In this document: positions 1-64,000 of the stretch, piece by piece
Numbering within the stretch: position 1 is the first letter of the stretch
Layout: every line of letters starts with the position of its first letter
Assembly: GCA_009602725.1 (NCBI GenBank)
Contig: WELB01000043.1
Location: 468,558-532,557, forward strand
Length of the DNA stretch: 64,000 bases
Origin: Spirogloea muscicola
Lineage: Eukaryota > Streptophyta > Zygnematophyceae > Spirogloeales > Spirogloeaceae
Direction: 5' to 3'
Notes under the pieces: model-generated
Told to the model about the DNA's origin: nothing
Database searches by the model: none
Seen by the model: the letters and a program-made list of their open reading frames with translations, nothing else
Made by a program: the position numbers and the translations under genes

Positions 1-2553
1 ATGATGAAGTTTCTGTACTTCACATTGGACCATGAAGGCTTCAGACATCAGAGACAACATGATCTCTCCCCTGTTGACAACTCCCCTGTTGACCACACGA
101 CTTATCTGTTACCTGCTTTCCTTCTATTTGTTGGACTGTCATCCACAGGCAGCAATGAGTGTCTGCACCATGCTGTATTTCCAAGCAAGAGGAGAAGATG
201 AAGAGAACCAGATAACAACGATAAGAGGATCAGTGTAAGGTGCTGTATTACATACGTAATGATGAAAATGGTTAGCATGACTACTACGTCCTCGATCGAT
301 CGATTCAACGCAGTCAACAGCCATCTGCTCTAATGGCCAAGCTCCTACAGGAGCTTGGCCTCCTACAGGAGGAGGAAAGGACTCTCAAAGTATCTTTTTA
401 GCCTATGTTGATAAATCTAAAGTCTTTTGCTGAAGAACATCCTGTCTCTCAACTTGAGTGGTCTCATGCATAGTCACTACGATAGCGCCACTCCTAGCTA
501 CTAAGGATTTTAACCTAGAAACACGAAAGAGAAGAGATGAAGCGGCTTCCAGTACATTCTAACCACTTACTGTTTCAGTCCAACTTTCAACTCTGCCAGC
601 ATATGAGGTACATATGACACTGTTAGGTTTTCTTGGTATGTGATCACTATCTACAGTACAGTGAATGTCCAAAAGAGGAATCAGCCCAGTGACTCCTCCA
701 ATAGAGAGACTTTGAAGAGCACTTTCATGAGTCTCAGCAGTCCTGATGTCTAAAGTCGTAAGTACAAAGAGGGAGTGATACAGCAATAGCTCCTACGTAT
801 ACTACGAAGAATTTCGTGGCAGGAACATTTAAGTCCTGATGAATGCAGTGAGCCTGAGGTATTGCAAACCACCAAGATCAAGAAAATAACAGAATGCTCT
901 GGTTTTTTTGCACGTACAAGCGTACTAGCAGAGACTAATGCAATACTGGATATGGGAAAAGGTATCATATCCACAAGATTTCTTCATCTATCTTCGTGAT
1001 TTAGGCCCGCGTTTGCGCTATTATGAAAGCGATGTCCTAACCCCTCGACGGAAGGGACAGACCGCTTTTGTGCTTGTAGCTCAGATTGGATACAGAACCA
1101 GATTACTATAGCCCGAAGGAATGTCAGTCTTCACATGTTGCTGCCTCCTCTGTGAGAGACCAGCCTAGTGTAGGTTGAGATCTCTATGCAGGGTCAAATG
1201 GACAGCAAGGAGATGTGCTCTCTCCCTATGGTAGTCTGACATCACAAGGAAGCCTTTTTGCTGACGGGCTCGAGCATGCAGTAGCACGAGAGGGGATAGC
1301 TGTAAGCGCAGCAACACAAAAGTATTTCACGCAATCACCCTCCGACTGTGGCGTTGGCTGCAGAAGACCAATTCAACAAAGCAGGAGAAAGTCTGCCTAC
1401 ATGGAGTAGCAGCACGACTGCTGACGGGACGGAGCAAGTATTGCTACACCTACGACACCTACGCACAAGACGCCCTCCTCCTGAGAGAAAAGCAGTCACT
1501 GAGTGCGACCGGGCTGTGGCAAGACCCCAGGGTGGCCCTGAGGGCGGCCACCTCCAGATGCATCGCCTGGAGCTGGTGATCCTGCGAAGCCACTTTGGCT
1601 TGCAGGTCGCGCATGCGACTGTCTGCGACGCGCAGTAGCCACTGTGCGCCCGCAACGTCTGACCTGAGCGCGGAGGCCGCAGCCTGGGCCGCCAGCGCAT
1701 CGGCGTGCGCCTGCTGCCGGCACAGCCGTAGCTGCCCTGTCAAGTGTTGGCAGCAGTCTTCAAGGTACTTGGCCTGCTGGTACAGGCCGTCAGCCTCCTC
1801 CGAGCTGCTGCGCGCGGCGTGTCGAAGCTGCTTGTTGTCGTCCAGCACTCGCAGGCCCCACGCGAGAAGCTCGTCGCGCTCCACCGCCGTCTCCTCGGCG
1901 TAGCGCTGCCAGTCCTCCGCCAGCTGGGCGGCGTGCTCGGCCTCGCGCCGCAGCAGCAGCGCGTCGTTGAGCGCGTCCGCGAGGCAGCAGGCGGCTTGCC
2001 ATGCCGCCTCCACGGGGATGCCATGCTCGCTAGCTGCAGAGGTCGCCCTCCGGGGGCTCGACAGCTGGCGGCCGCAGCCTCTGCGGCCGGTCGAGGCCGT
2101 CCTGGGGCCGACGTCGGCCAGCTCGGCGCACGCGTCGGCGCGAAGCACGCCGCGCCTCTCGTGGCCTCCGCGTGGCCCACGGATTGGATTAGGCGCCTCG
2201 TCCTGCTCGGCGATCAGTGCCCCCGCACCGCCCAAGCTCCCGCCTTGGCCCTTCCGGCCCGGCTGCCCACACTCCCCCCGGCACCCGGCCGAAAGCCGTC
2301 CTGCCCCGAGGCCGCACGTCCGCTCGGGCCGCGGACGCCGCTCTCACATGGGAAATAGCTCTGCCAATGCAAGGCAATGGCTGTGCGAGGCCGGCCCAAA
2401 GGACTGTACAAGGTCTGAAAGGGCCGAAAGGCGCCATAAGCAGGAGCCTGTTCTCCAGGACCTCTGCAAGTGGGCGCGAGGTGGTAGCCAGCCTCCACAG
2501 CAGAGAATAGTACATGGCCTATCCATTAGTAAGTTGATTGCAAACTCTCCTAA
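1..2553. repeat. left arm of a 5.6-kb imperfect palindrome
   Basis: This stretch is the reverse complement of 2676-5642. In the first 180 bases I count 10 differences from the opposite arm (about 5-6%). It is about 410 bases shorter than the right arm because of one deletion near 2175-2185, matching right-arm bases of about 3045-3465. It carries a minus-strand coiled-coil gene copy (1459-2235). Bases 1-1330 contain no convincing gene; a short D-arm-like tRNA remnant lies near 1074-1125. The arm may continue beyond the window, because its outermost match is at base 1. Confidence 0.9.
1459..2235 (-). CDS. coiled-coil protein of an amplified unit, copy 1 (truncated 5' part)
   Basis: The open frame encodes about 258 residues of unknown function. 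Its C-terminal 180 residues are a heptad-rich coiled coil with a recognisable core (ACCLADALNDALLLRREAEH, then DGLYQQAKYLED, LRLCRQQ and LQAMHLEVAALRATLG). The N-terminal part present in copies 2 and 3, which holds a hydrophobic alanine-rich stretch, is missing because of the deletion in this palindrome arm, so the listed start is only the first ATG in the frame. No signal peptide, enzyme motif or transposase motif is visible. The remaining frame is open and its protein differs from copy 2 at few positions. Confidence 0.55.
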   Translation of the reverse strand: MGGAGALIAEQDEAPNPIRGPRGGHERRGVLRADACAELADVGPRTASTGRRGCGRQLSSPRRATSAASEHGIPVEAAWQAACCLADALNDALLLRREAEHAAQLAEDWQRYAEETAVERDELLAWGLRVLDDNKQLRHAARSSSEEADGLYQQAKYLEDCCQHLTGQLRLCRQQAHADALAAQAAASALRSDVAGAQWLLRVADSRMRDLQAKVASQDHQLQAMHLEVAALRATLGSCHSPVALSDCFSLRRRASCA

Positions 2554-2675
2554 AAGGTCATCTCATGTCTTGCGGAAAGTGATCGAGCTCCTTTCGATTG
2601 ACCAGAAGCAGAAGCGGAGGTAGTACCGGGTTATGATGCAGAGTAGTCTGCTATGGGTGTTGCTCTTTTCGTTCT

Positions 2676-5642
2676 TAAAAGAGTTTGCAACCAACATACT
2701 TACGGATAGTCCATTTACTATCTTCTTCTGGGGAGGCTGGCTGCCAACAGCGCCCACTTGCAGAGGTCCTGGAGAACAGGCTCCTGCTTATGGCGCATTC
2801 CGGCCCTTGTACAGTCCTTTGGGCCGGCCTCTCACAGCCATGGCCTTGCATCGGCAGAACTATTTCCCATGTGGGAGCGGCGTCCGCGGCCCGGGCGGAC
2901 GTGCGGCCTCGGGGCAGGACGGCTTTCGGCCGGGTGCCCGGGGGAGCTTGGGCAGCCGGGCCGGAAAGGCCAAGGCGGGAGCTTGGGCGGTGCGGGGCCA
3001 CTGATCGCAGAGCGGGACGGGGCTGCCGAATCCAATCCGTGGGCCAATGCCGCGCCCGGGGCAACGGCCTGCGCGGGAAACCGGCTCCCGCCACGCTGCC
3101 CGAGGCGGCCTGAAGCTCCCCCCCCCCCCTCCTCCCACTCTCTCGCCGAGCGCCCCTCCGCCGCCGCTGCCACCGCCGCCGCCGCCGTCGTCCGCCGCCG
3201 CCGCCGCCAAGGGCCTCTGCTTCTGCGACGTTGGTCCCAAGCAGGGACAGCGCCTGCACCAGCGCCGCGCCTTCCACCGCCGCCGGCCGCCGCGCCGACC
3301 GCCTCGCCGCTGCAGCCGCGCCAGTCATGGCGTCTGGTCTTCTGGGCCTGGCCACCGCGTTCATGGCGGCGTGGGCCACCGAAGCCTGCGCAGCCGCCAC
3401 CAGGCTCGGGCTGCTTCCCACGGCCACGAGCCCCCGGGCGGCCATGGCATCGTCGCACGCCTCCGAGAGCGAGAGGCGCGGCGTGCTTCGCGCCGACGCG
3501 TGCGCCGAGCTGGCCGAAGTCGGCCCCGGGACGGCCTCAAGTGGCCGCAGAGACCGCGGCCGCCAGCTGTCGAGCCCCCGGAGGACGACCTCTGCAGGCA
3601 GTGAGCATGGCATCCCCGTGGAGGCGGCATGGCAAGCCGCCTGCTGCCTCGCGGACGCGCTCAACGACGCGCTGCTGCTGCGGCGCGAGGCCGAGCACTC
3701 CGCCCAGCTGGCCGAGGACTGGCAGCGCTACGCCGAGGAGACGGCGGTGGAGCGCGACGAGCTTCTCGCGTGGGGCCTGCGAGTGCTGGACGACAACAAG
3801 CAGCTTCGACACGCCGCACGCAGCAGCACGGAGGAGGCTGACGGCCTGTATCAGCAGGCCAAGTACCTTGAAGACTGCTGCCAGCGCTTGACAGGGCAGC
3901 TACGGCTGTGCCGGCAGCAGGCGCACGCCGATGCGCTGGCGGCGCAGGCTGCGGCCTCCGCGCTTAGGTCAGACGTTGCGGGCGCGCGGTGGCTACTGCG
4001 CGTCGCAGACAGTCGCATGCGCGCCCTGCAAACCCAAGTGGCTTCGCAGGATCACCAGCTCCAGGCGATGCACCTGGAGGTGGCTGCCCTCAGGGCCACC
4101 CTGGGGATATGCCACAGCCCGGTCGCACTCAGTGACTGCTCTTCTCTCAGGAGGAGGGCGTCTTGTGCGTAGGTGTCGTAGGTGTAGCAATACTTGCTCC
4201 GTCCCGGCAGCAGTTGTGCTGCTACTCCAAGTAGGCAGTCTTTCTCCTGCTTTATTGAATTGGTCTTCTGCAGCCAACGCCACTGTCAGAGCGTGATTGC
4301 GTGAAATCCTTTTGTGTTGCTGCGCTTACAGCTATCCCCTCTCGTGCTACTGCATGCTCGAGCCCGTCAGCAGAAAGGCTTCCTTGTGATGTTAGACTAC
4401 CTTAGGGAGAGAGCACATCTCTTTGCCGTACATTTGACACTGCATAGAGATCTCAACCTATCTGAAATGCACTAGGCTGGTCTCTCACAGAGGAGGCAGC
4501 AACATATGAATACTGACGTTCTTCCGGGCTATAGTAGTCTGGTTCTGTATCCAAATCTGAGCTACAAGCACAAAAGCGGTTTGTCCCTTCCGTCTAGGGA
4601 TTAGGACATCGCTTTTTAACAGCGCAAACGCGGGCCTAAATCACGAAGGTAGATAAAAAAATCTTGTGGATATGATACCTCTTATATCCAGTATTGCATT
4701 AGTCTCTGCTAGTACGCAGAGACTAATGACTAATGCGTACAACCGCTTGTACGTGCAAAAAAACCAGAGCATTCTGTTATTTTCTTGATCTTGGTGGTTT
4801 GCAACACCTCAGGCTCACTGCATTTATCAGGACTTAGATGTTCCTGCCACGAACTTCTTGGTAGTATACATAGGACCTATTGCTGTATCACTCCCTCTTT
4901 GTACATATGACTTTAGACATCAGGACTGCTGAGACTCATGAAAGTGCTCTTTAAAGTCTCTCTATTGGAAGAGTCACTGGGCTGATTCCTCTTTTGGACA
5001 TTCACTGTACTGTAGATAGTGATCACATACCAAGAAAATCTAACTGTGTCATGTGCACCTCATATGCTGGCAGAGTTGAAAGTTGGACTGAAACAGTAAG
5101 TGGTTAGAATGTACTGGAAGCCGCTTAACCTCTTCTCTTTCGTGTTTCCAGGTTAAAATCCTTAGTAGCTAGGAGTGGCGCTATTGTAGTGACTATGCAT
5201 GAGACCACTCAAGTTGAGAGACAGGATGTTTTTCAGCTAAAGACTTTAGATTTATCAATATAGGCTAAGAAGATACTTTGAGAGTCCTTTCTGTAGGAGC
5301 TTGGCCATTAGAGCAGATGGCTGTTGACTGCGTTGAAACGATCGATCGAGGACGTAGTAGTCATGCTAACCATGTTCATCATTATGTATGTATTACAGCA
5401 CCTTACACTGATCCTCTTATCGTTGTTATCTGGTTCTCTTGTCATCTTCTCCTCTTGCTTGGGAACACAGCATGGTGCAGACATTTATTGTTGCCTGTGG
5501 ATGACAGTCCAACAAAAAGAAGGAAAGCAGGTAACAGATAAGTCGTGTGGTCAACAGGGGAGTTGTCAACAGGGGAGAGATCATGTTGTCTCTGATGTCT
5601 GAAGCCTTTATGGTCAAATGTGAAGTACAGAATCTTGATCAA
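2676..5642. repeat. right arm of the palindrome
   Basis: Reverse complement of 1-2553, separated from it by a spacer of about 120 bases (2554-2675). It is the longer arm and keeps the GC-rich 5' part of the coiled-coil unit (poly-C run near 3120 and GCC repeats at 3160-3210) that the left arm has lost. The spacer plus the inner part of this arm (about 2557-4500) recurs as a direct copy at 8316-10262. The outer part, 4500-5642, holds no gene I can recognise. Confidence 0.9.
3231..4172 (+). CDS. coiled-coil protein of an amplified unit, copy 2
   Basis: Frame of 313 residues, almost identical to copy 3 (8551-9933) over the coiled coil. A likely start is the Met near 3327 (MASGLLGLATAF), which opens a short hydrophobic alanine-rich stretch followed by a basic, serine-rich linker and then the coiled coil from about residue 130 to the end (RRRASCA). 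In copy 3 the same frame runs further upstream; here it is closed off by length changes in the poly-C and GCC runs near 3120-3210. A retroelement-type tail (2797-2845) lies upstream in the same orientation, as in copy 3, so that junction predates the duplication. Function unknown; host gene captured by a repeat, or the element's own protein, are both possible. Confidence 0.5.
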   Translation: MVPSRDSACTSAAPSTAAGRRADRLAAAAAPVMASGLLGLATAFMAAWATEACAAATRLGLLPTATSPRAAMASSHASESERRGVLRADACAELAEVGPGTASSGRRDRGRQLSSPRRTTSAGSEHGIPVEAAWQAACCLADALNDALLLRREAEHSAQLAEDWQRYAEETAVERDELLAWGLRVLDDNKQLRHAARSSTEEADGLYQQAKYLEDCCQRLTGQLRLCRQQAHADALAAQAAASALRSDVAGARWLLRVADSRMRALQTQVASQDHQLQAMHLEVAALRATLGICHSPVALSDCSSLRRRASCA

Positions 5643-5723
5643 AAGAATTCAGGAATGTCATCACATTTTATAGTACCAAAGTGTAAAAGGTAGGGGAAAC
5701 AATCACTTTAATGGCAACTTTAA

Positions 5724-5759
5724 GAGCCGTGTGCTTGGACATTTTCGCAAGCACGGTTC
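5724..5759 (+). ncRNA. group II intron domain V (relic)
   Basis: The 36 bases begin GAGCCGTG and end CACGGTTC, which pair as the lower stem with G.U at the expected place. An inner TGC/GCA stem follows, with a two-base AG bulge on the 3' side, as in canonical domain V; the AGC triad is intact. A following hairpin (about 5760-5790, AGAG..CTCT around an A-rich loop) fits domain VI and its branch-point A. It belongs to the mitochondrial insertion and is presumably non-functional in the nucleus. Domains I-IV are not identified. Confidence 0.75.
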
Positions 5760-5791
5760 CAAGAGACAAACAGAAATAACTGCCTCTCTCT

Positions 5792-5828
5792 ATGGGGTCG
5801 TGGGTTCAAATCCAACCTAGGGGGACCT
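5792..5828 (+). pseudogene. possible tRNA 3' half downstream of the group II intron
   Basis: Immediately after the putative intron end lies a T-arm-like sequence (GTGGGTTCAAATCCAAC; four of five stem pairs, TTCAAAT loop), followed by a G/C-rich end that could be an acceptor strand. This is what a tRNA gene split by a group II intron would leave on the 3' side. The matching 5' half is not found next to it, so identity is not assigned. Confidence 0.35.
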
Positions 5829-5884
5829 CCAGAAGAGGTCCAGAAAGCACCAAACAATATTAAGAGTTTGCAACTTACTTCTCG

Positions 5885-6548
5885 TGACGCTCCAGAACCC
5901 TGGCAGAATATTATCAAGGTGCAGCTACTCCTGTGATGCAAGGAGTACTGATCTGCATCGCGATGTCTTTTTATCTCTAAAATGTAATTTGTACTTGTAC
6001 TATGGCTGTTACTTCGTGCTTTGTGCGCACTTTCATTACGAAGGAGATTCAAATCCCAAGAGAAGCCCAAAGTCCATGAATTTACTATTTACAGTATCTA
6101 TAATTGTTCATTCATCGGTCCATCTTTTGCTTTTCAGAACTCTATGGATGAAGAAGTACATTCAGCTGCAATGTGAAGCAAGTGGCAATCCATGGTGTTG
6201 GTCTGATAAATCATCATATTTTGATATTTCGGACGAGCAATCTTTAAATTCATTCATGGTAATGGTTATACGGTTTCGAAAGATGGTTTGGGAGACGGTT
6301 AGTCACGTTACGTGGAAGTAGATAGTCGAGTAGTAGTACCTGCACAAGCTCCTCTAGGCATGATAATGACTTCAGCAGCTTCATAGTTGGGCAGTCCCAT
6401 CACTAGGTGTCAAGTGTGACGCAGTCCCCAGTCGCCATAATCAGACTTCTATCTTCAACAAAAGAGAAGGTGTCTACTGTGACCAATGCAGTGCGATTTG
6501 TGGAGACGATCAGGGCTTTCTGCCAATTGTAGTTGAAGCAGTCTCATA
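5885..6548 (+). pseudogene. cox2: cox2 pseudogene (cytochrome c oxidase subunit II) in the NUMT
   Basis: Successive frames read like COX2 from the N-terminus to near the C-terminus. DAPEPWQ and an AATPVMQG-like segment come first, then a HFHYEGDSNP stretch for the loop after the first membrane helix. Next come DISDEQSL, LLEVDSRVVVPAQAP and MIMTSAAS. The copper-site region reads [14 protein letters not shown] and is followed by LPIVVEAVS. Several frameshifts and stops (for example TAG in the codon after TSAAS) break it. In a working gene these residues form the Cu-A centre of complex IV; here the gene is dead. Confidence 0.9.
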
Positions 6549-6582
6549 AGACGATCATGTCTCTTCTCCAACAAATCTGCAA

Positions 6583-7680
6583 AACATGAGATTGACATCA
6601 TTTCTATCAGTAGATCCAAGCCCATGGTCCATCCTTGGCTCATCAGGAGCTTTAGCAATGACCGTTGAATGTGTAATGTACATGCATGCATTGCGAGGAG
6701 GCGGTATGCTTCTCAGCTTTGGTTAATTGTATACTGCTTTCGCGTGGTGGCGTGATGTGATCCTTGTATCTACTTATGAAGGTCACCACACACATGCTGC
6801 TGTGCAGCACGGCCTCGTTATGGTATGATCCTATATTCTATGTCTGAGCTTACCTTTTTCTTTGCCAATCTAGGCTATGCACGACGTGTAGATGTGTTTC
6901 CGGCTGAGATGGGCGTGCCAGCTGCATATCTGTCGTTCTTGCGACGACGAATTTCGGCCTGTTTGCAGCGTGCTCAGGCTAATGCTTTGCACCAGAAAGC
7001 TGGGCGAGCTCTAGTTGTTAGCAGAAGGGCTTCGTATCTGCCATCCAGTATTCAGGCATCATTTAACGACCTTAATGTATTGACCCGTGGTTACTGAGCG
7101 GGTCAACCTGCTGTAGATTATGTACGTCTCTAGATGTGCTTCCCTTTGTACTTGGCCATTTGGCCTTCGTTTGTTTCGAATACACGAAAAGTTTCTTTGT
7201 AGCCTTAGGGTTTGGGCATCAGACTTCTTCAGCCCCTTCTGTAGGAACTGGAGCTTTTTGGCCCTCTGAAAGAACGTGAGGTATTAGACCCTTGGGGTAC
7301 TCCATTCGTGACTGCTGTACTCTTACTTTCTTCTGGAGCTGCAAATCACATGGGCTCACCATCAATACTTGCAGGAACTAAAGAGCAGGCAATCTATGGT
7401 CTACTAGCTGCTGTTGTTTTAGCCATCGTCTTTACAGCCTTTCCAGCTATCGAACATGTCGAAGCTCCTCTTAACAGTTGAGATGGTATTGATGGCTCGA
7501 CGTTACAGGTTCTCATGGCTTTCACGTTATCATAGGCGCTGTTTTACTAAGCATATATTGTCTGCGCCAAGACGTGGGTCACTAATCGAGAGACATCATC
7601 TTTCTCCAGCACACTACTGGCATTTGTAGATGTGATTTGGCTGTTCTTATTCGTTTCTATCAATTGGTGGGGAGGATGAT
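6583..7680 (+). pseudogene. cox3: cox3 pseudogene interrupted by a retroelement fragment
   Basis: The first part (6583-6864) reads [19 protein letters not shown], then [29 protein letters not shown] and SELTFFFA, with internal stops. The reading resumes at about 7205 with SSAPSVGTGAFWP, LDPWGTPFVTAVLLLSSGA, GSPSILAGTKEQAIYGLL, EHVEAPLNS, DGIDGST, GFHVIIGA and finally HYWHFVDVIWLFLFVSI. This is the normal COX3 order. At least three frameshifts and stops after LNS and in the GFHVIIG region make it a pseudogene. The gap between the two parts is exactly the retroelement insertion. Confidence 0.93.
6865..7200 (+). mobile_element. 5'-truncated non-LTR element inserted in the cox3 relic
   Basis: It encodes only the last ~75 residues of the element's protein, ending in VLTRGY and a stop at 7095-7097, then a ~95-base 3' UTR of the subfamily with an ATACACGAAAAG-like end. 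The same C-terminus and UTR recur at 60800-61190 on the minus strand. Because the target is cox3, both ends are visible: the left flank is TTTCTTTGCC and the right flank is TTTCTTTGTAGCC, a likely target-site duplication with a two-base indel. The 5' truncation and the TSD are typical of target-primed reverse transcription. Confidence 0.82.
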
Positions 7681-7774
7681 AGAAGAAAGAGGAAATCAAA
7701 GCAAATGACATCTTGTATCTTGTAAGTATGTGCGAGAAGGTACTGTGAATCATCATACCACTACTGCTAGAAGT

Positions 7775-8300
7775 TGCTTTCTTGGTATCAGCTGAGCAAG
7801 TTGATGGCCTCCATGCAACGAAGTGAGGGGACTGATGTCGTAGGCTTGTTCGGATAACCACAGCCTCTAGCAGATCGTTTCGGATCAATGTTTCAGGAAC
7901 TTAAACTGCCTGATACTGCAAACCTCTTCATCGTACTAATGGCTCTTGTTCTTTCATGTACTGTTCAGTAGCCTGGGAAGTGATTCCTCTGAATACGGTA
8001 TGGTATTATCTGATCGTAGTGTAGGAGTACATAATCATCTGCTATCTCATCTTTTGGGCGCATATGGCATCCTACAGTTTTGCCCTCAGGCGTCTCGCAA
8101 GGACATACGTATCCCCTCTGGCTCTTGTTGAGAGCAGGTTGGTCTAGACATTTAGAGTATGCCCTTTCGGGGGCATGATGATCCGCCGCACCAATGGTGT
8201 CCTAAGAAGTTTCTGTTGGCTTGATAGTTACCATCATACTGACTTGTGCAGTTTCATGCAGTTTTACTGCAAGTACGGTGCTGCATTCCTCTATCCCTTT
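7775..8300 (+). pseudogene. nad1: nad1 pseudogene (NADH dehydrogenase subunit 1) in the NUMT
   Basis: Frames spell LMASMQRSEGTDVVGLFG, then PQPLADRF, LPDTANLFIVLMALVLS, VAWEVIPL, EYGMVLSDRSVG, LLGAYGI, AGWSRHLEYALSGA, SAAPMVS, EVSVGLIV and a CSFT-like segment. This is the order of ND1 from the quinone-site loop through the later helices. Stops and frameshifts occur throughout (for example a stop after GLFG). It is cut off where the coiled-coil unit begins at 8316. It lies downstream of cox3 in the same orientation. Confidence 0.9.
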
Positions 8301-8315
8301 GCTGATGCCAGTGGT

Positions 8316-10262
8316 CATCTCATGTCTTGCGGAAAGTGATCGAGCTCCTTTCGATTGACCAGAAGCAGAAGCGGAGGTAGTACCCGGTTATGATGCAGAG
8401 TACTCTGCTATGGGTGTTGCTCTTTTCGTTCTGAGGAGAGCTTGCAACGTACCAACGTACTTATGGATAGTCCATTAACTATTTTCTTTTGGGGAGGCTG
8501 GCTGCCAACAGCGCCCACTTGCAGAGGTCCTGGAGAACAGGCTCCTGCTTATGGCGCCTTCCGGCCCTTGTACAGTCCTTTGGGCCGGCCTCTCACAGCC
8601 ATGGCCTTGCATTGGCAGAACTATTTCCCATGTGGGAGCGGCGTCCGCGGCCCGGGCGGACGTGCGGCCTCGGGGCAGGACGCCTTTCGGCCGGGTGCCC
8701 GGGGGAGCGTGGGCAGCCGGGCCGGAAGGGCCAAGGCGGGAGCTTGGGCGGTGCGGGGCCACTGATCGCAGAGCGGAACGGGGCGCCGAATCCAATCCGT
8801 GGGCCAATGCTCCGCCCGGGGCAACGGCCTGCGCGGGAAACCGGCTCCCGCCACGCTGCCCGAGGCGGCCTGAAGCTCCCCCCCCCTCCTCCTCCCACTC
8901 TCTCGCCGAGCGCCCCTCCGCCGCCGCTGCCACCGCCGCCGCCGCCGTCGTCCGCCGCCGCCGCCGCCGCAGGGCCTCTGCTTCTGCGACGTTGGTCCCA
9001 AGCAGGGACAGCGCCTGCACCAGCGCCGCGCCTTCCACCGCCGCCGGCCGCCGCGCCGACCGCCTCGCCGCTGCAGCCGCGCCAGTCATGGCGTCTGGTC
9101 TTCTGGGCCTGGCCACCGCGTTCATGGCGGCGTGGGCCACCGAAGCCTGCGCAGCCGCCACCAGGCTCGGGCTGCTTCCCACGGCCACGAGCCCCCGGGC
9201 GGCCATGGCATCGTCGCACGCCTCCGAGAGCGAGAGGCGCGGCGTGCTTCGCGCCGACGCGTGCGCCGAGCTGGCCGAAGTCGGCCCCGGGACGGCCTCA
9301 AGTGGCCGCAGAGACCGCGGCCGCCAGCTGTCGAGCCCCCGGAGGACGACCTCTGCAGGCAGTGAGCATGGCATCCCCGTGGAGGCGGCATGGCAAGCCG
9401 CCTGCTGCCTCGCGGACGCGCTCAACGACGCGCTGCTGCTGCGGCGCGAGGCCGAGCACTCCGCCCAGCTGGCCGAGGACTGGCAGCGCTACGCCGAGGA
9501 GACGGCGGTGGAGCGCGACGAGCTTCTCGCGTGGGGCCTGCGAGTGCTGGACGACAACAAGCAGCTTCGACACGCCGCACGCAGCAGCACGGAGGAGGCT
9601 GACGGCCTGTATCAGCAGGCCAAGTACCTTGAAGACTGCTGCCAGCGCTTGACAGGGCAGCTACGGCTGTGCCGGCAGCAGGCGCACGCCGATGCGCTGG
9701 CGGCGCAGGCTGTGGCCTCCGCGCTCAGGTCCGACGTTGCGGGCGCGCAGTGGCTACTGCGCGTCGCAGACAGTCGCATGCGCGACCTGCACGCCCAAGT
9801 GGCTTCGCAGGATCACCAGCTCCAGGCGATGCACCTGGAGGTGGCTGCCCTCAGGGCCACCCTGGGGATATGCCACAGCCCGGTCGCACTCACTGACTGC
9901 TCTTCTCTCAGGAGGAGGGCGTCTTGTGCGTAGGTGTCGTAGGTGTAGCAATACTTGCTCCGTCCCGTCAGCAGTCGTGCTGCTACTCCATGTACGCAGA
10001 CTTTCTCCTGCTTTGTTGAATTGGTCTTCTGCAGCCAATGCCACTGTCAGAGGGTGATTGCGTGAAATCCTTTTGTGTTGCTGCGCTTACAGCTATCCCC
10101 TCTCGTGCTACTGCATGCTCGAGCCCGCCAGCAGAAAGGCTTTCTTGTGATGTTATCATGGCGAAAGAGCTCACCTCCTTGCTGTACATCTTGACACTGC
10201 ATAGAGATCTCAACTTGTTGAAATGCGATATGCTGGTACCTCACATAGGAGGCAGCAACATG
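8316..10262 (+). repeat. third copy of the coiled-coil unit (direct repeat of 2557-4500)
   Basis: The match starts in what is the spacer of the palindrome (GGTCATCTCATGTCTTGCGG) and runs through the GC-rich part and coiled-coil gene to the AGGAGGCAGCAACAT segment, where similarity stops. It is very close to the right arm; length differences lie mainly in the poly-C and GCC runs. The copy therefore begins inside the centre of the palindrome and lacks its outer ~1.1 kb. Confidence 0.9.
8551..9933 (+). CDS. coiled-coil protein of an amplified unit, copy 3 (longest frame)
   Basis: A 460-residue open frame. Residues 1-175 are Gly/Pro/Arg/Ala-rich and include retroelement-tail-derived sequence (LWAGLSQPWPC region), so the biological start is more likely the Met near 9088 (MASGLLGLATAF), giving about 280 residues. 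A hydrophobic alanine-rich stretch and a basic linker come first, then a coiled coil that fills the C-terminal 180 residues. The coil is nearly identical to copy 2, and a more diverged relative with preserved motifs lies at 37860-38480. I recognise no family. It may be a captured cellular gene. Confidence 0.5.
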   Translation: MAPSGPCTVLWAGLSQPWPCIGRTISHVGAASAARADVRPRGRTPFGRVPGGAWAAGPEGPRRELGRCGATDRRAERGAESNPWANAPPGATACAGNRLPPRCPRRPEAPPPSSSHSLAERPSAAAATAAAAVVRRRRRRRASASATLVPSRDSACTSAAPSTAAGRRADRLAAAAAPVMASGLLGLATAFMAAWATEACAAATRLGLLPTATSPRAAMASSHASESERRGVLRADACAELAEVGPGTASSGRRDRGRQLSSPRRTTSAGSEHGIPVEAAWQAACCLADALNDALLLRREAEHSAQLAEDWQRYAEETAVERDELLAWGLRVLDDNKQLRHAARSSTEEADGLYQQAKYLEDCCQRLTGQLRLCRQQAHADALAAQAVASALRSDVAGAQWLLRVADSRMRDLHAQVASQDHQLQAMHLEVAALRATLGICHSPVALTDCSSLRRRASCA

Positions 10263-11369
10263 AAAGTTGAGGGTATTTGCGCTGGGCCTATTTTCGTGCA
10301 TTTGCTTGTATGCCAAATTCATGAACAAGTAGAATCTCGTGCCACGCTTATTGCATCGTCTTGCTCTCAGGTGCCAAAATGACCTGCGGTGAAATGCTTT
10401 CTGGTTAATGATTACATCTGTAGGATTGGTACTGCCTGGTCCTAGATGATCCCCATGGGCAGCCCAGAGCCTAGGCCCTGGCAATCTACTTGTGTCTTTC
10501 TGTCGATTCCTTCTTATCAGTGCATCATTCCTTCGCTCCTGCGCACAGTAACAGGGGGAGAGAACAATTACTGCTTGGCTTGCTATGGCATGAACAAGAA
10601 AGTGGATTGCACTTGCATGTGCGATAATGTTATATGATGGGAGCATCAATGCTGTGAGAAAGGCGGTTTGACGGATGCTTGGAGAGGCTAGCAGCTAGCA
10701 GCAGGCGTGCTAATGGGGATGGCGAAATCACAATCAGTGGCGCGCGGCGTGTAGCTGCACAAAGACGGCAACGGATATTGACCCTTGTGGAAAAGAGAAT
10801 TTTCCAGTATCTTCCAGTGGATGGCTGTGGTTGGCCAGCCCAGAAGGCTCCCAGGTGATGGTAGACCTTGTCTCTCATCGGTGGAGGCTAGGAGGCAGCC
10901 AATGTGCTAGATCGTGCCCTTTCGTGGATGTAAACTGCCTGCCGGAGCAGGCAAGCATATAGCCAGTGGGTTGTGATAGCTGTAGCACTGCAAATCTCAT
11001 TTTGACGAAGGCATCAGCAATGCCTTGGTGGCAGTTGCAATCCGGGTTAAAATGATGCCCTGTGGTGTGCTGGGGATGACCAGTTTTGTCAAGTAGCCTT
11101 GTCATACCTGACCTCGAATCTGCAATTTCGGCGGGGGCTTAAAGCTTATGACAATTGGCTGCAATGTTGCTTTTCCAGCAAAAGCAGACTAGACTACCAG
11201 GTTTCATCAGCAACAATCACGAAGATTCAAGAGTACATTGGGTTGGTTGACCTTTGCTGCTGATTGTCTCATTCATGCGACTTCAGATCGTGCTACGGGC
11301 CATGTTAAGCTTTCTCACTTACAAGGAAGGATCACAAAAAGTAAAACAAATACAGCACAAGGTGGAATA
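10263..11369. other. no gene recognised
   Basis: Between the end of the third coiled-coil unit and the stop codon of the CDCA7-like gene I see no frame with recognisable motifs or consistent splice signals. Its first part overlaps a 200-codon minus-strand frame (10047-10649) without family features. The last part probably includes the 3' UTR of the CDCA7-like gene. Confidence 0.5.
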
Positions 11370-13606
11370 TCAAGTGCACACATTGGCGTCTAGCAAGTTG
11401 CTCTCTGGCTCCCAAGAGCTGTGCTCCAAGCCGTAACCGTCCCACTGGATGAGGATTTCCCTACTGCCTCGTCGCCCTCTCCTTGCAAGGATATGCTTGA
11501 TGACATATACCATTTCCTTGTCACTTTTCTTGGCTTCCTGCAAGCGTGATCTGTTTTGAGCCCTGGGCTTTTTCCTATGTATATGAGCACTGTTGCTGCT
11601 GAAGCAAGATGTGCATTGAGGCAACCTAGTCAGTTGCCGCATGGTGCCTAGTTCATGCTGTAGCGAGACTAGCTTCCGTTTGCTGCTAGAAGCTCTTGTA
11701 GCCATCCCGCTCGACCCCTCCGAGCTGGACACTGCCAATCCTGGACTAGAGCTTGACGAATCTTCAGGAGTCTCATCTTGTGTGACGCCTGACTCAGAGC
11801 TCAGTGGTTCTTCTAATCGGCACTCTTGCTGCGTCAGGACGAGGTAATGTGCCACCGATGTGTACCCCTCAGCAACGACCTGCAACCGTACAGCCCGTTT
11901 GCCAACGAGGGAATCATGGACTGACATGCCGTATCTTCTTGTAGAGTAATAGTGAGCTGCACATCTCGGCTTCTCCAACTTAGTAGCTCAGCTCGTCAAG
12001 GCGTCAACCATGGTCGTAGCTAAAGACTCGCTCACCTTCCTGTAGAGTTGGCCTGTGGGGGCCCAGCCCTTGTGCGACCTACAGAAGCTGCAATTGCATA
12101 TGTCTCGGCAGACTGGGCACACCCAGTCCTTGTTCTCTTGTGTCTCAAGCACATTCTCACCATATCTGCCCACACATGAAAGGATCAGCACGTACTAGGA
12201 ATCAGCTGACCAGCCAAAGGAGCGCAGGCTGCCTACAGCAAGAGTGTGCATGAGCCCCATGATATTCAGGTAGTGCATGCTTGTGCACAACTCAGCATAA
12301 CTTAGACACTGGGTGAAGAGCAGGAGCTGCTGAGACACCTCACCTCATGAAGAGGCAATCACCACAAAATTGCCCGCGGAGGGACTTGCACTTAGAACAG
12401 GTGGTCCGCTGGCCCAGCGTCTTTTGCCTGTGCTTGCACAACCCATCAAAGTACAGCAATGAATTATACTGGTCCCCTTGTCTTCAGAAGATGCAGAATT
12501 CAGTGCTTAGCAAGAATTGTAGGCCAGCACTGCATTCTGGATTCAGCCACCGAGTTAATAGGCTTGCTTGAAGCTGATAGCAGTTCAGCTATCCTCAGCT
12601 GACCTGCATTGGTGACAAGTTCTCCCCTTAAGATTGTCATACACCCGCGTCTTTCCTGCGTTGTAGATGATGACAGCACAATCAGCTGGCTGCTGACCTA
12701 CAACATGCAGCAAGGATAGGGAATGCGAGCAAGGTATATGAGCAGATAGGTCATATTCAGGGGTACACAAGCTGCAGTGAATAGCAGAGTCTTGCTGCCT
12801 GCTTCCGAAGACGTTGAGAAGGCCGTTGTAAGCCACATCCGTCGGACGAGTCCCACGGAGCTACACTATAACTTTTTGCTGCCCAGGCTGGACCTGTTGA
12901 CGAGACGAGCTATGCCAGAGAGCTGCGCACCATCGGGATTGAAGCCGTCCTTGTTGAGTTGCCACGGATGGGCTGCACTGCCCAGCAGCTGCTGGTGCTC
13001 GCGCGTGTACAACTCCGGCTTGCATTCGCCAGGCTGCAGCTTTTGCCGCCGCCCCTCTCCGCTGCTGGCCAGCCGTGGCCGCGGTTGCCGCGTCGATGCC
13101 GCATTAGCACTGAGCTCACTGTAGTCCTTCTGAAGTCCTGCCAGCCTGGTGGCAGGCGTTCCCGAAGTGTCAAAACTCTGTGAGCAGCTCGACCCTCAGC
13201 TCACCTGACTCTACTGCTGACACGGGGTTACTAAGAGCGCCCAGCCTGTCTAGCCTGTTGCTCCGCCAACATGGTCATGAACACCCTCGGTATGTACCTG
13301 GCTGGCTTGCACAGCCGCTCGTATATTATCAGCAGCCGCATTGTGAATTTTCTGACGTGAGCGGGGAGGCGCGAACCTGGTGGAAGAGCGCCTGGCGGCA
13401 GCGCGAGGCAGCTGCGCTCGGCGTGAGCCGCCAACGACAGTCGGCGGCGGCAGCGGCGGAGGCAGAGGAGGAGCCGCGGCAGGAGGAGGAGGAGGAGGAG
13501 GAGGATGCGGGGAGGCGGCGGCGAGGAGGCCGAGCTCCAGCAGGCGCGCGCGGTTGGCGGCCAGGCGCGACTGCCGCTGAAGCTCGTACGCCGTCAACGC
13601 CGCCAT
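11370..13606 (-). CDS. CDCA7-like zinc-finger protein with C-terminal chromodomain
   Basis: Exons (minus): 13606-13377, 13145-12931, 12655-12604, 12427-12344, 12165-12036, 11879-11370. All five junctions are GT..AG, the phases agree, and the product is 406 residues. The N-terminus carries the family's YELQRQSRLAANRARLLELG motif. After a Pro-rich stretch come RRSSTRLAGL and ELYTREHQQLLG. The 4CXXC_R1 zinc domain follows: GRTCHQCRQKTLG, C-x2-C, RGQFCGDC, RYGENV, WVCPVCRDICNCSFCR and GWAPTG, then SVAHYL. The Arg, Gly and Arg that correspond to human ICF-syndrome sites (CHQCR, RGQFCG, RYGE) are all present. An acidic serine-rich linker leads to a chromodomain (VYVIKHILARR..QWDGY..SSWEPE) with all three cage aromatics. 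CDCA7 recruits the HELLS/DDM1 remodeller for DNA-methylation upkeep; the chromodomain suggests added H3 methyl-lysine reading (inference). Confidence 0.9.
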
Positions 13607-13667
13607 GGCGGGACGCCGGGAGGACGGGGGGGGCAGTGCGGCTTTCTGGGCGCTGCGCGACGCGAGC

Positions 13668-13700
13668 TTCCCGCCAAAAACGGCTGAGCTCCCGCCAAAT
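13668..13700 (-). promoter_or_regulatory. two E2F-type sites upstream of the CDCA7-like gene
   Basis: On the minus strand, pointing to the gene, TTTTTGGCGGGAA (13668-13680) and ATTTGGCGGGAG (13689-13700) both contain TTTGGCGG, matching the TTTSSCGS E2F consensus. They lie about 60-95 bases upstream of the ATG. CDCA7 is an E2F target in animals, and the E2F site is conserved in plants. Confidence 0.65.
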
Positions 13701-13837
13701 CGGGTGCCCTTGGGCCTGCTCCCGCGGTGGCGGGGGCCTTTTTCACGCCTTCCAGGCCTTCGTTCTTTCTTTAGCGCTTCAGCCCTTCAGCGCATTGCCT
13801 TCCAACTCTGTAGTTTGCCCCGCGCCTCATTTGCGGA

Positions 13838-14440
13838 CATGGCAACAAGTGACGCGTTCGACCGGGCCAACCCCACCTCCAAGGCAGGGCTGCAGTCGCC
13901 AGTGCCTCTCGAGGCAAGGAAGGCAATATGCTGATCATCCGCCGAAGGACAACGTCCTTCCCCTTGCCATCGACGTCCACGGGGCGCTCGGTGGCTCGAG
14001 CTCCTGCACGGGCTAGCGCGCAGTGCTGTGTCCCGACCTTACCAGGAAGCAGGCCGATTTTCACGCGGCAGGCTCTCTCGCCTCCAGGTGTATCGCATGC
14101 GCCTGTCAGGGTCGTTGCCGGGGCCAATGGAACACGCGTTGCATCTGCGTGCCGGTCGTGCTTTGGCTGCAGCCTCTAGCTATAGACAAGGGACTTGCTA
14201 CCTGGAGACGCTTCCCTGACCGGCGGCTGCTCAACAGGGAAAATTGAGCATCCAGTGGCCACTTGAGTCGCTGATGCTTTAAGCCTTTTCTGGCCTCTTC
14301 GAAATTTGTTCATTCTTAAATCTGGGCTAGCCAATCACAGTCATCGCCCTCTACTGGAAGAGTCTCTCTCTTCACTGTCCGTCCCTAAACTCACTCCTTC
14401 TCTGGGCTGGCCTTTCACACATCGCGCATCACTGCGGACG
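13838..14440 (+). mobile_element. non-LTR element 3' fragment
   Basis: In broken frames it encodes the end of the endonuclease region and the C-terminus: SDAFDRANPTSKAG, ADHPPKDNVLPLAIDVHGAL, VYRMRL, HALHLRAGRALAAAS and a final RRLLNREN. It is followed by a degraded 3' UTR. It lies about 140 bases behind the E2F sites and so limits the promoter of the CDCA7-like gene. Confidence 0.8.
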
Positions 14441-14509
14441 TGGTCATCACAAGTCGATTGACTGCTCCAACCCGGGGCTCTCTGCTTCGAAAAGCTCGCC
14501 CAATTTAAA

Positions 14510-14720
14510 AAGGTGGCTGGGAAAGGCCAGCCCAAAAAGAATGGACAACGTCCAAAGAGCCGAAAACTGATAGGCCCTTCAACCACTCAGCTATGTATAA
14601 GACTACAGTGGAGGGGACTCAGTAACCTCGGGTTAGCAGCAGCAAGTCGGAATAACATGCAGCTGGAAAAGAGGTACTGCGACAAGACCCAGAGGTAGCA
14701 GCAATAGCACGGCCTGCCCA
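14510..14720 (-). mobile_element. non-LTR element tail, minus strand
   Basis: Reads (minus) as the last codons of the element ending LLTRGY, then UTR with the hairpin GGGCTGGCC..GGCCAGCCC variant near 14513-14532 and the GGACAACGTCC-like box. Only about 210 bases remain. Confidence 0.7.
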
Positions 14721-14739
14721 CAAGTGCACGAAGGCTGGG

Positions 14740-15240
14740 AACAAAATGCTACAGCAGCAAAACTCGCTTGTGGCAAAGAGGCTAAGTACGTGGACCATCC
14801 GGAAGAAGACGACTTTGTTCTACTGGCATCTTATGTGCACGGGGCTCTTGGGTCTCAGTGACTAGACCTATTGACCCGGCTTGCGCGCCCCGTTGTGTCC
14901 CGCAGGCGGGGTGAGCAGGCCGACTGGCTCTCTTGCCGCTTACTCACTTGCGCAGGTGCTCTGCATGCGCCTGCCCATATTCCTCCAGTGGTCCATGTCC
15001 CACGCCTCGCATCTGCTTGCTGGCCGTGCTCTTGCTGCATTGCTTTCGTCAAGGGACTGCTTTCTGGCGGGTAGATCTTCGACTTGCGGCTGCTATCTAG
15101 AGTTTACTAAGTATGCTACATGGTTCTTGCTTAGTTGTGTATTTCAGCCCTTTCCAGCCCTTTCGGAACTCATGATTTCTTTTCGGGCTGGCTGTTCACA
15201 GCCCTCGCCCCCTCTTGGAGAAGCCACTTTCTCTACACCC
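14740..15240 (+). mobile_element. non-LTR element 3' fragment
   Basis: Frames spell KYVDHPEEDDFVLLASYVHGAL, DLLTRLARPVVSRR, ASHLLAGRALA and a C-terminal DLRLLSRV-like end near 15110. The 3' UTR hairpin GGGCTGGCTGTTCACAGCCC is at about 15184-15204. Stops show decay. Confidence 0.75.
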
Positions 15241-15299
15241 CTTGTCCTTCTGGATAAGTAAGCTCAATCAGAGAGGCGAGGACTGTAAAAAGAAAAAGG

Positions 15300-15770
15300 G
15301 CTAGCCCCATTGAGGATAGGGGCTGGAAAAAGCCAGCCCAGAAAAGAATCAACAAAGGACGAGAAGGGGCCAGGGGAAGCACTAAGGAAAAACAAGCACA
15401 AAAAGAAACTAAGCTGCTACGAAGCACTCAGTAACCTCTGCTAAGCAGCCTCAGGTCAGAGATACTGGGTTCCTGGAAGCGGGGCCCCTGGCCAGAGCCA
15501 CAGGCAGCAGCGAGGGCTCTTCCGGCACGCAGGTGCAGTGCGCAGGCCATAGACCTCTGCAGCGAGACGGCCAAGCGCGTGCGGTACACCTGCGCTAGCG
15601 ACCCGGCTGCATGGAAGTCCACCGGCACCCCATGGAAGCGGCGGACGATGACGTGACGTGAGAGCTGGTTGAGCAGCCAACCTGAGAAATCCGACAAGGT
15701 ACAAAAGGGGTCGAAAAGTGCTGGAACGCACAAGCAAGTACCATGTAGGCTGGCTTTGCCAGCACCTCTT
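15300..15770 (-). mobile_element. non-LTR element 3' fragment, minus strand
   Basis: Minus-strand frames encode HVIVRRFHGVPVDFHAAG, LAQVYRTRLAVSLQRSM, HLRAGRALAAA and end DLRLLSRGY (stop near 15428). The 3' UTR hairpin (GGCTGGCTTTTTCCAGCC) lies at about 15321-15338. The same subfamily is found at 51052-51721 and 60430-60590. Confidence 0.85.
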
Positions 15771-16244
15771 CTCTATGGGCAAGCACGTTCTTCTTATGCA
15801 GGATAACCGCTTGAAGCCCTAAGTCTTGGAGAGCTTCTTCTTACACACGTACTGCAAGACAGCCAGTGTCCAACGGCACCAAGAGCAGCAGGCCGTTTCC
15901 GACACCGCGGGCTCCCAGGCCTTCGTGTAGCGTAAGCCGTTTCCCGTCTCCCTGCAGCGTCCCATGGCACACGCCATGTAGGCCCGAAATCTTTCGCCGA
16001 GGCACTCTCCCGTTTGTGGACGTAGGGCTGAGTTGGCACCACCTCCGCTGCCCTAAGTCCGCCCGCGCCGCCGCCGCCGCCGCCACAGCCGCCTTCGCGC
16101 CGCCGCCGCCGCCGCCGCGCCTCCCTCACCGTCAGCCGACGAGAGTCTCATGGCCGCTCGCTCAGGCGGCCGAGGCGCGGCGCCCGGGCCGGACGTGTCA
16201 GGAGCCGGCGGGTAGGCCGGCTCCCCTGCTGCGGCGGCAGCGCC

Positions 16245-19200
16245 ATGGCGGTGGGCAAGGCGGCGGCCGCGGCGGCGGCGGCGGCCGCCTCCAAGTCGTC
16301 GCGGCAGCCGGGCGTCGGGCCGGAGCCGCTGCGGCGGGCGATCGCGGAGTGCACGCAACACCACCTCCCGACAAGCGTGCTCGCTTCCGAGGGCCTCCGC
16401 ATCCTCATCGTGAGCGCCCCTTGATCGCCTTCGAGCTGTCCCCTCTCCAACTTGTGTTGAGTTGCCGCTGATCACTTGTCGAAATGATTGATAGATTGAC
16501 ACAGCATTTCAGATAGTAAGAAGTTGTTAATGTACTGGAAGTGGACTTAATTGTGGTTGTTTCGAATGACTTCCTGTACTCTTGCTTGGACATGGCTCGC
16601 GTAACTCAAAAGCAGCACTTAATGAAAGGCCTGCCGCTCTTTCTGGCTTGCTCACCCTCCTCCGGTCCGTCGGCCTGGCTGGCCAGGAGTACCTGTCCAA
16701 CCCTGGCACAGTGGATGTTGCCTACAACCTTATCCTCGAGCACGCCATGGCTGAGCGTGATCGAAGGTGCTCACAACAAAGATATGCCGATACACTCTAA
16801 CAGCACAAAGTATGCACGACTGCCTTGTAGGCTTAGAAGATTCCTGCTCATCCTTTCCCATTGCGTTGCGTGCTTGCAGTCCCCCGGTGACGGTCCGCTG
16901 TGTCGCCCTTCTGAAGAAGTACCTCTTCAGGTAAGAGCTCCCCAGATACGGCCTATGTTGGCAAGTTTTATTTGCAAGATAGGCTATTTGTGCTCAGATT
17001 GCTCAATTCAGCATGCTCTGAGTTGCACACTACCTGGTGCAGATATGTGCCGCCTGTGACGGCCCTCCAGCAGATAGACTCATTCTGCGTGCGGCTGATT
17101 GCGGACACTCAAGAAGCAAAGGCGGTGTCAGTCAAAGAGACTCTTGTGCGAGGTGCAAACCCGGCTGCCACGTCTGCTGCCGGCTCCTCAGCAGGGCTTG
17201 TCAAGTCGCTGGCTTATGTCCGAGCGCTTGTTGCAAGGCATCTTCCGAAATTATATGCGCAAGCTCAAGCTGCAGACGTCAAGGTATGACTCACATCCCC
17301 CTAATTCAGCTCTGCAGCTCTGCAGCAGGTTACCGTTGATCAATTGCACTTTGATTTTCATGTCGTCTGTTATTTCCATGACTTCTGACCATCTCAGACT
17401 CGACGGACTTGCCACAAGACAGCATGGACTGTGATCTTCACCCTTTCTTTGGCATTTTGGTATGCTGCTCACCTGCAATCTGTACTTGGACTCCATGCAG
17501 CTTCCGAGACCAGAAAGTCCACCAAGGCCCAGAGCAAAGGGGCCTGCTAGCTCCTTGAAGCGAGCGAGTCTGGCTGAGTGGGACTTTGCCAAGGCCTCGG
17601 CTCTGGCAATGGCTGGAAGTTCAGAGACAAAGCCAAACGACAACAAATACATTCTCACCGACATCCTCAAAGGGAGGTGGAGATTCGACTGGGCTCCATC
17701 ACCAGTAGTGACAGTCTCGTAAGTCCACATTGATTGCTCAAGGCCCTTGGCACCTGGCTCACTACTTGTCCTCGTCCGTGTGCCGTCTTCCGGTGCTACT
17801 TGTGTCACCGTGAATGGCCCATCAGGGGTCATCTCTTAGCTGGTCAGACTGGAGCAGTACCAAAAGCAGGATTCTTTGACGACTTTCCTTCTGACCTCCC
17901 ATTAGCATCGATGTGTGCACGCCAGTCTTGTAGAGCCAGTCATGACCTTCTCGGCAATAGTTGGGGTCTACGATTCGCTTGATATGTGTTGACGTTGTCA
18001 TCGTCTGTGGTGTGAGCAGGGGCCATCTTGCTTGTCCACAGCCGAGAGCCCAGCATACCCTGGCAGACACTGGAGCAGCCGCAGTCTTGGTTCAAAACAA
18101 CAAGCTGGGAAGGCTGCAGGTTGGAGTTCCTTGTACTCACGGCGACTTCCTGCACAGCTCGGATGTCATCACTTTGTCAAACTCTGAGATGGTCAGCACC
18201 CACTTGAGGACAATCGCTGCCAATAAGCGTCTCAAGGGGCCTGCTCTTGCAAAAGGGTAAGCCCTTACAGGTAGTTGACATGTAATGTGACTTGCAAGAT
18301 GTGACCATACATGATTTGCTTCGTAAATCATCGTAATTATCTAATTCAGGAGGGCCTGCTGTGTTCCCAATCATGGTTGAAGACTCCTACTACGCTGGGA
18401 TGCCACCGCTGTCCTTCTTGTCATATTTTCCCTGTGGACAATTTGACCACTAAGACCTGACTCGAAGAAGCTGTGCAATCTGTGCAGCGAAGGTGATGGG
18501 TTTGCAACCATTCGAAGACGCGTTAGGCCTCCGTTCCAGTACCGTCATTACAGGTATTTTGGGCATTGCCAAAGCTTGTACTCTCAAGGATTAGTGATGT
18601 AATTGATGAAGCTCCTTCATCACTTTGCAGCTCAAAGATGCTGCAAAGTGGGCTAATATGAGAAACTGTGGTGTGCTACATGTTGAGGACATTGTGTCTC
18701 TCTACACAATAACCTCTTAAAGCTATCCTTGTAAAGCTTTCTGACCGATTGAACAGTACGCTTTTGTTCTTTACAGTGAGCAGCAGCCCCTTCGTTTGAG
18801 CGAGACAGAGATGGAGGAGGTCATTCTGGCTGTCTGTAGTGCAAGTCCTGGCGTGCCTGGAGGCCCTCACTTGACCGGGCATGCAAAACTGGCAGCAGAG
18901 GCGGCTGATGTTGCAGCCTCTGTACTTATCAAGCTCTTCATTGACATGTAAGATCGTGGGGTCCACGTGATGCTCTTATAGTAATATAAAACTCCTTAAC
19001 CTGCATTCGTGCTGACTTTTGGCTGAAGACCTCATTTGCTTTGGATTGTGTAGTTAGATGGCAGTTGTGCAACACAATTGCTCATTGAGTCGTGTGCTTG
19101 TTAGCAGGTACTTATCTGATCCCGAAGTTGCGGCCCCAATGACATTATCTGTGCTTGAGGTTAGTATCTTGCCACCTCATACCATTACATGCGCAAGACC

Positions 19201-22200
19201 TGATCTCGATGCTGAGGTAGGAAGCTGCTGAGCTTTCATGGCACTTGCTGTTCTTGTGAGGATTGAAAGACACCTTGATTTGAACAAAATGTCTGGGAAT
19301 GACAAGACACCTCAGTGTGTCTCGCCACACACTGAGGCAAGTCAGCAGCTCAGGTGCTCAGCCTGCAGTCCCCACAGAGACTGCCTTTGGTTTGGATATG
19401 CAAAGCAGCACTGGTTGGCTTGTCGTGCAGAGCATGTTGGCTTCACACGCTTCGCCTATCCGGTCCAGGGCATTCGACCTCATCTTGAACCTGGCTGTGC
19501 ACGCACACCTCTTGGAGCCCCTCCAGGCTGAAGACCACCCTGGAGGCGAGATTGACGGCCGCACAAAGTCCTCAGAGTGGCTCTCACATGACCATCCCCA
19601 CGACTCAACAGCGCCTCTTGGTCTGCCAGCTTACAAGGCCTTTGAGGCATGGCTGCTCAACATTGCTAACGAGATGCTTCTTTACCTGGTGCAGGTGAGA
19701 GCTTGGGATGTGTTGAGTCATACTATGCAGATCTGTTTGAGCCTAGTAGCCAGCTAAATTCCTCAACATCTGTCTCTTAGTCCTGGTTTTCTCAAAAGCT
19801 CCTCCCTGAACAAGTCTTGCAGGTCTTGCTACACGCAGTCCTGCTCGTTTCAGCTGCTGATGAGTTATACATCTATTGGAAAAAACAATCACTCTGAGTG
19901 CACATCTCCCAATGTGAGGATACGCAGATAGAGGAGAGCGAGGAAGTTGTTTGGGCATCAGCTCTAAGTTCCTTCCTCTACCTCGTGGCCGATAGAGGTC
20001 AAATCATTGCTGCCAGGCTGGCTCGCTTGGATGTGCGGGTGAGTTGCAGGTATGACATTCTTAATACAGCGAGGTGCAATGCTTTGAAGAGAACGTGGAC
20101 ACGGAGATGGAACGAGTCAGCATTTTGTAGTAGCGTGTGAGCGAACTGCTGATGGGTCTCACTGAGAAGGATTTTATACTTGGCATCCAAGTCAGGTCCT
20201 TGGCATCTTACTGGAGATGAGCCGAGAGCATGGATGGGCGGAGGAGCTGCACACGCGCTTAGTCCAGATGCTGTCGAACGTGCTGTACTGTGACCCGCTT
20301 GGTGCACTTCATAGTGACAATGATGACCGTGGCATTGATGCAAACGGGAAGGCTGTGTTAGACTTGGCCAGATTGGAGCAGCTTGGAGGAATTGAATTCA
20401 TCTCGACTGAGGTAGTAATCACCCGAGTGGCCCACATCTGTCCTCACTCAGTGATCAATCATCAGAAACCACTAGGATTTTTGTGTCTGAGACCTGTCTG
20501 AGGTGCTTGTGAATGACCAAAGCAACACACCATCTCAGATCTTAACACAGGTCTGGCAACTGGTTTGCAGTATGATCTTGCTCCATCCTCGGAGGCTAGG
20601 CGCAACCTCTTTGCAGTTCTGGTGGACTACGTTCTGCTGGGTTTCAGCAAAGCTGCCAGGTTGGCTGGGAAGACGATTCCGCAGGAATACATCTCGGGCG
20701 TGTGCTCGGTGCTGGCACAGGCGGATAGTGCAGACTCTATGGTCCTGGCTTTCAAGTGCGGGTTGCTCAACTGCTCTCCTGCTGGTACATTAGGCGAGCA
20801 GATTGCAGATTGCATTGTGACGGCCATGAGCAGGGACGTGGAGACAGGCCGGTTCAACACCGAGGTGGGGTTGACATTGAGGACCCACACCACTCTCATC
20901 TTGACAATGTGACAAGAAGCAGTAGATTGTATAAGCTGTTCGTGCAAAGATGCAATCTACCCATGCACTTGCAAAGTTACTGGTGGTATCTTGCATGCAT
21001 CTCCGGTGCAGCCCTGATGAGGGCTCGTCCTGCAATGCAGCTGCTGAGAGACGTGATGGGGGCGCTCGATGAGCTGGCTGCAGCCCACAGCAGGGTCCCA
21101 GCAGCATTTGCCCCGGCCCTGGAGCTGACACTGGCGACAGATGCCACCGGAGCCAGCGGCGACGGCTCGGAGGCGGCTGCTGCCTGGCACACCCTTGGGC
21201 TGCTGCTGCACTCGACGCGAGCGGCGGACCGGGCCATCGGGCGCCACTGGGTCCTGGAGCTGCTGAGCCAGGACCTTTCCAGATCCGCTGGGGCGTCCGT
21301 TGGCAGTGGGCTATCGCAAGCGGCGCGCCTGCTGCGCCAGCTGTCGCTCGTAGAAAGCGTCTCCAAGGAGGAGAAGGGCTCTCCTGGAGGGTGAGGCCTT
21401 CTCAGAAGGGCCCCCATATATACTAATGGCTGCTTTTTATGCAATTTACATGACCCAGGTTCCTTTGCACCAAGACATTGTAGAGGTCCTCGGCATGTTG
21501 TGTCAGACGCAATGATAGTTTGTGATTTGTATAGCTCTATGGAGGATTCCTTCGTGTGTCAGATGTGGTACTAGCCAGTCTGCCTCCTACTGCTAAGCTG
21601 CAAATTGTGTTCTAGGTGTAGTAATTGCACGTGTGCAATCCAGAACCTCCGCTTCATGTCTTTTCGTATTCCAGTAGCTCACAGTCTTGTCCAACCCCCT
21701 GCGCCCTGATGCCTCAAGCAGGTCGGACAAGGAAGCTGCAAAAGCCGACGAGGTGCTGCTGTCAGTGAGAATGCTGTGCGCGCTACTCCAGGACAAGCGG
21801 CCACTGGTGCGACGGGAGTTCGTCTTGCTGACGGAGCGGATTCTTCTCCAGTACAACGCAGCCCAGTCGCAGCACAAAATCAGTGAAAGTCTTTCGGAGG
21901 GGCTCGAGGAAGGCTACAAGGTGATGGCGGAGCATGGGGATCCAGACAGGGCGATTGGCCTGCTCATGCTCATGTGCAACTGCTTGTGGCAGGTTGTCTC
22001 TGCAAATGACACTGACCGTGTTCTAATACTTCAGGTCAGAAATCAGTCAGGACATCTGTGCAAACAAACACTTAGTTACAGTTGAAGTGCAACTATTGCT
22101 GTAAGCAATGTCGATCGTCATCTTGTGCAGCATGAGTATCAGCCTTTCTCATCAGTGCCTCTGTTATGGAAGAAGACCGACGCCGAGAGCTCAATCCGTG

Positions 22201-24036
22201 TTCTGATGCTCCAATCAGCAAATCTTTTGCACTACAAGGCTGACTATAAGCAAGTTCCTGTGGCAGATGTGCAACCTTATGTTCACGCAGCTGTGCCTCC
22301 CCACCCTTGCTCCGATTGATTCATCCTTGCACTCAAGAGCAGCTGCAGAGCCCCAGTTACCTGCCAGCCACAGGCCCGCTGCGGCCAGCAGCCTGGGGCC
22401 TAGCGAAGGGGTTATGGCAGCGAGCTCCCCCAGCCTCATGCCAACTTTGGCAGCCACTATCTCCTCTGCGCTGTCGTTGTCGCTTCTTCTCGTTCAAGGA
22501 CTTGCGCTCTCACCACGGAAGCTCGTTGCGCAGATGCCGACTGCTCTTTTGTACTGGCCCCTCATGCAGGTGTGATAGTAGACCCTTTGGGATGTCCCTC
22601 TCCTCCATGTTTTTTAGAAAGGTCATTTTGATGTGTGTTTTGCTGTAGTCCCTCAAACAAGCCTCGATCTCGGTTCCTAGCTTGTTACAGCCCGTACTTT
22701 GAAGCCTTGAGTACTGGTGAAACTCAGGCCCATCTTAGGAAACAAGATTAGGCTACTTTGCCCAGAGAGTTACAAGTTTCCCCGAAGTGTATCAGCTTAT
22801 CACTTGTGCACATTGTGAGCCTGGACTTGGTATGAGGCAAAATGCAAAAGGCTGACAATGCGTCCTCAAATCGCACCTTTGCTAAGCCCCGAGTTCCAGG
22901 AGAAGAGTGTCTGCTGCAAGTTGATGAAATTATAGCATTGGGTCCGTGAGACAAAGTACTTACTAAGAGCTTTGTGTTCATGGTGTAGTTGGCGCCGAGC
23001 CCCAGCGACGATACTGCACTGGCAACGGCAGTCGGTTCCAGAGGAGGTGCAGGTGTGGGTGCTGCTGGGGACGCCCGAGCTGCGCTCTTGCTACTCCTCA
23101 TTGGGAAGACGCTGAAGTCGGAGCCAGCAATAGAGGAAGTAGGAGGCGACGACTTCTTCAGGTGCTTTTGATCTGGCTGACGTCAGCTTGGAGGACTGTA
23201 AAGTACTAGTCCTACGAGTTGCGTGTGTTGCACGTCAAGCCCAGCAAAGACTGCCACTACATTCTGCAAAGTCAGCAAGCCGGTGTACTTTATTTACCTT
23301 TTGAGCCGCTGATTGTTGATGGATGGTTGCGTGTGCCAGATCCCTACTCGACGATCCTGATGCTAAGATTGCATACCTCAGCAGCGCCTTCTTGTTGAAG
23401 GTGCGCATGCTTGTCTCACTGCCTCTTCCTTCTAAGTTGAAAGCACTTCTGGTCATAAGCTCCTTGGATCATCTATAGCAACACTTTTGGATCTAAACGG
23501 GACTGCTACTGTTGCTGCTCATTGATCTGGTGAGCAGCGGATGATGAGGGAGAACGCCGAGGAGCATCAACGGGCCCTCCACCGGCTCGTCTTCAAGGCT
23601 CAGCAGGTGCAGTGGCCCATTCGACTTATATATGACTTGATATCGATTATTACTGAAGATGTAGCTGCAACAGGGCAGCTTTTGGAGGAAGCCTTGTTGC
23701 TAGTGTTGCGTCAAGTCATTTGAGCCGCTTGTGCAGACCCCTTTCTGTGACAATATGACTCCTTTCTGATGGAATATATGTAGATGGTTTGAGGTTCAGG
23801 GTTGATTAATCTATGTGCTGTGTGGGTTGATGCATCTATGTGCTTTCAAAACAAGGCTTACATTCAGCAAGTCAAAGTGCACACATGCAGTGGTGCTTTG
23901 ACCTGACAGACTAAGCAATACCACCCTTGTGCTGCAGAGCAACAATGAGAAGCTCCTGGTGAATCCCTACCTCCAGATACACGGCCTCCTTCAGGCGACG
24001 CCTGAGCCACAGCAACCCGGCACTGTTGCTGCTTAG
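16245..24036 (+). CDS. plant-conserved ~1,230-residue helical protein of unknown function
   Basis: Twenty exons: 16245-16409, ~16612-16766, 16880-16930, 17043-17283, 17501-17718, 18020-18256, 18488-18553, 18777-18947, 19108-19159, 19362-19694, 19928-20038, 20196-20411, 20571-20864, 21041-~21349, ~21678-22034, 22267-22569, 22989-23161, 23340-23400, 23538-23606, 23938-24036. Phases fit except at the exon 1/2 joint, where one base is unexplained; the exon 14/15 joint has alternatives. I recognise the uncharacterised plant family that includes Arabidopsis At3g12590 (from memory): VRCVALLKKYLFRY, HLRTIAANKR, SEQQPLRL, SVLIKLFIDMYL, FDLILNLAVHAHLLEP, VVWASALSSFLYLVADRG, ARAALLLLLIGK, AYLSSAFLLK and SNNEKLLVNPYLQIHG occur in family order. 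The sequence looks like stacked helical (ARM/HEAT-like) repeats with no catalytic motif, signal peptide or membrane segment. The start is an ATG in a GCGCCATGG context followed by an alanine run. Confidence 0.85.
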
Positions 24037-24189
24037 CCCATTTACCTTCCCCTTAAAAAGTGTCGCCGCTGGCCCGCTTCCTGCTGCAGCCTCAGCAGCT
24101 GTAATGCATAAGGCATGTGCAGCGGTTGTGTGCATGCGTGCTCTGACCTCCATAATTGACTATCACACCCCTCTTCACATTCGTTGCTT

Positions 24190-24305
24190 AGTTCTTGTGC
24201 TACCAATTGATTTTCGGCCCCTTCGGACATTGCAAATTCTTTTCGGGCTGACTGTTTACAGCCCGCGTCCCCCTTTGGGACAGCCACTTTCCACCAATAC
24301 CTACA
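24190..24305 (+). repeat. solo retroelement 3' tail between two convergent genes
   Basis: Holds the UTR box CGGCCCCTTCGGACATTG and the hairpin GGGCTGACTGTTTACAGCCC with the CCCCCTTTGGGACAGCCACTT end, but no coding part. It lies between the 3' ends of the 16245-24036 gene and the methionine aminopeptidase gene. Confidence 0.75.
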
Positions 24306-24662
24306 CAAGCCATGGCCCTATTTGATGTTGCTAGCACCAAATACAATGTGTGCACAAGTCGGCAGGATCTTCACTGACTTGCCTGGAAAAATATTGACAA
24401 TGTAAGTAACTTGGTGAATTGTTCGGAAGCATCTCATGATGCATCCAGCATCTTGAGTGCCTTGTAAGCAAGCAAGAGCTGGGCCTGGAGGATGTACGGA
24501 GAGTCCTTCCCACAACTTCCCGAAATGCAGCTTGTCCTACGCGGGTGTGCTGACCTCAGCCCGCAGTTTCTCATGACTAAGCCGCTCTGTGGCAATACAA
24601 GTGAGGCAGCCACCCCATCCTGCCCCTTTGACAAATGGAAGCCTTGAGTCACCTGGGACTTC

Positions 24663-28121
<3,459 letters not shown>

Positions 28122-28199
28122 AGTCAGCGCCGCTGCATCATAGCCCCGCCCGCGAGCGGCGGCGGGCCGTCGTCAAGGCAGCTCGCCTCGCCGCTGCCG

Positions 28200-28384
28200 N
28201 NNNNNNNNNNNNNNNNNNNNNNNNNNNNNNNNNNNNNNNNNNNNNNNNNNNNNNNNNNNNNNNNNNNNNNNNNNNNNNNNNNNNNNNNNNNNNNNNNNNN
28301 NNNNNNNNNNNNNNNNNNNNNNNNNNNNNNNNNNNNNNNNNNNNNNNNNNNNNNNNNNNNNNNNNNNNNNNNNNNNNNNNNNNN
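28200..28384. other. assembly gap (185 N)
   Basis: Run of N directly upstream of the MAP2 start and followed by 122 A residues. The shared promoter region of MAP2 and the lipase gene, and the lipase start, are lost here. Confidence 0.99.
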
Positions 28385-31831
<3,447 letters not shown>

Positions 31832-33000
31832 AATGCTCAAAAACTTGTACAAATTTGTCAGCAAGCATAGTTGGACAGCACCAGAGGTATGACCTGTACA
31901 CCACTCTATCTAGGTGGGATCCATCCTGCATTGTGGACTTCAGCTCAGAGCAGAGGGAGAGACAAGCTAGTGGCCTTGTCATGGTACTAGCATTGGCGGT
32001 CCATAGTCATAGTTGCTAGGTTGATCACTCACAGCCGCCGCTCTTCTCTAGAATTTCACTAGATCCTTCTTCCTTTCATTGAGACACTTTAAGCTTTGCC
32101 CTTGACTACTTGCAATCATTCAGCTGTTGGGTGAATTTCTGTTGTTCTCATGCCACTTTGAATGCACACAAGCTCCCTCAAGTATAGAACGTAAACAAAA
32201 AAGATTATATACTACATCAAGCTGCTGTGCAAGAAGTGGGCAAGCATGAGCTTGCACCAGAACTCTTTACACTTCTCGAGGACAGCCACTGTGCTATCAG
32301 CTTTGAGGGCAACGCAATCGTGATGGTATGAACCTAAGCTACTGTTGTACTTCAATCGGATGACCATGGAGATTTCTACACCATGCAGCTCCTGGCCACT
32401 GTGGCAGCCCCATTCATGGAGCGGTGGCAGTGGCGGTGCAGGCTGCAGCAGCCACGTGAGGTGCGGCTGCGGGGCGCCACAGACGGCAGAAGCCCCGCGC
32501 ATGCCCCTCCCTAGTTTGTTGACAAGGTAGTCTTGTGAGCATGAAGTGCTTCAACTAGTGGTACTTCTGTTTCCTTGTCTTCAGGCCATTGGTCCGCACA
32601 CGACAAACGACCTTTTGCTGCGCCAAACACAGACCATTGCAGACAGAAGACCATGTGCTCGAAGAGACGTAGGACTTTTCCAAGTCTCTTCGAGCTCAAG
32701 GGTCCCCAGGGGTCCTACTCTAGGGGACCATGTCTGGGTGAGACACCGAATCAGCGAGCCTTGAGCTGGCTGTGTCCGAATATGAGAGCCTGAACCACAA
32801 GAAGCGGCTTATCATTGCCAGCGCGTGTACACGGACTTTCGGACTGCCTACCCACGGACTTGGCGTAAAGAGACACACCATTCTGTGCCAGCTGGCCAGG
32901 ATTGTTCAGGCATGGACTCCCGAATCTAGACGAATCGAATGCTGGGATACCGACAACTGCAAAGCGCGGGCTGAAGAAGCAGCTCTACCAAAGTGGGCAG
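31832..33000 (+). other. downstream region with two orphan exon-like segments
   Basis: 32213-32328 reads VQEVGKHELAPELFTLLEDSH followed by CAISFEGNAIVM and a GT donor. After a possible CAG acceptor at 32385, LLATVAAPFMERWQWR continues to a stop near 32515. Near 32777-32920 a frame reads RLIIASACTRTFGLPTHGLG. None matches a family I can name, and they may be remnants of a gene or of repeats. The rest holds no recognisable feature. Confidence 0.3.
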
Positions 33001-33830
33001 TGGGTGTAAGAAGGCCAGCCCACAAAAGAACGAACAACGGCCAAAAAGAAGAGCAGCTCTGGCAAGGAGGCCAGCGCCGTTTGAATATAACCAAGTCTTG
33101 CCAAAGAAGGTGATATCCCTGTATCTATTGCTGCTGTGACAAGTCATTCACACAGATAGACAAGGCGCAGAGGAATCAGAAAGCGTGTTTGGATGGTCAC
33201 GGGCAGCGGCGGCCGCTGGCCGGGCGAACGTGCGGCCGGGGGGCAGCGGCCGAGTAAAGTAAAGTAAAGAAAATAGCTCTCTCAAATTGACAGCAATGGC
33301 TATGAGAGGCCAGTCCAAACGGATGGCCCAGAAAGGAGTGGCTCTCCCCATGGGGCAAAGGGCTGTGAAGGAGGAGCTCGCTGCAGGGAAAGAGGCACTC
33401 CACCGAGACCCAGAGGCGGCAGCTGTAGCACGGCCTGCTCGCGTGTGGACGGCGTAGGCAAGGGAGCGTGGAAACAATACCGCCAGGCGCATACGGAAGA
33501 CTTGGGCGAGCGAACCGGCGGCGTTGAAGCCGTGCATCGCCCCTGGCAGACCCGGCCGCCGGCCAATGGCCTGACGGGCAAGCCGCTGGAGGAGAGGCCA
33601 TTTGGCCTTTGTTTGTTTCAAATACACGAAGCTTTCCGTCCTGGCCCAAGGCGGGTGCTTGGGCGGACAGGTGTACCGGTGTCCCTCAGCTGGTAGCTCA
33701 AGAGCTTGTCGATTGCCGTCAGGTATTCGAGCATCAGTTAGCGACCTCTGTGTGCTGACTCGTGAGCGGGTCAGCTTAGAGGCAAGCGCAGCCAGATTGA
33801 CTGGTGGCTGGGAGAAGCCAGCCCAAAAGG
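33000..33830. mobile_element. mosaic of retroelement tails and C-terminal fragments
   Basis: Contains minus-strand tails near 33010-33060 and 33290-33340, and a minus-strand C-terminal coding piece at 33300-33600 (GFNAAGSLAQVFRMRLA, AVHTRAGRATAAASG). There is also a plus-strand UTR of the ATACACGAA subfamily at 33595-33640. Next to the following element's UTR is the hairpin GGCTGGGAGAAGCCAGCCC (33807-33825). Confidence 0.7.
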
Positions 33831-33834
33831 ACTC

Positions 33835-34815
33835 TCAGTAACCTCTTGTCAGTAGATGCAAGTCGAAAGAACTAGCAGGCAGATAAAGGTCGCCCTGACG
33901 GAAGCCGGAGGCCGCCGCCATAGCACGGCCGGCGCGCAAGTGAACCGCGAAGGCAAGGGACCGCTGCAAGGAGATGGCCAAGCGCATCCGGAAGACCTGA
34001 GCGAGGGACCCGGCGACATTGAAGCCAGGCTGCTCGCCCTGCTGCCCGTGGCGGCGGGCCACTGCTCGCCGTGCAAGGCGGTGAAGCAGGTCAAGCCATC
34101 TTGTGCCAAAGGCTCCGTGTACGTCGACGGCGAGTGGGACAAACTCGTCGCCCACGGGGTGATCCGAGTACTTCCGTTCCTTTGCGCCCGCCGCTCGGCG
34201 GACTGCGTAGCCAGTCTCCTCCGAGGAGCTTTTGGCGTTCCTGGCATCAAAGCAGTCAGTCGTGACGACGTCGGCGATGTGCCGAGGCCCCCCGCCGAGC
34301 GCGCTGACGACGAGATCGGGGCGCCTGGTGTGGAGGCGGCCATCCGCCCCAGCGGTCAGAGGCATGATGCTGGAGTCCTCGAGCGCCACCGTGTTACCGG
34401 CCTCGACAAAAATGCCGAACATGGCGTTACGGAGCAGGTCGTGCGTGCCGGTCCGCTCCCCACCCCGTGCGCACCTGATCATATGAGCTGCCAACGATGC
34501 CGCATCTGGGCTGCGCTCGCCGCACTCGCACTGCTGTATTCCACCTAGGCAGGGTCGGTGGAGGCCGAGTAGGCGGTGCACAGCCGTGCGGAATGCGTCG
34601 TCCGGCATCCGGAGCGCGTCTTGGATCGGCAGGGCAGACAGCCAAGCTGCCGCCCCTGGTGAGGATGCCGAGAGCAGCCGCGCGCGCCCCCGGAGGTCGT
34701 CCGGAGGCAAAAGCCCCACGGCCGTGGTGAAGGAGGCCGCATCTACTTCCGCCATGTAGCGAGTTTGGGCCCGGAGGTCGGCCGTGCGCGCGAGGTGCAC
34801 GAACGGGAGAAGTGC
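33835..34815 (-). mobile_element. non-LTR element copy B: intact knuckle-endonuclease C-terminus
   Basis: An open frame of 335 residues, of which the first ~10 come from the tail of the preceding element. Contents in order: post-RT region (LPFVHLARTADLRAQTR, ARLLSASSPGAAAWLSALPI, FRTAVHRLLGL), a CxC..H..C knuckle (CECGERS..HMIRC), then the restriction-like endonuclease region GTHDLLRNAMFGIF, RRPDLVVSALGG and IADVVTTD. The end is the conserved segment GSLAQVFRMRLAISLQRSLA, AVHLRAGRAMAAASG and LHLLTRGY. The RPD..D pattern fits the PD-(D/E)xK-like nuclease found in R2/HERO-type elements. The open frame suggests a young insertion. It is 5'-truncated and abuts the tail of copy A in the same orientation. 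Confidence 0.88.
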
Positions 34816-37560
34816 GCGCCCATAGAGAAGAGGGGCTGGCAAAGCCAGCCCAAAAAAGAATGGACAATGTCCAAAGCCAAAAAAAGAGGAGCCGGAGAAA
34901 GGACTACACTACAAAACACACTGCAGAACACAGAAACGATGCAAAGGAAAGCTCAGTACCCACGAGTGAGCAACATCAGGTCTGAGTAGCTCGCTGCAGG
35001 GAAAGAGGCACTCCGCCGTGACCCAGAGGCGGCGGCCATAGCACGGCCTGCGCGCGTGTGGACGGCGTGGGCAAGGGAGCGTTGAAGCGATACGGCTAGG
35101 CGCATGCGGAAGACTTGTGCGAGCGAACCGGCAGCGTTGAAGCCTGGCATCGCCCCTGGCAGACCCGGCTGCCGGTCAATGGCCTGGCGGGCAAGCCGCT
35201 GAATGAGATCCAGCCAGCGGCTGCCGAAAGCCCCGTGTACATCCATCGCCAGGGCCGCGAATTCATCCCCCACCGGGTGATCAGCATATTATCGCTCCTT
35301 GCCCCGGGCCGCCTGGCCGACCGCGTGCCCTGCAAACGACGCCGATCTGGTGGAATTGGCGGAGTCGATGCAGTCAGTTGTCACCACGTCAGCGATGATG
35401 CGGGGACCGCCGCCGTACGGGATGGCGACCAGGTCGGCGCGTCGCGTATGGGGCTGGCCGTCGCGCAGGAGGTCGTGGGAAGCGGTCCGCTCGCCCCCGT
35501 GGGCGCGCAACGGAGCATGTGGGCGGCCAGCTCCGCAGGATCAACGTGTCGGGCACCGCACTCGCATTGAATGACGCCCACGAGGCAGGGGGAGAGGAGG
35601 CCCAAGAGCCTGTGGACCGCCGTCCCGAAGACCTCGTCGGGCATGGTGAGCGCCGCGTGGAGTGGAAGCGCTGATAGCCACGCCGCCGCCCCAGGGGAGG
35701 AGGCTGAGAGCAGCCGGGCGCGCCCTCGTAGGTAGCCGAAGGGAGAAGCTCCACCACCTGGTCGGAGGCCGCTTGTTCAACCAGCGCCGAGAAGCGTGCC
35801 TGGGCACGCTGGTCTGGGGTGTGGGCGAGGTGGATGAAAGGAACGGCCTGTTCCGACATGTGGGGGTGGACCGCCAGGAGCCCGTCGCGGGCAGAGCGGA
35901 GGGCAACCTGAAAAGGCAGCTGACCGATCTCCACCTCAGCTGCCACCCGCTCCAGGAGGCGCTGGCCGTGCACGAGGAACCTCTGGCACATTGGGGCTGC
36001 CACCTGAGCCCAGCTACCCATGTAGGCCGCCTCGCAGCCGCGGGCAACTGAGCCGCATCCCATGCCGCCCCGGCTGATCGGCAGGCTAGCCTGCAGCAGC
36101 GCAGCTGGTGTGGTGAGGAACGCGGGGTGCTGCACCAGGGTGGCCGCGGACGCCAGGATGCCGGAGTCAAAGGCCGCATACGCTGCCTTCACCGCCGACG
36201 AGGGGGGGATGGTGCGGGCCAGATATTGTGGCCGCTGCGCAATGCACCGTGTCAACATCGCAGTCGCCAGCTGCATGTCGTGGAGCGTGTGGAGACGGTC
36301 CGCTGGCCGGAGGTATTCCTGCAGCCGCGCCTGCAGCTGCTCCGTCACGAAGGCAGGTGCGCCTAGGGGACGCCGAGGAGGGTGAGGCCCCCGGCTGGTG
36401 TCTGGCAACCCTCGGGCAGGCGCAGGTGGGCTGGCAGGCCCTGAGGGGACCAGGCGCTACACTTGTCCGCCCGAATATCCAGGCCGATCGCGTTCAGCTG
36501 CACTTGGAGGGTGTCAAAGGCAGCTGTGACCTCCTCTGGCTTCCCCACCAGCGTGGTGTCATCAGCGTATGTCGGCACGAGGACGCCGGGGTGAACCGCG
36601 ACCGTTGCCTGGAGCGCACGGTGATGGGCCAGCGCATAGTAGAACCCCGCCAGTGGATCCCCTTGGCGCGCGCCCCTGGAGTGGAGGGTCTCCAGCGCAT
36701 CACCCCCCGCCCGCAGCTCGCATGGCTGACCGTACCCCAGCCTGAAAAAGGGTAGTAGGCTGGGGAAGGCCTCTCTCAGCTCCTCCGCGATGACACCACG
36801 ATCAACGCTGTTGAAGGCGTTGCGGACGTCGACCGCCATGGCCACCCACTCGGGATGCAGGTCCAGGGCGGCCCGTACGCCGTGCACGACCGTCTCACCG
36901 CCGCTCCGCAGCCCCGCACCAGTTTGTTGGGGCGCCAGGTGTGCCTGGGCCTGCCCTGCGTGCTGTTGCCAAAGCGCGCGCCCCACCAGGCGGTAGAGCA
37001 CCTCACCGATGGCGATGGGCCTGACCCCCCCACCGGCCTTGCTGAGCGCCAGCAGTGTACTGGTGCACAGGAAGCCGCGAACGCTGGCCGGGACCTGGTC
37101 GCGAGCGAGGAGCTGGCACACCTGGTGGAGCGCCTGGAAGTCGGCCGGGTCGCCCTCCAGGAAGATCTCCCGGAGATGCTCGGTGAGCATTTGGGAAGGA
37201 CCTCCCGCGGCTGCGCGGCGGCTGCTCTGCAGGGCCCTCCGCAGGGCGTCGGCTTCGAGGACCACCTCCTCCGGCGGTGCGAAGGTGGCCAGCCACGGGG
37301 GCAGGGGGTGGCGAGCCGCAGGGTGCAGGGACTCCAGGGCCGCTCTTGTGGCAGCATTGGTGGGCGCCAGCACCGCGTCGTCCAGGGCCTGGACCGCCCT
37401 TGACAACTCGCCCGCGTGACCGAAACGCAGAGCCCGGCGAGCATTGGCGGCCACGTCTGGTGCGGCCCGCGCATCACCTCGGTTCGCCGCCGAGGCCGCC
37501 ACCGCTGCGTCATGGCGTGCGACGGCCCGTGGCACCAGGGCGGGGTGATCCGCAAGCAGC
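34816..37560 (-). mobile_element. non-LTR element copy A with reverse transcriptase (RLE clade)
   Basis: The most complete copy. Pre-RT region at about 37535-37240 (ALRFGHAGELSRAVQALDDA). RT follows: GGVRPIAIGEVLYRLVGR, AVDVRNAFNSVD (catalytic Asp), GARQGDPLAGFYYALAHH and YADDTTLVG (catalytic YADD). The post-RT region starts APAFVTEQLQARLQEYL and includes RGGMGCGSVARGCEAAYMGS. The knuckle and endonuclease (RRADLVAI..IADVVTTD) follow, then the C-terminus ending LLTRGY at 34953-34955. The frame is broken near 36363 (one missing base creates TAG), near 35690 and near 35500, and about 30 codons of the endonuclease region are absent, so it is inactive. The 3' UTR with perfect hairpin occupies 34952-34816. 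The missing 5' part is not recognisable. Confidence 0.93.
34833..34851 (-). other. 3' UTR hairpin of the retroelement clade (type copy)
   Basis: GGGCTGGC-TTT-GCCAGCCC on the minus strand, a perfect 8-bp stem with a 3-base loop. Upstream in the UTR lies GGACATTGTCC, a second small palindrome. The UTR ends about 20-25 bases later with CTATGGGCGCGCACTT and no poly(A). Comparable copies: 52661-52679, 60729-60747, 63165-63182, 51078-51095, 50551-50571, 62442-62462, 63651-63671 and others. Confidence 0.9.
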
Positions 37561-37740
37561 GCAGCCCGGAGCGGAGAGCCGCCTGGAATGGCAATGTGCC
37601 GGTCTCCACGTCAGCTGCCGCCTGCTCCAGGAGGCGACCCCCATGCCGGACGAAACGCTGGGCCACCGAAGCCGCAACCTGCGCCCAACTCCCCAGGTGT
37701 GCTGCCTGCAGCAGGTGACGTACATTTGTCAACGTGCTTG
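37561..37740 (-). mobile_element. post-RT fragment of a second non-LTR element
   Basis: Minus-strand frame reads HLGSWAQVAASVAQRFVRHG, then LEQAAADVETGTLPFQAALRS, the segment that follows RT in copy A. It is joined directly to the pre-RT region of copy A, so two elements are fused here, or copy A inserted into the post-RT part of an older one. Confidence 0.75.
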
Positions 37741-37790
37741 CCTTTGTACTTGGCCACACATGGCCCCCCCATATCTTAACACACGCATTT

Positions 37791-37792
<2 letters not shown>

Positions 37793-37829
<37 letters not shown>
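37793..37829. repeat. 37-base poly(G) run
   Basis: Uninterrupted G at the boundary between the retroelement fragment and the fourth coiled-coil copy. Homopolymers this long are unstable in sequencing, so the true length and the junction are uncertain. Confidence 0.95.
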
Positions 37830-37832
<3 letters not shown>

Positions 37833-38480
37833 GCCACCGAGATCGCATCCGTAGGCTAATATGCCTGCGACGGCCCGCGCGGAAAAATTGGCCTTCTGCC
37901 ATTCCGCCACGACGACGGGGCTACCGGACGCACACTCAAAGTTGCATGTCCCCAGGGTGGCCCTGAGGACAGCGACCTCAAGCTGCGTCGCCTGAAGCTG
38001 ATGTTGCTGCAAATGTACGCAATGTAGGTCGCGCATGCGAATGTCTGCAGAGACTCTAATATCCACTGCAGGCCTGCAACGTCAGACCTAAGCCTCAGCC
38101 TGCGCCGCCAGCGCATCGGCTTGCGTCTGCTGGCGGCACAGCCGTAGCTGCCCTGTCATGTCTTGGCAGCGGTCGTCAAGGTACTTGGCCTGCTGGTACA
38201 AACCCTCAACCTGCTCCGTCATGCAGCGTGCGTGATGCTCAACTTGGGCATATTCCTCCAACATTTGCCGGCCCCACACAACTAATTCGTCGCGCTTCAA
38301 CGCCATCTCCTCGGCCTACCGCTGCCAGTCCTCCGCCAGCTGTGCCGCTTGCTCCACCTTCTCGCGCAGCAGCAGCGCCTCATTGAGCGCGTCCGCGAGG
38401 CAGCAGGCGGCTTGCCACGCAGCCTCCACGGGAATGGCAGGCTGGAAGGCTGCAGAGGTCACCCTCCGGGGACTCGCTGG
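37830..38480 (-). pseudogene. coiled-coil unit, copy 4 (diverged, with premature stop)
   Basis: Minus-strand frames keep the family core: NDALNEALLLREKVE-like, RDELVVWGRQML, VEGLYQQAKYLDDRCQDM, GQLRLCRQQTQADALAAQAE and LEVAVLRATLGTC. It is far more diverged than copies 1-3 but protein motifs remain alignable. A TAC to TAG change (stop on the minus strand at 38318-38316) interrupts the frame where the other copies have WQRYAEE, so it is probably dead. Confidence 0.8.
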
Positions 38481-38489
38481 GAGATAGTT

Positions 38490-38700
38490 TTCCGGCAGCT
38501 AGTCTGTCGGATGTGAGGCTCCTTACTCGTAACTACTGAGTGGTCCATCCTCCCCCCTTCTGCCATAGCCTCTTCAGGCCCCACAGTCGCTGCTTAGCTC
38601 GTACTTTGGCCCCTTCGAACCGTGTCAATTCTTTTCGGGCTGGCTTCTAACAACCCTTGCCCCCATTGGGAGAGCCACTTCTTCTTTGACAGCTGGCGGC
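38490..38700 (+). mobile_element. non-LTR element tail
   Basis: Starts with the last codons (SVGCEAPYS-frame variant of RLLTRNY, stop near 38536), then the UTR TGGTCCATCC, TTTGGCCCCTTCGAACC and hairpin GGGCTGGCTTCTAACAACCC ending GGGAGAGCCACTT. The same subfamily is at 50400-50600, 62330-62480 and 63520-63700. Confidence 0.8.
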
Positions 38701-39749
38701 GGCAGCAATGGCGGTCTGTGTGTGGGCCTCATAATGCGCGCATGGAGGTGGTACCGCGCGGCTCCACACACAGTTCTACAACCTAGATCATACGAACTAG
38801 CAAGAGTCTCATAGATTTCTCTCAACACTGTCCGCCCAAGCTTCCGCCTTGGCCAGGCCGCGGCTTTTCTCGGCCGCTGCCCTGTGACCGCGTAAACGGA
38901 CGTCCGCTCGGTCAGCGGCTGCCGCTGCCTGCAGCAGCTGATTCTCAACGTTGCTGAGGGCAACGTCGCCTGGCACCAAGCATGCCGATCAGTAGAGGCT
39001 GAATAGCAAGCTGCCTGCTGTCATGCCGAGTTGCTGAACAAGGCACTGTTCCTGCGCCTTGTTGGGCACGAACAAGTACGAACAAACTGCACATCTTGGG
39101 CCATTGCCTAGCAAAGGCAGTGAAGACGGCTTAGGAGTGCCATCAGTTAATCTGTTGGGGGCCTCACTGGTAAAGCAAAAGCCCTATTTCAGCAGCAAGC
39201 GTAGCTGCTCCTCGTTTTTGCTCTAGGTTTTGCCTGAACAACGTGTTGGCTTGACTTGACCACCCTTTTATTTCATGCGCACCGTGCGTCTTCTCTCCTA
39301 TGGCCGCACGTCCGCCCGGGCAGTCACGTTACTGATATGCAGCGCTCTGCATGTCAACAATGTGGATTCGGGCGGTCTTCCGGACTAGCCGGTATCTGTG
39401 TTAACTACCACGGCAAGAGGCTGAGATAACATCTAAAAGCTTGTGTCGACATATTGACATCGGCAAGCCGCTTTTAGCTGGTGATGTACATGTTCTAGTC
39501 CAGTTAGACATTGTACATACCCGAGAAGCAGCAGAAGAGAAGACAACCTGCATGCACTAAGTGCCCGCACTGCTTCAAACAGAGATGCAGATGAAGTTCT
39601 GCTTGCTTGCTTGCTTGCATAGTGCTGCAAGCAGCAATCAAGAGTGAAAGCTTTTGACTTTCCTGTATCCTCTCTGATCAGGCAGCGGCAGCCTGTCAAT
39701 GAAAGTGTAGTCAATGGCTTGTATGTACCTTCTGCGGAAATCTCAGCTC
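38701..39749. other. intergenic, nothing recognised
   Basis: No frame with recognisable motifs. The last ~300 bases probably include the 3' UTR of the ABCG gene, whose stop codon is at 39752-39750. Confidence 0.5.
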
Positions 39750-42700
39750 TCACCTCCGTAGACCGCTTTTGTGATATCGCAGTGCTGCATAACAGGCGAC
39801 TCTAAAGATGATAGCATATGCACTTAAAATCCCGACGTCCATCCACTTGCTGGTGTGTGCAAGCCCAGCATCAACTAGTATTTGATGGCCGGTCTGCCGA
39901 CAAGACGACTCCCCACTTTGACTGCCCGAGCGCAGATCACTGAAGCAAGTGGTGCTGAGGCTGCCATACTCGTTGATGAGAAGCGAGTCGAAAGGATACT
40001 TGAAGATCGACAGGTAGTGCATCCACAGCCAGTAGGAGGGTATGTACTGCACAGACCAACAACCGCGAGGTGGTGACCTCTATTCATGCACCCTCTGCAC
40101 GTTCTCCATTGAGAATAGCACCATCCGATGAAGCAAAAAGATGTATCGCGCATACACCTCCCTGTCTTGATCTTCGTACGATACATTGACTTCCTAATCG
40201 TAGAAATCTGTCTTGCCGGACAACAGCTGCAGGCTGCAACAGACCATCACCGTGTCCATCTTGCAAGAAGCATAAAGGCACCCCAACGATCGCTTCACAA
40301 CTGAGCCAAGAGTTTGAATACGACATGAAGTGTCTACTGACCTCCTTTTTGATGAAATATCCAGAGAAGAGAAAAGCCGCACCGAGCATGCCGGCCACGA
40401 GTGAGTTGCCCATGATGTAGCTTGGTATCCACGCACTACATCAATGCAGCCTGTCAGCTCTCATGTCGTGGCCAACGTTGCAAGCAGAGGTGTCGAGTAC
40501 ATGTCTCCAGCTTAAGCTTTGCTAATCGTGTGCAGATAAGTGGTCAGCTAGAAAATCACAATTGGCCATCCTTATGTTGCGCCAACACGCTAGCTGCTGG
40601 GTACTTTCTGAGTTATACTGGATCTCAAATCTAGTGAAAAGTCTTCTGGAAGCTACAGTGTCTTGGGCAGGCAGGGTGTACCTGAAGCAGGCTACAATCG
40701 AGTTGGCGCTCACTAAGACGAGCCAGATGTTGAGAATAAAAAAGACAATTGCTTCCCATTGCGTGCTCAGACCAACCAAGAAGTAAGAGGGCACGGCGAA
40801 GAGGATTGCAAGGATGAGGAGGAAGGGTAAAAACACCAGAACACTGGCAAACAGGTATGAGGAGACCCTGTATGCTCCTCTGCAGGGAAGCAGCACACCG
40901 ATGCAGATTGGCGAATAGTAATGTGTGAGATACCAGCTTCAAGTTGCTATGCAGCAAGTGCTTGCATGATTGTACAGCAATTCAGGAACCCGCTACTGAA
41001 GACACACAGAAGCAGTGGCCGGCGAGGTGCATCGCACACAGTCTATTCCTTCTTCAGATCAGGAGACATTCGTTCGCTTCATTAGTTTGTTGCCAGTGGA
41101 GTCAAGTCCTGCACCTGGAAGTCTCACGGATGAGGATATTCCTCTCCCCGAGAAAGATGGGCAGTGCCTCAATTGACGAGGTGAGGAGGAAGGCAAGGGA
41201 GAAGGCAAAAAAGCCAAGCCTCTCCTGTCAAAATTCAGGTGGTGAAGGCATTTCAGGAGGGGAATGAAATATGGATACACAGGACTGACGACGCTAATTG
41301 ACCAACTCCTGACTGCTGATCGTCAGAGATCGCAAGTACCTGGATACCCCTGGAGTTGTTTGTGACGTTCAAGAAGAGGGTCCCAAGGCAAGTGCCACAT
41401 AAGAGGACCTGGCCGGCCCTCCCGAAGAACAGTTCCCTCGTGCGGAAGACGTTTTTATAGTAACGGTCTGCCAAGGTGAATATCTCTTGGATGGGGCTTG
41501 AAGCAAAGCTCACAGTCCCAAGATGACTGCACAAAAATGAGAAACATGTATTCTTGTTGCGCTCGACTGAAGGAGAAGAGCACTGATATACAGAGCAGAC
41601 ACTGGGTCCCATGCATGCTGCAACGTGGAATGTTTCAGTGGTGCACAATCAAGGAGTTTGCAAGAACGGCAAGGGTATGAGAAGGACCATGGGAATCATA
41701 AGCCGGCAACATTAATCACCTCATATTATGTGCGAGACACGAGCATTTCCTGCTGCATTGGCAGGTCAAAGAGCTTCCTACCTGGTAGTCCCAATTGAGC
41801 TTGTCAAGACGCCTTGATCCTGCACACAACCAGTAGGTCCGCGGCTAGCCGTGAAGTTCTGAGCATAGAAGAGGAAAACAGAGCGGATTTCTTGGAAACG
41901 GCAGCAAGTACAGGTCCCGCACATGAAGTCCATGTCACTTCAAAACCTAAATCTGTTAGACCAAATCTCAAGCAAGTCAAGACAAGCTGGCTGCTTGTAG
42001 GACCTGGCAGTAATCTGCCCGTCTTCAGCTTTGAGGATTGACATCATGGAGCAGATCTGGGTAAAAGGTGCAGAACCTCCTGAAGCGGGAGACCTAGGCG
42101 CAGGTTGGAAGCTTCAATTCTGCTGAGCTCCGGACCTTGTTCGCAGCTGCCTCCTGCGGCGTCTTCACTACCCTCTTGTGGAGAAGCAACTGCATCTATT
42201 GCATACTCCAGAACATTCACATGTGCTGGGATTGCCTGTGGACAGATACGGATGGTCACTTTAGCATTGCCTGGCTGTACAATTGCACGTAATCAGCAGA
42301 ACCTGCAGCTACGGCGAAGATGTTCAATGACCTAGCAGAAAAAGGACAGACGACCTCTCACAATTGACCATGTCGCATCCTGCTTATTGACCTTGCCAGC
42401 ACGTTGGAAGCGCTCCAGAAGCTCGTCCAGAGATCCATGATGAATGGCAGTGCCTTTAGCCAAAATGAGCACACGATGGAGTAGATTGAGGATGCGGAAG
42501 CTTGGCTGCACAACGATGGAGAAGGTGGAACAGGTGAATGACTTCCGTCAGGCCAGATGACTGCAGCTATGCACCACTGCATGCTCTCACCTCGGTCAAC
42601 CTATCCAGCAGGAAATGTTACAGTTTTACTTCACCATCTTGGCAACGTATTGGAGTACCTGATGAATAGATAGGATGATGGTCCTCTTCTTCGTTGTGGC

Positions 42701-44125
42701 CATGTCGTGCAGCAGCTCCACAACATTCAAGGCAGCAGTGCTGTCGAGGCCGGAGGTGGGCTCGTCCAACAGAAGAACACACGGGTTGTGGATCATCTCC
42801 ACACCAATTGAAACTCTCCTCCTCTCTCCACCAGAGATGCCTCTGAAGTCCTCGTTGCCAATCCGCGTTCCAGAAACTGATCTGAGGCCAAGTTCTATAA
42901 AGCAAGGGAGAGCTTGGTATGAGAAGACAATTCAAGGTATGCTAATAATAGTGGCCTAAGCTCCATCAGGCTTCTAAATCTTCAGCTTTGTGCCAACATA
43001 AAGGCCCGTAATGACGCTCACTGATTTGTAGTCTCCAAGGGCTGGACAAGGACTTTGACAGTCGAGAGGTTCCAGCTCAGCCACCTATTGATCTAGAGTC
43101 TGAACATGTATACTTTTACTGCAACGTGCACAAATACATCCACATAGTACATCGATGTTCACAATCAGGGATAGCAGCTGACCATCTATTAATTGTTCAA
43201 TGCGAGCCCTTTTCTCGGTCATGGATATGCTCCCTGACAGGCGCAAACGAGCACTGTATAGCAGCGTTTCCCGCACTGTTAGCATCGGAAAGAGGGCATC
43301 GTCTTGCAGTACGTAGCCTGCAGGTAATCAATAGCCGCTTAGAACAGGATCTGTTCTAAGCGGCTTCGCCTTGCAAGATATGACAGTCCAAGCGTTATCC
43401 CAGACTCTGTCGCACAATCTTTCTGGAGAACTCTTATCATGAAAGTATACAAATTTAAGTAAGCTCACACCTTACAACTTCTAGATTTCACTGCTTGCCT
43501 GTAAGACGCCGGAATCGCCGAGCGTCCACAGCCTCCCCGTTAAGTAGTACTACACCCTTCAGCCTGCCTTGAGCAATCCTGCCGCCGAGCGCATCTAGAA
43601 GTGTGGATTTTCCTGCACAACAAATTGCACCAGCAGCAGCCCGCTGGTATGGTCAAGCACCGGACCTTGACGAAGGCAACATCGTGTCCTCTATTCGAGA
43701 CATGATACACATTCTAAGCATTATGTGACCTGCACAAAGGATCTGGAGTGAGCTTACTGGCATGGAGCATCTGCACATGCAAGCACAGTCGTCTGACCTG
43801 CTCCGCTGGGGCCTGCCACGGCGAGGATCTCCCCGGGGCTTGCTCTGCAGCAGATGTTCTGCAGGATGTATCTCCCGCTGCTCCGCTTGTGGCCAGATGA
43901 AGCTCGGCCTGACGATGCAGCAGTGAATGCGGGAGGACGTCGGGAATCCTCGATCCAGTACGACAAGTTTCTGATTTCCACCTCGTAGCGGGGGGCTTCT
44001 GTCGAGGAGCCAGCTTGTGGGAGGCCAGTCGGGACGTCCACGGCTATCTCGCTGCACCCGCTCGGATCCCCCGCGTGCTGCTCCTCCAGTCGAGGCAGCG
44101 GCCGGGGTGTGCCATATGGAGGCAT
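39750..44125 (-). CDS. ABCG-type half-size ABC transporter
   Basis: An ATP-driven exporter of the WHITE/WBC group; family members export cutin, wax, sporopollenin precursors or hormones. Exons (minus) checked: 44125-43798, 43612-43499, 43317-43183, 42894-42659, 42505-42392. Further exons begin near 42235 and 41510 and others lie near 41230-41110, 40896-40690, 40430-40320 and 40052-39750. NBD motifs: Walker A GPSGAGKST (split by an intron after GA), Q-loop [20 protein letters not shown], signature [12 protein letters not shown], Walker [15 protein letters not shown] and H-loop ILSIHQ, then [18 protein letters not shown]. The TMD follows: [95 protein letters not shown] and a last helix [26 protein letters not shown] order is that of ABCG. 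Exon 2 ends in a GC donor (43498-43497). Exon borders between 42235 and 41300 are uncertain. Confidence 0.93.
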
Positions 44126-44436
44126 GCTGCTTAAGAGATTTAGTTGTCGTTCGCGAGCTTGAGCAGCTGCAGCTGCCTCTGTTCACCACCGTGCGCTTTG
44201 TCAAAGAGCTGCAAGTTACACTTGAAGCTGAGCAGGAGCGGCTGGGAAACTCGACGGGAGGCCTGGGCTCCGAGCACTCGGCCGCCAGATCGAAGTAAGC
44301 AGGGCGGCCTGCAGGGTCGGCGCTGAGACTGTAGTGGAGGGGGGGAACCCACGTAGCAGAAGGAGGCTAGGGGGCCGCAGCGCAATGACCGGCTGACGGA
44401 TAGAGAGATGACAGTGCTGCGAAGGTGGAAGGACAT

Positions 44437-44466
44437 GGAGGGAGAGAGAGAGAGAGAGAGAGTGAG

Positions 44467-44546
<80 letters not shown>

Positions 44547-44759
44547 NNNNNNNNNNNNNNNNNNNNNNNNNNNNNNNNNNNNNNNNNNNNNNNNNNNNNN
44601 NNNNNNNNNNNNNNNNNNNNNNNNNNNNNNNNNNNNNNNNNNNNNNNNNNNNNNNNNNNNNNNNNNNNNNNNNNNNNNNNNNNNNNNNNNNNNNNNNNNN
44701 NNNNNNNNNNNNNNNNNNNNNNNNNNNNNNNNNNNNNNNNNNNNNNNNNNNNNNNNNNN
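44437..44759. repeat. (GA)n microsatellite running into an assembly gap
   Basis: About 110 bases of nearly pure GA repeat (44437-44546) followed by 213 N (44547-44759). It sits between the divergent 5' ends of the ABCG and GMC oxidoreductase genes. Long GA tracts are common near plant promoters and also cause assembly breaks. Confidence 0.97.
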
Positions 44760-47700
44760 GCCCGCGCCGCCGCGCCGCCGCCTCCTGCCCCTCCTCCCCC
44801 TCCCCCTCGCCGCCGCGCTCCTGGCGGCCGCCGCCCGAGGTGTTCGCCCGCTGCTCTGAGCTTGGCCAGTCAGGCACCTCCATCGCTCGCTACACACTCC
44901 ATCTTGCCGCTCGCCGCCTGCCTCCCGCCTGGCCGCGGCGCCCGCGCCGCCGCACTGCGCGGCACCCTGCCTCGCGGCCGTCTCGCGGCATGGCCTGATC
45001 GACTGCCTGGTCACGACGGGCTCCTCGGATCCGCTGATTACTTCGCCTCCGCCACTCAACTCCGCTGTGCAGCGTACGACGACCCCTACATCAGCGACGG
45101 CACCAGCGCGCCCAAGGAGGCCACCTACGACTACATCGTCGTCGGTGGCGGCGCCGCCGGCTGCCCGCTGGCCGCCACCCTCTCCCACGGCTTCAAGGTG
45201 CTGCTGCTGGAGCGCGGCGGCGTGCCGTACGACCAGCCGTCCGTCCTCAGGCGCGAGGGCTTCCCCACCGTACTCGCCACTCGGGCAGTCCAGCCTTTCA
45301 GATCGGAAGATGGGGTGCAGAACCGGCGCGGCAGGGTCCTCGGTGGCGGCAGCTCTGTCAACGCCGGGTTTTACAGGTGAAAGGCTGGATCGAGCATACG
45401 GATGTGTCACAAGCGCGTGCTGAGTGTATCGGTATTGGTGGTCGACGCTGCCTGCAACGACGACGAGTAAGAAGCTACGTCGTATTGCAAACCATCCATG
45501 ATTTTGTGACAGTCACCACCACTTGCACAGTAGCAATGTTAAGTTCTTACTGGGCAGCTTGCCTGCACAATCCCATCTCCTGAAAAGGCATAACCTGGAG
45601 GTAATTCGGTCTGAGAATGTACAGCGTGCCCTGATCATCCACCCTCCAGCTCCCTCCACCGAATAGCTTGTACGTGTGTGCGCCGCCTCAGCCGCGCCGC
45701 AGCAGACTTCATCGAGCAGACGGGATGGACGAAGGAGCTGGTCAAGGAGTCATACGAGTGGGTCGAGAAGCAGATCGTATTTGATCCCCCAATGGGCCCA
45801 TGGCAGTCAGCATTGAGGAACTCTCTGCTGGAGGCAGGCGTGCAGCCATACAACGGCCACTCCTTGGAGCACCTCTATGGCACGAAGATTGGCAACACCA
45901 TCTTCGATGCCAATGGCACTCGTCATACTGCTGCAGACCTTCTTAGGACCTCCAACTACGACAACCTTCGGGTCCATGTCTTCTCAGAGGTGGAGAAGGT
46001 GCTCTTCGACAGGACTGGTGAAGTGCTCTTTCGCCTCCATGCACCTGAGCAAGTGCTTTCATCTGACTGGGATCAAAGAAGGGCACAGATGACAACCGGC
46101 CTGGTCCAGGATGCACTGAAGACGTGATGCGAATCCTGTCACTGGTAGTAGACGCCCCGCGGCTATGCACCACATTGCCTGAGCAGTACAGCAAGCCAGG
46201 GGGCAGGTATGAGCTTAAGGTGCAGCTTGTCAAGATGGACTCATACTTGACCTCCTCACTGTGCACCGAATGCAGGACTCAAACCTCGGGCAATTGGTGT
46301 TCAATTCTCAGATGCCAAAGGAGAGATGCACACTGTGACATTGCGACCAACAGGAGAGGTCCTGATGACGGCTGGCGCCCTTGGAACGCCTCAAATTCTG
46401 AAGCTCAGCGGCATTGGACCTGCGGACGAGCTGCTTGCTCTTGGCATTCCTGTTGTCTGCGATGTACCAAGTACGCTTCGCTCTCAGATTGTGCATCATG
46501 CACACAATATGCATACCTATGACTTAAGACCTGATTGCTGATCATCAAGGAAGGTTCTCGATGTTGCTGTGCTGTGCAGCTCTTGGAAGAAACATAACAG
46601 ACATACCCATCAACATAATCAACATCTTCTCTCCAAATCCAGTGGAAGAGTCCTCACTAGGAGTGTGTGCACTTACAACCCTCTTGCAAGATGCAGTGTG
46701 CCTCGCTCTTAGCCCACTGCATTATCAACTGGATGCATGATTCGGTGTTAGGATATGACAGGATGTGCTTGGTGAGGATATTGAGCTCGCTATACGGCAT
46801 TTCGCGAAGTCATGTGTGTGTCTTGTTAGTAAAGTCGCAATTTGTCGTCCAGATATCTTGCTGCTGCATTGTGAGATTTCTGCTGGCTTGGTGCTGACAG
46901 GTCGTCGGTATTTCTAGAGAGGGCACTATCTTCGAGGGAGCCAGTGGTGGAAATAAAACGCAAGTGGCTCCTGCGGCAGGAGAACTGACAACCGTGCCTC
47001 CAGTCAATCGAACCGATGCTTTGACCTCACAAACATCTGCCATCCTAAACCTTCTGCCTCCGTTCATATCAAGCGAGATCAACCAGGTATAAGGAAAACC
47101 CCGAGACTGCAGGACTGCTTACCGCTTCTTGACAAGTGGTGAAAGCACAGTATGGTCATCCAGCTGATGCTGATGATTTTGAGACCGTCTAGATGGGTAC
47201 ATAGAGGCAGCCATGATTCGACGGAAGCTGCTCATGACTGGCTGGACTATGTCATTGTATTCAGGAGTTCGAGAGTGCTTGTACCAAGCTCAATGCTATA
47301 CATATTTATATTGTCATCAGCTATGATATTTCTTAGACCACCCAGTCCATCCTTTTTGCAATCCCCATGTACTTGTCCAAGCTAGTCGTGCTTATAGAGT
47401 GGTGGGAATGCACCAGGCGGGCTACGTCTTGAGCAAGGTCTACAGACCAAAGTCCCGAGGATGGATGAGGCTCAAGACTCTGAATGTTGGTGACAACCCG
47501 ATTGTGAGGTACAACTATTATCATCACGAAGACGACATTGACACCTGCATCTCTGGGACACGGGTGCTCCACAAGATTCTCAATGCCACAGCGTTCCAGG
47601 TCAGCCATCACGTACCTTATGCATGAGGCTGTCTGCATACCTCTGAGAATGATACATGAGAAATTTGAGTCAGCCATCAAGCATAATCGCCATAGGTTGC

Positions 47701-48450
47701 TCACAAGAATAAGTCGACCAGATCTGGTGTTGGGCAAGATGGAAACGAGACGGATAGCTCCAAAGATTCTGAGGCAATGGTGGTTGACATTTACAAAGCA
47801 GAAGTGCATGCACTGTCTAGAGGGCTGACTATGACGTGTGCTTCTTAACAGCCATACCGCTCAGACAACCCCCCCCTGATTATGAGGTTGCTGTATCCTC
47901 CAGTAGCAACCATCCCTTACGGCCAATTCAAGGGCTCCATACCAATTTTGCCAGATTCAAATAATCACACTGCGGCAGCTCAGTGGTGCAAGGACACTGT
48001 ATCTGTCATTTGGCACTTCCATGGTGGATGCCACGTAGGTGACTGTGTAGACTCAAGCTACAAACTGATAGGAGTGGACTCCTTGCGCGTCATTGACGGG
48101 TCCACCTGGTTGACGTCTCCAGGCACCAACCCTATGGCTACCTGTCTCATGCTTGGAAGGTCAGCAGGATGCCTTTGACGTTGTTGCGAGGGAAAGTCAA
48201 ATGAACACGCAGCAAGCTGACCCCTTTTGATGTTCAGGTGTCAGCAACCCCCGTTGTGAAGCCTCTTTGTTGAGACATGCTGTTGCTGTTTAGGAACAGC
48301 AACAGTAGGCACAACAGGCTCCCATATCTGGCTATGTCTGGTCGCTTGGCCAGGTTCCAGGATTTCTAAAGTCAAAAGCGTCACCTTTGCAGGTACATGG
48401 GCATCCAGATTCTTAGAGAACGGGGAGTTGACCCCATCATGGTGCCATGA
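44760..48450 (+). CDS. HOTHEAD-type GMC (FAD) oxidoreductase, 5' end in gap
   Basis: A secreted flavoprotein of the glucose-methanol-choline family; Arabidopsis HOTHEAD is linked to long-chain hydroxy-fatty-acid oxidation for cutin. Exons: <44760-44839, 45073-45376, 45693-46017, 46276-46470, 46580-46662, 46901-47086, 47417-47599, 47852-48159, 48393-48450, phases consistent. Exon 1 ends in a signal-peptide core (LLPLLPLPLAAALLAAAARA). Then come the FAD-binding fold YDYIVVGGGAAGCPLAATLS..VLLLERGG, GGGSSVNAGFY, YEWVEKQIVFDPPMGPWQ, TGEVLMTAGALGTPQILKLS and SGIGPADELLALGIPV. The active-site region is VIWHFHGGCHVGDCVD (catalytic His, as in HWHYHGGC), the second catalytic site is GTNPMATCLMLGRYMG, and the end is ILRERGVDP. 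Divergent from the ABCG transporter. Confidence 0.93.
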
Positions 48451-49690
48451 TATGCTGCACCCTTGCTATTTTGAGGTCTGCCTAAGGGGCCTCATTGGGC
48501 TCCTGTGCACCGTTGCTTTTCATGCAAATCATAGTTTTGCACAGCTATGCTGACGGTCCATATAGGGTGTTAAGGTTTATCTAAAAACGCTCCTTGATCA
48601 ACCTTCATGGTGCAATTTGTACTCTGCAACGGGCTCTTTCAGATTCAGATGCTAGCTAACTGGTGATTGCTGCCTATATAGACGCTGACGAAGTAAACGT
48701 ATGAAGTATGACACACAGACATCGTTTTGGTGACGATCAGGAATGACACCGTTGACATACAGATGACTTTGAATGTCAAATCCGGAAAATTGCCTGGAAC
48801 TGTTGAAATGGTCGATAGGGTTGGAGCTATATGCGTATGCATACAGAGGCTAATGTTGACTCTGACATTGGACAGTACCTTTGGTAGACCTTGCCCGGCT
48901 GGATGCTTACAGCGTGACTAATCAGTTGTGAGGCTGACAAGGGCTGGTAGAATAGCATATAACCGCTAGGAATACTTAGTCAGGCACTACATGCTGTGCC
49001 TGAAGCTAGCAAGGGTGGGGAAGACTCGTGACTAGCAAGATATACTAAGATTACAGCACTCCTTTACCACCATACCTTGTTCTTGTTCTGAGATTGTGTT
49101 TGAAAGAATCTGAAGTCGCTGGGGTAATCATAATTAGTTCTTATGATGTCAAGGTTCTACTCTTTTCTTCAAATTGCATTGTTGCAAAGCGAAGGAGTAG
49201 TATCTTATCCTACTGCTCAGGATTGTTTCCGCTTTCATGGAATGTGACAATATTGGATCCTCTCTATCCACTCTGCCCTACTTGCAAGCTATAGTAAGTT
49301 CTTCCTTTATGCTTACATGCTCGCCCTTCTTACAGTGGTGCCAAAACGACAACACCCCATCGGCGTCACCTTATCTGGCTACAATTGGCCAGGTCAGCAA
49401 GTTACTGCTGGCACCCACCGTGAGGACCAATCTAATGATAGTATGGAAATCACAAGTGAGATTATAAGGGACCCCTAGATCTCCTGGTATAGGAAGCCGC
49501 TTCGTTTCAAGAGGGCGAAGGCTGTGAATATTCAGCCCGCACAAGAGCAAGCGTGCCCCAACCACAAGCCTCATGCCCACTCCGACCACTGTGTGTAATG
49601 GGCTTCACAAGTGAGGTGTTAATGCGCAGCCCCACACACATAGCACCTAGAACTAGCGCAGACGAGCTGGCAGTGAAGCCTAATCCCCCT
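48451..49690. other. intergenic, nothing recognised
   Basis: Follows the GMC gene; the beginning is presumably its 3' UTR. No conserved frame, RNA gene or retroelement tail seen before about 49700. Confidence 0.5.
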
Positions 49691-49699
49691 AAGCCCTAG

Positions 49700-50651
49700 A
49701 CATTCTACAAACAGAATTGGCCTTTCGGCTGGTGGCAGAACATCTATAATGGCCACACCTTCGTTTCACGCGCACGGATGCGCCTTCTCTCAACGCGATG
49801 AACAGCAATGGCTGTGAGAGGCCAGCCCAAAGGAATGTAAAAGGGTCTAGAAAGCCGGAAGGTGCAAGAAGCACGACACTACTCTCTGTGACTTCTGCGG
49901 CAGGCGCGCAATAACTTCTAGTCAGCAAGTGCATATCAGAAATCACTAAAGAGCGAAAAGCGTCGCCTTGTAAAACCTGCAGGCTCATCTATCTTCCTGT
50001 TACTGACACGGGGTTACTAAGAGCGCCTGTTCTCCTAGCCTGTGGCTACGCTGGTAGTATGCTTCTGAGCACCTTCTGTATGCACCTGGCTGGCTTTACC
50101 AGCCAGCGCATGCGCCTGTCTATATCCACCTCCAGCTGTTCATGGCCCACGCCTTGCATTTGCGCGCTGGCCATGCTCTAGCTGCAGCCTTTGGCTCTCG
50201 TCGACAGAAAGTAAGACAGTGGCTCTCCCAAGGGGGCAAGAATTGTGAACAGCCAGTCCGAAAGAAATTGCCTAAGGGACTGCTTTCTGGCGGTTAGTCT
50301 TTCTGACTTGCGGCTACTGACTGGAGGTTTCTACATAATTATCCTGCAAGGTACTTGCTTGCTACGCCTTTTCGGGATAGTATTCCGGCAGCTGGTCTGT
50401 CGGATTTGAGGCTCCTCACTCGTAACTACTGAGTGGTCCATCCTCCCCCGTTCTGACATCGCATCTTCAGGCCCCTTCGTAGCTGCTTAGCGCTTTTTAG
50501 GCCCCTCCGTCATTTGGCCCCTTCGAACCTTTGTCAAATTGTTTTCGGGCTGGCTTTTCACAGCCCTTGCCCCCACTGGGAGTGCCACTTCTTTTCGGCC
50601 CTCTGAACCTTGCCAAGGGCCTTTCTTGCGCTGGCTGTTCGCAGCCCTCGC
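49700..50651. mobile_element. cluster of retroelement tails and C-terminal pieces
   Basis: Minus-strand C-terminus ending DMHLLTRSY with its tail at 49800-49990. Plus-strand C-terminal coding piece at 50010-50215 (HALHLRAGHALAAAFGS-like), interrupted by a minus tail (50219-50275) and resuming to about 50335. Plus tails follow at 50400-50600 (hairpin GGGCTGGCTTTTCACAGCCC) and 50600-50659, the latter being the target of the next element. Confidence 0.75.
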
Positions 50652-51051
50652 CCCCTTTTCTGCCCACATGCTCCGCTGCGCGCATGGGGGCGAGCGGACC
50701 GCTTCACACGACCTTCTGCGAAACGCCATGCAGGGTGTATTCCTGGAGGCCGGCTACCAGGTGGCATTGGAAAATACGACAATTATGCCCATCCAGCGGG
50801 GCGCCGACGGACAGCTTCACACCCGCCGCGCTGACCTTGTTGCCATCCCGCCCGGAGGAGGTCCGCGTATCATCGCAGATGTGGTGACTGCAGATTGCGT
50901 CAACTCCGCCAGCCCTGCAAATTCGGAGACGCTCGCCGGGCACGCGGTCGCTTTGGCGGCTCGGAGTAAGGAGCGCAAGAACGCTGACCACCCTCCAGGC
51001 GATGCCTTCGCGGCCCTGGCCATTGACATTCACGGGGTCCTTCGGCAGTGG

Positions 51052-51721
51052 AAGGGCTCGCCCATTGAGGATAAGGGGCTGGAAAAAGCCAGCCCAGAAA
51101 AGGATGAACAAAGGACGAGAAGGGGCCAGGGGAAGTACAAAGAACAACTAGCACAGAAAAGAAACGAAGCAGCTACGAAGCACTCAGTAACCCCTGCTAA
51201 GCAGCCTCAGGTCAGAGAGACTGGGTTCCTGGTCCCCTGGCCAGAGCCAGAGGCAGCAGCGAGGGCTCTGCCTGCACGCAGGTGCAGCGCGCGGGCCATA
51301 GACCTCTGCAGCGAGACGGCCAAGCGCATGCGGTACACCTGCGCTAGCGACCCTGCTGCATGGGAGTCCACCGGCTCCCCATGGAAGCGGCGGGCAATGG
51401 CGTGACGAGAGAGCTGGTTGAGCAGCTCGAGCCACCGAGCGCCCAGCGCCCCGTGCGTATCGATGGCGAGCGTGAAGAACTCGTCTTCCCGCGGGTGATC
51501 TGCGTATTTTAGCTCCTTGGCCCGAGCTGCGCAGGCTACCGCATACCCAGCTTTGGTGGCACACTGGGTTGGATGTGAGCGGTCATAGGAGTCGGTGGTC
51601 ACCACGTCCAGGAGAAGACGTGGCCCGCCTGCCGGTGGGGTGGCCACAAGGTCCACGCGACGAGCGTGGAGACCGTCGGCCCGTTGCTGGAGCGGCATGA
51701 CGGCAGAGTTCTCGGCTGCCA
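51052..51721 (-). mobile_element. nested non-LTR element in the body of the 50652-52731 element
   Basis: Minus strand, 5'-truncated at ENSAVMPLQQRADG, with RRVDLVATPPAGGPRLLLDV, VTTDSYDRSHPTQ, YADHPREDEFFTLAIDTHGA and a C-terminus DLRLLSRGY (stop near 51187), then UTR and hairpin GGCTGGCTTTTTCCAGCC. The flanking GCAGTGG repeats (51045-51051 and 51722-51728) fit a 7-bp TSD. Its 3' end, CAATGGGCGAGCCCTT, lies about 25 bases beyond the hairpin, with no poly(A). Confidence 0.8.
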
Positions 51722-52030
51722 GCAGTGGCTGGCTGGATCTCCTCCAGTGGCCCGCCCGGCGGGGCCATCAAGCGGCGGCCGGGTTCGACAGGCTTCAATG
51801 CTGCCGGCTCGCTCAGGTCTTTCAAATGCGACTGGCGGTCTCGCTCCAGCGCTCTCAGGCTCATGCGGTCCACACGCGCGCTGTTTCTCACTCGTGGTTA
51901 CTGAGCATCCATCTGCATCATTTCGTGTCTTGGTGTGTAATTTTGTCTTTCCTGGCACTGTTTTGTGGCCGTTTGAGGCCTGCGGACAATGTCCATTGTT
52001 TTCTGGGCTGGCCTTGCTAGCCCCTCTTTT

Positions 52031-52702
52031 CGACGCGCCGACCTGGTCGCCATCCCGCCAGGCGGCGGTCCTCGCGTCATCGCCAATGTGGTGACAACTG
52101 ACTGCATCGACTCCGCCAATCCCACCAGGTCGGCGTCGTTTGCAGGGCACGCACGCGGTCGGCCTGGCGGCCCGGAGCAAGGATCGCAAATAAGCTGATC
52201 ACCCGGTTGGTGATGAATGTTCGCGGCCCTGGCGATGGATGTACACGGGGTTTTCGGCAGCCGCTGGCTGGATCTCCTTCAGCGGCTTGCCCGCCAGGCC
52301 ATTGACCGGCGGCCGGGTCTGTCAGGGGCAATGCCCGGCTTCAACGCCGCCGGTTCGCTCGCCCAAGTCTTCCGCATGCGCCTGGCTGATTCGTTTCAAC
52401 GCCAGCCCCTCTTCTCTATGGGCGCGCACTTCTTCACGCTCCCTTGCCCACGTCGTCCACACGCGAGCAGGCCATGCTATGGCCGCCGCCTTTGGGTCTC
52501 GGCGGAGTGCCTCTTTCCCTGCAGCGAGCTACTCAGACCTGATGTTGCTCACTCGTGGGTACTGAGCTTCCCTCTGCAACGTCTACGTGTTTTGTAGTGT
52601 TTTGTGGTGTAGTCCATTTCCCGGCTCCTCTTGGGCTTTGGACATTGTCCATTCTTTTTAGGGCTGGCTTTGCCAGCCTCTCTTCTCTATGGGCGAGCAC
52701 TT
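52031..52702 (+). mobile_element. nested non-LTR element in the 3' tail of the 50652-52731 element
   Basis: It begins mid-endonuclease (GACGCGCCGACCTGGTC; RRADLVAIPPGGG, VTTDCIDSANPTRSASFAGH), passes through ALAMDVHGVFGSRWLDLLQR and GFNAAGSLAQVFRMRLAD, and ends with UTR and hairpin GGGCTGGCTTTGCCAGCC at 52661. The flanks TCTTTT (left, to 52030) and TCTTTT (right, from 52702) fit a short TSD, and the older element's end CTATGGGCGAGCCC resumes right after. It contains a ~36-bp tail-only insertion at 52402-52437. Confidence 0.75.
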
Positions 52703-52731
52703 CTTTTTCTATGGGCGAGCCCTCCCCTTTT

Positions 52732-52815
52732 GGGGCTGGACACTGTCCATTCTTCTTCGGCTGGCTTTGCTAGCCCCCCTTCTCTCGGGGCGAGCACGCT
52801 CTTTGGGAGAGCCAC
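52732..52815 (+). repeat. retroelement tail
   Basis: GGGCTGGACACTGTCC, then GGCTGGCTTTGCTAGCCC and GGGCGAGCAC followed by TTTGGGAGAGCCACTT: a tail carrying features of two subfamilies, immediately upstream of the PHO1-type gene region. Confidence 0.7.
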
Positions 52816-53183
52816 TTGCCGTTTACCAGCCAGTCTTTCACATCAGCAGCCGCACACTCATGTCGGCCACTTGTCACTCGCCACGGACGAGGTCCATTTA
52901 CCCGAGTCTCCAAGGCTAGCGGGGACCCGCCACGCGGCGCGCCGCCGCCGCCGCTGCAGCCGCCGCCGCCGCCGCCGCCGCAGCTGGAGGAGGAGCGCGA
53001 AGCGGAGGCGAGCGTTGTTCAGGCGGCGCGGGAGTAAATCGTCGTCCGGCCAAATCGTCGTCCGGCATGAGCGACAGNCGCCATGGCGGCATTGCCAGCG
53101 TCGCTGTCGCCAGCGCCTCCGCCGTGCCTTCAGAGCCGGGCCGCAGCGTCACACGCCGTCGCAGCTGGCCGCGCTGCCCGCAG

Positions 53184-56100
53184 GTGCACCTGAAGCGGAG
53201 CGGCGGTGGTAGCGACGGCGACGCCGTGTACCAGTACGAGACGGAGCTCCTGCCCGCCGCCAGGGAGGGCGACCCCGCCGTCGCCGAGGCCGAGGCGGGC
53301 TTCTTCGCCGACCTCGACCGTCAGCTCAACAAGGTGCAGTGCTGGCTTTGGGCAGCTCGGCGCTCTCCCGGTCAACGGCAGTCCCTTTATGGGGAGTCCG
53401 TACAGAGGACCTGCTTCTTCTCGTCCTAATCTAACGCAAGTACTTTTAGTTAGTGGAAGTACCTTCAGTAAGTACATAATGTGATCGAGCTAGTTCCGGC
53501 GACGGCAGGTGAGCAAGTTCTACATTGCCAAGGAGAGGGAGTACGTGGCACGCGCGCGGCGCCTCTACTCGCAGCTGGAGGCGCTCAAGGGCATGCGCCA
53601 TGCGCTGGAGGAGCAGACGGCGTCCGAGCCGCCCGAGGACGACGAGCAGTACATTGCCGAGCTGGACGAGCTAGACGCCCGATTCAACATCCGAGCAGAC
53701 GAAGCCGGTGAGGGCAGCCAGCTGGGCATTCCGGGTGCACCAACTTTACTTGCAGCGCTGATGGAGGTACTGATGGTTATCACGGTTAGAACTGATCGAC
53801 CACTGATTAAGTCATTTGGGTTGAGTGTGCCTGGCGCTAAATTGGCTGGTCGTCTGTAAGGGACATGCTCATGGCAATTTACACATAGACAGTGCTGACC
53901 GACCACTTGAGCGACTACGGGCTGCTGCTTGGAGCCTTGGCAGGTGCTGACGAAGCTCTTCCAAGTCCACTGCCCCATGCTGACCAGGTTGCGCCTGCGG
54001 GCATCAATAGAGATGGTGGAGGTGTGCCGAGCTCAGTGGCAGGCTCGGGGACACCGAGCCAGCAGCAGGCTTTGCCGCTATGCAGTGGAGGCCTGCCAGC
54101 TAAGCAGCAGCCCACCATGCGGCAACCAAAGACAAGTGAATTTAGCCGGGGTCTTTGCTCGAAGCTGCAACCGGAGCCAACGGAGGGCAGAGAGCAGGAC
54201 ACTGGAGATGCGGAGGCTGTTGTCCAGGAAGGGATGCAACAGCCGCTTGGCAATGATACGTCAGTGCCGTGGAAGAGCAGCTCGGCGATTAAGAAGGTGA
54301 CACGGGTCCATACGCACTTCCATGTGCAAGCCATGTGCTGCTTTGCTGACTATCTGCCTCACTTGATCAGTTGATCCTTCTAATGTGCTTAGTGTGGAAT
54401 TGTTATTGTTGTTGTAATGATGGTGTGATTGTCATATGATGTACACAGCACAATGCTGGCCCCTTCTCTGCTCTGCTTGCGAGCAGCACTATATTGTCAA
54501 ATTCTGACGGAATAGTGCGTGCTGTCATCAACATGTGCAGCTCAAGCTTGACATCCCTGCAACAAAGCCGAGGGAGACAATACAGAAGCTCTCCAAGATT
54601 TTGTGGGAGAGCAGGTACAGGGAGGAGAAGGAGGAGCTGAAGGATAGCAAAGCTGCTGCTGCTTACATCCGTGAGGACTTGGCCATCAGCCGCAAGGAGG
54701 TGAAGCAGGCTGACAGCTTGCTCCGGAAGGCCCTAATCGAGTTCTACCGCGGGCTCCGACTCTTGAGTAATTACAGGTCCTCTATCTCTTGGCAATCTGC
54801 ATCTGCCTTAATGTGGCTGTTGCTATCTGCCTGCACGTCCTGGTAGGTTTGTACTGATGTGGAGCACTTATGATCACTTGATGTGGAGCATTTAAGATCA
54901 CTTATGATCACTTATTGGCTTGGCCTTCTGGGCTGGGCTGGGCTGGGCTGGGCTGGGCTGTGCTGTGCCGGGCCGGGCCGGGCCGGGCCGGGCCGGGCCG
55001 GGCAGGGCCGGGCCGGGCTGGGCCGGGCGGGGCTGGGCTGGCTTGGTCTGGGCTGGGCTTTATCTGCTTGTCCAGATTGATTTGTCCTTGACTTGAGTGG
55101 ACTGGGCTTTACTGGACTGATCTGGACTGGCCTTGAACTGACTTGACTTGAGTTGACTTGGCTTGGCTTTACTTGCCTTGACATGACTTGACTTGACTTG
55201 AGTGGACTCGGCTTGGCCTCGCCTGACCTCACTCATTTGACTTGATCTGACGTCGGTCTCACTCAGTTGCTCGGTGTTGGCAGCTCGCTGAACACGGCAG
55301 CCTTTGGCAAGATCCTGAAGAAGCACGACAAGGTCTGCCTCTGCATGCCCCTCTTCCATGTGGCTCTGCACAGCACGATGATGCACCCGAACAGCACACC
55401 TGCCATAGGCTGTGAGCAGTGCAAAGGCTGCCGTTGACTCAGGTGGGAGCATGGCCTGCAGCAGCAGTCTACTTGGCTCAAGTCGAAAGCTCATACTATC
55501 ATACCTCCAACACTGTATGTGTCTACACGCCTTGCATCCCACGTTCACTGCCCTACTGTGCTTCTAGGGCAGCTCCCAACAGCGAATGCTGTGCTGTACA
55601 GTCAGAAGCAAGTGTACAGGAACCAGCACCTTGGTGAGAAAAGCTGGCCAAACTGTTTACCACTTGGATGGCTCACTGTAGACAATAGTTCTGCCGCAGG
55701 TACCAGATCTCATGAAGAGCCTGGAGTCCGTGTACACCACTTACTTCGCCGGCAATGACCACCGCCTTGCCATGAGCCAGCTTAGGCCGCTCTATGTCCA
55801 TGCCTCTCATACTGTGTCATTCCTTATAGGCAAGTGCTGCTTTCCTCAGGCTTCTTGTCCTTGTAGTGACATGGTCGACCTGATACTGTCGGGGTGGACG
55901 ATCCATAATCAGCTGTACTGGTTGCCGTTATACGTAAACATTCACCCGAAAGTTGCAAAGTGGTGGAATCTGATAGTCTTGGTGGCAGCATGCTGTCACC
56001 AGTCAAAATTTCCTGTGTCGTGTATATTTTTAATCGCGTGAGCTTCCCCTTACACTGCCTGCACGTTGAGATCCTGCTGCAATCGCTCTGCTGACAGATT

Positions 56101-58598
56101 GCGTCCAACTTTTGCCAGGGTTTTTCATTGGCACCTGTGTGGCCCTCGGTGTTGCATTTGTGGCGCTCTTGGTCCAGGCCGGCGGCTACTCTGCAGCCGG
56201 TGGAGCAAGCTACCTTGACTCCGTCTTTCCAATTTTCGGGTTGGACAGCTGAGGTCCCCAAGATGGCGCAATCCTGCAGGATATCAACGTCATCTTTCAT
56301 TGGCACGATCTTGCATGTGTATGTACTGGATATCCGGTTGCACACTATATACCCAGCTCATTTGAGCAATCTTTGCTATGGGTGCAGTTCTCTGGCCCTC
56401 GTGCTTCTCCACAGTTATATGTACGGCTGGAATGTATGGCTATGGAGGAGGACGAGGATCAACTATGCCTTCATATTCGAGTTTGCGCCAGGAACAGAGC
56501 TGCGGTACCGGGAAGTCATTCTCATAAGCTCGTGCCTCAATGTCATCCTGCTGGGTGGCATGGTCATACACCTGGTGGTCCACGCCAGGGCGTTTGACAG
56601 GCACATTGCTAGTGAACTTGTGCCGCTGTTTACGCTTTTGGTAAGACTGAGTCGATCGCAAGCTACGGTGCCATTGCTCATGCTCAGGGTTGCATGATGT
56701 TGCATGCATCATGAGCTTTCTTCACAAGTGCCTGGTCTGCATTGCATACCAGCAGTACTCACTCTAGCTTTACTGAAGATACTTCCACGGATTTTGCGCC
56801 TCATCGCCACACTTTCCCCAGTTATTCCTGGCCATCTTGATAAATCCGTTCAACTTCTGCTACCGCTCCAGTCGGGCCTTCCTCCTCCGCACCCTGCTGC
56901 ATTGCTTTTGTGCACCATTGTACAAGGTCAGCTATGCATCTGTGCTTCCAGCCATGGATTCTGCCAGTGGCTTTCTTCACGACGCAGTACTGTAGCTTCA
57001 AGTGCAATAGAAAGTGCCCGCATGTCCGATGTCCGGGATGTCCGACAACAAGCGAATTGCGTCCCTTCCTCTGCAGGTGGTCCTTGCGGATTTTTTCCTT
57101 GCTGATCAGCTGTGCAGCCAGGTGAATTCTCCAAAGATTTCCTTATTGCTGGATACCTACATGTTCGTCATCAGAGATGTCAACATAACCATGTAGAGAT
57201 CCCACTAGTGCCTGGTGTCTTTGCCCATCAACCGACTGAGCACCCTGCAGGTCCCCATGCTCAGGGGTCTCGAGTATGCCACTTGTTACTATGGGGGAGG
57301 TTATTACAAGAGGAGGAACAGTCAGGCTTGCACTGGCAACACCTTGTACAGGGTCCTGGCCTTCGGTGTCACCATCCTGCCATACTGGTTTCGCATGATG
57401 CAGGTACGGCATGACTTCTAAATCAAAGTTGTGACCATCTAATTATGAATTCTCAGTAGCTGAGGAATCACCATGTCTCGACACCATGTGATCTGACTGC
57501 TCTTGTACTGTAACTTCTACTAGCAGACTTGAAGCTGGAGTTGCCATTTGGATTGATATCCATTCTATCATGCAGGTCCGTGGTAAGGTATTTGGTTTAA
57601 TTAGTCTGAAAATAGCACTCTGAGCCACGTGCTGCAGTGCTTACGTCGCTACATTGACGAGAAGGACAAGGGGCACCTGTACAACTGTGCCAAGTACCTA
57701 TCTGCTGTTATAGGGGTAAGAGGGCCCCCAAATATCACAGGGATAACGTATGCCCTTGTAGTAGTCACTTGATTCTGCTGATACGGCAGTATTACAGAGT
57801 CTTTGACTCCTATGGCAATATCTTGTCATTGTCCACTACTGGAAACTCAGGGTTGATGGGAAAGCGTTGACAGGGTGACTTAAGTGGCATTGCAGGTGGC
57901 ATTGAGCCTCCTACACACGTTCAGTCCAACGATAAGTTCCCTCATCTTGACCATCATCTCGGCCATCATAGCCACCATCTACCAGTCCTACTGGGATCTT
58001 TGCGTTGATTGGGGGCTTTTGCAACCCAAGAGCTCGAACCCCTGGCTGAGGGATCAGCTTACCTTGAAGAGCAAGTTTGCGTACTTTGTTGCGATGGTAT
58101 GGCCAGTCTTTGAATTCAGCTGTCTCAACTTTTCTTACTGGGGACAGTTGCTTGTGCGGCTTGCTTTATTGACACTGCAAAGTCAAGCCAGTTGCAAACT
58201 AAATGTTTGGAAATAGCTGCCATGCTGACATCCTATCCTATTCTTTTCTTGTGTAGATCGTCAACGTGCTTCTCCGATTCGCTTGGCTCCAGACGGTTAC
58301 CCGTTTCCATTTTGGAAGCCTCAACCCCAACGTTGCCAACTACTTGTTTGCAGCCCTCGAAGTGCTCCGCCGTGGCATTTGGAACTTTTTCAGGTACTAG
58401 CAGCAAAGTATGTGATTGCTTTTTCATATAAGCTGAGCATTGTACCCTCCTTCCAGGTCCTGAGAGGAGGTAATGTAATCTGCTGACACTCTGCTTTCTC
58501 GCAGGCTAGAGAATGAGCATCTCAACAATGTTGGGCGCTTCAGAGCAGTCAAGACTGTGCCACTGCCTTTCCGAGACTTGGAGGAGTCAGAGGTGTAG
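53184..58598 (+). CDS. PHO1: PHO1/XPR1-type SPX-EXS phosphate exporter
   Basis: Exports phosphate; SPX binds inositol pyrophosphates. Exons: 53184-53333, 53509-53707, 53944-54296, 54541-54776, 55284-55332, 55573-55633, 55707-55829, 56119-56239, 56388-56640, 56822-56926, 57077-57121, 57251-57403, 57639-57716, 57896-58096, 58257-58393, 58505-58598; phases agree. SPX part: [20 protein letters not shown], a low-complexity acidic insert (53944-54296), [34 protein letters not shown]. Then [18 protein letters not shown] (first helix), [70 protein letters not shown], then [95 protein letters not shown]. The intron after 55829 has a GC donor. The first exon, normally MKFGK-like, was not found; an ATG at 53067 gives an unrelated N-terminus. 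Confidence 0.93.
54920..55255 (+). repeat. intronic pentanucleotide array (GGGCT/GGGCC then TTGAC-type)
   Basis: Within an intron of the PHO1-type gene, about 150 bases of GGGCT and GGGCC pentamers (54925-55075) grade into about 175 bases of imperfect ACTTG/ACTGG pentamers (55075-55250). The unit length stays five while the sequence shifts from GC-rich to mixed. The G-rich strand could form quadruplex structures. Confidence 0.85.
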
Positions 58599-59640
58599 CT
58601 CACTTGAGGGGCAGGCTGACTGAAGAGTCGGTTCCACTTCGTTCCATTTTTTGACTTCGTTGGCTATGTTGCTCGGAACATGAGCAACTCCATTCATTTG
58701 GATTTTGAGAGGGGGAGAAGGTGGAGAGTCGTCTTTGTAGAGTGACTACCTAAGTGACTACCTCATCACAGAAGACAAATGCTTTGTGCCCATTGCACAA
58801 GGATGAAGAAATAGGCAGTCGTCTCTGCCAAATCTGATAGCATCGTAGCTTATTGCCACGCCTGTCCATCCGTAGAAGTAGGTAGAATTGTTTTAGAAGT
58901 AGGTTAAAACTTCAGGTTGTTGATCATTCAGCGAGGGAGCAGTACTTGTAGTACTGAGAGACCAGCAATATGGGGTGAGGAATTAGTGTCTCTCCATTGT
59001 GCTGCATGAATGACCAGTGAATCAAACTTGAAGACTTCAGTTAACTCAGTGGGCTGTGAGACCATTGTTGGGGGGCTCTAGGCACAACATGCCACTATGT
59101 CTATTTAGGTGGTTCTACTGCTCCAGTGCGCCCTAACTGTAGCTGCCACCCACTCAGTGAGGACAAAGCCTATGGTAGTCCAAGCTGTATGTGCAGCTAC
59201 GAGCTGATCTGTGACTGTACTGCTGAGAAGAGGGGAGTCTGTCCTCTGGACAACGACAAACGCCCAGTGAGGAGAGAAGAAACAGCTGGAAGTGTTGTAC
59301 GCAGTTAACAGGTATGCCATCAACATTCGCCAGATCTGAAAGTACAGTAGATCTGCAAAAGAGTCCCTTGCCATTGCCTGATCCTGCTTTGCAAGAGCAG
59401 CAGGCGGTAACTTCACATGCCACACATGAGAGGTTGCCACTGAGTGGCTCGAATCAGCGCACCAAGACATTGGTGGGGAACTGGAAGTGGGGGACTGCTA
59501 GGAAGATCAGGTGCATTGCCAATCTCAGGCAGGCAGGACAGTCAGCAATATTAGACAAGTAAATTGGTATACCTGCGCGGCAGGAGGGCGTGGGATGGGG
59601 TTTCTGCAAATCTAGGTGGGATCCTGTGATGTCGCGGACA
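58599..59640. other. intergenic, nothing recognised
   Basis: 3' flank of the PHO1-type gene. No conserved frame or RNA gene seen; retroelement sequence starts at about 59650. Confidence 0.5.
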
Positions 59641-59649
59641 GGCGCCAAG

Positions 59650-60140
59650 GGCACACAGCTACGCAAGAGACTTGTAACCCCTAATTAGCAGCCGCAGGTC
59701 ACAAAGACTAGTACTCGGACAGCAGTCCCCTTGCCGGTAGCCAGAGGCGGCAGCTAGAGCACGGCCAGCTCGCAGATGCAGTATGACGTAAGCTCATCGA
59801 AAGAAGTATGTGAGCTCTGAGTGTGAAAAGCCAGCCCGAGAAAATGGACAAGGTCCGATGGGGCCGAAAATGAGTGGGCGAGAAGGAAGAAGAGTAAGCA
59901 GCTCCTTCAAGGGGGGGGAAGAAAGACGCTTCCAGGAGAGGGCGGTGGCTGGGAGAGGCCAGCCCAGAGAAGAGCATGAAGGCTGTGCAAGATCGAAGCA
60001 GCTCTTCCAGATGGAGCGAGGGCTGTGAAGGTAAGACAACACGGAAGCCCTGAAGCCCCTCTCTCTAAAACAGAAGCCAGCCCTAGAGAGGACGAACAAG
60101 GTCCAGAGGAGCCAGGAAGTGTAGCTCTCACTCACCTTGG
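59650..60140 (-). mobile_element. retroelement C-terminus and tails, minus strand
   Basis: Last codons (LHLRAGRALAAASGYRQGD.. to LLIRGY; stop near 59680), with tails near 59826-59875 (AAGCCAGCCC, GGACAAGGTCC), 59948-59970 and 60070-60110. Several tails lie close together in the same orientation. Confidence 0.7.
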
Positions 60141-60429
60141 AGGGTGGGGTGGCACGTGAAGCGCTTTAGTAAAGAACCAAACGGGACTCAGTGGTTCTGC
60201 CAGTGGAGCTCTGAGAGAGGCCTTACTGCTGCCTGCTGACCCAGCTCGCCGACGCAGCCCGCTGCCGGCTCGCAGCCACTTCTCGCTGCGGCAATTCGTC
60301 GCTGCAGCTCCCTGCCATTTCTGCCGTTTTCTCTTTGAGCTTGGTTGTTGCTGCGCCCTGTGGGAACAGCTGCTGGCTTGTGCTCCGAGATAGAGTCGCC
60401 GCCTGGTGGCAGTGCCTCCGGGCGAGTCT

Positions 60430-60660
60430 TCGTGAGGCTGCTTAGCAGGGGTTACTGAGTGCTTCGTAGCTGCTTTGTTTCATTTTGTGCTTGTTTTTCT
60501 TAGCGCTTCCCCTGGCCCCCTTCTCGTACTTTGTTCATCCTTTCTTGGGCTGGCTTTTCCAGCCCCTATCCTCAATGGGCGAGCCCTTTCTTCGGCTCCT
60601 TCGGACCTTGTCCATTCCTTTGGGCTGGCCTCTCCCAGCCACCAGTTAATCTGGCCGCGC
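60430..60660 (+). mobile_element. two retroelement tails in tandem
   Basis: First tail: LLSRGY-type end (CTTAGCAGGGGTTACTGAG) at 60438-60459, UTR, hairpin GGGCTGGCTTTTCCAGCCCC (60548-60567) and end CAATGGGCGAGCCC. It is followed at once by a second tail, CTCCTTCGGACCTTGTCC with hairpin GGGCTGGCCTCTCCCAGCC. Confidence 0.8.
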
Positions 60661-60699
60661 TTGCTGATTTCTTCGTCTGCGCCAGGTGCGCAAGCTTCA

Positions 60700-61190
60700 C
60701 GAAGAAAGTGCTCGCCCATAGAGAAGAGGGGCCGGCAAAGCCAGCCCAAAAGGAATGGACGATGTCCAAAGCCAAAGAAAGAGGTGCCGAGGTGCCTCAC
60801 GTGGAGGTTGGAAAATTTCGTGTATTTGAAACAAACGAAGGCCAATAGTCAAGTACAAAGGCAAGCACATCTTAAGACCTACATAACCTACAGTAGATGG
60901 ACCCGCTCAGTAACCACGGGTCAAAACATAAAGGTCGCTAACCGATGCCTGAATACTAGATGGCAGATACGAAGCCCTTCTGCCACCAACTAGAGCTCGC
61001 CCAGCTTTCTGGTGCAAAGCATTAGCCTGAGCACGCTGCAAACAGGCCGAAATTCGTCGTCGCAAGAACGACAGATATGCAGCTGGCAAGCCCATCTCAG
61101 CCGGGAGCACATCTGCATGTCGTGTGTAGCCTAGATTGGCTATGTTTTGAAGGAGAGTGAGGAAACGAGGACCCAAGCAGCCAAAGATGT
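60700..61190 (-). mobile_element. non-LTR element fragment of the cox3-inserting subfamily
   Basis: Minus-strand frame 61176-60907: ANLGYTRHADVLPAEMG, AAYLSFLRRRISACLQRAQA, LHQKAGRALV and YVLTRGY, then the ATACACGAA-type UTR. The same protein end occurs at 6865-7097. A tail of another subfamily (hairpin 60729-60747) follows directly at 60700-60785. Confidence 0.85.
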
Positions 61191-61780
61191 CGATTGCCGC
61201 TGGCAGGAGCTGATCTTATTGGGGGTTAATCGGAGTAGTGCTGCAACTTTCTTTGTTTAGCACTGCCCACTGCGTGGCCAGCGATGTGTGTCGATGCTGG
61301 ACCTTTACAGGCCTCCGTAACCACAACATCGACCCATACCCAGCAACGAACGAGCAGGGTGGGTGGCTCCTGAAGCCCCAAATCAGGATTTTAAGACCAA
61401 TCGGGGACGCTCTGACCCCTTACTGTCTGGCAAGGGGCAGATCACTGCAGCCGCTGCTGACTCTAATATTACTGAGCAGCCGTTGAAGTGCTTACCTGCG
61501 TGGTGTACGCTTTCCGACTCAACCTGGACCTTTGTTCGTATCTGTTGTGTGCTGGGTTATGACAGCCCTTCCCTTAACCAGAGCTACTTCCTTCGCAGCC
61601 ATCGCCCCCTTCTGCAAGTGCTTCTTCTCTTTACAGCCACCACCTCGTATTGGAAAGCGAAGCTGTGGCTGTGCATAATTACATTTTCAAACTGGGATGA
61701 TGGCTGTTGTAGATCAAGAAGCTCTTCCACAGGGAGCGATGGCTGGAAAGGCTGGCTCGAAGAAGGAATAGCTCTTTGAA
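61191..61780. other. no gene recognised
   Basis: Between retroelement pieces; no conserved motif seen on either strand. Confidence 0.4.
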
Positions 61781-63260
61781 AGCAGCGAACAATGGCTGTG
61801 AAAGGCCAGCCCAGAACGAGTGGAAAAGGAGGAATGGGCCTGGAAAGCGCAAGCCACGCAGCTATGCAAGTGGCTACTACCAAGGGGGTACTTGATAATC
61901 CCTACAGCCATCGCATTACTGTTTGAAAACTCTGTCACCAACCTACCCAATAGCCGCAATTGAAAAGTAGCTGGCAGCTGGATCAACGTCGCCACTGTTG
62001 GAAAGCGTGATGGACTGAGAATGCCAGGCCGTTGGCGGCCGTGCTGGGTCAGCGGAGGAGAAGAAGAGCTCCTTAGAAGTAAGACGATGGCTGTAAGAGG
62101 TGAGTGAACAAGGTCCAAGGGCCGAAGGTGCCAAAACCACACAGCTATGCAGGAGATTACAGCAAATGGGAGCTTAGAAATCCCGTGACAGCAGCCGCAA
62201 GTCGGAGTATAAGACGGCGAGCTTACATCTTTTCCTGTTCACCACAAAGAAGCACTCTTTCAGGAAAGGGCAACGGCTGGGCGATGGCTGCGGCCTCTGG
62301 CTTTCGTCAGTGTTTTCCGACATCTAGTCTTTCGGATCTGAGGCTCCTCCCTCGTAGCTATCAATGCTTCAACCTGCCCCAGTTCTGAGATAGCGCTTTT
62401 GGCCCCTCGTCATTTGGCCCCTTCGAACCTTGTCGAGTCTTTGGGGCTGGCTTCTCACAGCCCTTGCCCCCATTGGAGAGCCACTTGCTTGATGGCGTGT
62501 GGCTGTGTGGCTGTGGCTGTAATTGAAGAAACTGGCTGCCACGAAAGAAAGTGGCTCTTCCAAACACACATTTAATAGCTCTTCCATTATAAGGCAGGGG
62601 CTGTAAGAAGCCAGCCCAAAAGTATGGACAAGGTCCAAAGGGCCGAAAGGCGCCTTGACCACAGAGCTATGCAAGAGACTACAGCGGGTGTGAGCTTAGT
62701 GACCCCGTTTAGCAGCAGCAAGTCGAATTAGGAGTAATTCTGCAGCTGGAAAAGAAGGAACAGCAATTAAATATGACAGCAATGGCTGTGAGGCCAGCCC
62801 AATGGACACGAATTCAGCTCTTCCGAATTGACAGCAGTGGCTGTGAGAGGCCAGCCCAAAGGAATGGACAAGGTCTGCAAGGGGCCGGATGGCGCAATAA
62901 GCAGGCCTAGGCTCTAAGACATCAGCATATGGGCTTATCTGACCTTTAGGCAGTAAGTGCAAGTCTGAATAAGTAGAGGCGTAAAAGCGTCGCCCTGACG
63001 CTTTTCGGCCATCTAGCCATTCTGACCTGCACTTGCTGACTAGAGGGTTCGGAGAGTCTCCTCTCTGACGTCTTAGCGCTTAGTATCTTGTTTCTTGTGC
63101 CATCTGGCCCTCTCAGGCCTCTCATAGCAGAAGAAAGAAGAAAGTGCTCGCCCATAGAGAAGAGGGGCTGGCAAAGCCAGCTTAAAAAAGAATGACAATT
63201 GGAGGGAAGCATGGGAAGAAAGGGCGCCCTTGCCCTCCTGACGGTACACAGTTGTGGCAC
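61780..63260. mobile_element. dense mosaic of retroelement tails
   Basis: Minus tails at about 61790-61850, 62085-62130, 62590-62660, 62775-62800, 62825-62885 and 63105-63190. Plus C-terminus and tail at 62270-62480 (MAAASGFRQ, DLRLLPRSY, hairpin GGGCTGGCTTCTCACAGCCC). Pieces alternate in orientation and none is longer than about 250 bases. Confidence 0.75.
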
Positions 63261-63459
63261 CAAGACGAAAGAAGAAACGACGGAAGGGAACGAGAGCTGT
63301 CATTTGTCTTGGAAGCAGGCTGACGGGGCTTCTTCAGGAGCCACAAGTGAGCGCAGGAAGATACAAGCGCGGCCAGATGGTAGATGCGGCAGGCCGACGG
63401 GGAGGTCGGGAGCAAAAGTGCCGGGGCGGTCGGCGTGGGCGGCGTAGGCCGTTCCCGCT

Positions 63460-63900
63460 GGCCGTGCTCTCGCTGCGGCCTCCGGCTTTCGTCAGGGGGA
63501 TAGTTTACCGGCAGCTAGTCTGTCGGATGTGAGGCTCCTCACTCGTAACTACTAAGTGGTCCATCCTCCCCCGTTCTGCCATAGCCTCTTCAGGCCCCGC
63601 AGTCGCTGCTTAGCTCGTAGTTTGGCCCCTTCGAACCTTGTCAATTCTTTTCGGGCTGGCTTCTCACAGCCCTTGCCCCCTTTGGGAGAGCCACTTCTGT
63701 TCCCGCGCCGGAAACATGCGGCTGCTGATGGGGAGAAGGGCTCGGCCGTAGAGGATAGGCTGGAGAAGGCCAGCCCAAGCAAAGTATGGAGGGTGATAAC
63801 GACCACAGCAGCTAAGCGACAGGGTAGGCAGACCGGGCGCTCTCAGACCCCGTGTATCAGAGCGCCGTGCTGACACGTTATTACTGAGCGAGTCAGATCT
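63460..63900 (+). mobile_element. retroelement C-terminus and tail
   Basis: Last coding part (AVLSLRPPAFVRGI frame; SVGCEAPHS..) to the stop region near 63550, TGGTCCATCCTCCCCC box, CCCCTTCGAACCTTGTC and hairpin GGGCTGGCTTCTCACAGCCC, ending GGGAGAGCCACTT at 63696. A minus hairpin GGCTGGAGAAGGCCAGCCC lies at 63758-63776 and an unrelated C-terminal end at 63845-63890. Confidence 0.75.
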
Positions 63901-63942
63901 TCCTCGTCAGCACGGCAGAAAGGGCCTACCCCGCCCGCCGCC

Positions 63943-63961
63943 ATGGCGGCCGCCGCCGCCC

Positions 63962-63994
<33 letters not shown>

Positions 63995-64000
63995 AGTGGC
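63943..64000 (+). CDS. 5' end of an alanine-rich reading frame (cut by window end)
   Basis: ATG in the strong context GCCGCCATGGCGG, followed by a GCC repeat encoding Ala (with one Pro) and then Glu-Trp at the edge. Several genes in this genome begin with such Ala runs (16245, 28121), so a real first exon is plausible, but nothing identifies the product. Confidence 0.35.

Follow-up and report, generated by a model that had tools for sequence, protein, structure and literature searches.

Few systems are known in detail for how LINE reverse transcriptases (RTs) pick their own RNA; the published accounts cited here are compared through excerpts. R2 elements such as R2Bm and R2Tg have a single frame with N-terminal fingers, an RT, a knuckle and a restriction-like endonuclease (RLE), insert at one 28S rDNA site and end without poly(A). 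In R2Tg a short structured 3' module of 67 nt serves initiation (PMC12222951). HERO, other non-specific RLE LINEs and non-site-specific cockroach R2-like elements carry the same kind of endonuclease and have no fixed target (PMC4640811, PMC7650587). In stringent LINEs a conserved 3' hairpin of the tail is taken as the RT recognition site (PMC5135761), and that of plant L1 has UCU in its loop and CGAG 3' of its stem (PMC3747384). Stringent LINEs, which include plant L1 and the algal L1/RandI-SINE pairs, have an APE-type endonuclease, and Dualen/RandI, an RLE-bearing LINE known from green algae, has both kinds.

The element examined here lies in a 64-kb window (the whole stretch of DNA analysed) of a 153-Mb eukaryotic genome, probably that of a green alga. 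It resembles R2 in its single frame, its predicted order of domains and its 3' end without poly(A), and R2Tg in its short 3' module. Unlike R2 it is dispersed, nine copies of the young family F1 having nine unrelated 3' flanks, and in this it is like HERO and the cockroach elements; these were compared by description only, and the excerpted descriptions do not mention a hairpin tail or a mass of truncated tails. The conserved 3' hairpin is shared with stringent LINEs and, as in plant L1, the loops often hold TCT, with CGAG about 15 nt past the stem in tail types I and II. Unlike stringent LINEs, and unlike Dualen/RandI, with which it would share an RLE, the element gave no Pfam match to a second (APE) endonuclease at E<1 in a 1,389-residue frame. 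A search for an HDV-like ribozyme at the 5' ends gave no match, seven loci yielding two Rfam matches below threshold, and the window had no Rfam match at gathering score. In our search of open-licence papers a restriction-type LINE of this sort was not described for this lineage.

We consider it likely that the copies represent a clade of dispersed (non-site-specific) R2/HERO-like LINEs with a restriction-like endonuclease, in which reverse transcription starts on a 3' module of ∼70 nt. The element protein, predicted to bind this module, would nick a dispersed target, reverse transcription would start at the module's last base, and the many lone tails would be failed copies and not separate SINEs. 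Within this one genome there are several subfamilies and young copies that are nearly identical, and extrapolation puts the tails with the one short module at tens of thousands. The tails preserve naturally the points at which copying ended, so that a connection between 5' truncation and the recognition structure can be put to the test.

Nested copies and the encoded protein

Two nested non-LTR retrotransposon copies were found in the window (Table 1). Copy B (about 37.5-34.81 kb) interrupts copy A, whose orientation it shares, and the insertion falls between about residue 1059 and about residue 1066 of the family protein. The RT, Cys/His knuckle, endonuclease-like motif and LLTRGY ends named in the original prediction are present in the minus-strand copies at 33835-37560, and the hairpin that it reported, GGGCTGGC-TTT-GCCAGCCC, was located in copy B. 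With the L018 frame as tblastn query, residues 533-1390 map to 37430-34953 of copy B in four pieces, with 87% identity over the RT; the 5' edge of this copy is approximate, falling somewhere in 37431-37540. Its terminus (34812 +/- 5) is approximate as well, the tail here passing straight into copy A. The gap between stop and hairpin in copy A is only 10 nt, against 64-70 nt in its subfamily.

Table 1. Element copies and selected tails in the window
Feature	Position	Strand	Remarks
Copy B coding part	34953..37540	-	5'-truncated, frameshifted; family residues about 505-1390
Copy B content	RT 36366-37430	-	followed by linker, knuckle, endonuclease-like domain, LLTRGY
Copy B 3' UTR and type I tail	34812..34952	-	stop 101 nt ahead of hairpin; end compared with F2 copies
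Copy B hairpin	34833..34851	-	from sequence
Copy A 3' coding part	33835..34809	-	family residues 1066-1390, LLTRGY end; 66% identity, 325 residues
Copy A remaining 5' part, far side of B	37541..37708	-	residues 1003-1059; 65% identity, 57 residues
Copy A type IV tail	33779..33834	-	profile match 33831-33788, E=1.4e-07; terminus approximate
Copy A hairpin GGGCTGG-CTTCTC-CCAGCC	33806..33824	-	from sequence
Type VI tail	14300..14368	+	E=2.7e-07
Type III tail	38616..38681	+	LLTRNY coding end 97 nt upstream; E=7.6e-13
Type II tail	51052..51116	-	LLSRGY coding end 88 nt upstream; E=3.7e-14
One-orientation chain: type I, short terminal piece, type I, short type III terminal piece	52639..52820	+	profile matches 52639-52703, 52706-52723 (E=3.2), 52737-52799
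Type II tail, then directly truncated type IV tail, same orientation	60525..60661	+	profile matches 60525-60590, 60602-60661
Type V tail (CTCTCA loop)	62820..62876	-	E=2.5e-13
Type III tail	63632..63697	+	LLTRNY coding end 97 nt upstream; E=1.2e-15

Stop-to-stop frames of family F2 comprise 1,386-1,433 codons and, on reading their motifs by eye, contain two Cys/His fingers, a CxC..H...C knuckle and an RRADLV..DVVTTD motif, which we take to be finger, knuckle and endonuclease respectively. Pfam identified the RT in the 1,389-residue single frame (RVT_1, 2.4e-13, residues 663-889), and no Pfam model matched the endonuclease and finger domains of that frame; the C-terminal Cys/His knuckle and the PD-(D/E)xK-like endonuclease are motifs recognised by eye. 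The sole PDB profile match, a weak one (E=0.074), was to an R2 protein chain. A weak Pfam match below the cut-off (GMC_oxred_N, E=0.0031) was also noted, corresponding to an oxidoreductase reading in the DNA, and it is from this reading that we take the genome to be probably that of a green alga. Across the genome the exact LL[TS]RGY-stop pattern occurs 5,615 times, compared with a single occurrence in the reversed control. Since a more distant LTRGY-ending relative (32% identity) has no hairpin in the 100 nt after its stop, the hairpin is the mark of a subclade.

A 3' module common to the tail types

The 3' end is common to the families and retained: at least six tail types have the hairpin, their final ∼70 nt being alignable with one another and their upstream UTRs not, and 32 of 40 sampled coding ends have a sense hairpin 42-191 nt downstream. 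From 5' to 3' the module comprises a T-rich lead that contains GTYCATTC, then the hairpin GGGCTGG..CCAGCC, a stretch of about 28 nt and the terminus CTTTCTTCT, with no poly(A). A fixed terminus lacking poly(A), as originally proposed, was confirmed in the subfamilies inspected, where it lies 27-30 nt past the CAGCC arm, and the distance from hairpin to terminus is constant. In F1, 9 of the 12 copies fetched share one end base 29 nt past the hairpin (in two regions the end expected for the family is missing, and one stops early), and five of eight F2 regions share one end before their flanks diverge, the other three having irregular ends.

Over 141 tails, parsimony assigns 2-6 changes to each column of the hairpin's 5' arm and 17-40 to each of the first nine columns upstream, a contrast that is inflated because the arm itself was used in part to find the tails. 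When tails were fetched by their 3' anchor alone, exact GGGCTGG was in place in 31/40 of type II and 32/40 of type IV. The alignment, the spacing and the conservation of the arm support the reading that a retroelement clade carries the tail as its 3' module and that its RT probably recognises this part; this much of the original proposal stands, and the covariation offered as evidence for it fails (see below).

A different role for the module would be as a signal at the 3' end of the RNA for processing or stabilisation of an end without poly(A), in the way of the histone stem-loop, and not as an RT binding site. The placing of the hairpin at a fixed distance from a terminus without poly(A) and the conservation of its 5' arm as sequence would fit such a signal. 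We nevertheless regard it as unlikely, for even truncated inserts start precisely at the terminus, conservation within types extends to the ∼28 nt past the hairpin, and the R2Tg RT provides a precedent in recognising its 67-nt 3' element (PMC12222951, excerpt). The two roles could coexist.

For identification of tails in the window we used a profile built from 86 seeds, window tails included, after dropping 8 of 94 seed tails. It returned 38 matches at E<0.01 (17 plus, 21 minus) and none in the reversed window, and a regular expression returned 35 matches, about five of them non-tails by eye, and again none in the reversed window. The estimate of about 30 tails on both strands therefore holds. 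Their reported presence in nearly every intergenic block is overstated, since tails at E<0.01 are clustered (14-16, 33-35, 49.8-53 and 59.8-63.8 kb) and the profile found none at this threshold between 15.8 and 24.2 kb.

Stem covariation and folding

Compensating stem changes, including G-to-C swaps, had been put forward for the hairpin, and variation of the stem without compensation had been named beforehand as a result that would refute the original proposal. After removal of near-duplicates at 93% identity (171 to 141 tails), we found that only 1 of 977 pair cells was altered on both sides, against a shuffled mean of 2.2, with 468/500 shuffles reaching the observed count; 85.2% of stem cells pair, compared with 85.3% in shuffles. 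A tree-based test likewise gave no covariation at stem pairs. In this the element is unlike plant L1, whose stem shows compensatory changes (PMC3747384, excerpt). The hairpin is kept as sequence and, since no compensatory stem change was seen, its structure is not supported by covariation. RNAalifold predicted no pair on the 141-tail alignment; folded singly, five of eight tails formed the hairpin.

A stem without compensatory change is also what would be expected if the likeness of the hairpin across subfamilies reflected recent common descent and exchange instead of need. We think this very improbable, given the low rate of change in the 5' arm relative to the columns upstream (in part inflated by the way tails were found) and the constant spacing from hairpin to terminus where the remaining 3' UTR differs between types.

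Two further pairings were considered and rejected. A loop-to-3' GAGAG/CGAG pseudoknot, seen by eye in types III and V, does not stand out in the tree-based test. The other, GUYCAUU:AAUGGGC, would form an outer helix around the hairpin and was seen when tails of types I and II were folded; a tail's own strands gave -6.81 kcal/mol and exchanged strands -6.79, 89/200 permutations were as good, and the reversed control gave -7.00.

Lone tails, truncation points and chains

Of the 78 later-fetched tails of types II and IV, a set from which two regions sharing places with earlier loci (L182, L184) were left out, 54 stop short of a coding end. A locus identical to the window copy (L009) was also dropped from the counts. 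On the surface the 54 truncated tails are the outcome that had been said to refute the original prediction, namely tails mostly unlinked to coding ends. Their 5' ends scatter between a point 10 nt inside the hairpin base and one 89 nt beyond it, tails of the two types mostly reaching no more than about 90 nt upstream from the hairpin, and because this spread runs through the same 3' UTR as in the coding copies, we read most type II and IV tails as 5'-truncated insertions. The same spread bears on whether lone tails are SINEs, that is, non-autonomous elements in which a 5' head of their own is joined to a borrowed LINE tail. Tails do exceed coding ends in number, by extrapolation, and LINE-tailed SINEs are known in Chlamydomonas (PMC3747384, excerpt), but a common 5' head with a defined start was not found in types II and IV, and we hold a SINE origin to be improbable.

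Some tail-only copies carry target duplications of 8-12 nt. Direct repeats of at least 9 nt, with pyrimidine-only repeats excluded, flank 16 of 60 tails against 2.3 expected, five of the 16 being in our reading repeated tail sequence and not target.

A pile-up of tail starts in the hairpin loop was first noticed among 200 starts, 15 of which fell on five loop positions and none on the four before. Among the 78 later-fetched tails, truncation points numbered 7 in the loop, 2 in the inner 5' arm, 10 at the base, where chance T matches may inflate the bin, and 4 and 2 in the next two five-base bins (p=0.053). A preference for hairpin base and loop is suggestive only, and at least two loop-start cases (L175, L056) are 5'-arm deletions within a longer tail. 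The orientation of neighbours is also suggestive: where the piece right after a tail end (within about 8 nt) is another tail, it has the same orientation in 35 cases and the opposite in 13 (p=0.001; an earlier count gave 25 and 10), and neighbours farther off show no significant bias (7 vs 4, 27 vs 18).

These patterns would be expected if the RT stopped or switched template at its own hairpin, a possibility that we advance tentatively and on balance doubt. A cDNA reaching the hairpin loop or base would be inserted as a stub of 40-100 nt, or copying would pass to the 3' end of a further tail RNA and give a same-orientation chain. If this is true, recognition and abortion of copying would be one event, and that single event would account for the excess of lone tails over those with coding ends.

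Same-orientation chains and loop-start tails may instead have arisen by strand-preferring nested insertion into pyrimidine-rich older tails, to which we give somewhat less than an even chance. The short chains L048, L002 and L035:2707 argue against it, as by eye they lack the second tail's missing 5' half upstream. In its favour, copy B lies within copy A in the same orientation, several repeats begin in terminal TTC/TCT, and L217 is a clear case of nested insertion with the 9-nt repeat TCTACTGGA.

Copies A and B and the family protein

The window (G000:C43:468558-532557, from a source genome of 153.1 Mb in 471 contigs) holds two LINE copies, A and B, on its minus strand at 33.8-37.7 kb. Comparison with the family protein, the frame of genomic locus L018, placed parts of copy A on both sides of copy B (see the table); copy B is therefore inserted within copy A, in the same orientation. 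Both proteins end in LLTRGY and each copy carries a tail. The gap between stop and hairpin in copy A is 10 nt (window 33825-33834, minus strand) as against the usual 64-70 nt, an internal deletion that kept both stop and hairpin.

When we searched the organism's own genome with the RT of copy B, at least 102 matches were scored from among 1,659 first-look candidates. The stop-to-stop frames of F2, a young family of the clade, run to 1,386-1,433 codons and contain what we take to be two N-terminal Cys/His fingers, followed by the RT, a presumed CxC..H...C knuckle and a presumed endonuclease motif, RRADLV..DVVTTD. From its 5' and 3' ends we estimate the full F2 element at about 4.3 kb. The sole Pfam match in the family protein was RVT_1 (2.4e-13). 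A PDB search with a single sequence gave no match, and one with a 19-sequence profile returned a single chain, from an R2 protein (E=0.074).

Restriction-like endonuclease clades are named as CRE, R2, R4, NeSL and HERO in PMC4640811, and PMC7650587 mentions non-site-specific R2-like elements in cockroach. R2Tg is described as starting on a 67-nt 3' element (PMC12222951), 3' hairpin tails are described in LINEs from a number of clades, among them green-algal L1 and RandI-SINE pairs (PMC5135761, PMC3747384), and L1 and Dualen LINEs are noted in Chlamydomonas genomes (PMC8226300). By analogy, the element here would resemble these systems in how it works, a likeness of working and not a clade placement.

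LINE copies, tail types and apparent target duplications
Feature	Window position	Strand	Sequence or relation	Basis
Copy B, residues 533-1390	37430-34953	-		comparison with family protein (L018 frame)
Copy A, residues 1066-1390	34809-33835	-		comparison with family protein (L018 frame)
Copy A, residues 1003-1059	37708-37541	-	far side of B	comparison with family protein (L018 frame)
Type I tail (TTT loop)			about 90-104 nt after SYSDLMLLTRGY and similar coding ends	
Type II tail			mostly 76-98 nt after SLSDLRLLSRGY coding end	
Type III tail			97 nt after LLTR[TN]Y in three copies; other distances and endings exist	
Type IV tail			64-70 nt after SYSDLHLLTRGY coding end	
Duplication, locus L193			CCATTAGCCTGG, flanking an insert of ~37 nt whose start lies in the hairpin loop	
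Duplication, locus L204			TGATATTAAA	
Duplication, locus L217			TCTACTGGA	

Tail numbers, 3' termini and truncation

A regular expression matched the window 35 times (about 5 of these not tails by eye) and the reversed window not at all. A 68-position sequence profile built from 86 seed tails gave 38 matches at E<0.01 and none in the reversed control, a count that describes the tails and is not independent detection, the seeds including window tails. Across the genome, two exact tail patterns matched 5,937 and 6,713 times, the type II core 4,329 times and the type IV core 1,579 times, all with reversed controls of 0. Scaling by the ratio of 38 profile matches to 5 or 6 exact ones in the window suggests roughly 4-5 x 10^4 tails in the genome, extrapolated from small numbers.

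The exact coding-end pattern occurred 5,615 times genome-wide (reversed control, 1). We took 40 coding ends in the order of the list and read their printed sequence by eye: 32 had a sense hairpin 42-191 nt downstream. Of the six that had none, one was N-masked, one carried a different tail and one had lost the 5' arm, which leaves three others; the remaining two matches were one spurious and one antisense. Conversely, a coding end could be recognised no more than 240 nt away for 86 of the 255 hairpins from all loci, a set enriched by design. At G000:C1:1708270-1708727 (minus strand) three units, each a coding end plus tail, recur at intervals of exactly 164 bp and make up a short tandem array of the element's 3' ends.

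Past the stop codon we compared 12 regions of F1, another young family, and 8 of F2. Nine F1 regions were identical at every base through GCACTTTCTTCT and divergent beyond; L057 stops earlier, and L049 and L058 lack the family end. GCCTTCTTCT was the terminus in five F2 regions, the other three being irregular. There was no poly(A) at these termini. The 3' flanks of the nine F1 copies were mutually unrelated, and the insertion target is therefore not fixed. One F1 copy (L070/L053, G000:C195) has GAAACAAA at either side and, at its 5' junction, 17 additional nt resembling a type IV tail end.

Of 78 type II and IV tails found by their 3' anchor, 24 reach the coding end and 54 stop short of it, at points ranging from 10 nt inside the hairpin's 5' base to 89 nt past it. 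Larger sets overlapping these comprised 121 type II tails (44 full, 71 truncated, 6 unreadable) and 51 of type IV (21, 28 and 2). Direct repeats of at least 9 nt flanked 16 of 60 tails where 2.3 would be expected, although 5 of the 16 derive from repeated tail sequence; about ten of the repeats of at least 8 nt look by eye like target duplications. Of the 200 tail starts sampled first, 15 lay at the five positions of the loop and none at the preceding four; later data placed 7 in the loop, 2 in the inner 5' arm, 10 at the base and 4 and 2 in the next two bins (p=0.053).

Where the next tail piece followed a terminus by no more than about 8 nt, its orientation was the same in 35 cases and opposite in 13. 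Same-orientation neighbours fit template jumping, for which there are in vitro studies of the R2 RT (PMC8857657), and equally fit oriented nested insertion, as at L217 and for copy B in copy A.

The hairpin stem

Compensating base changes in the stem across subfamilies, claimed in the original prediction, were absent from an alignment of 141 non-redundant tails: both sides had changed in 1 of 977 pair cells against 2.2 in shuffles, and covariation scores at stem pairs under a tree-based null were near or below zero. The strongest correlations under that null were subfamily markers, mostly not base pairs, with E of about 1. The five core pairs were paired in about 95-97% of cells; for the outermost pair and the innermost one the figure was 55-60%. 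The stem is kept as sequence. With so little variation in the 5' arm, the missing compensation is no disproof of the hairpin. Among tails fetched by 3' anchor alone this arm was exact and in place in 31 of 40 of type II and 32 of 40 of type IV. Five of eight single tails formed the hairpin when folded, three of them at energies clearly below shuffles. Tails at L056 (613, minus strand), L148, L175 and L089 lack the 5' arm and retain the sequence either side.

Other features

Another clade, distant from this one and ending in VLTRGY/LTRGY, occurs at window 7177 (+), 33619 (+) and 60828 (-), at L007:2077-3019 and at L141. Its 3' end reads GGCC-ATTT-GGCC or GGCC-ACACAT-GGCC, then TTTCAAATACACGAA or TTAACACACGCATTT, and the sequence examined after its coding ends contained no GGGCTGG hairpin. 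A repeated coiled-coil-like coding unit (ADALNDALLLRREAE...) lies at window 1459-2500 (-), 2675-4172 (+), 8471-9933 (+) and ~38.1-38.5 kb (-); one copy has no Pfam match, another a DUF6043 match below threshold, and two copies have a type V tail near their 5' side. Assembly N runs occupy window 28200-28384, adjoining a poly-A/poly-lysine run, and 44547-44759, adjoining a GA repeat. The frame at window 44469-46127 (+) matches GMC oxidoreductase weakly (E=0.0031, below cut-off) and has a motif that we take to be that of algal fatty acid photodecarboxylase. A chromodomain (E=6.9e-08) at window 11373-11987 (-) is perhaps from another retroelement.
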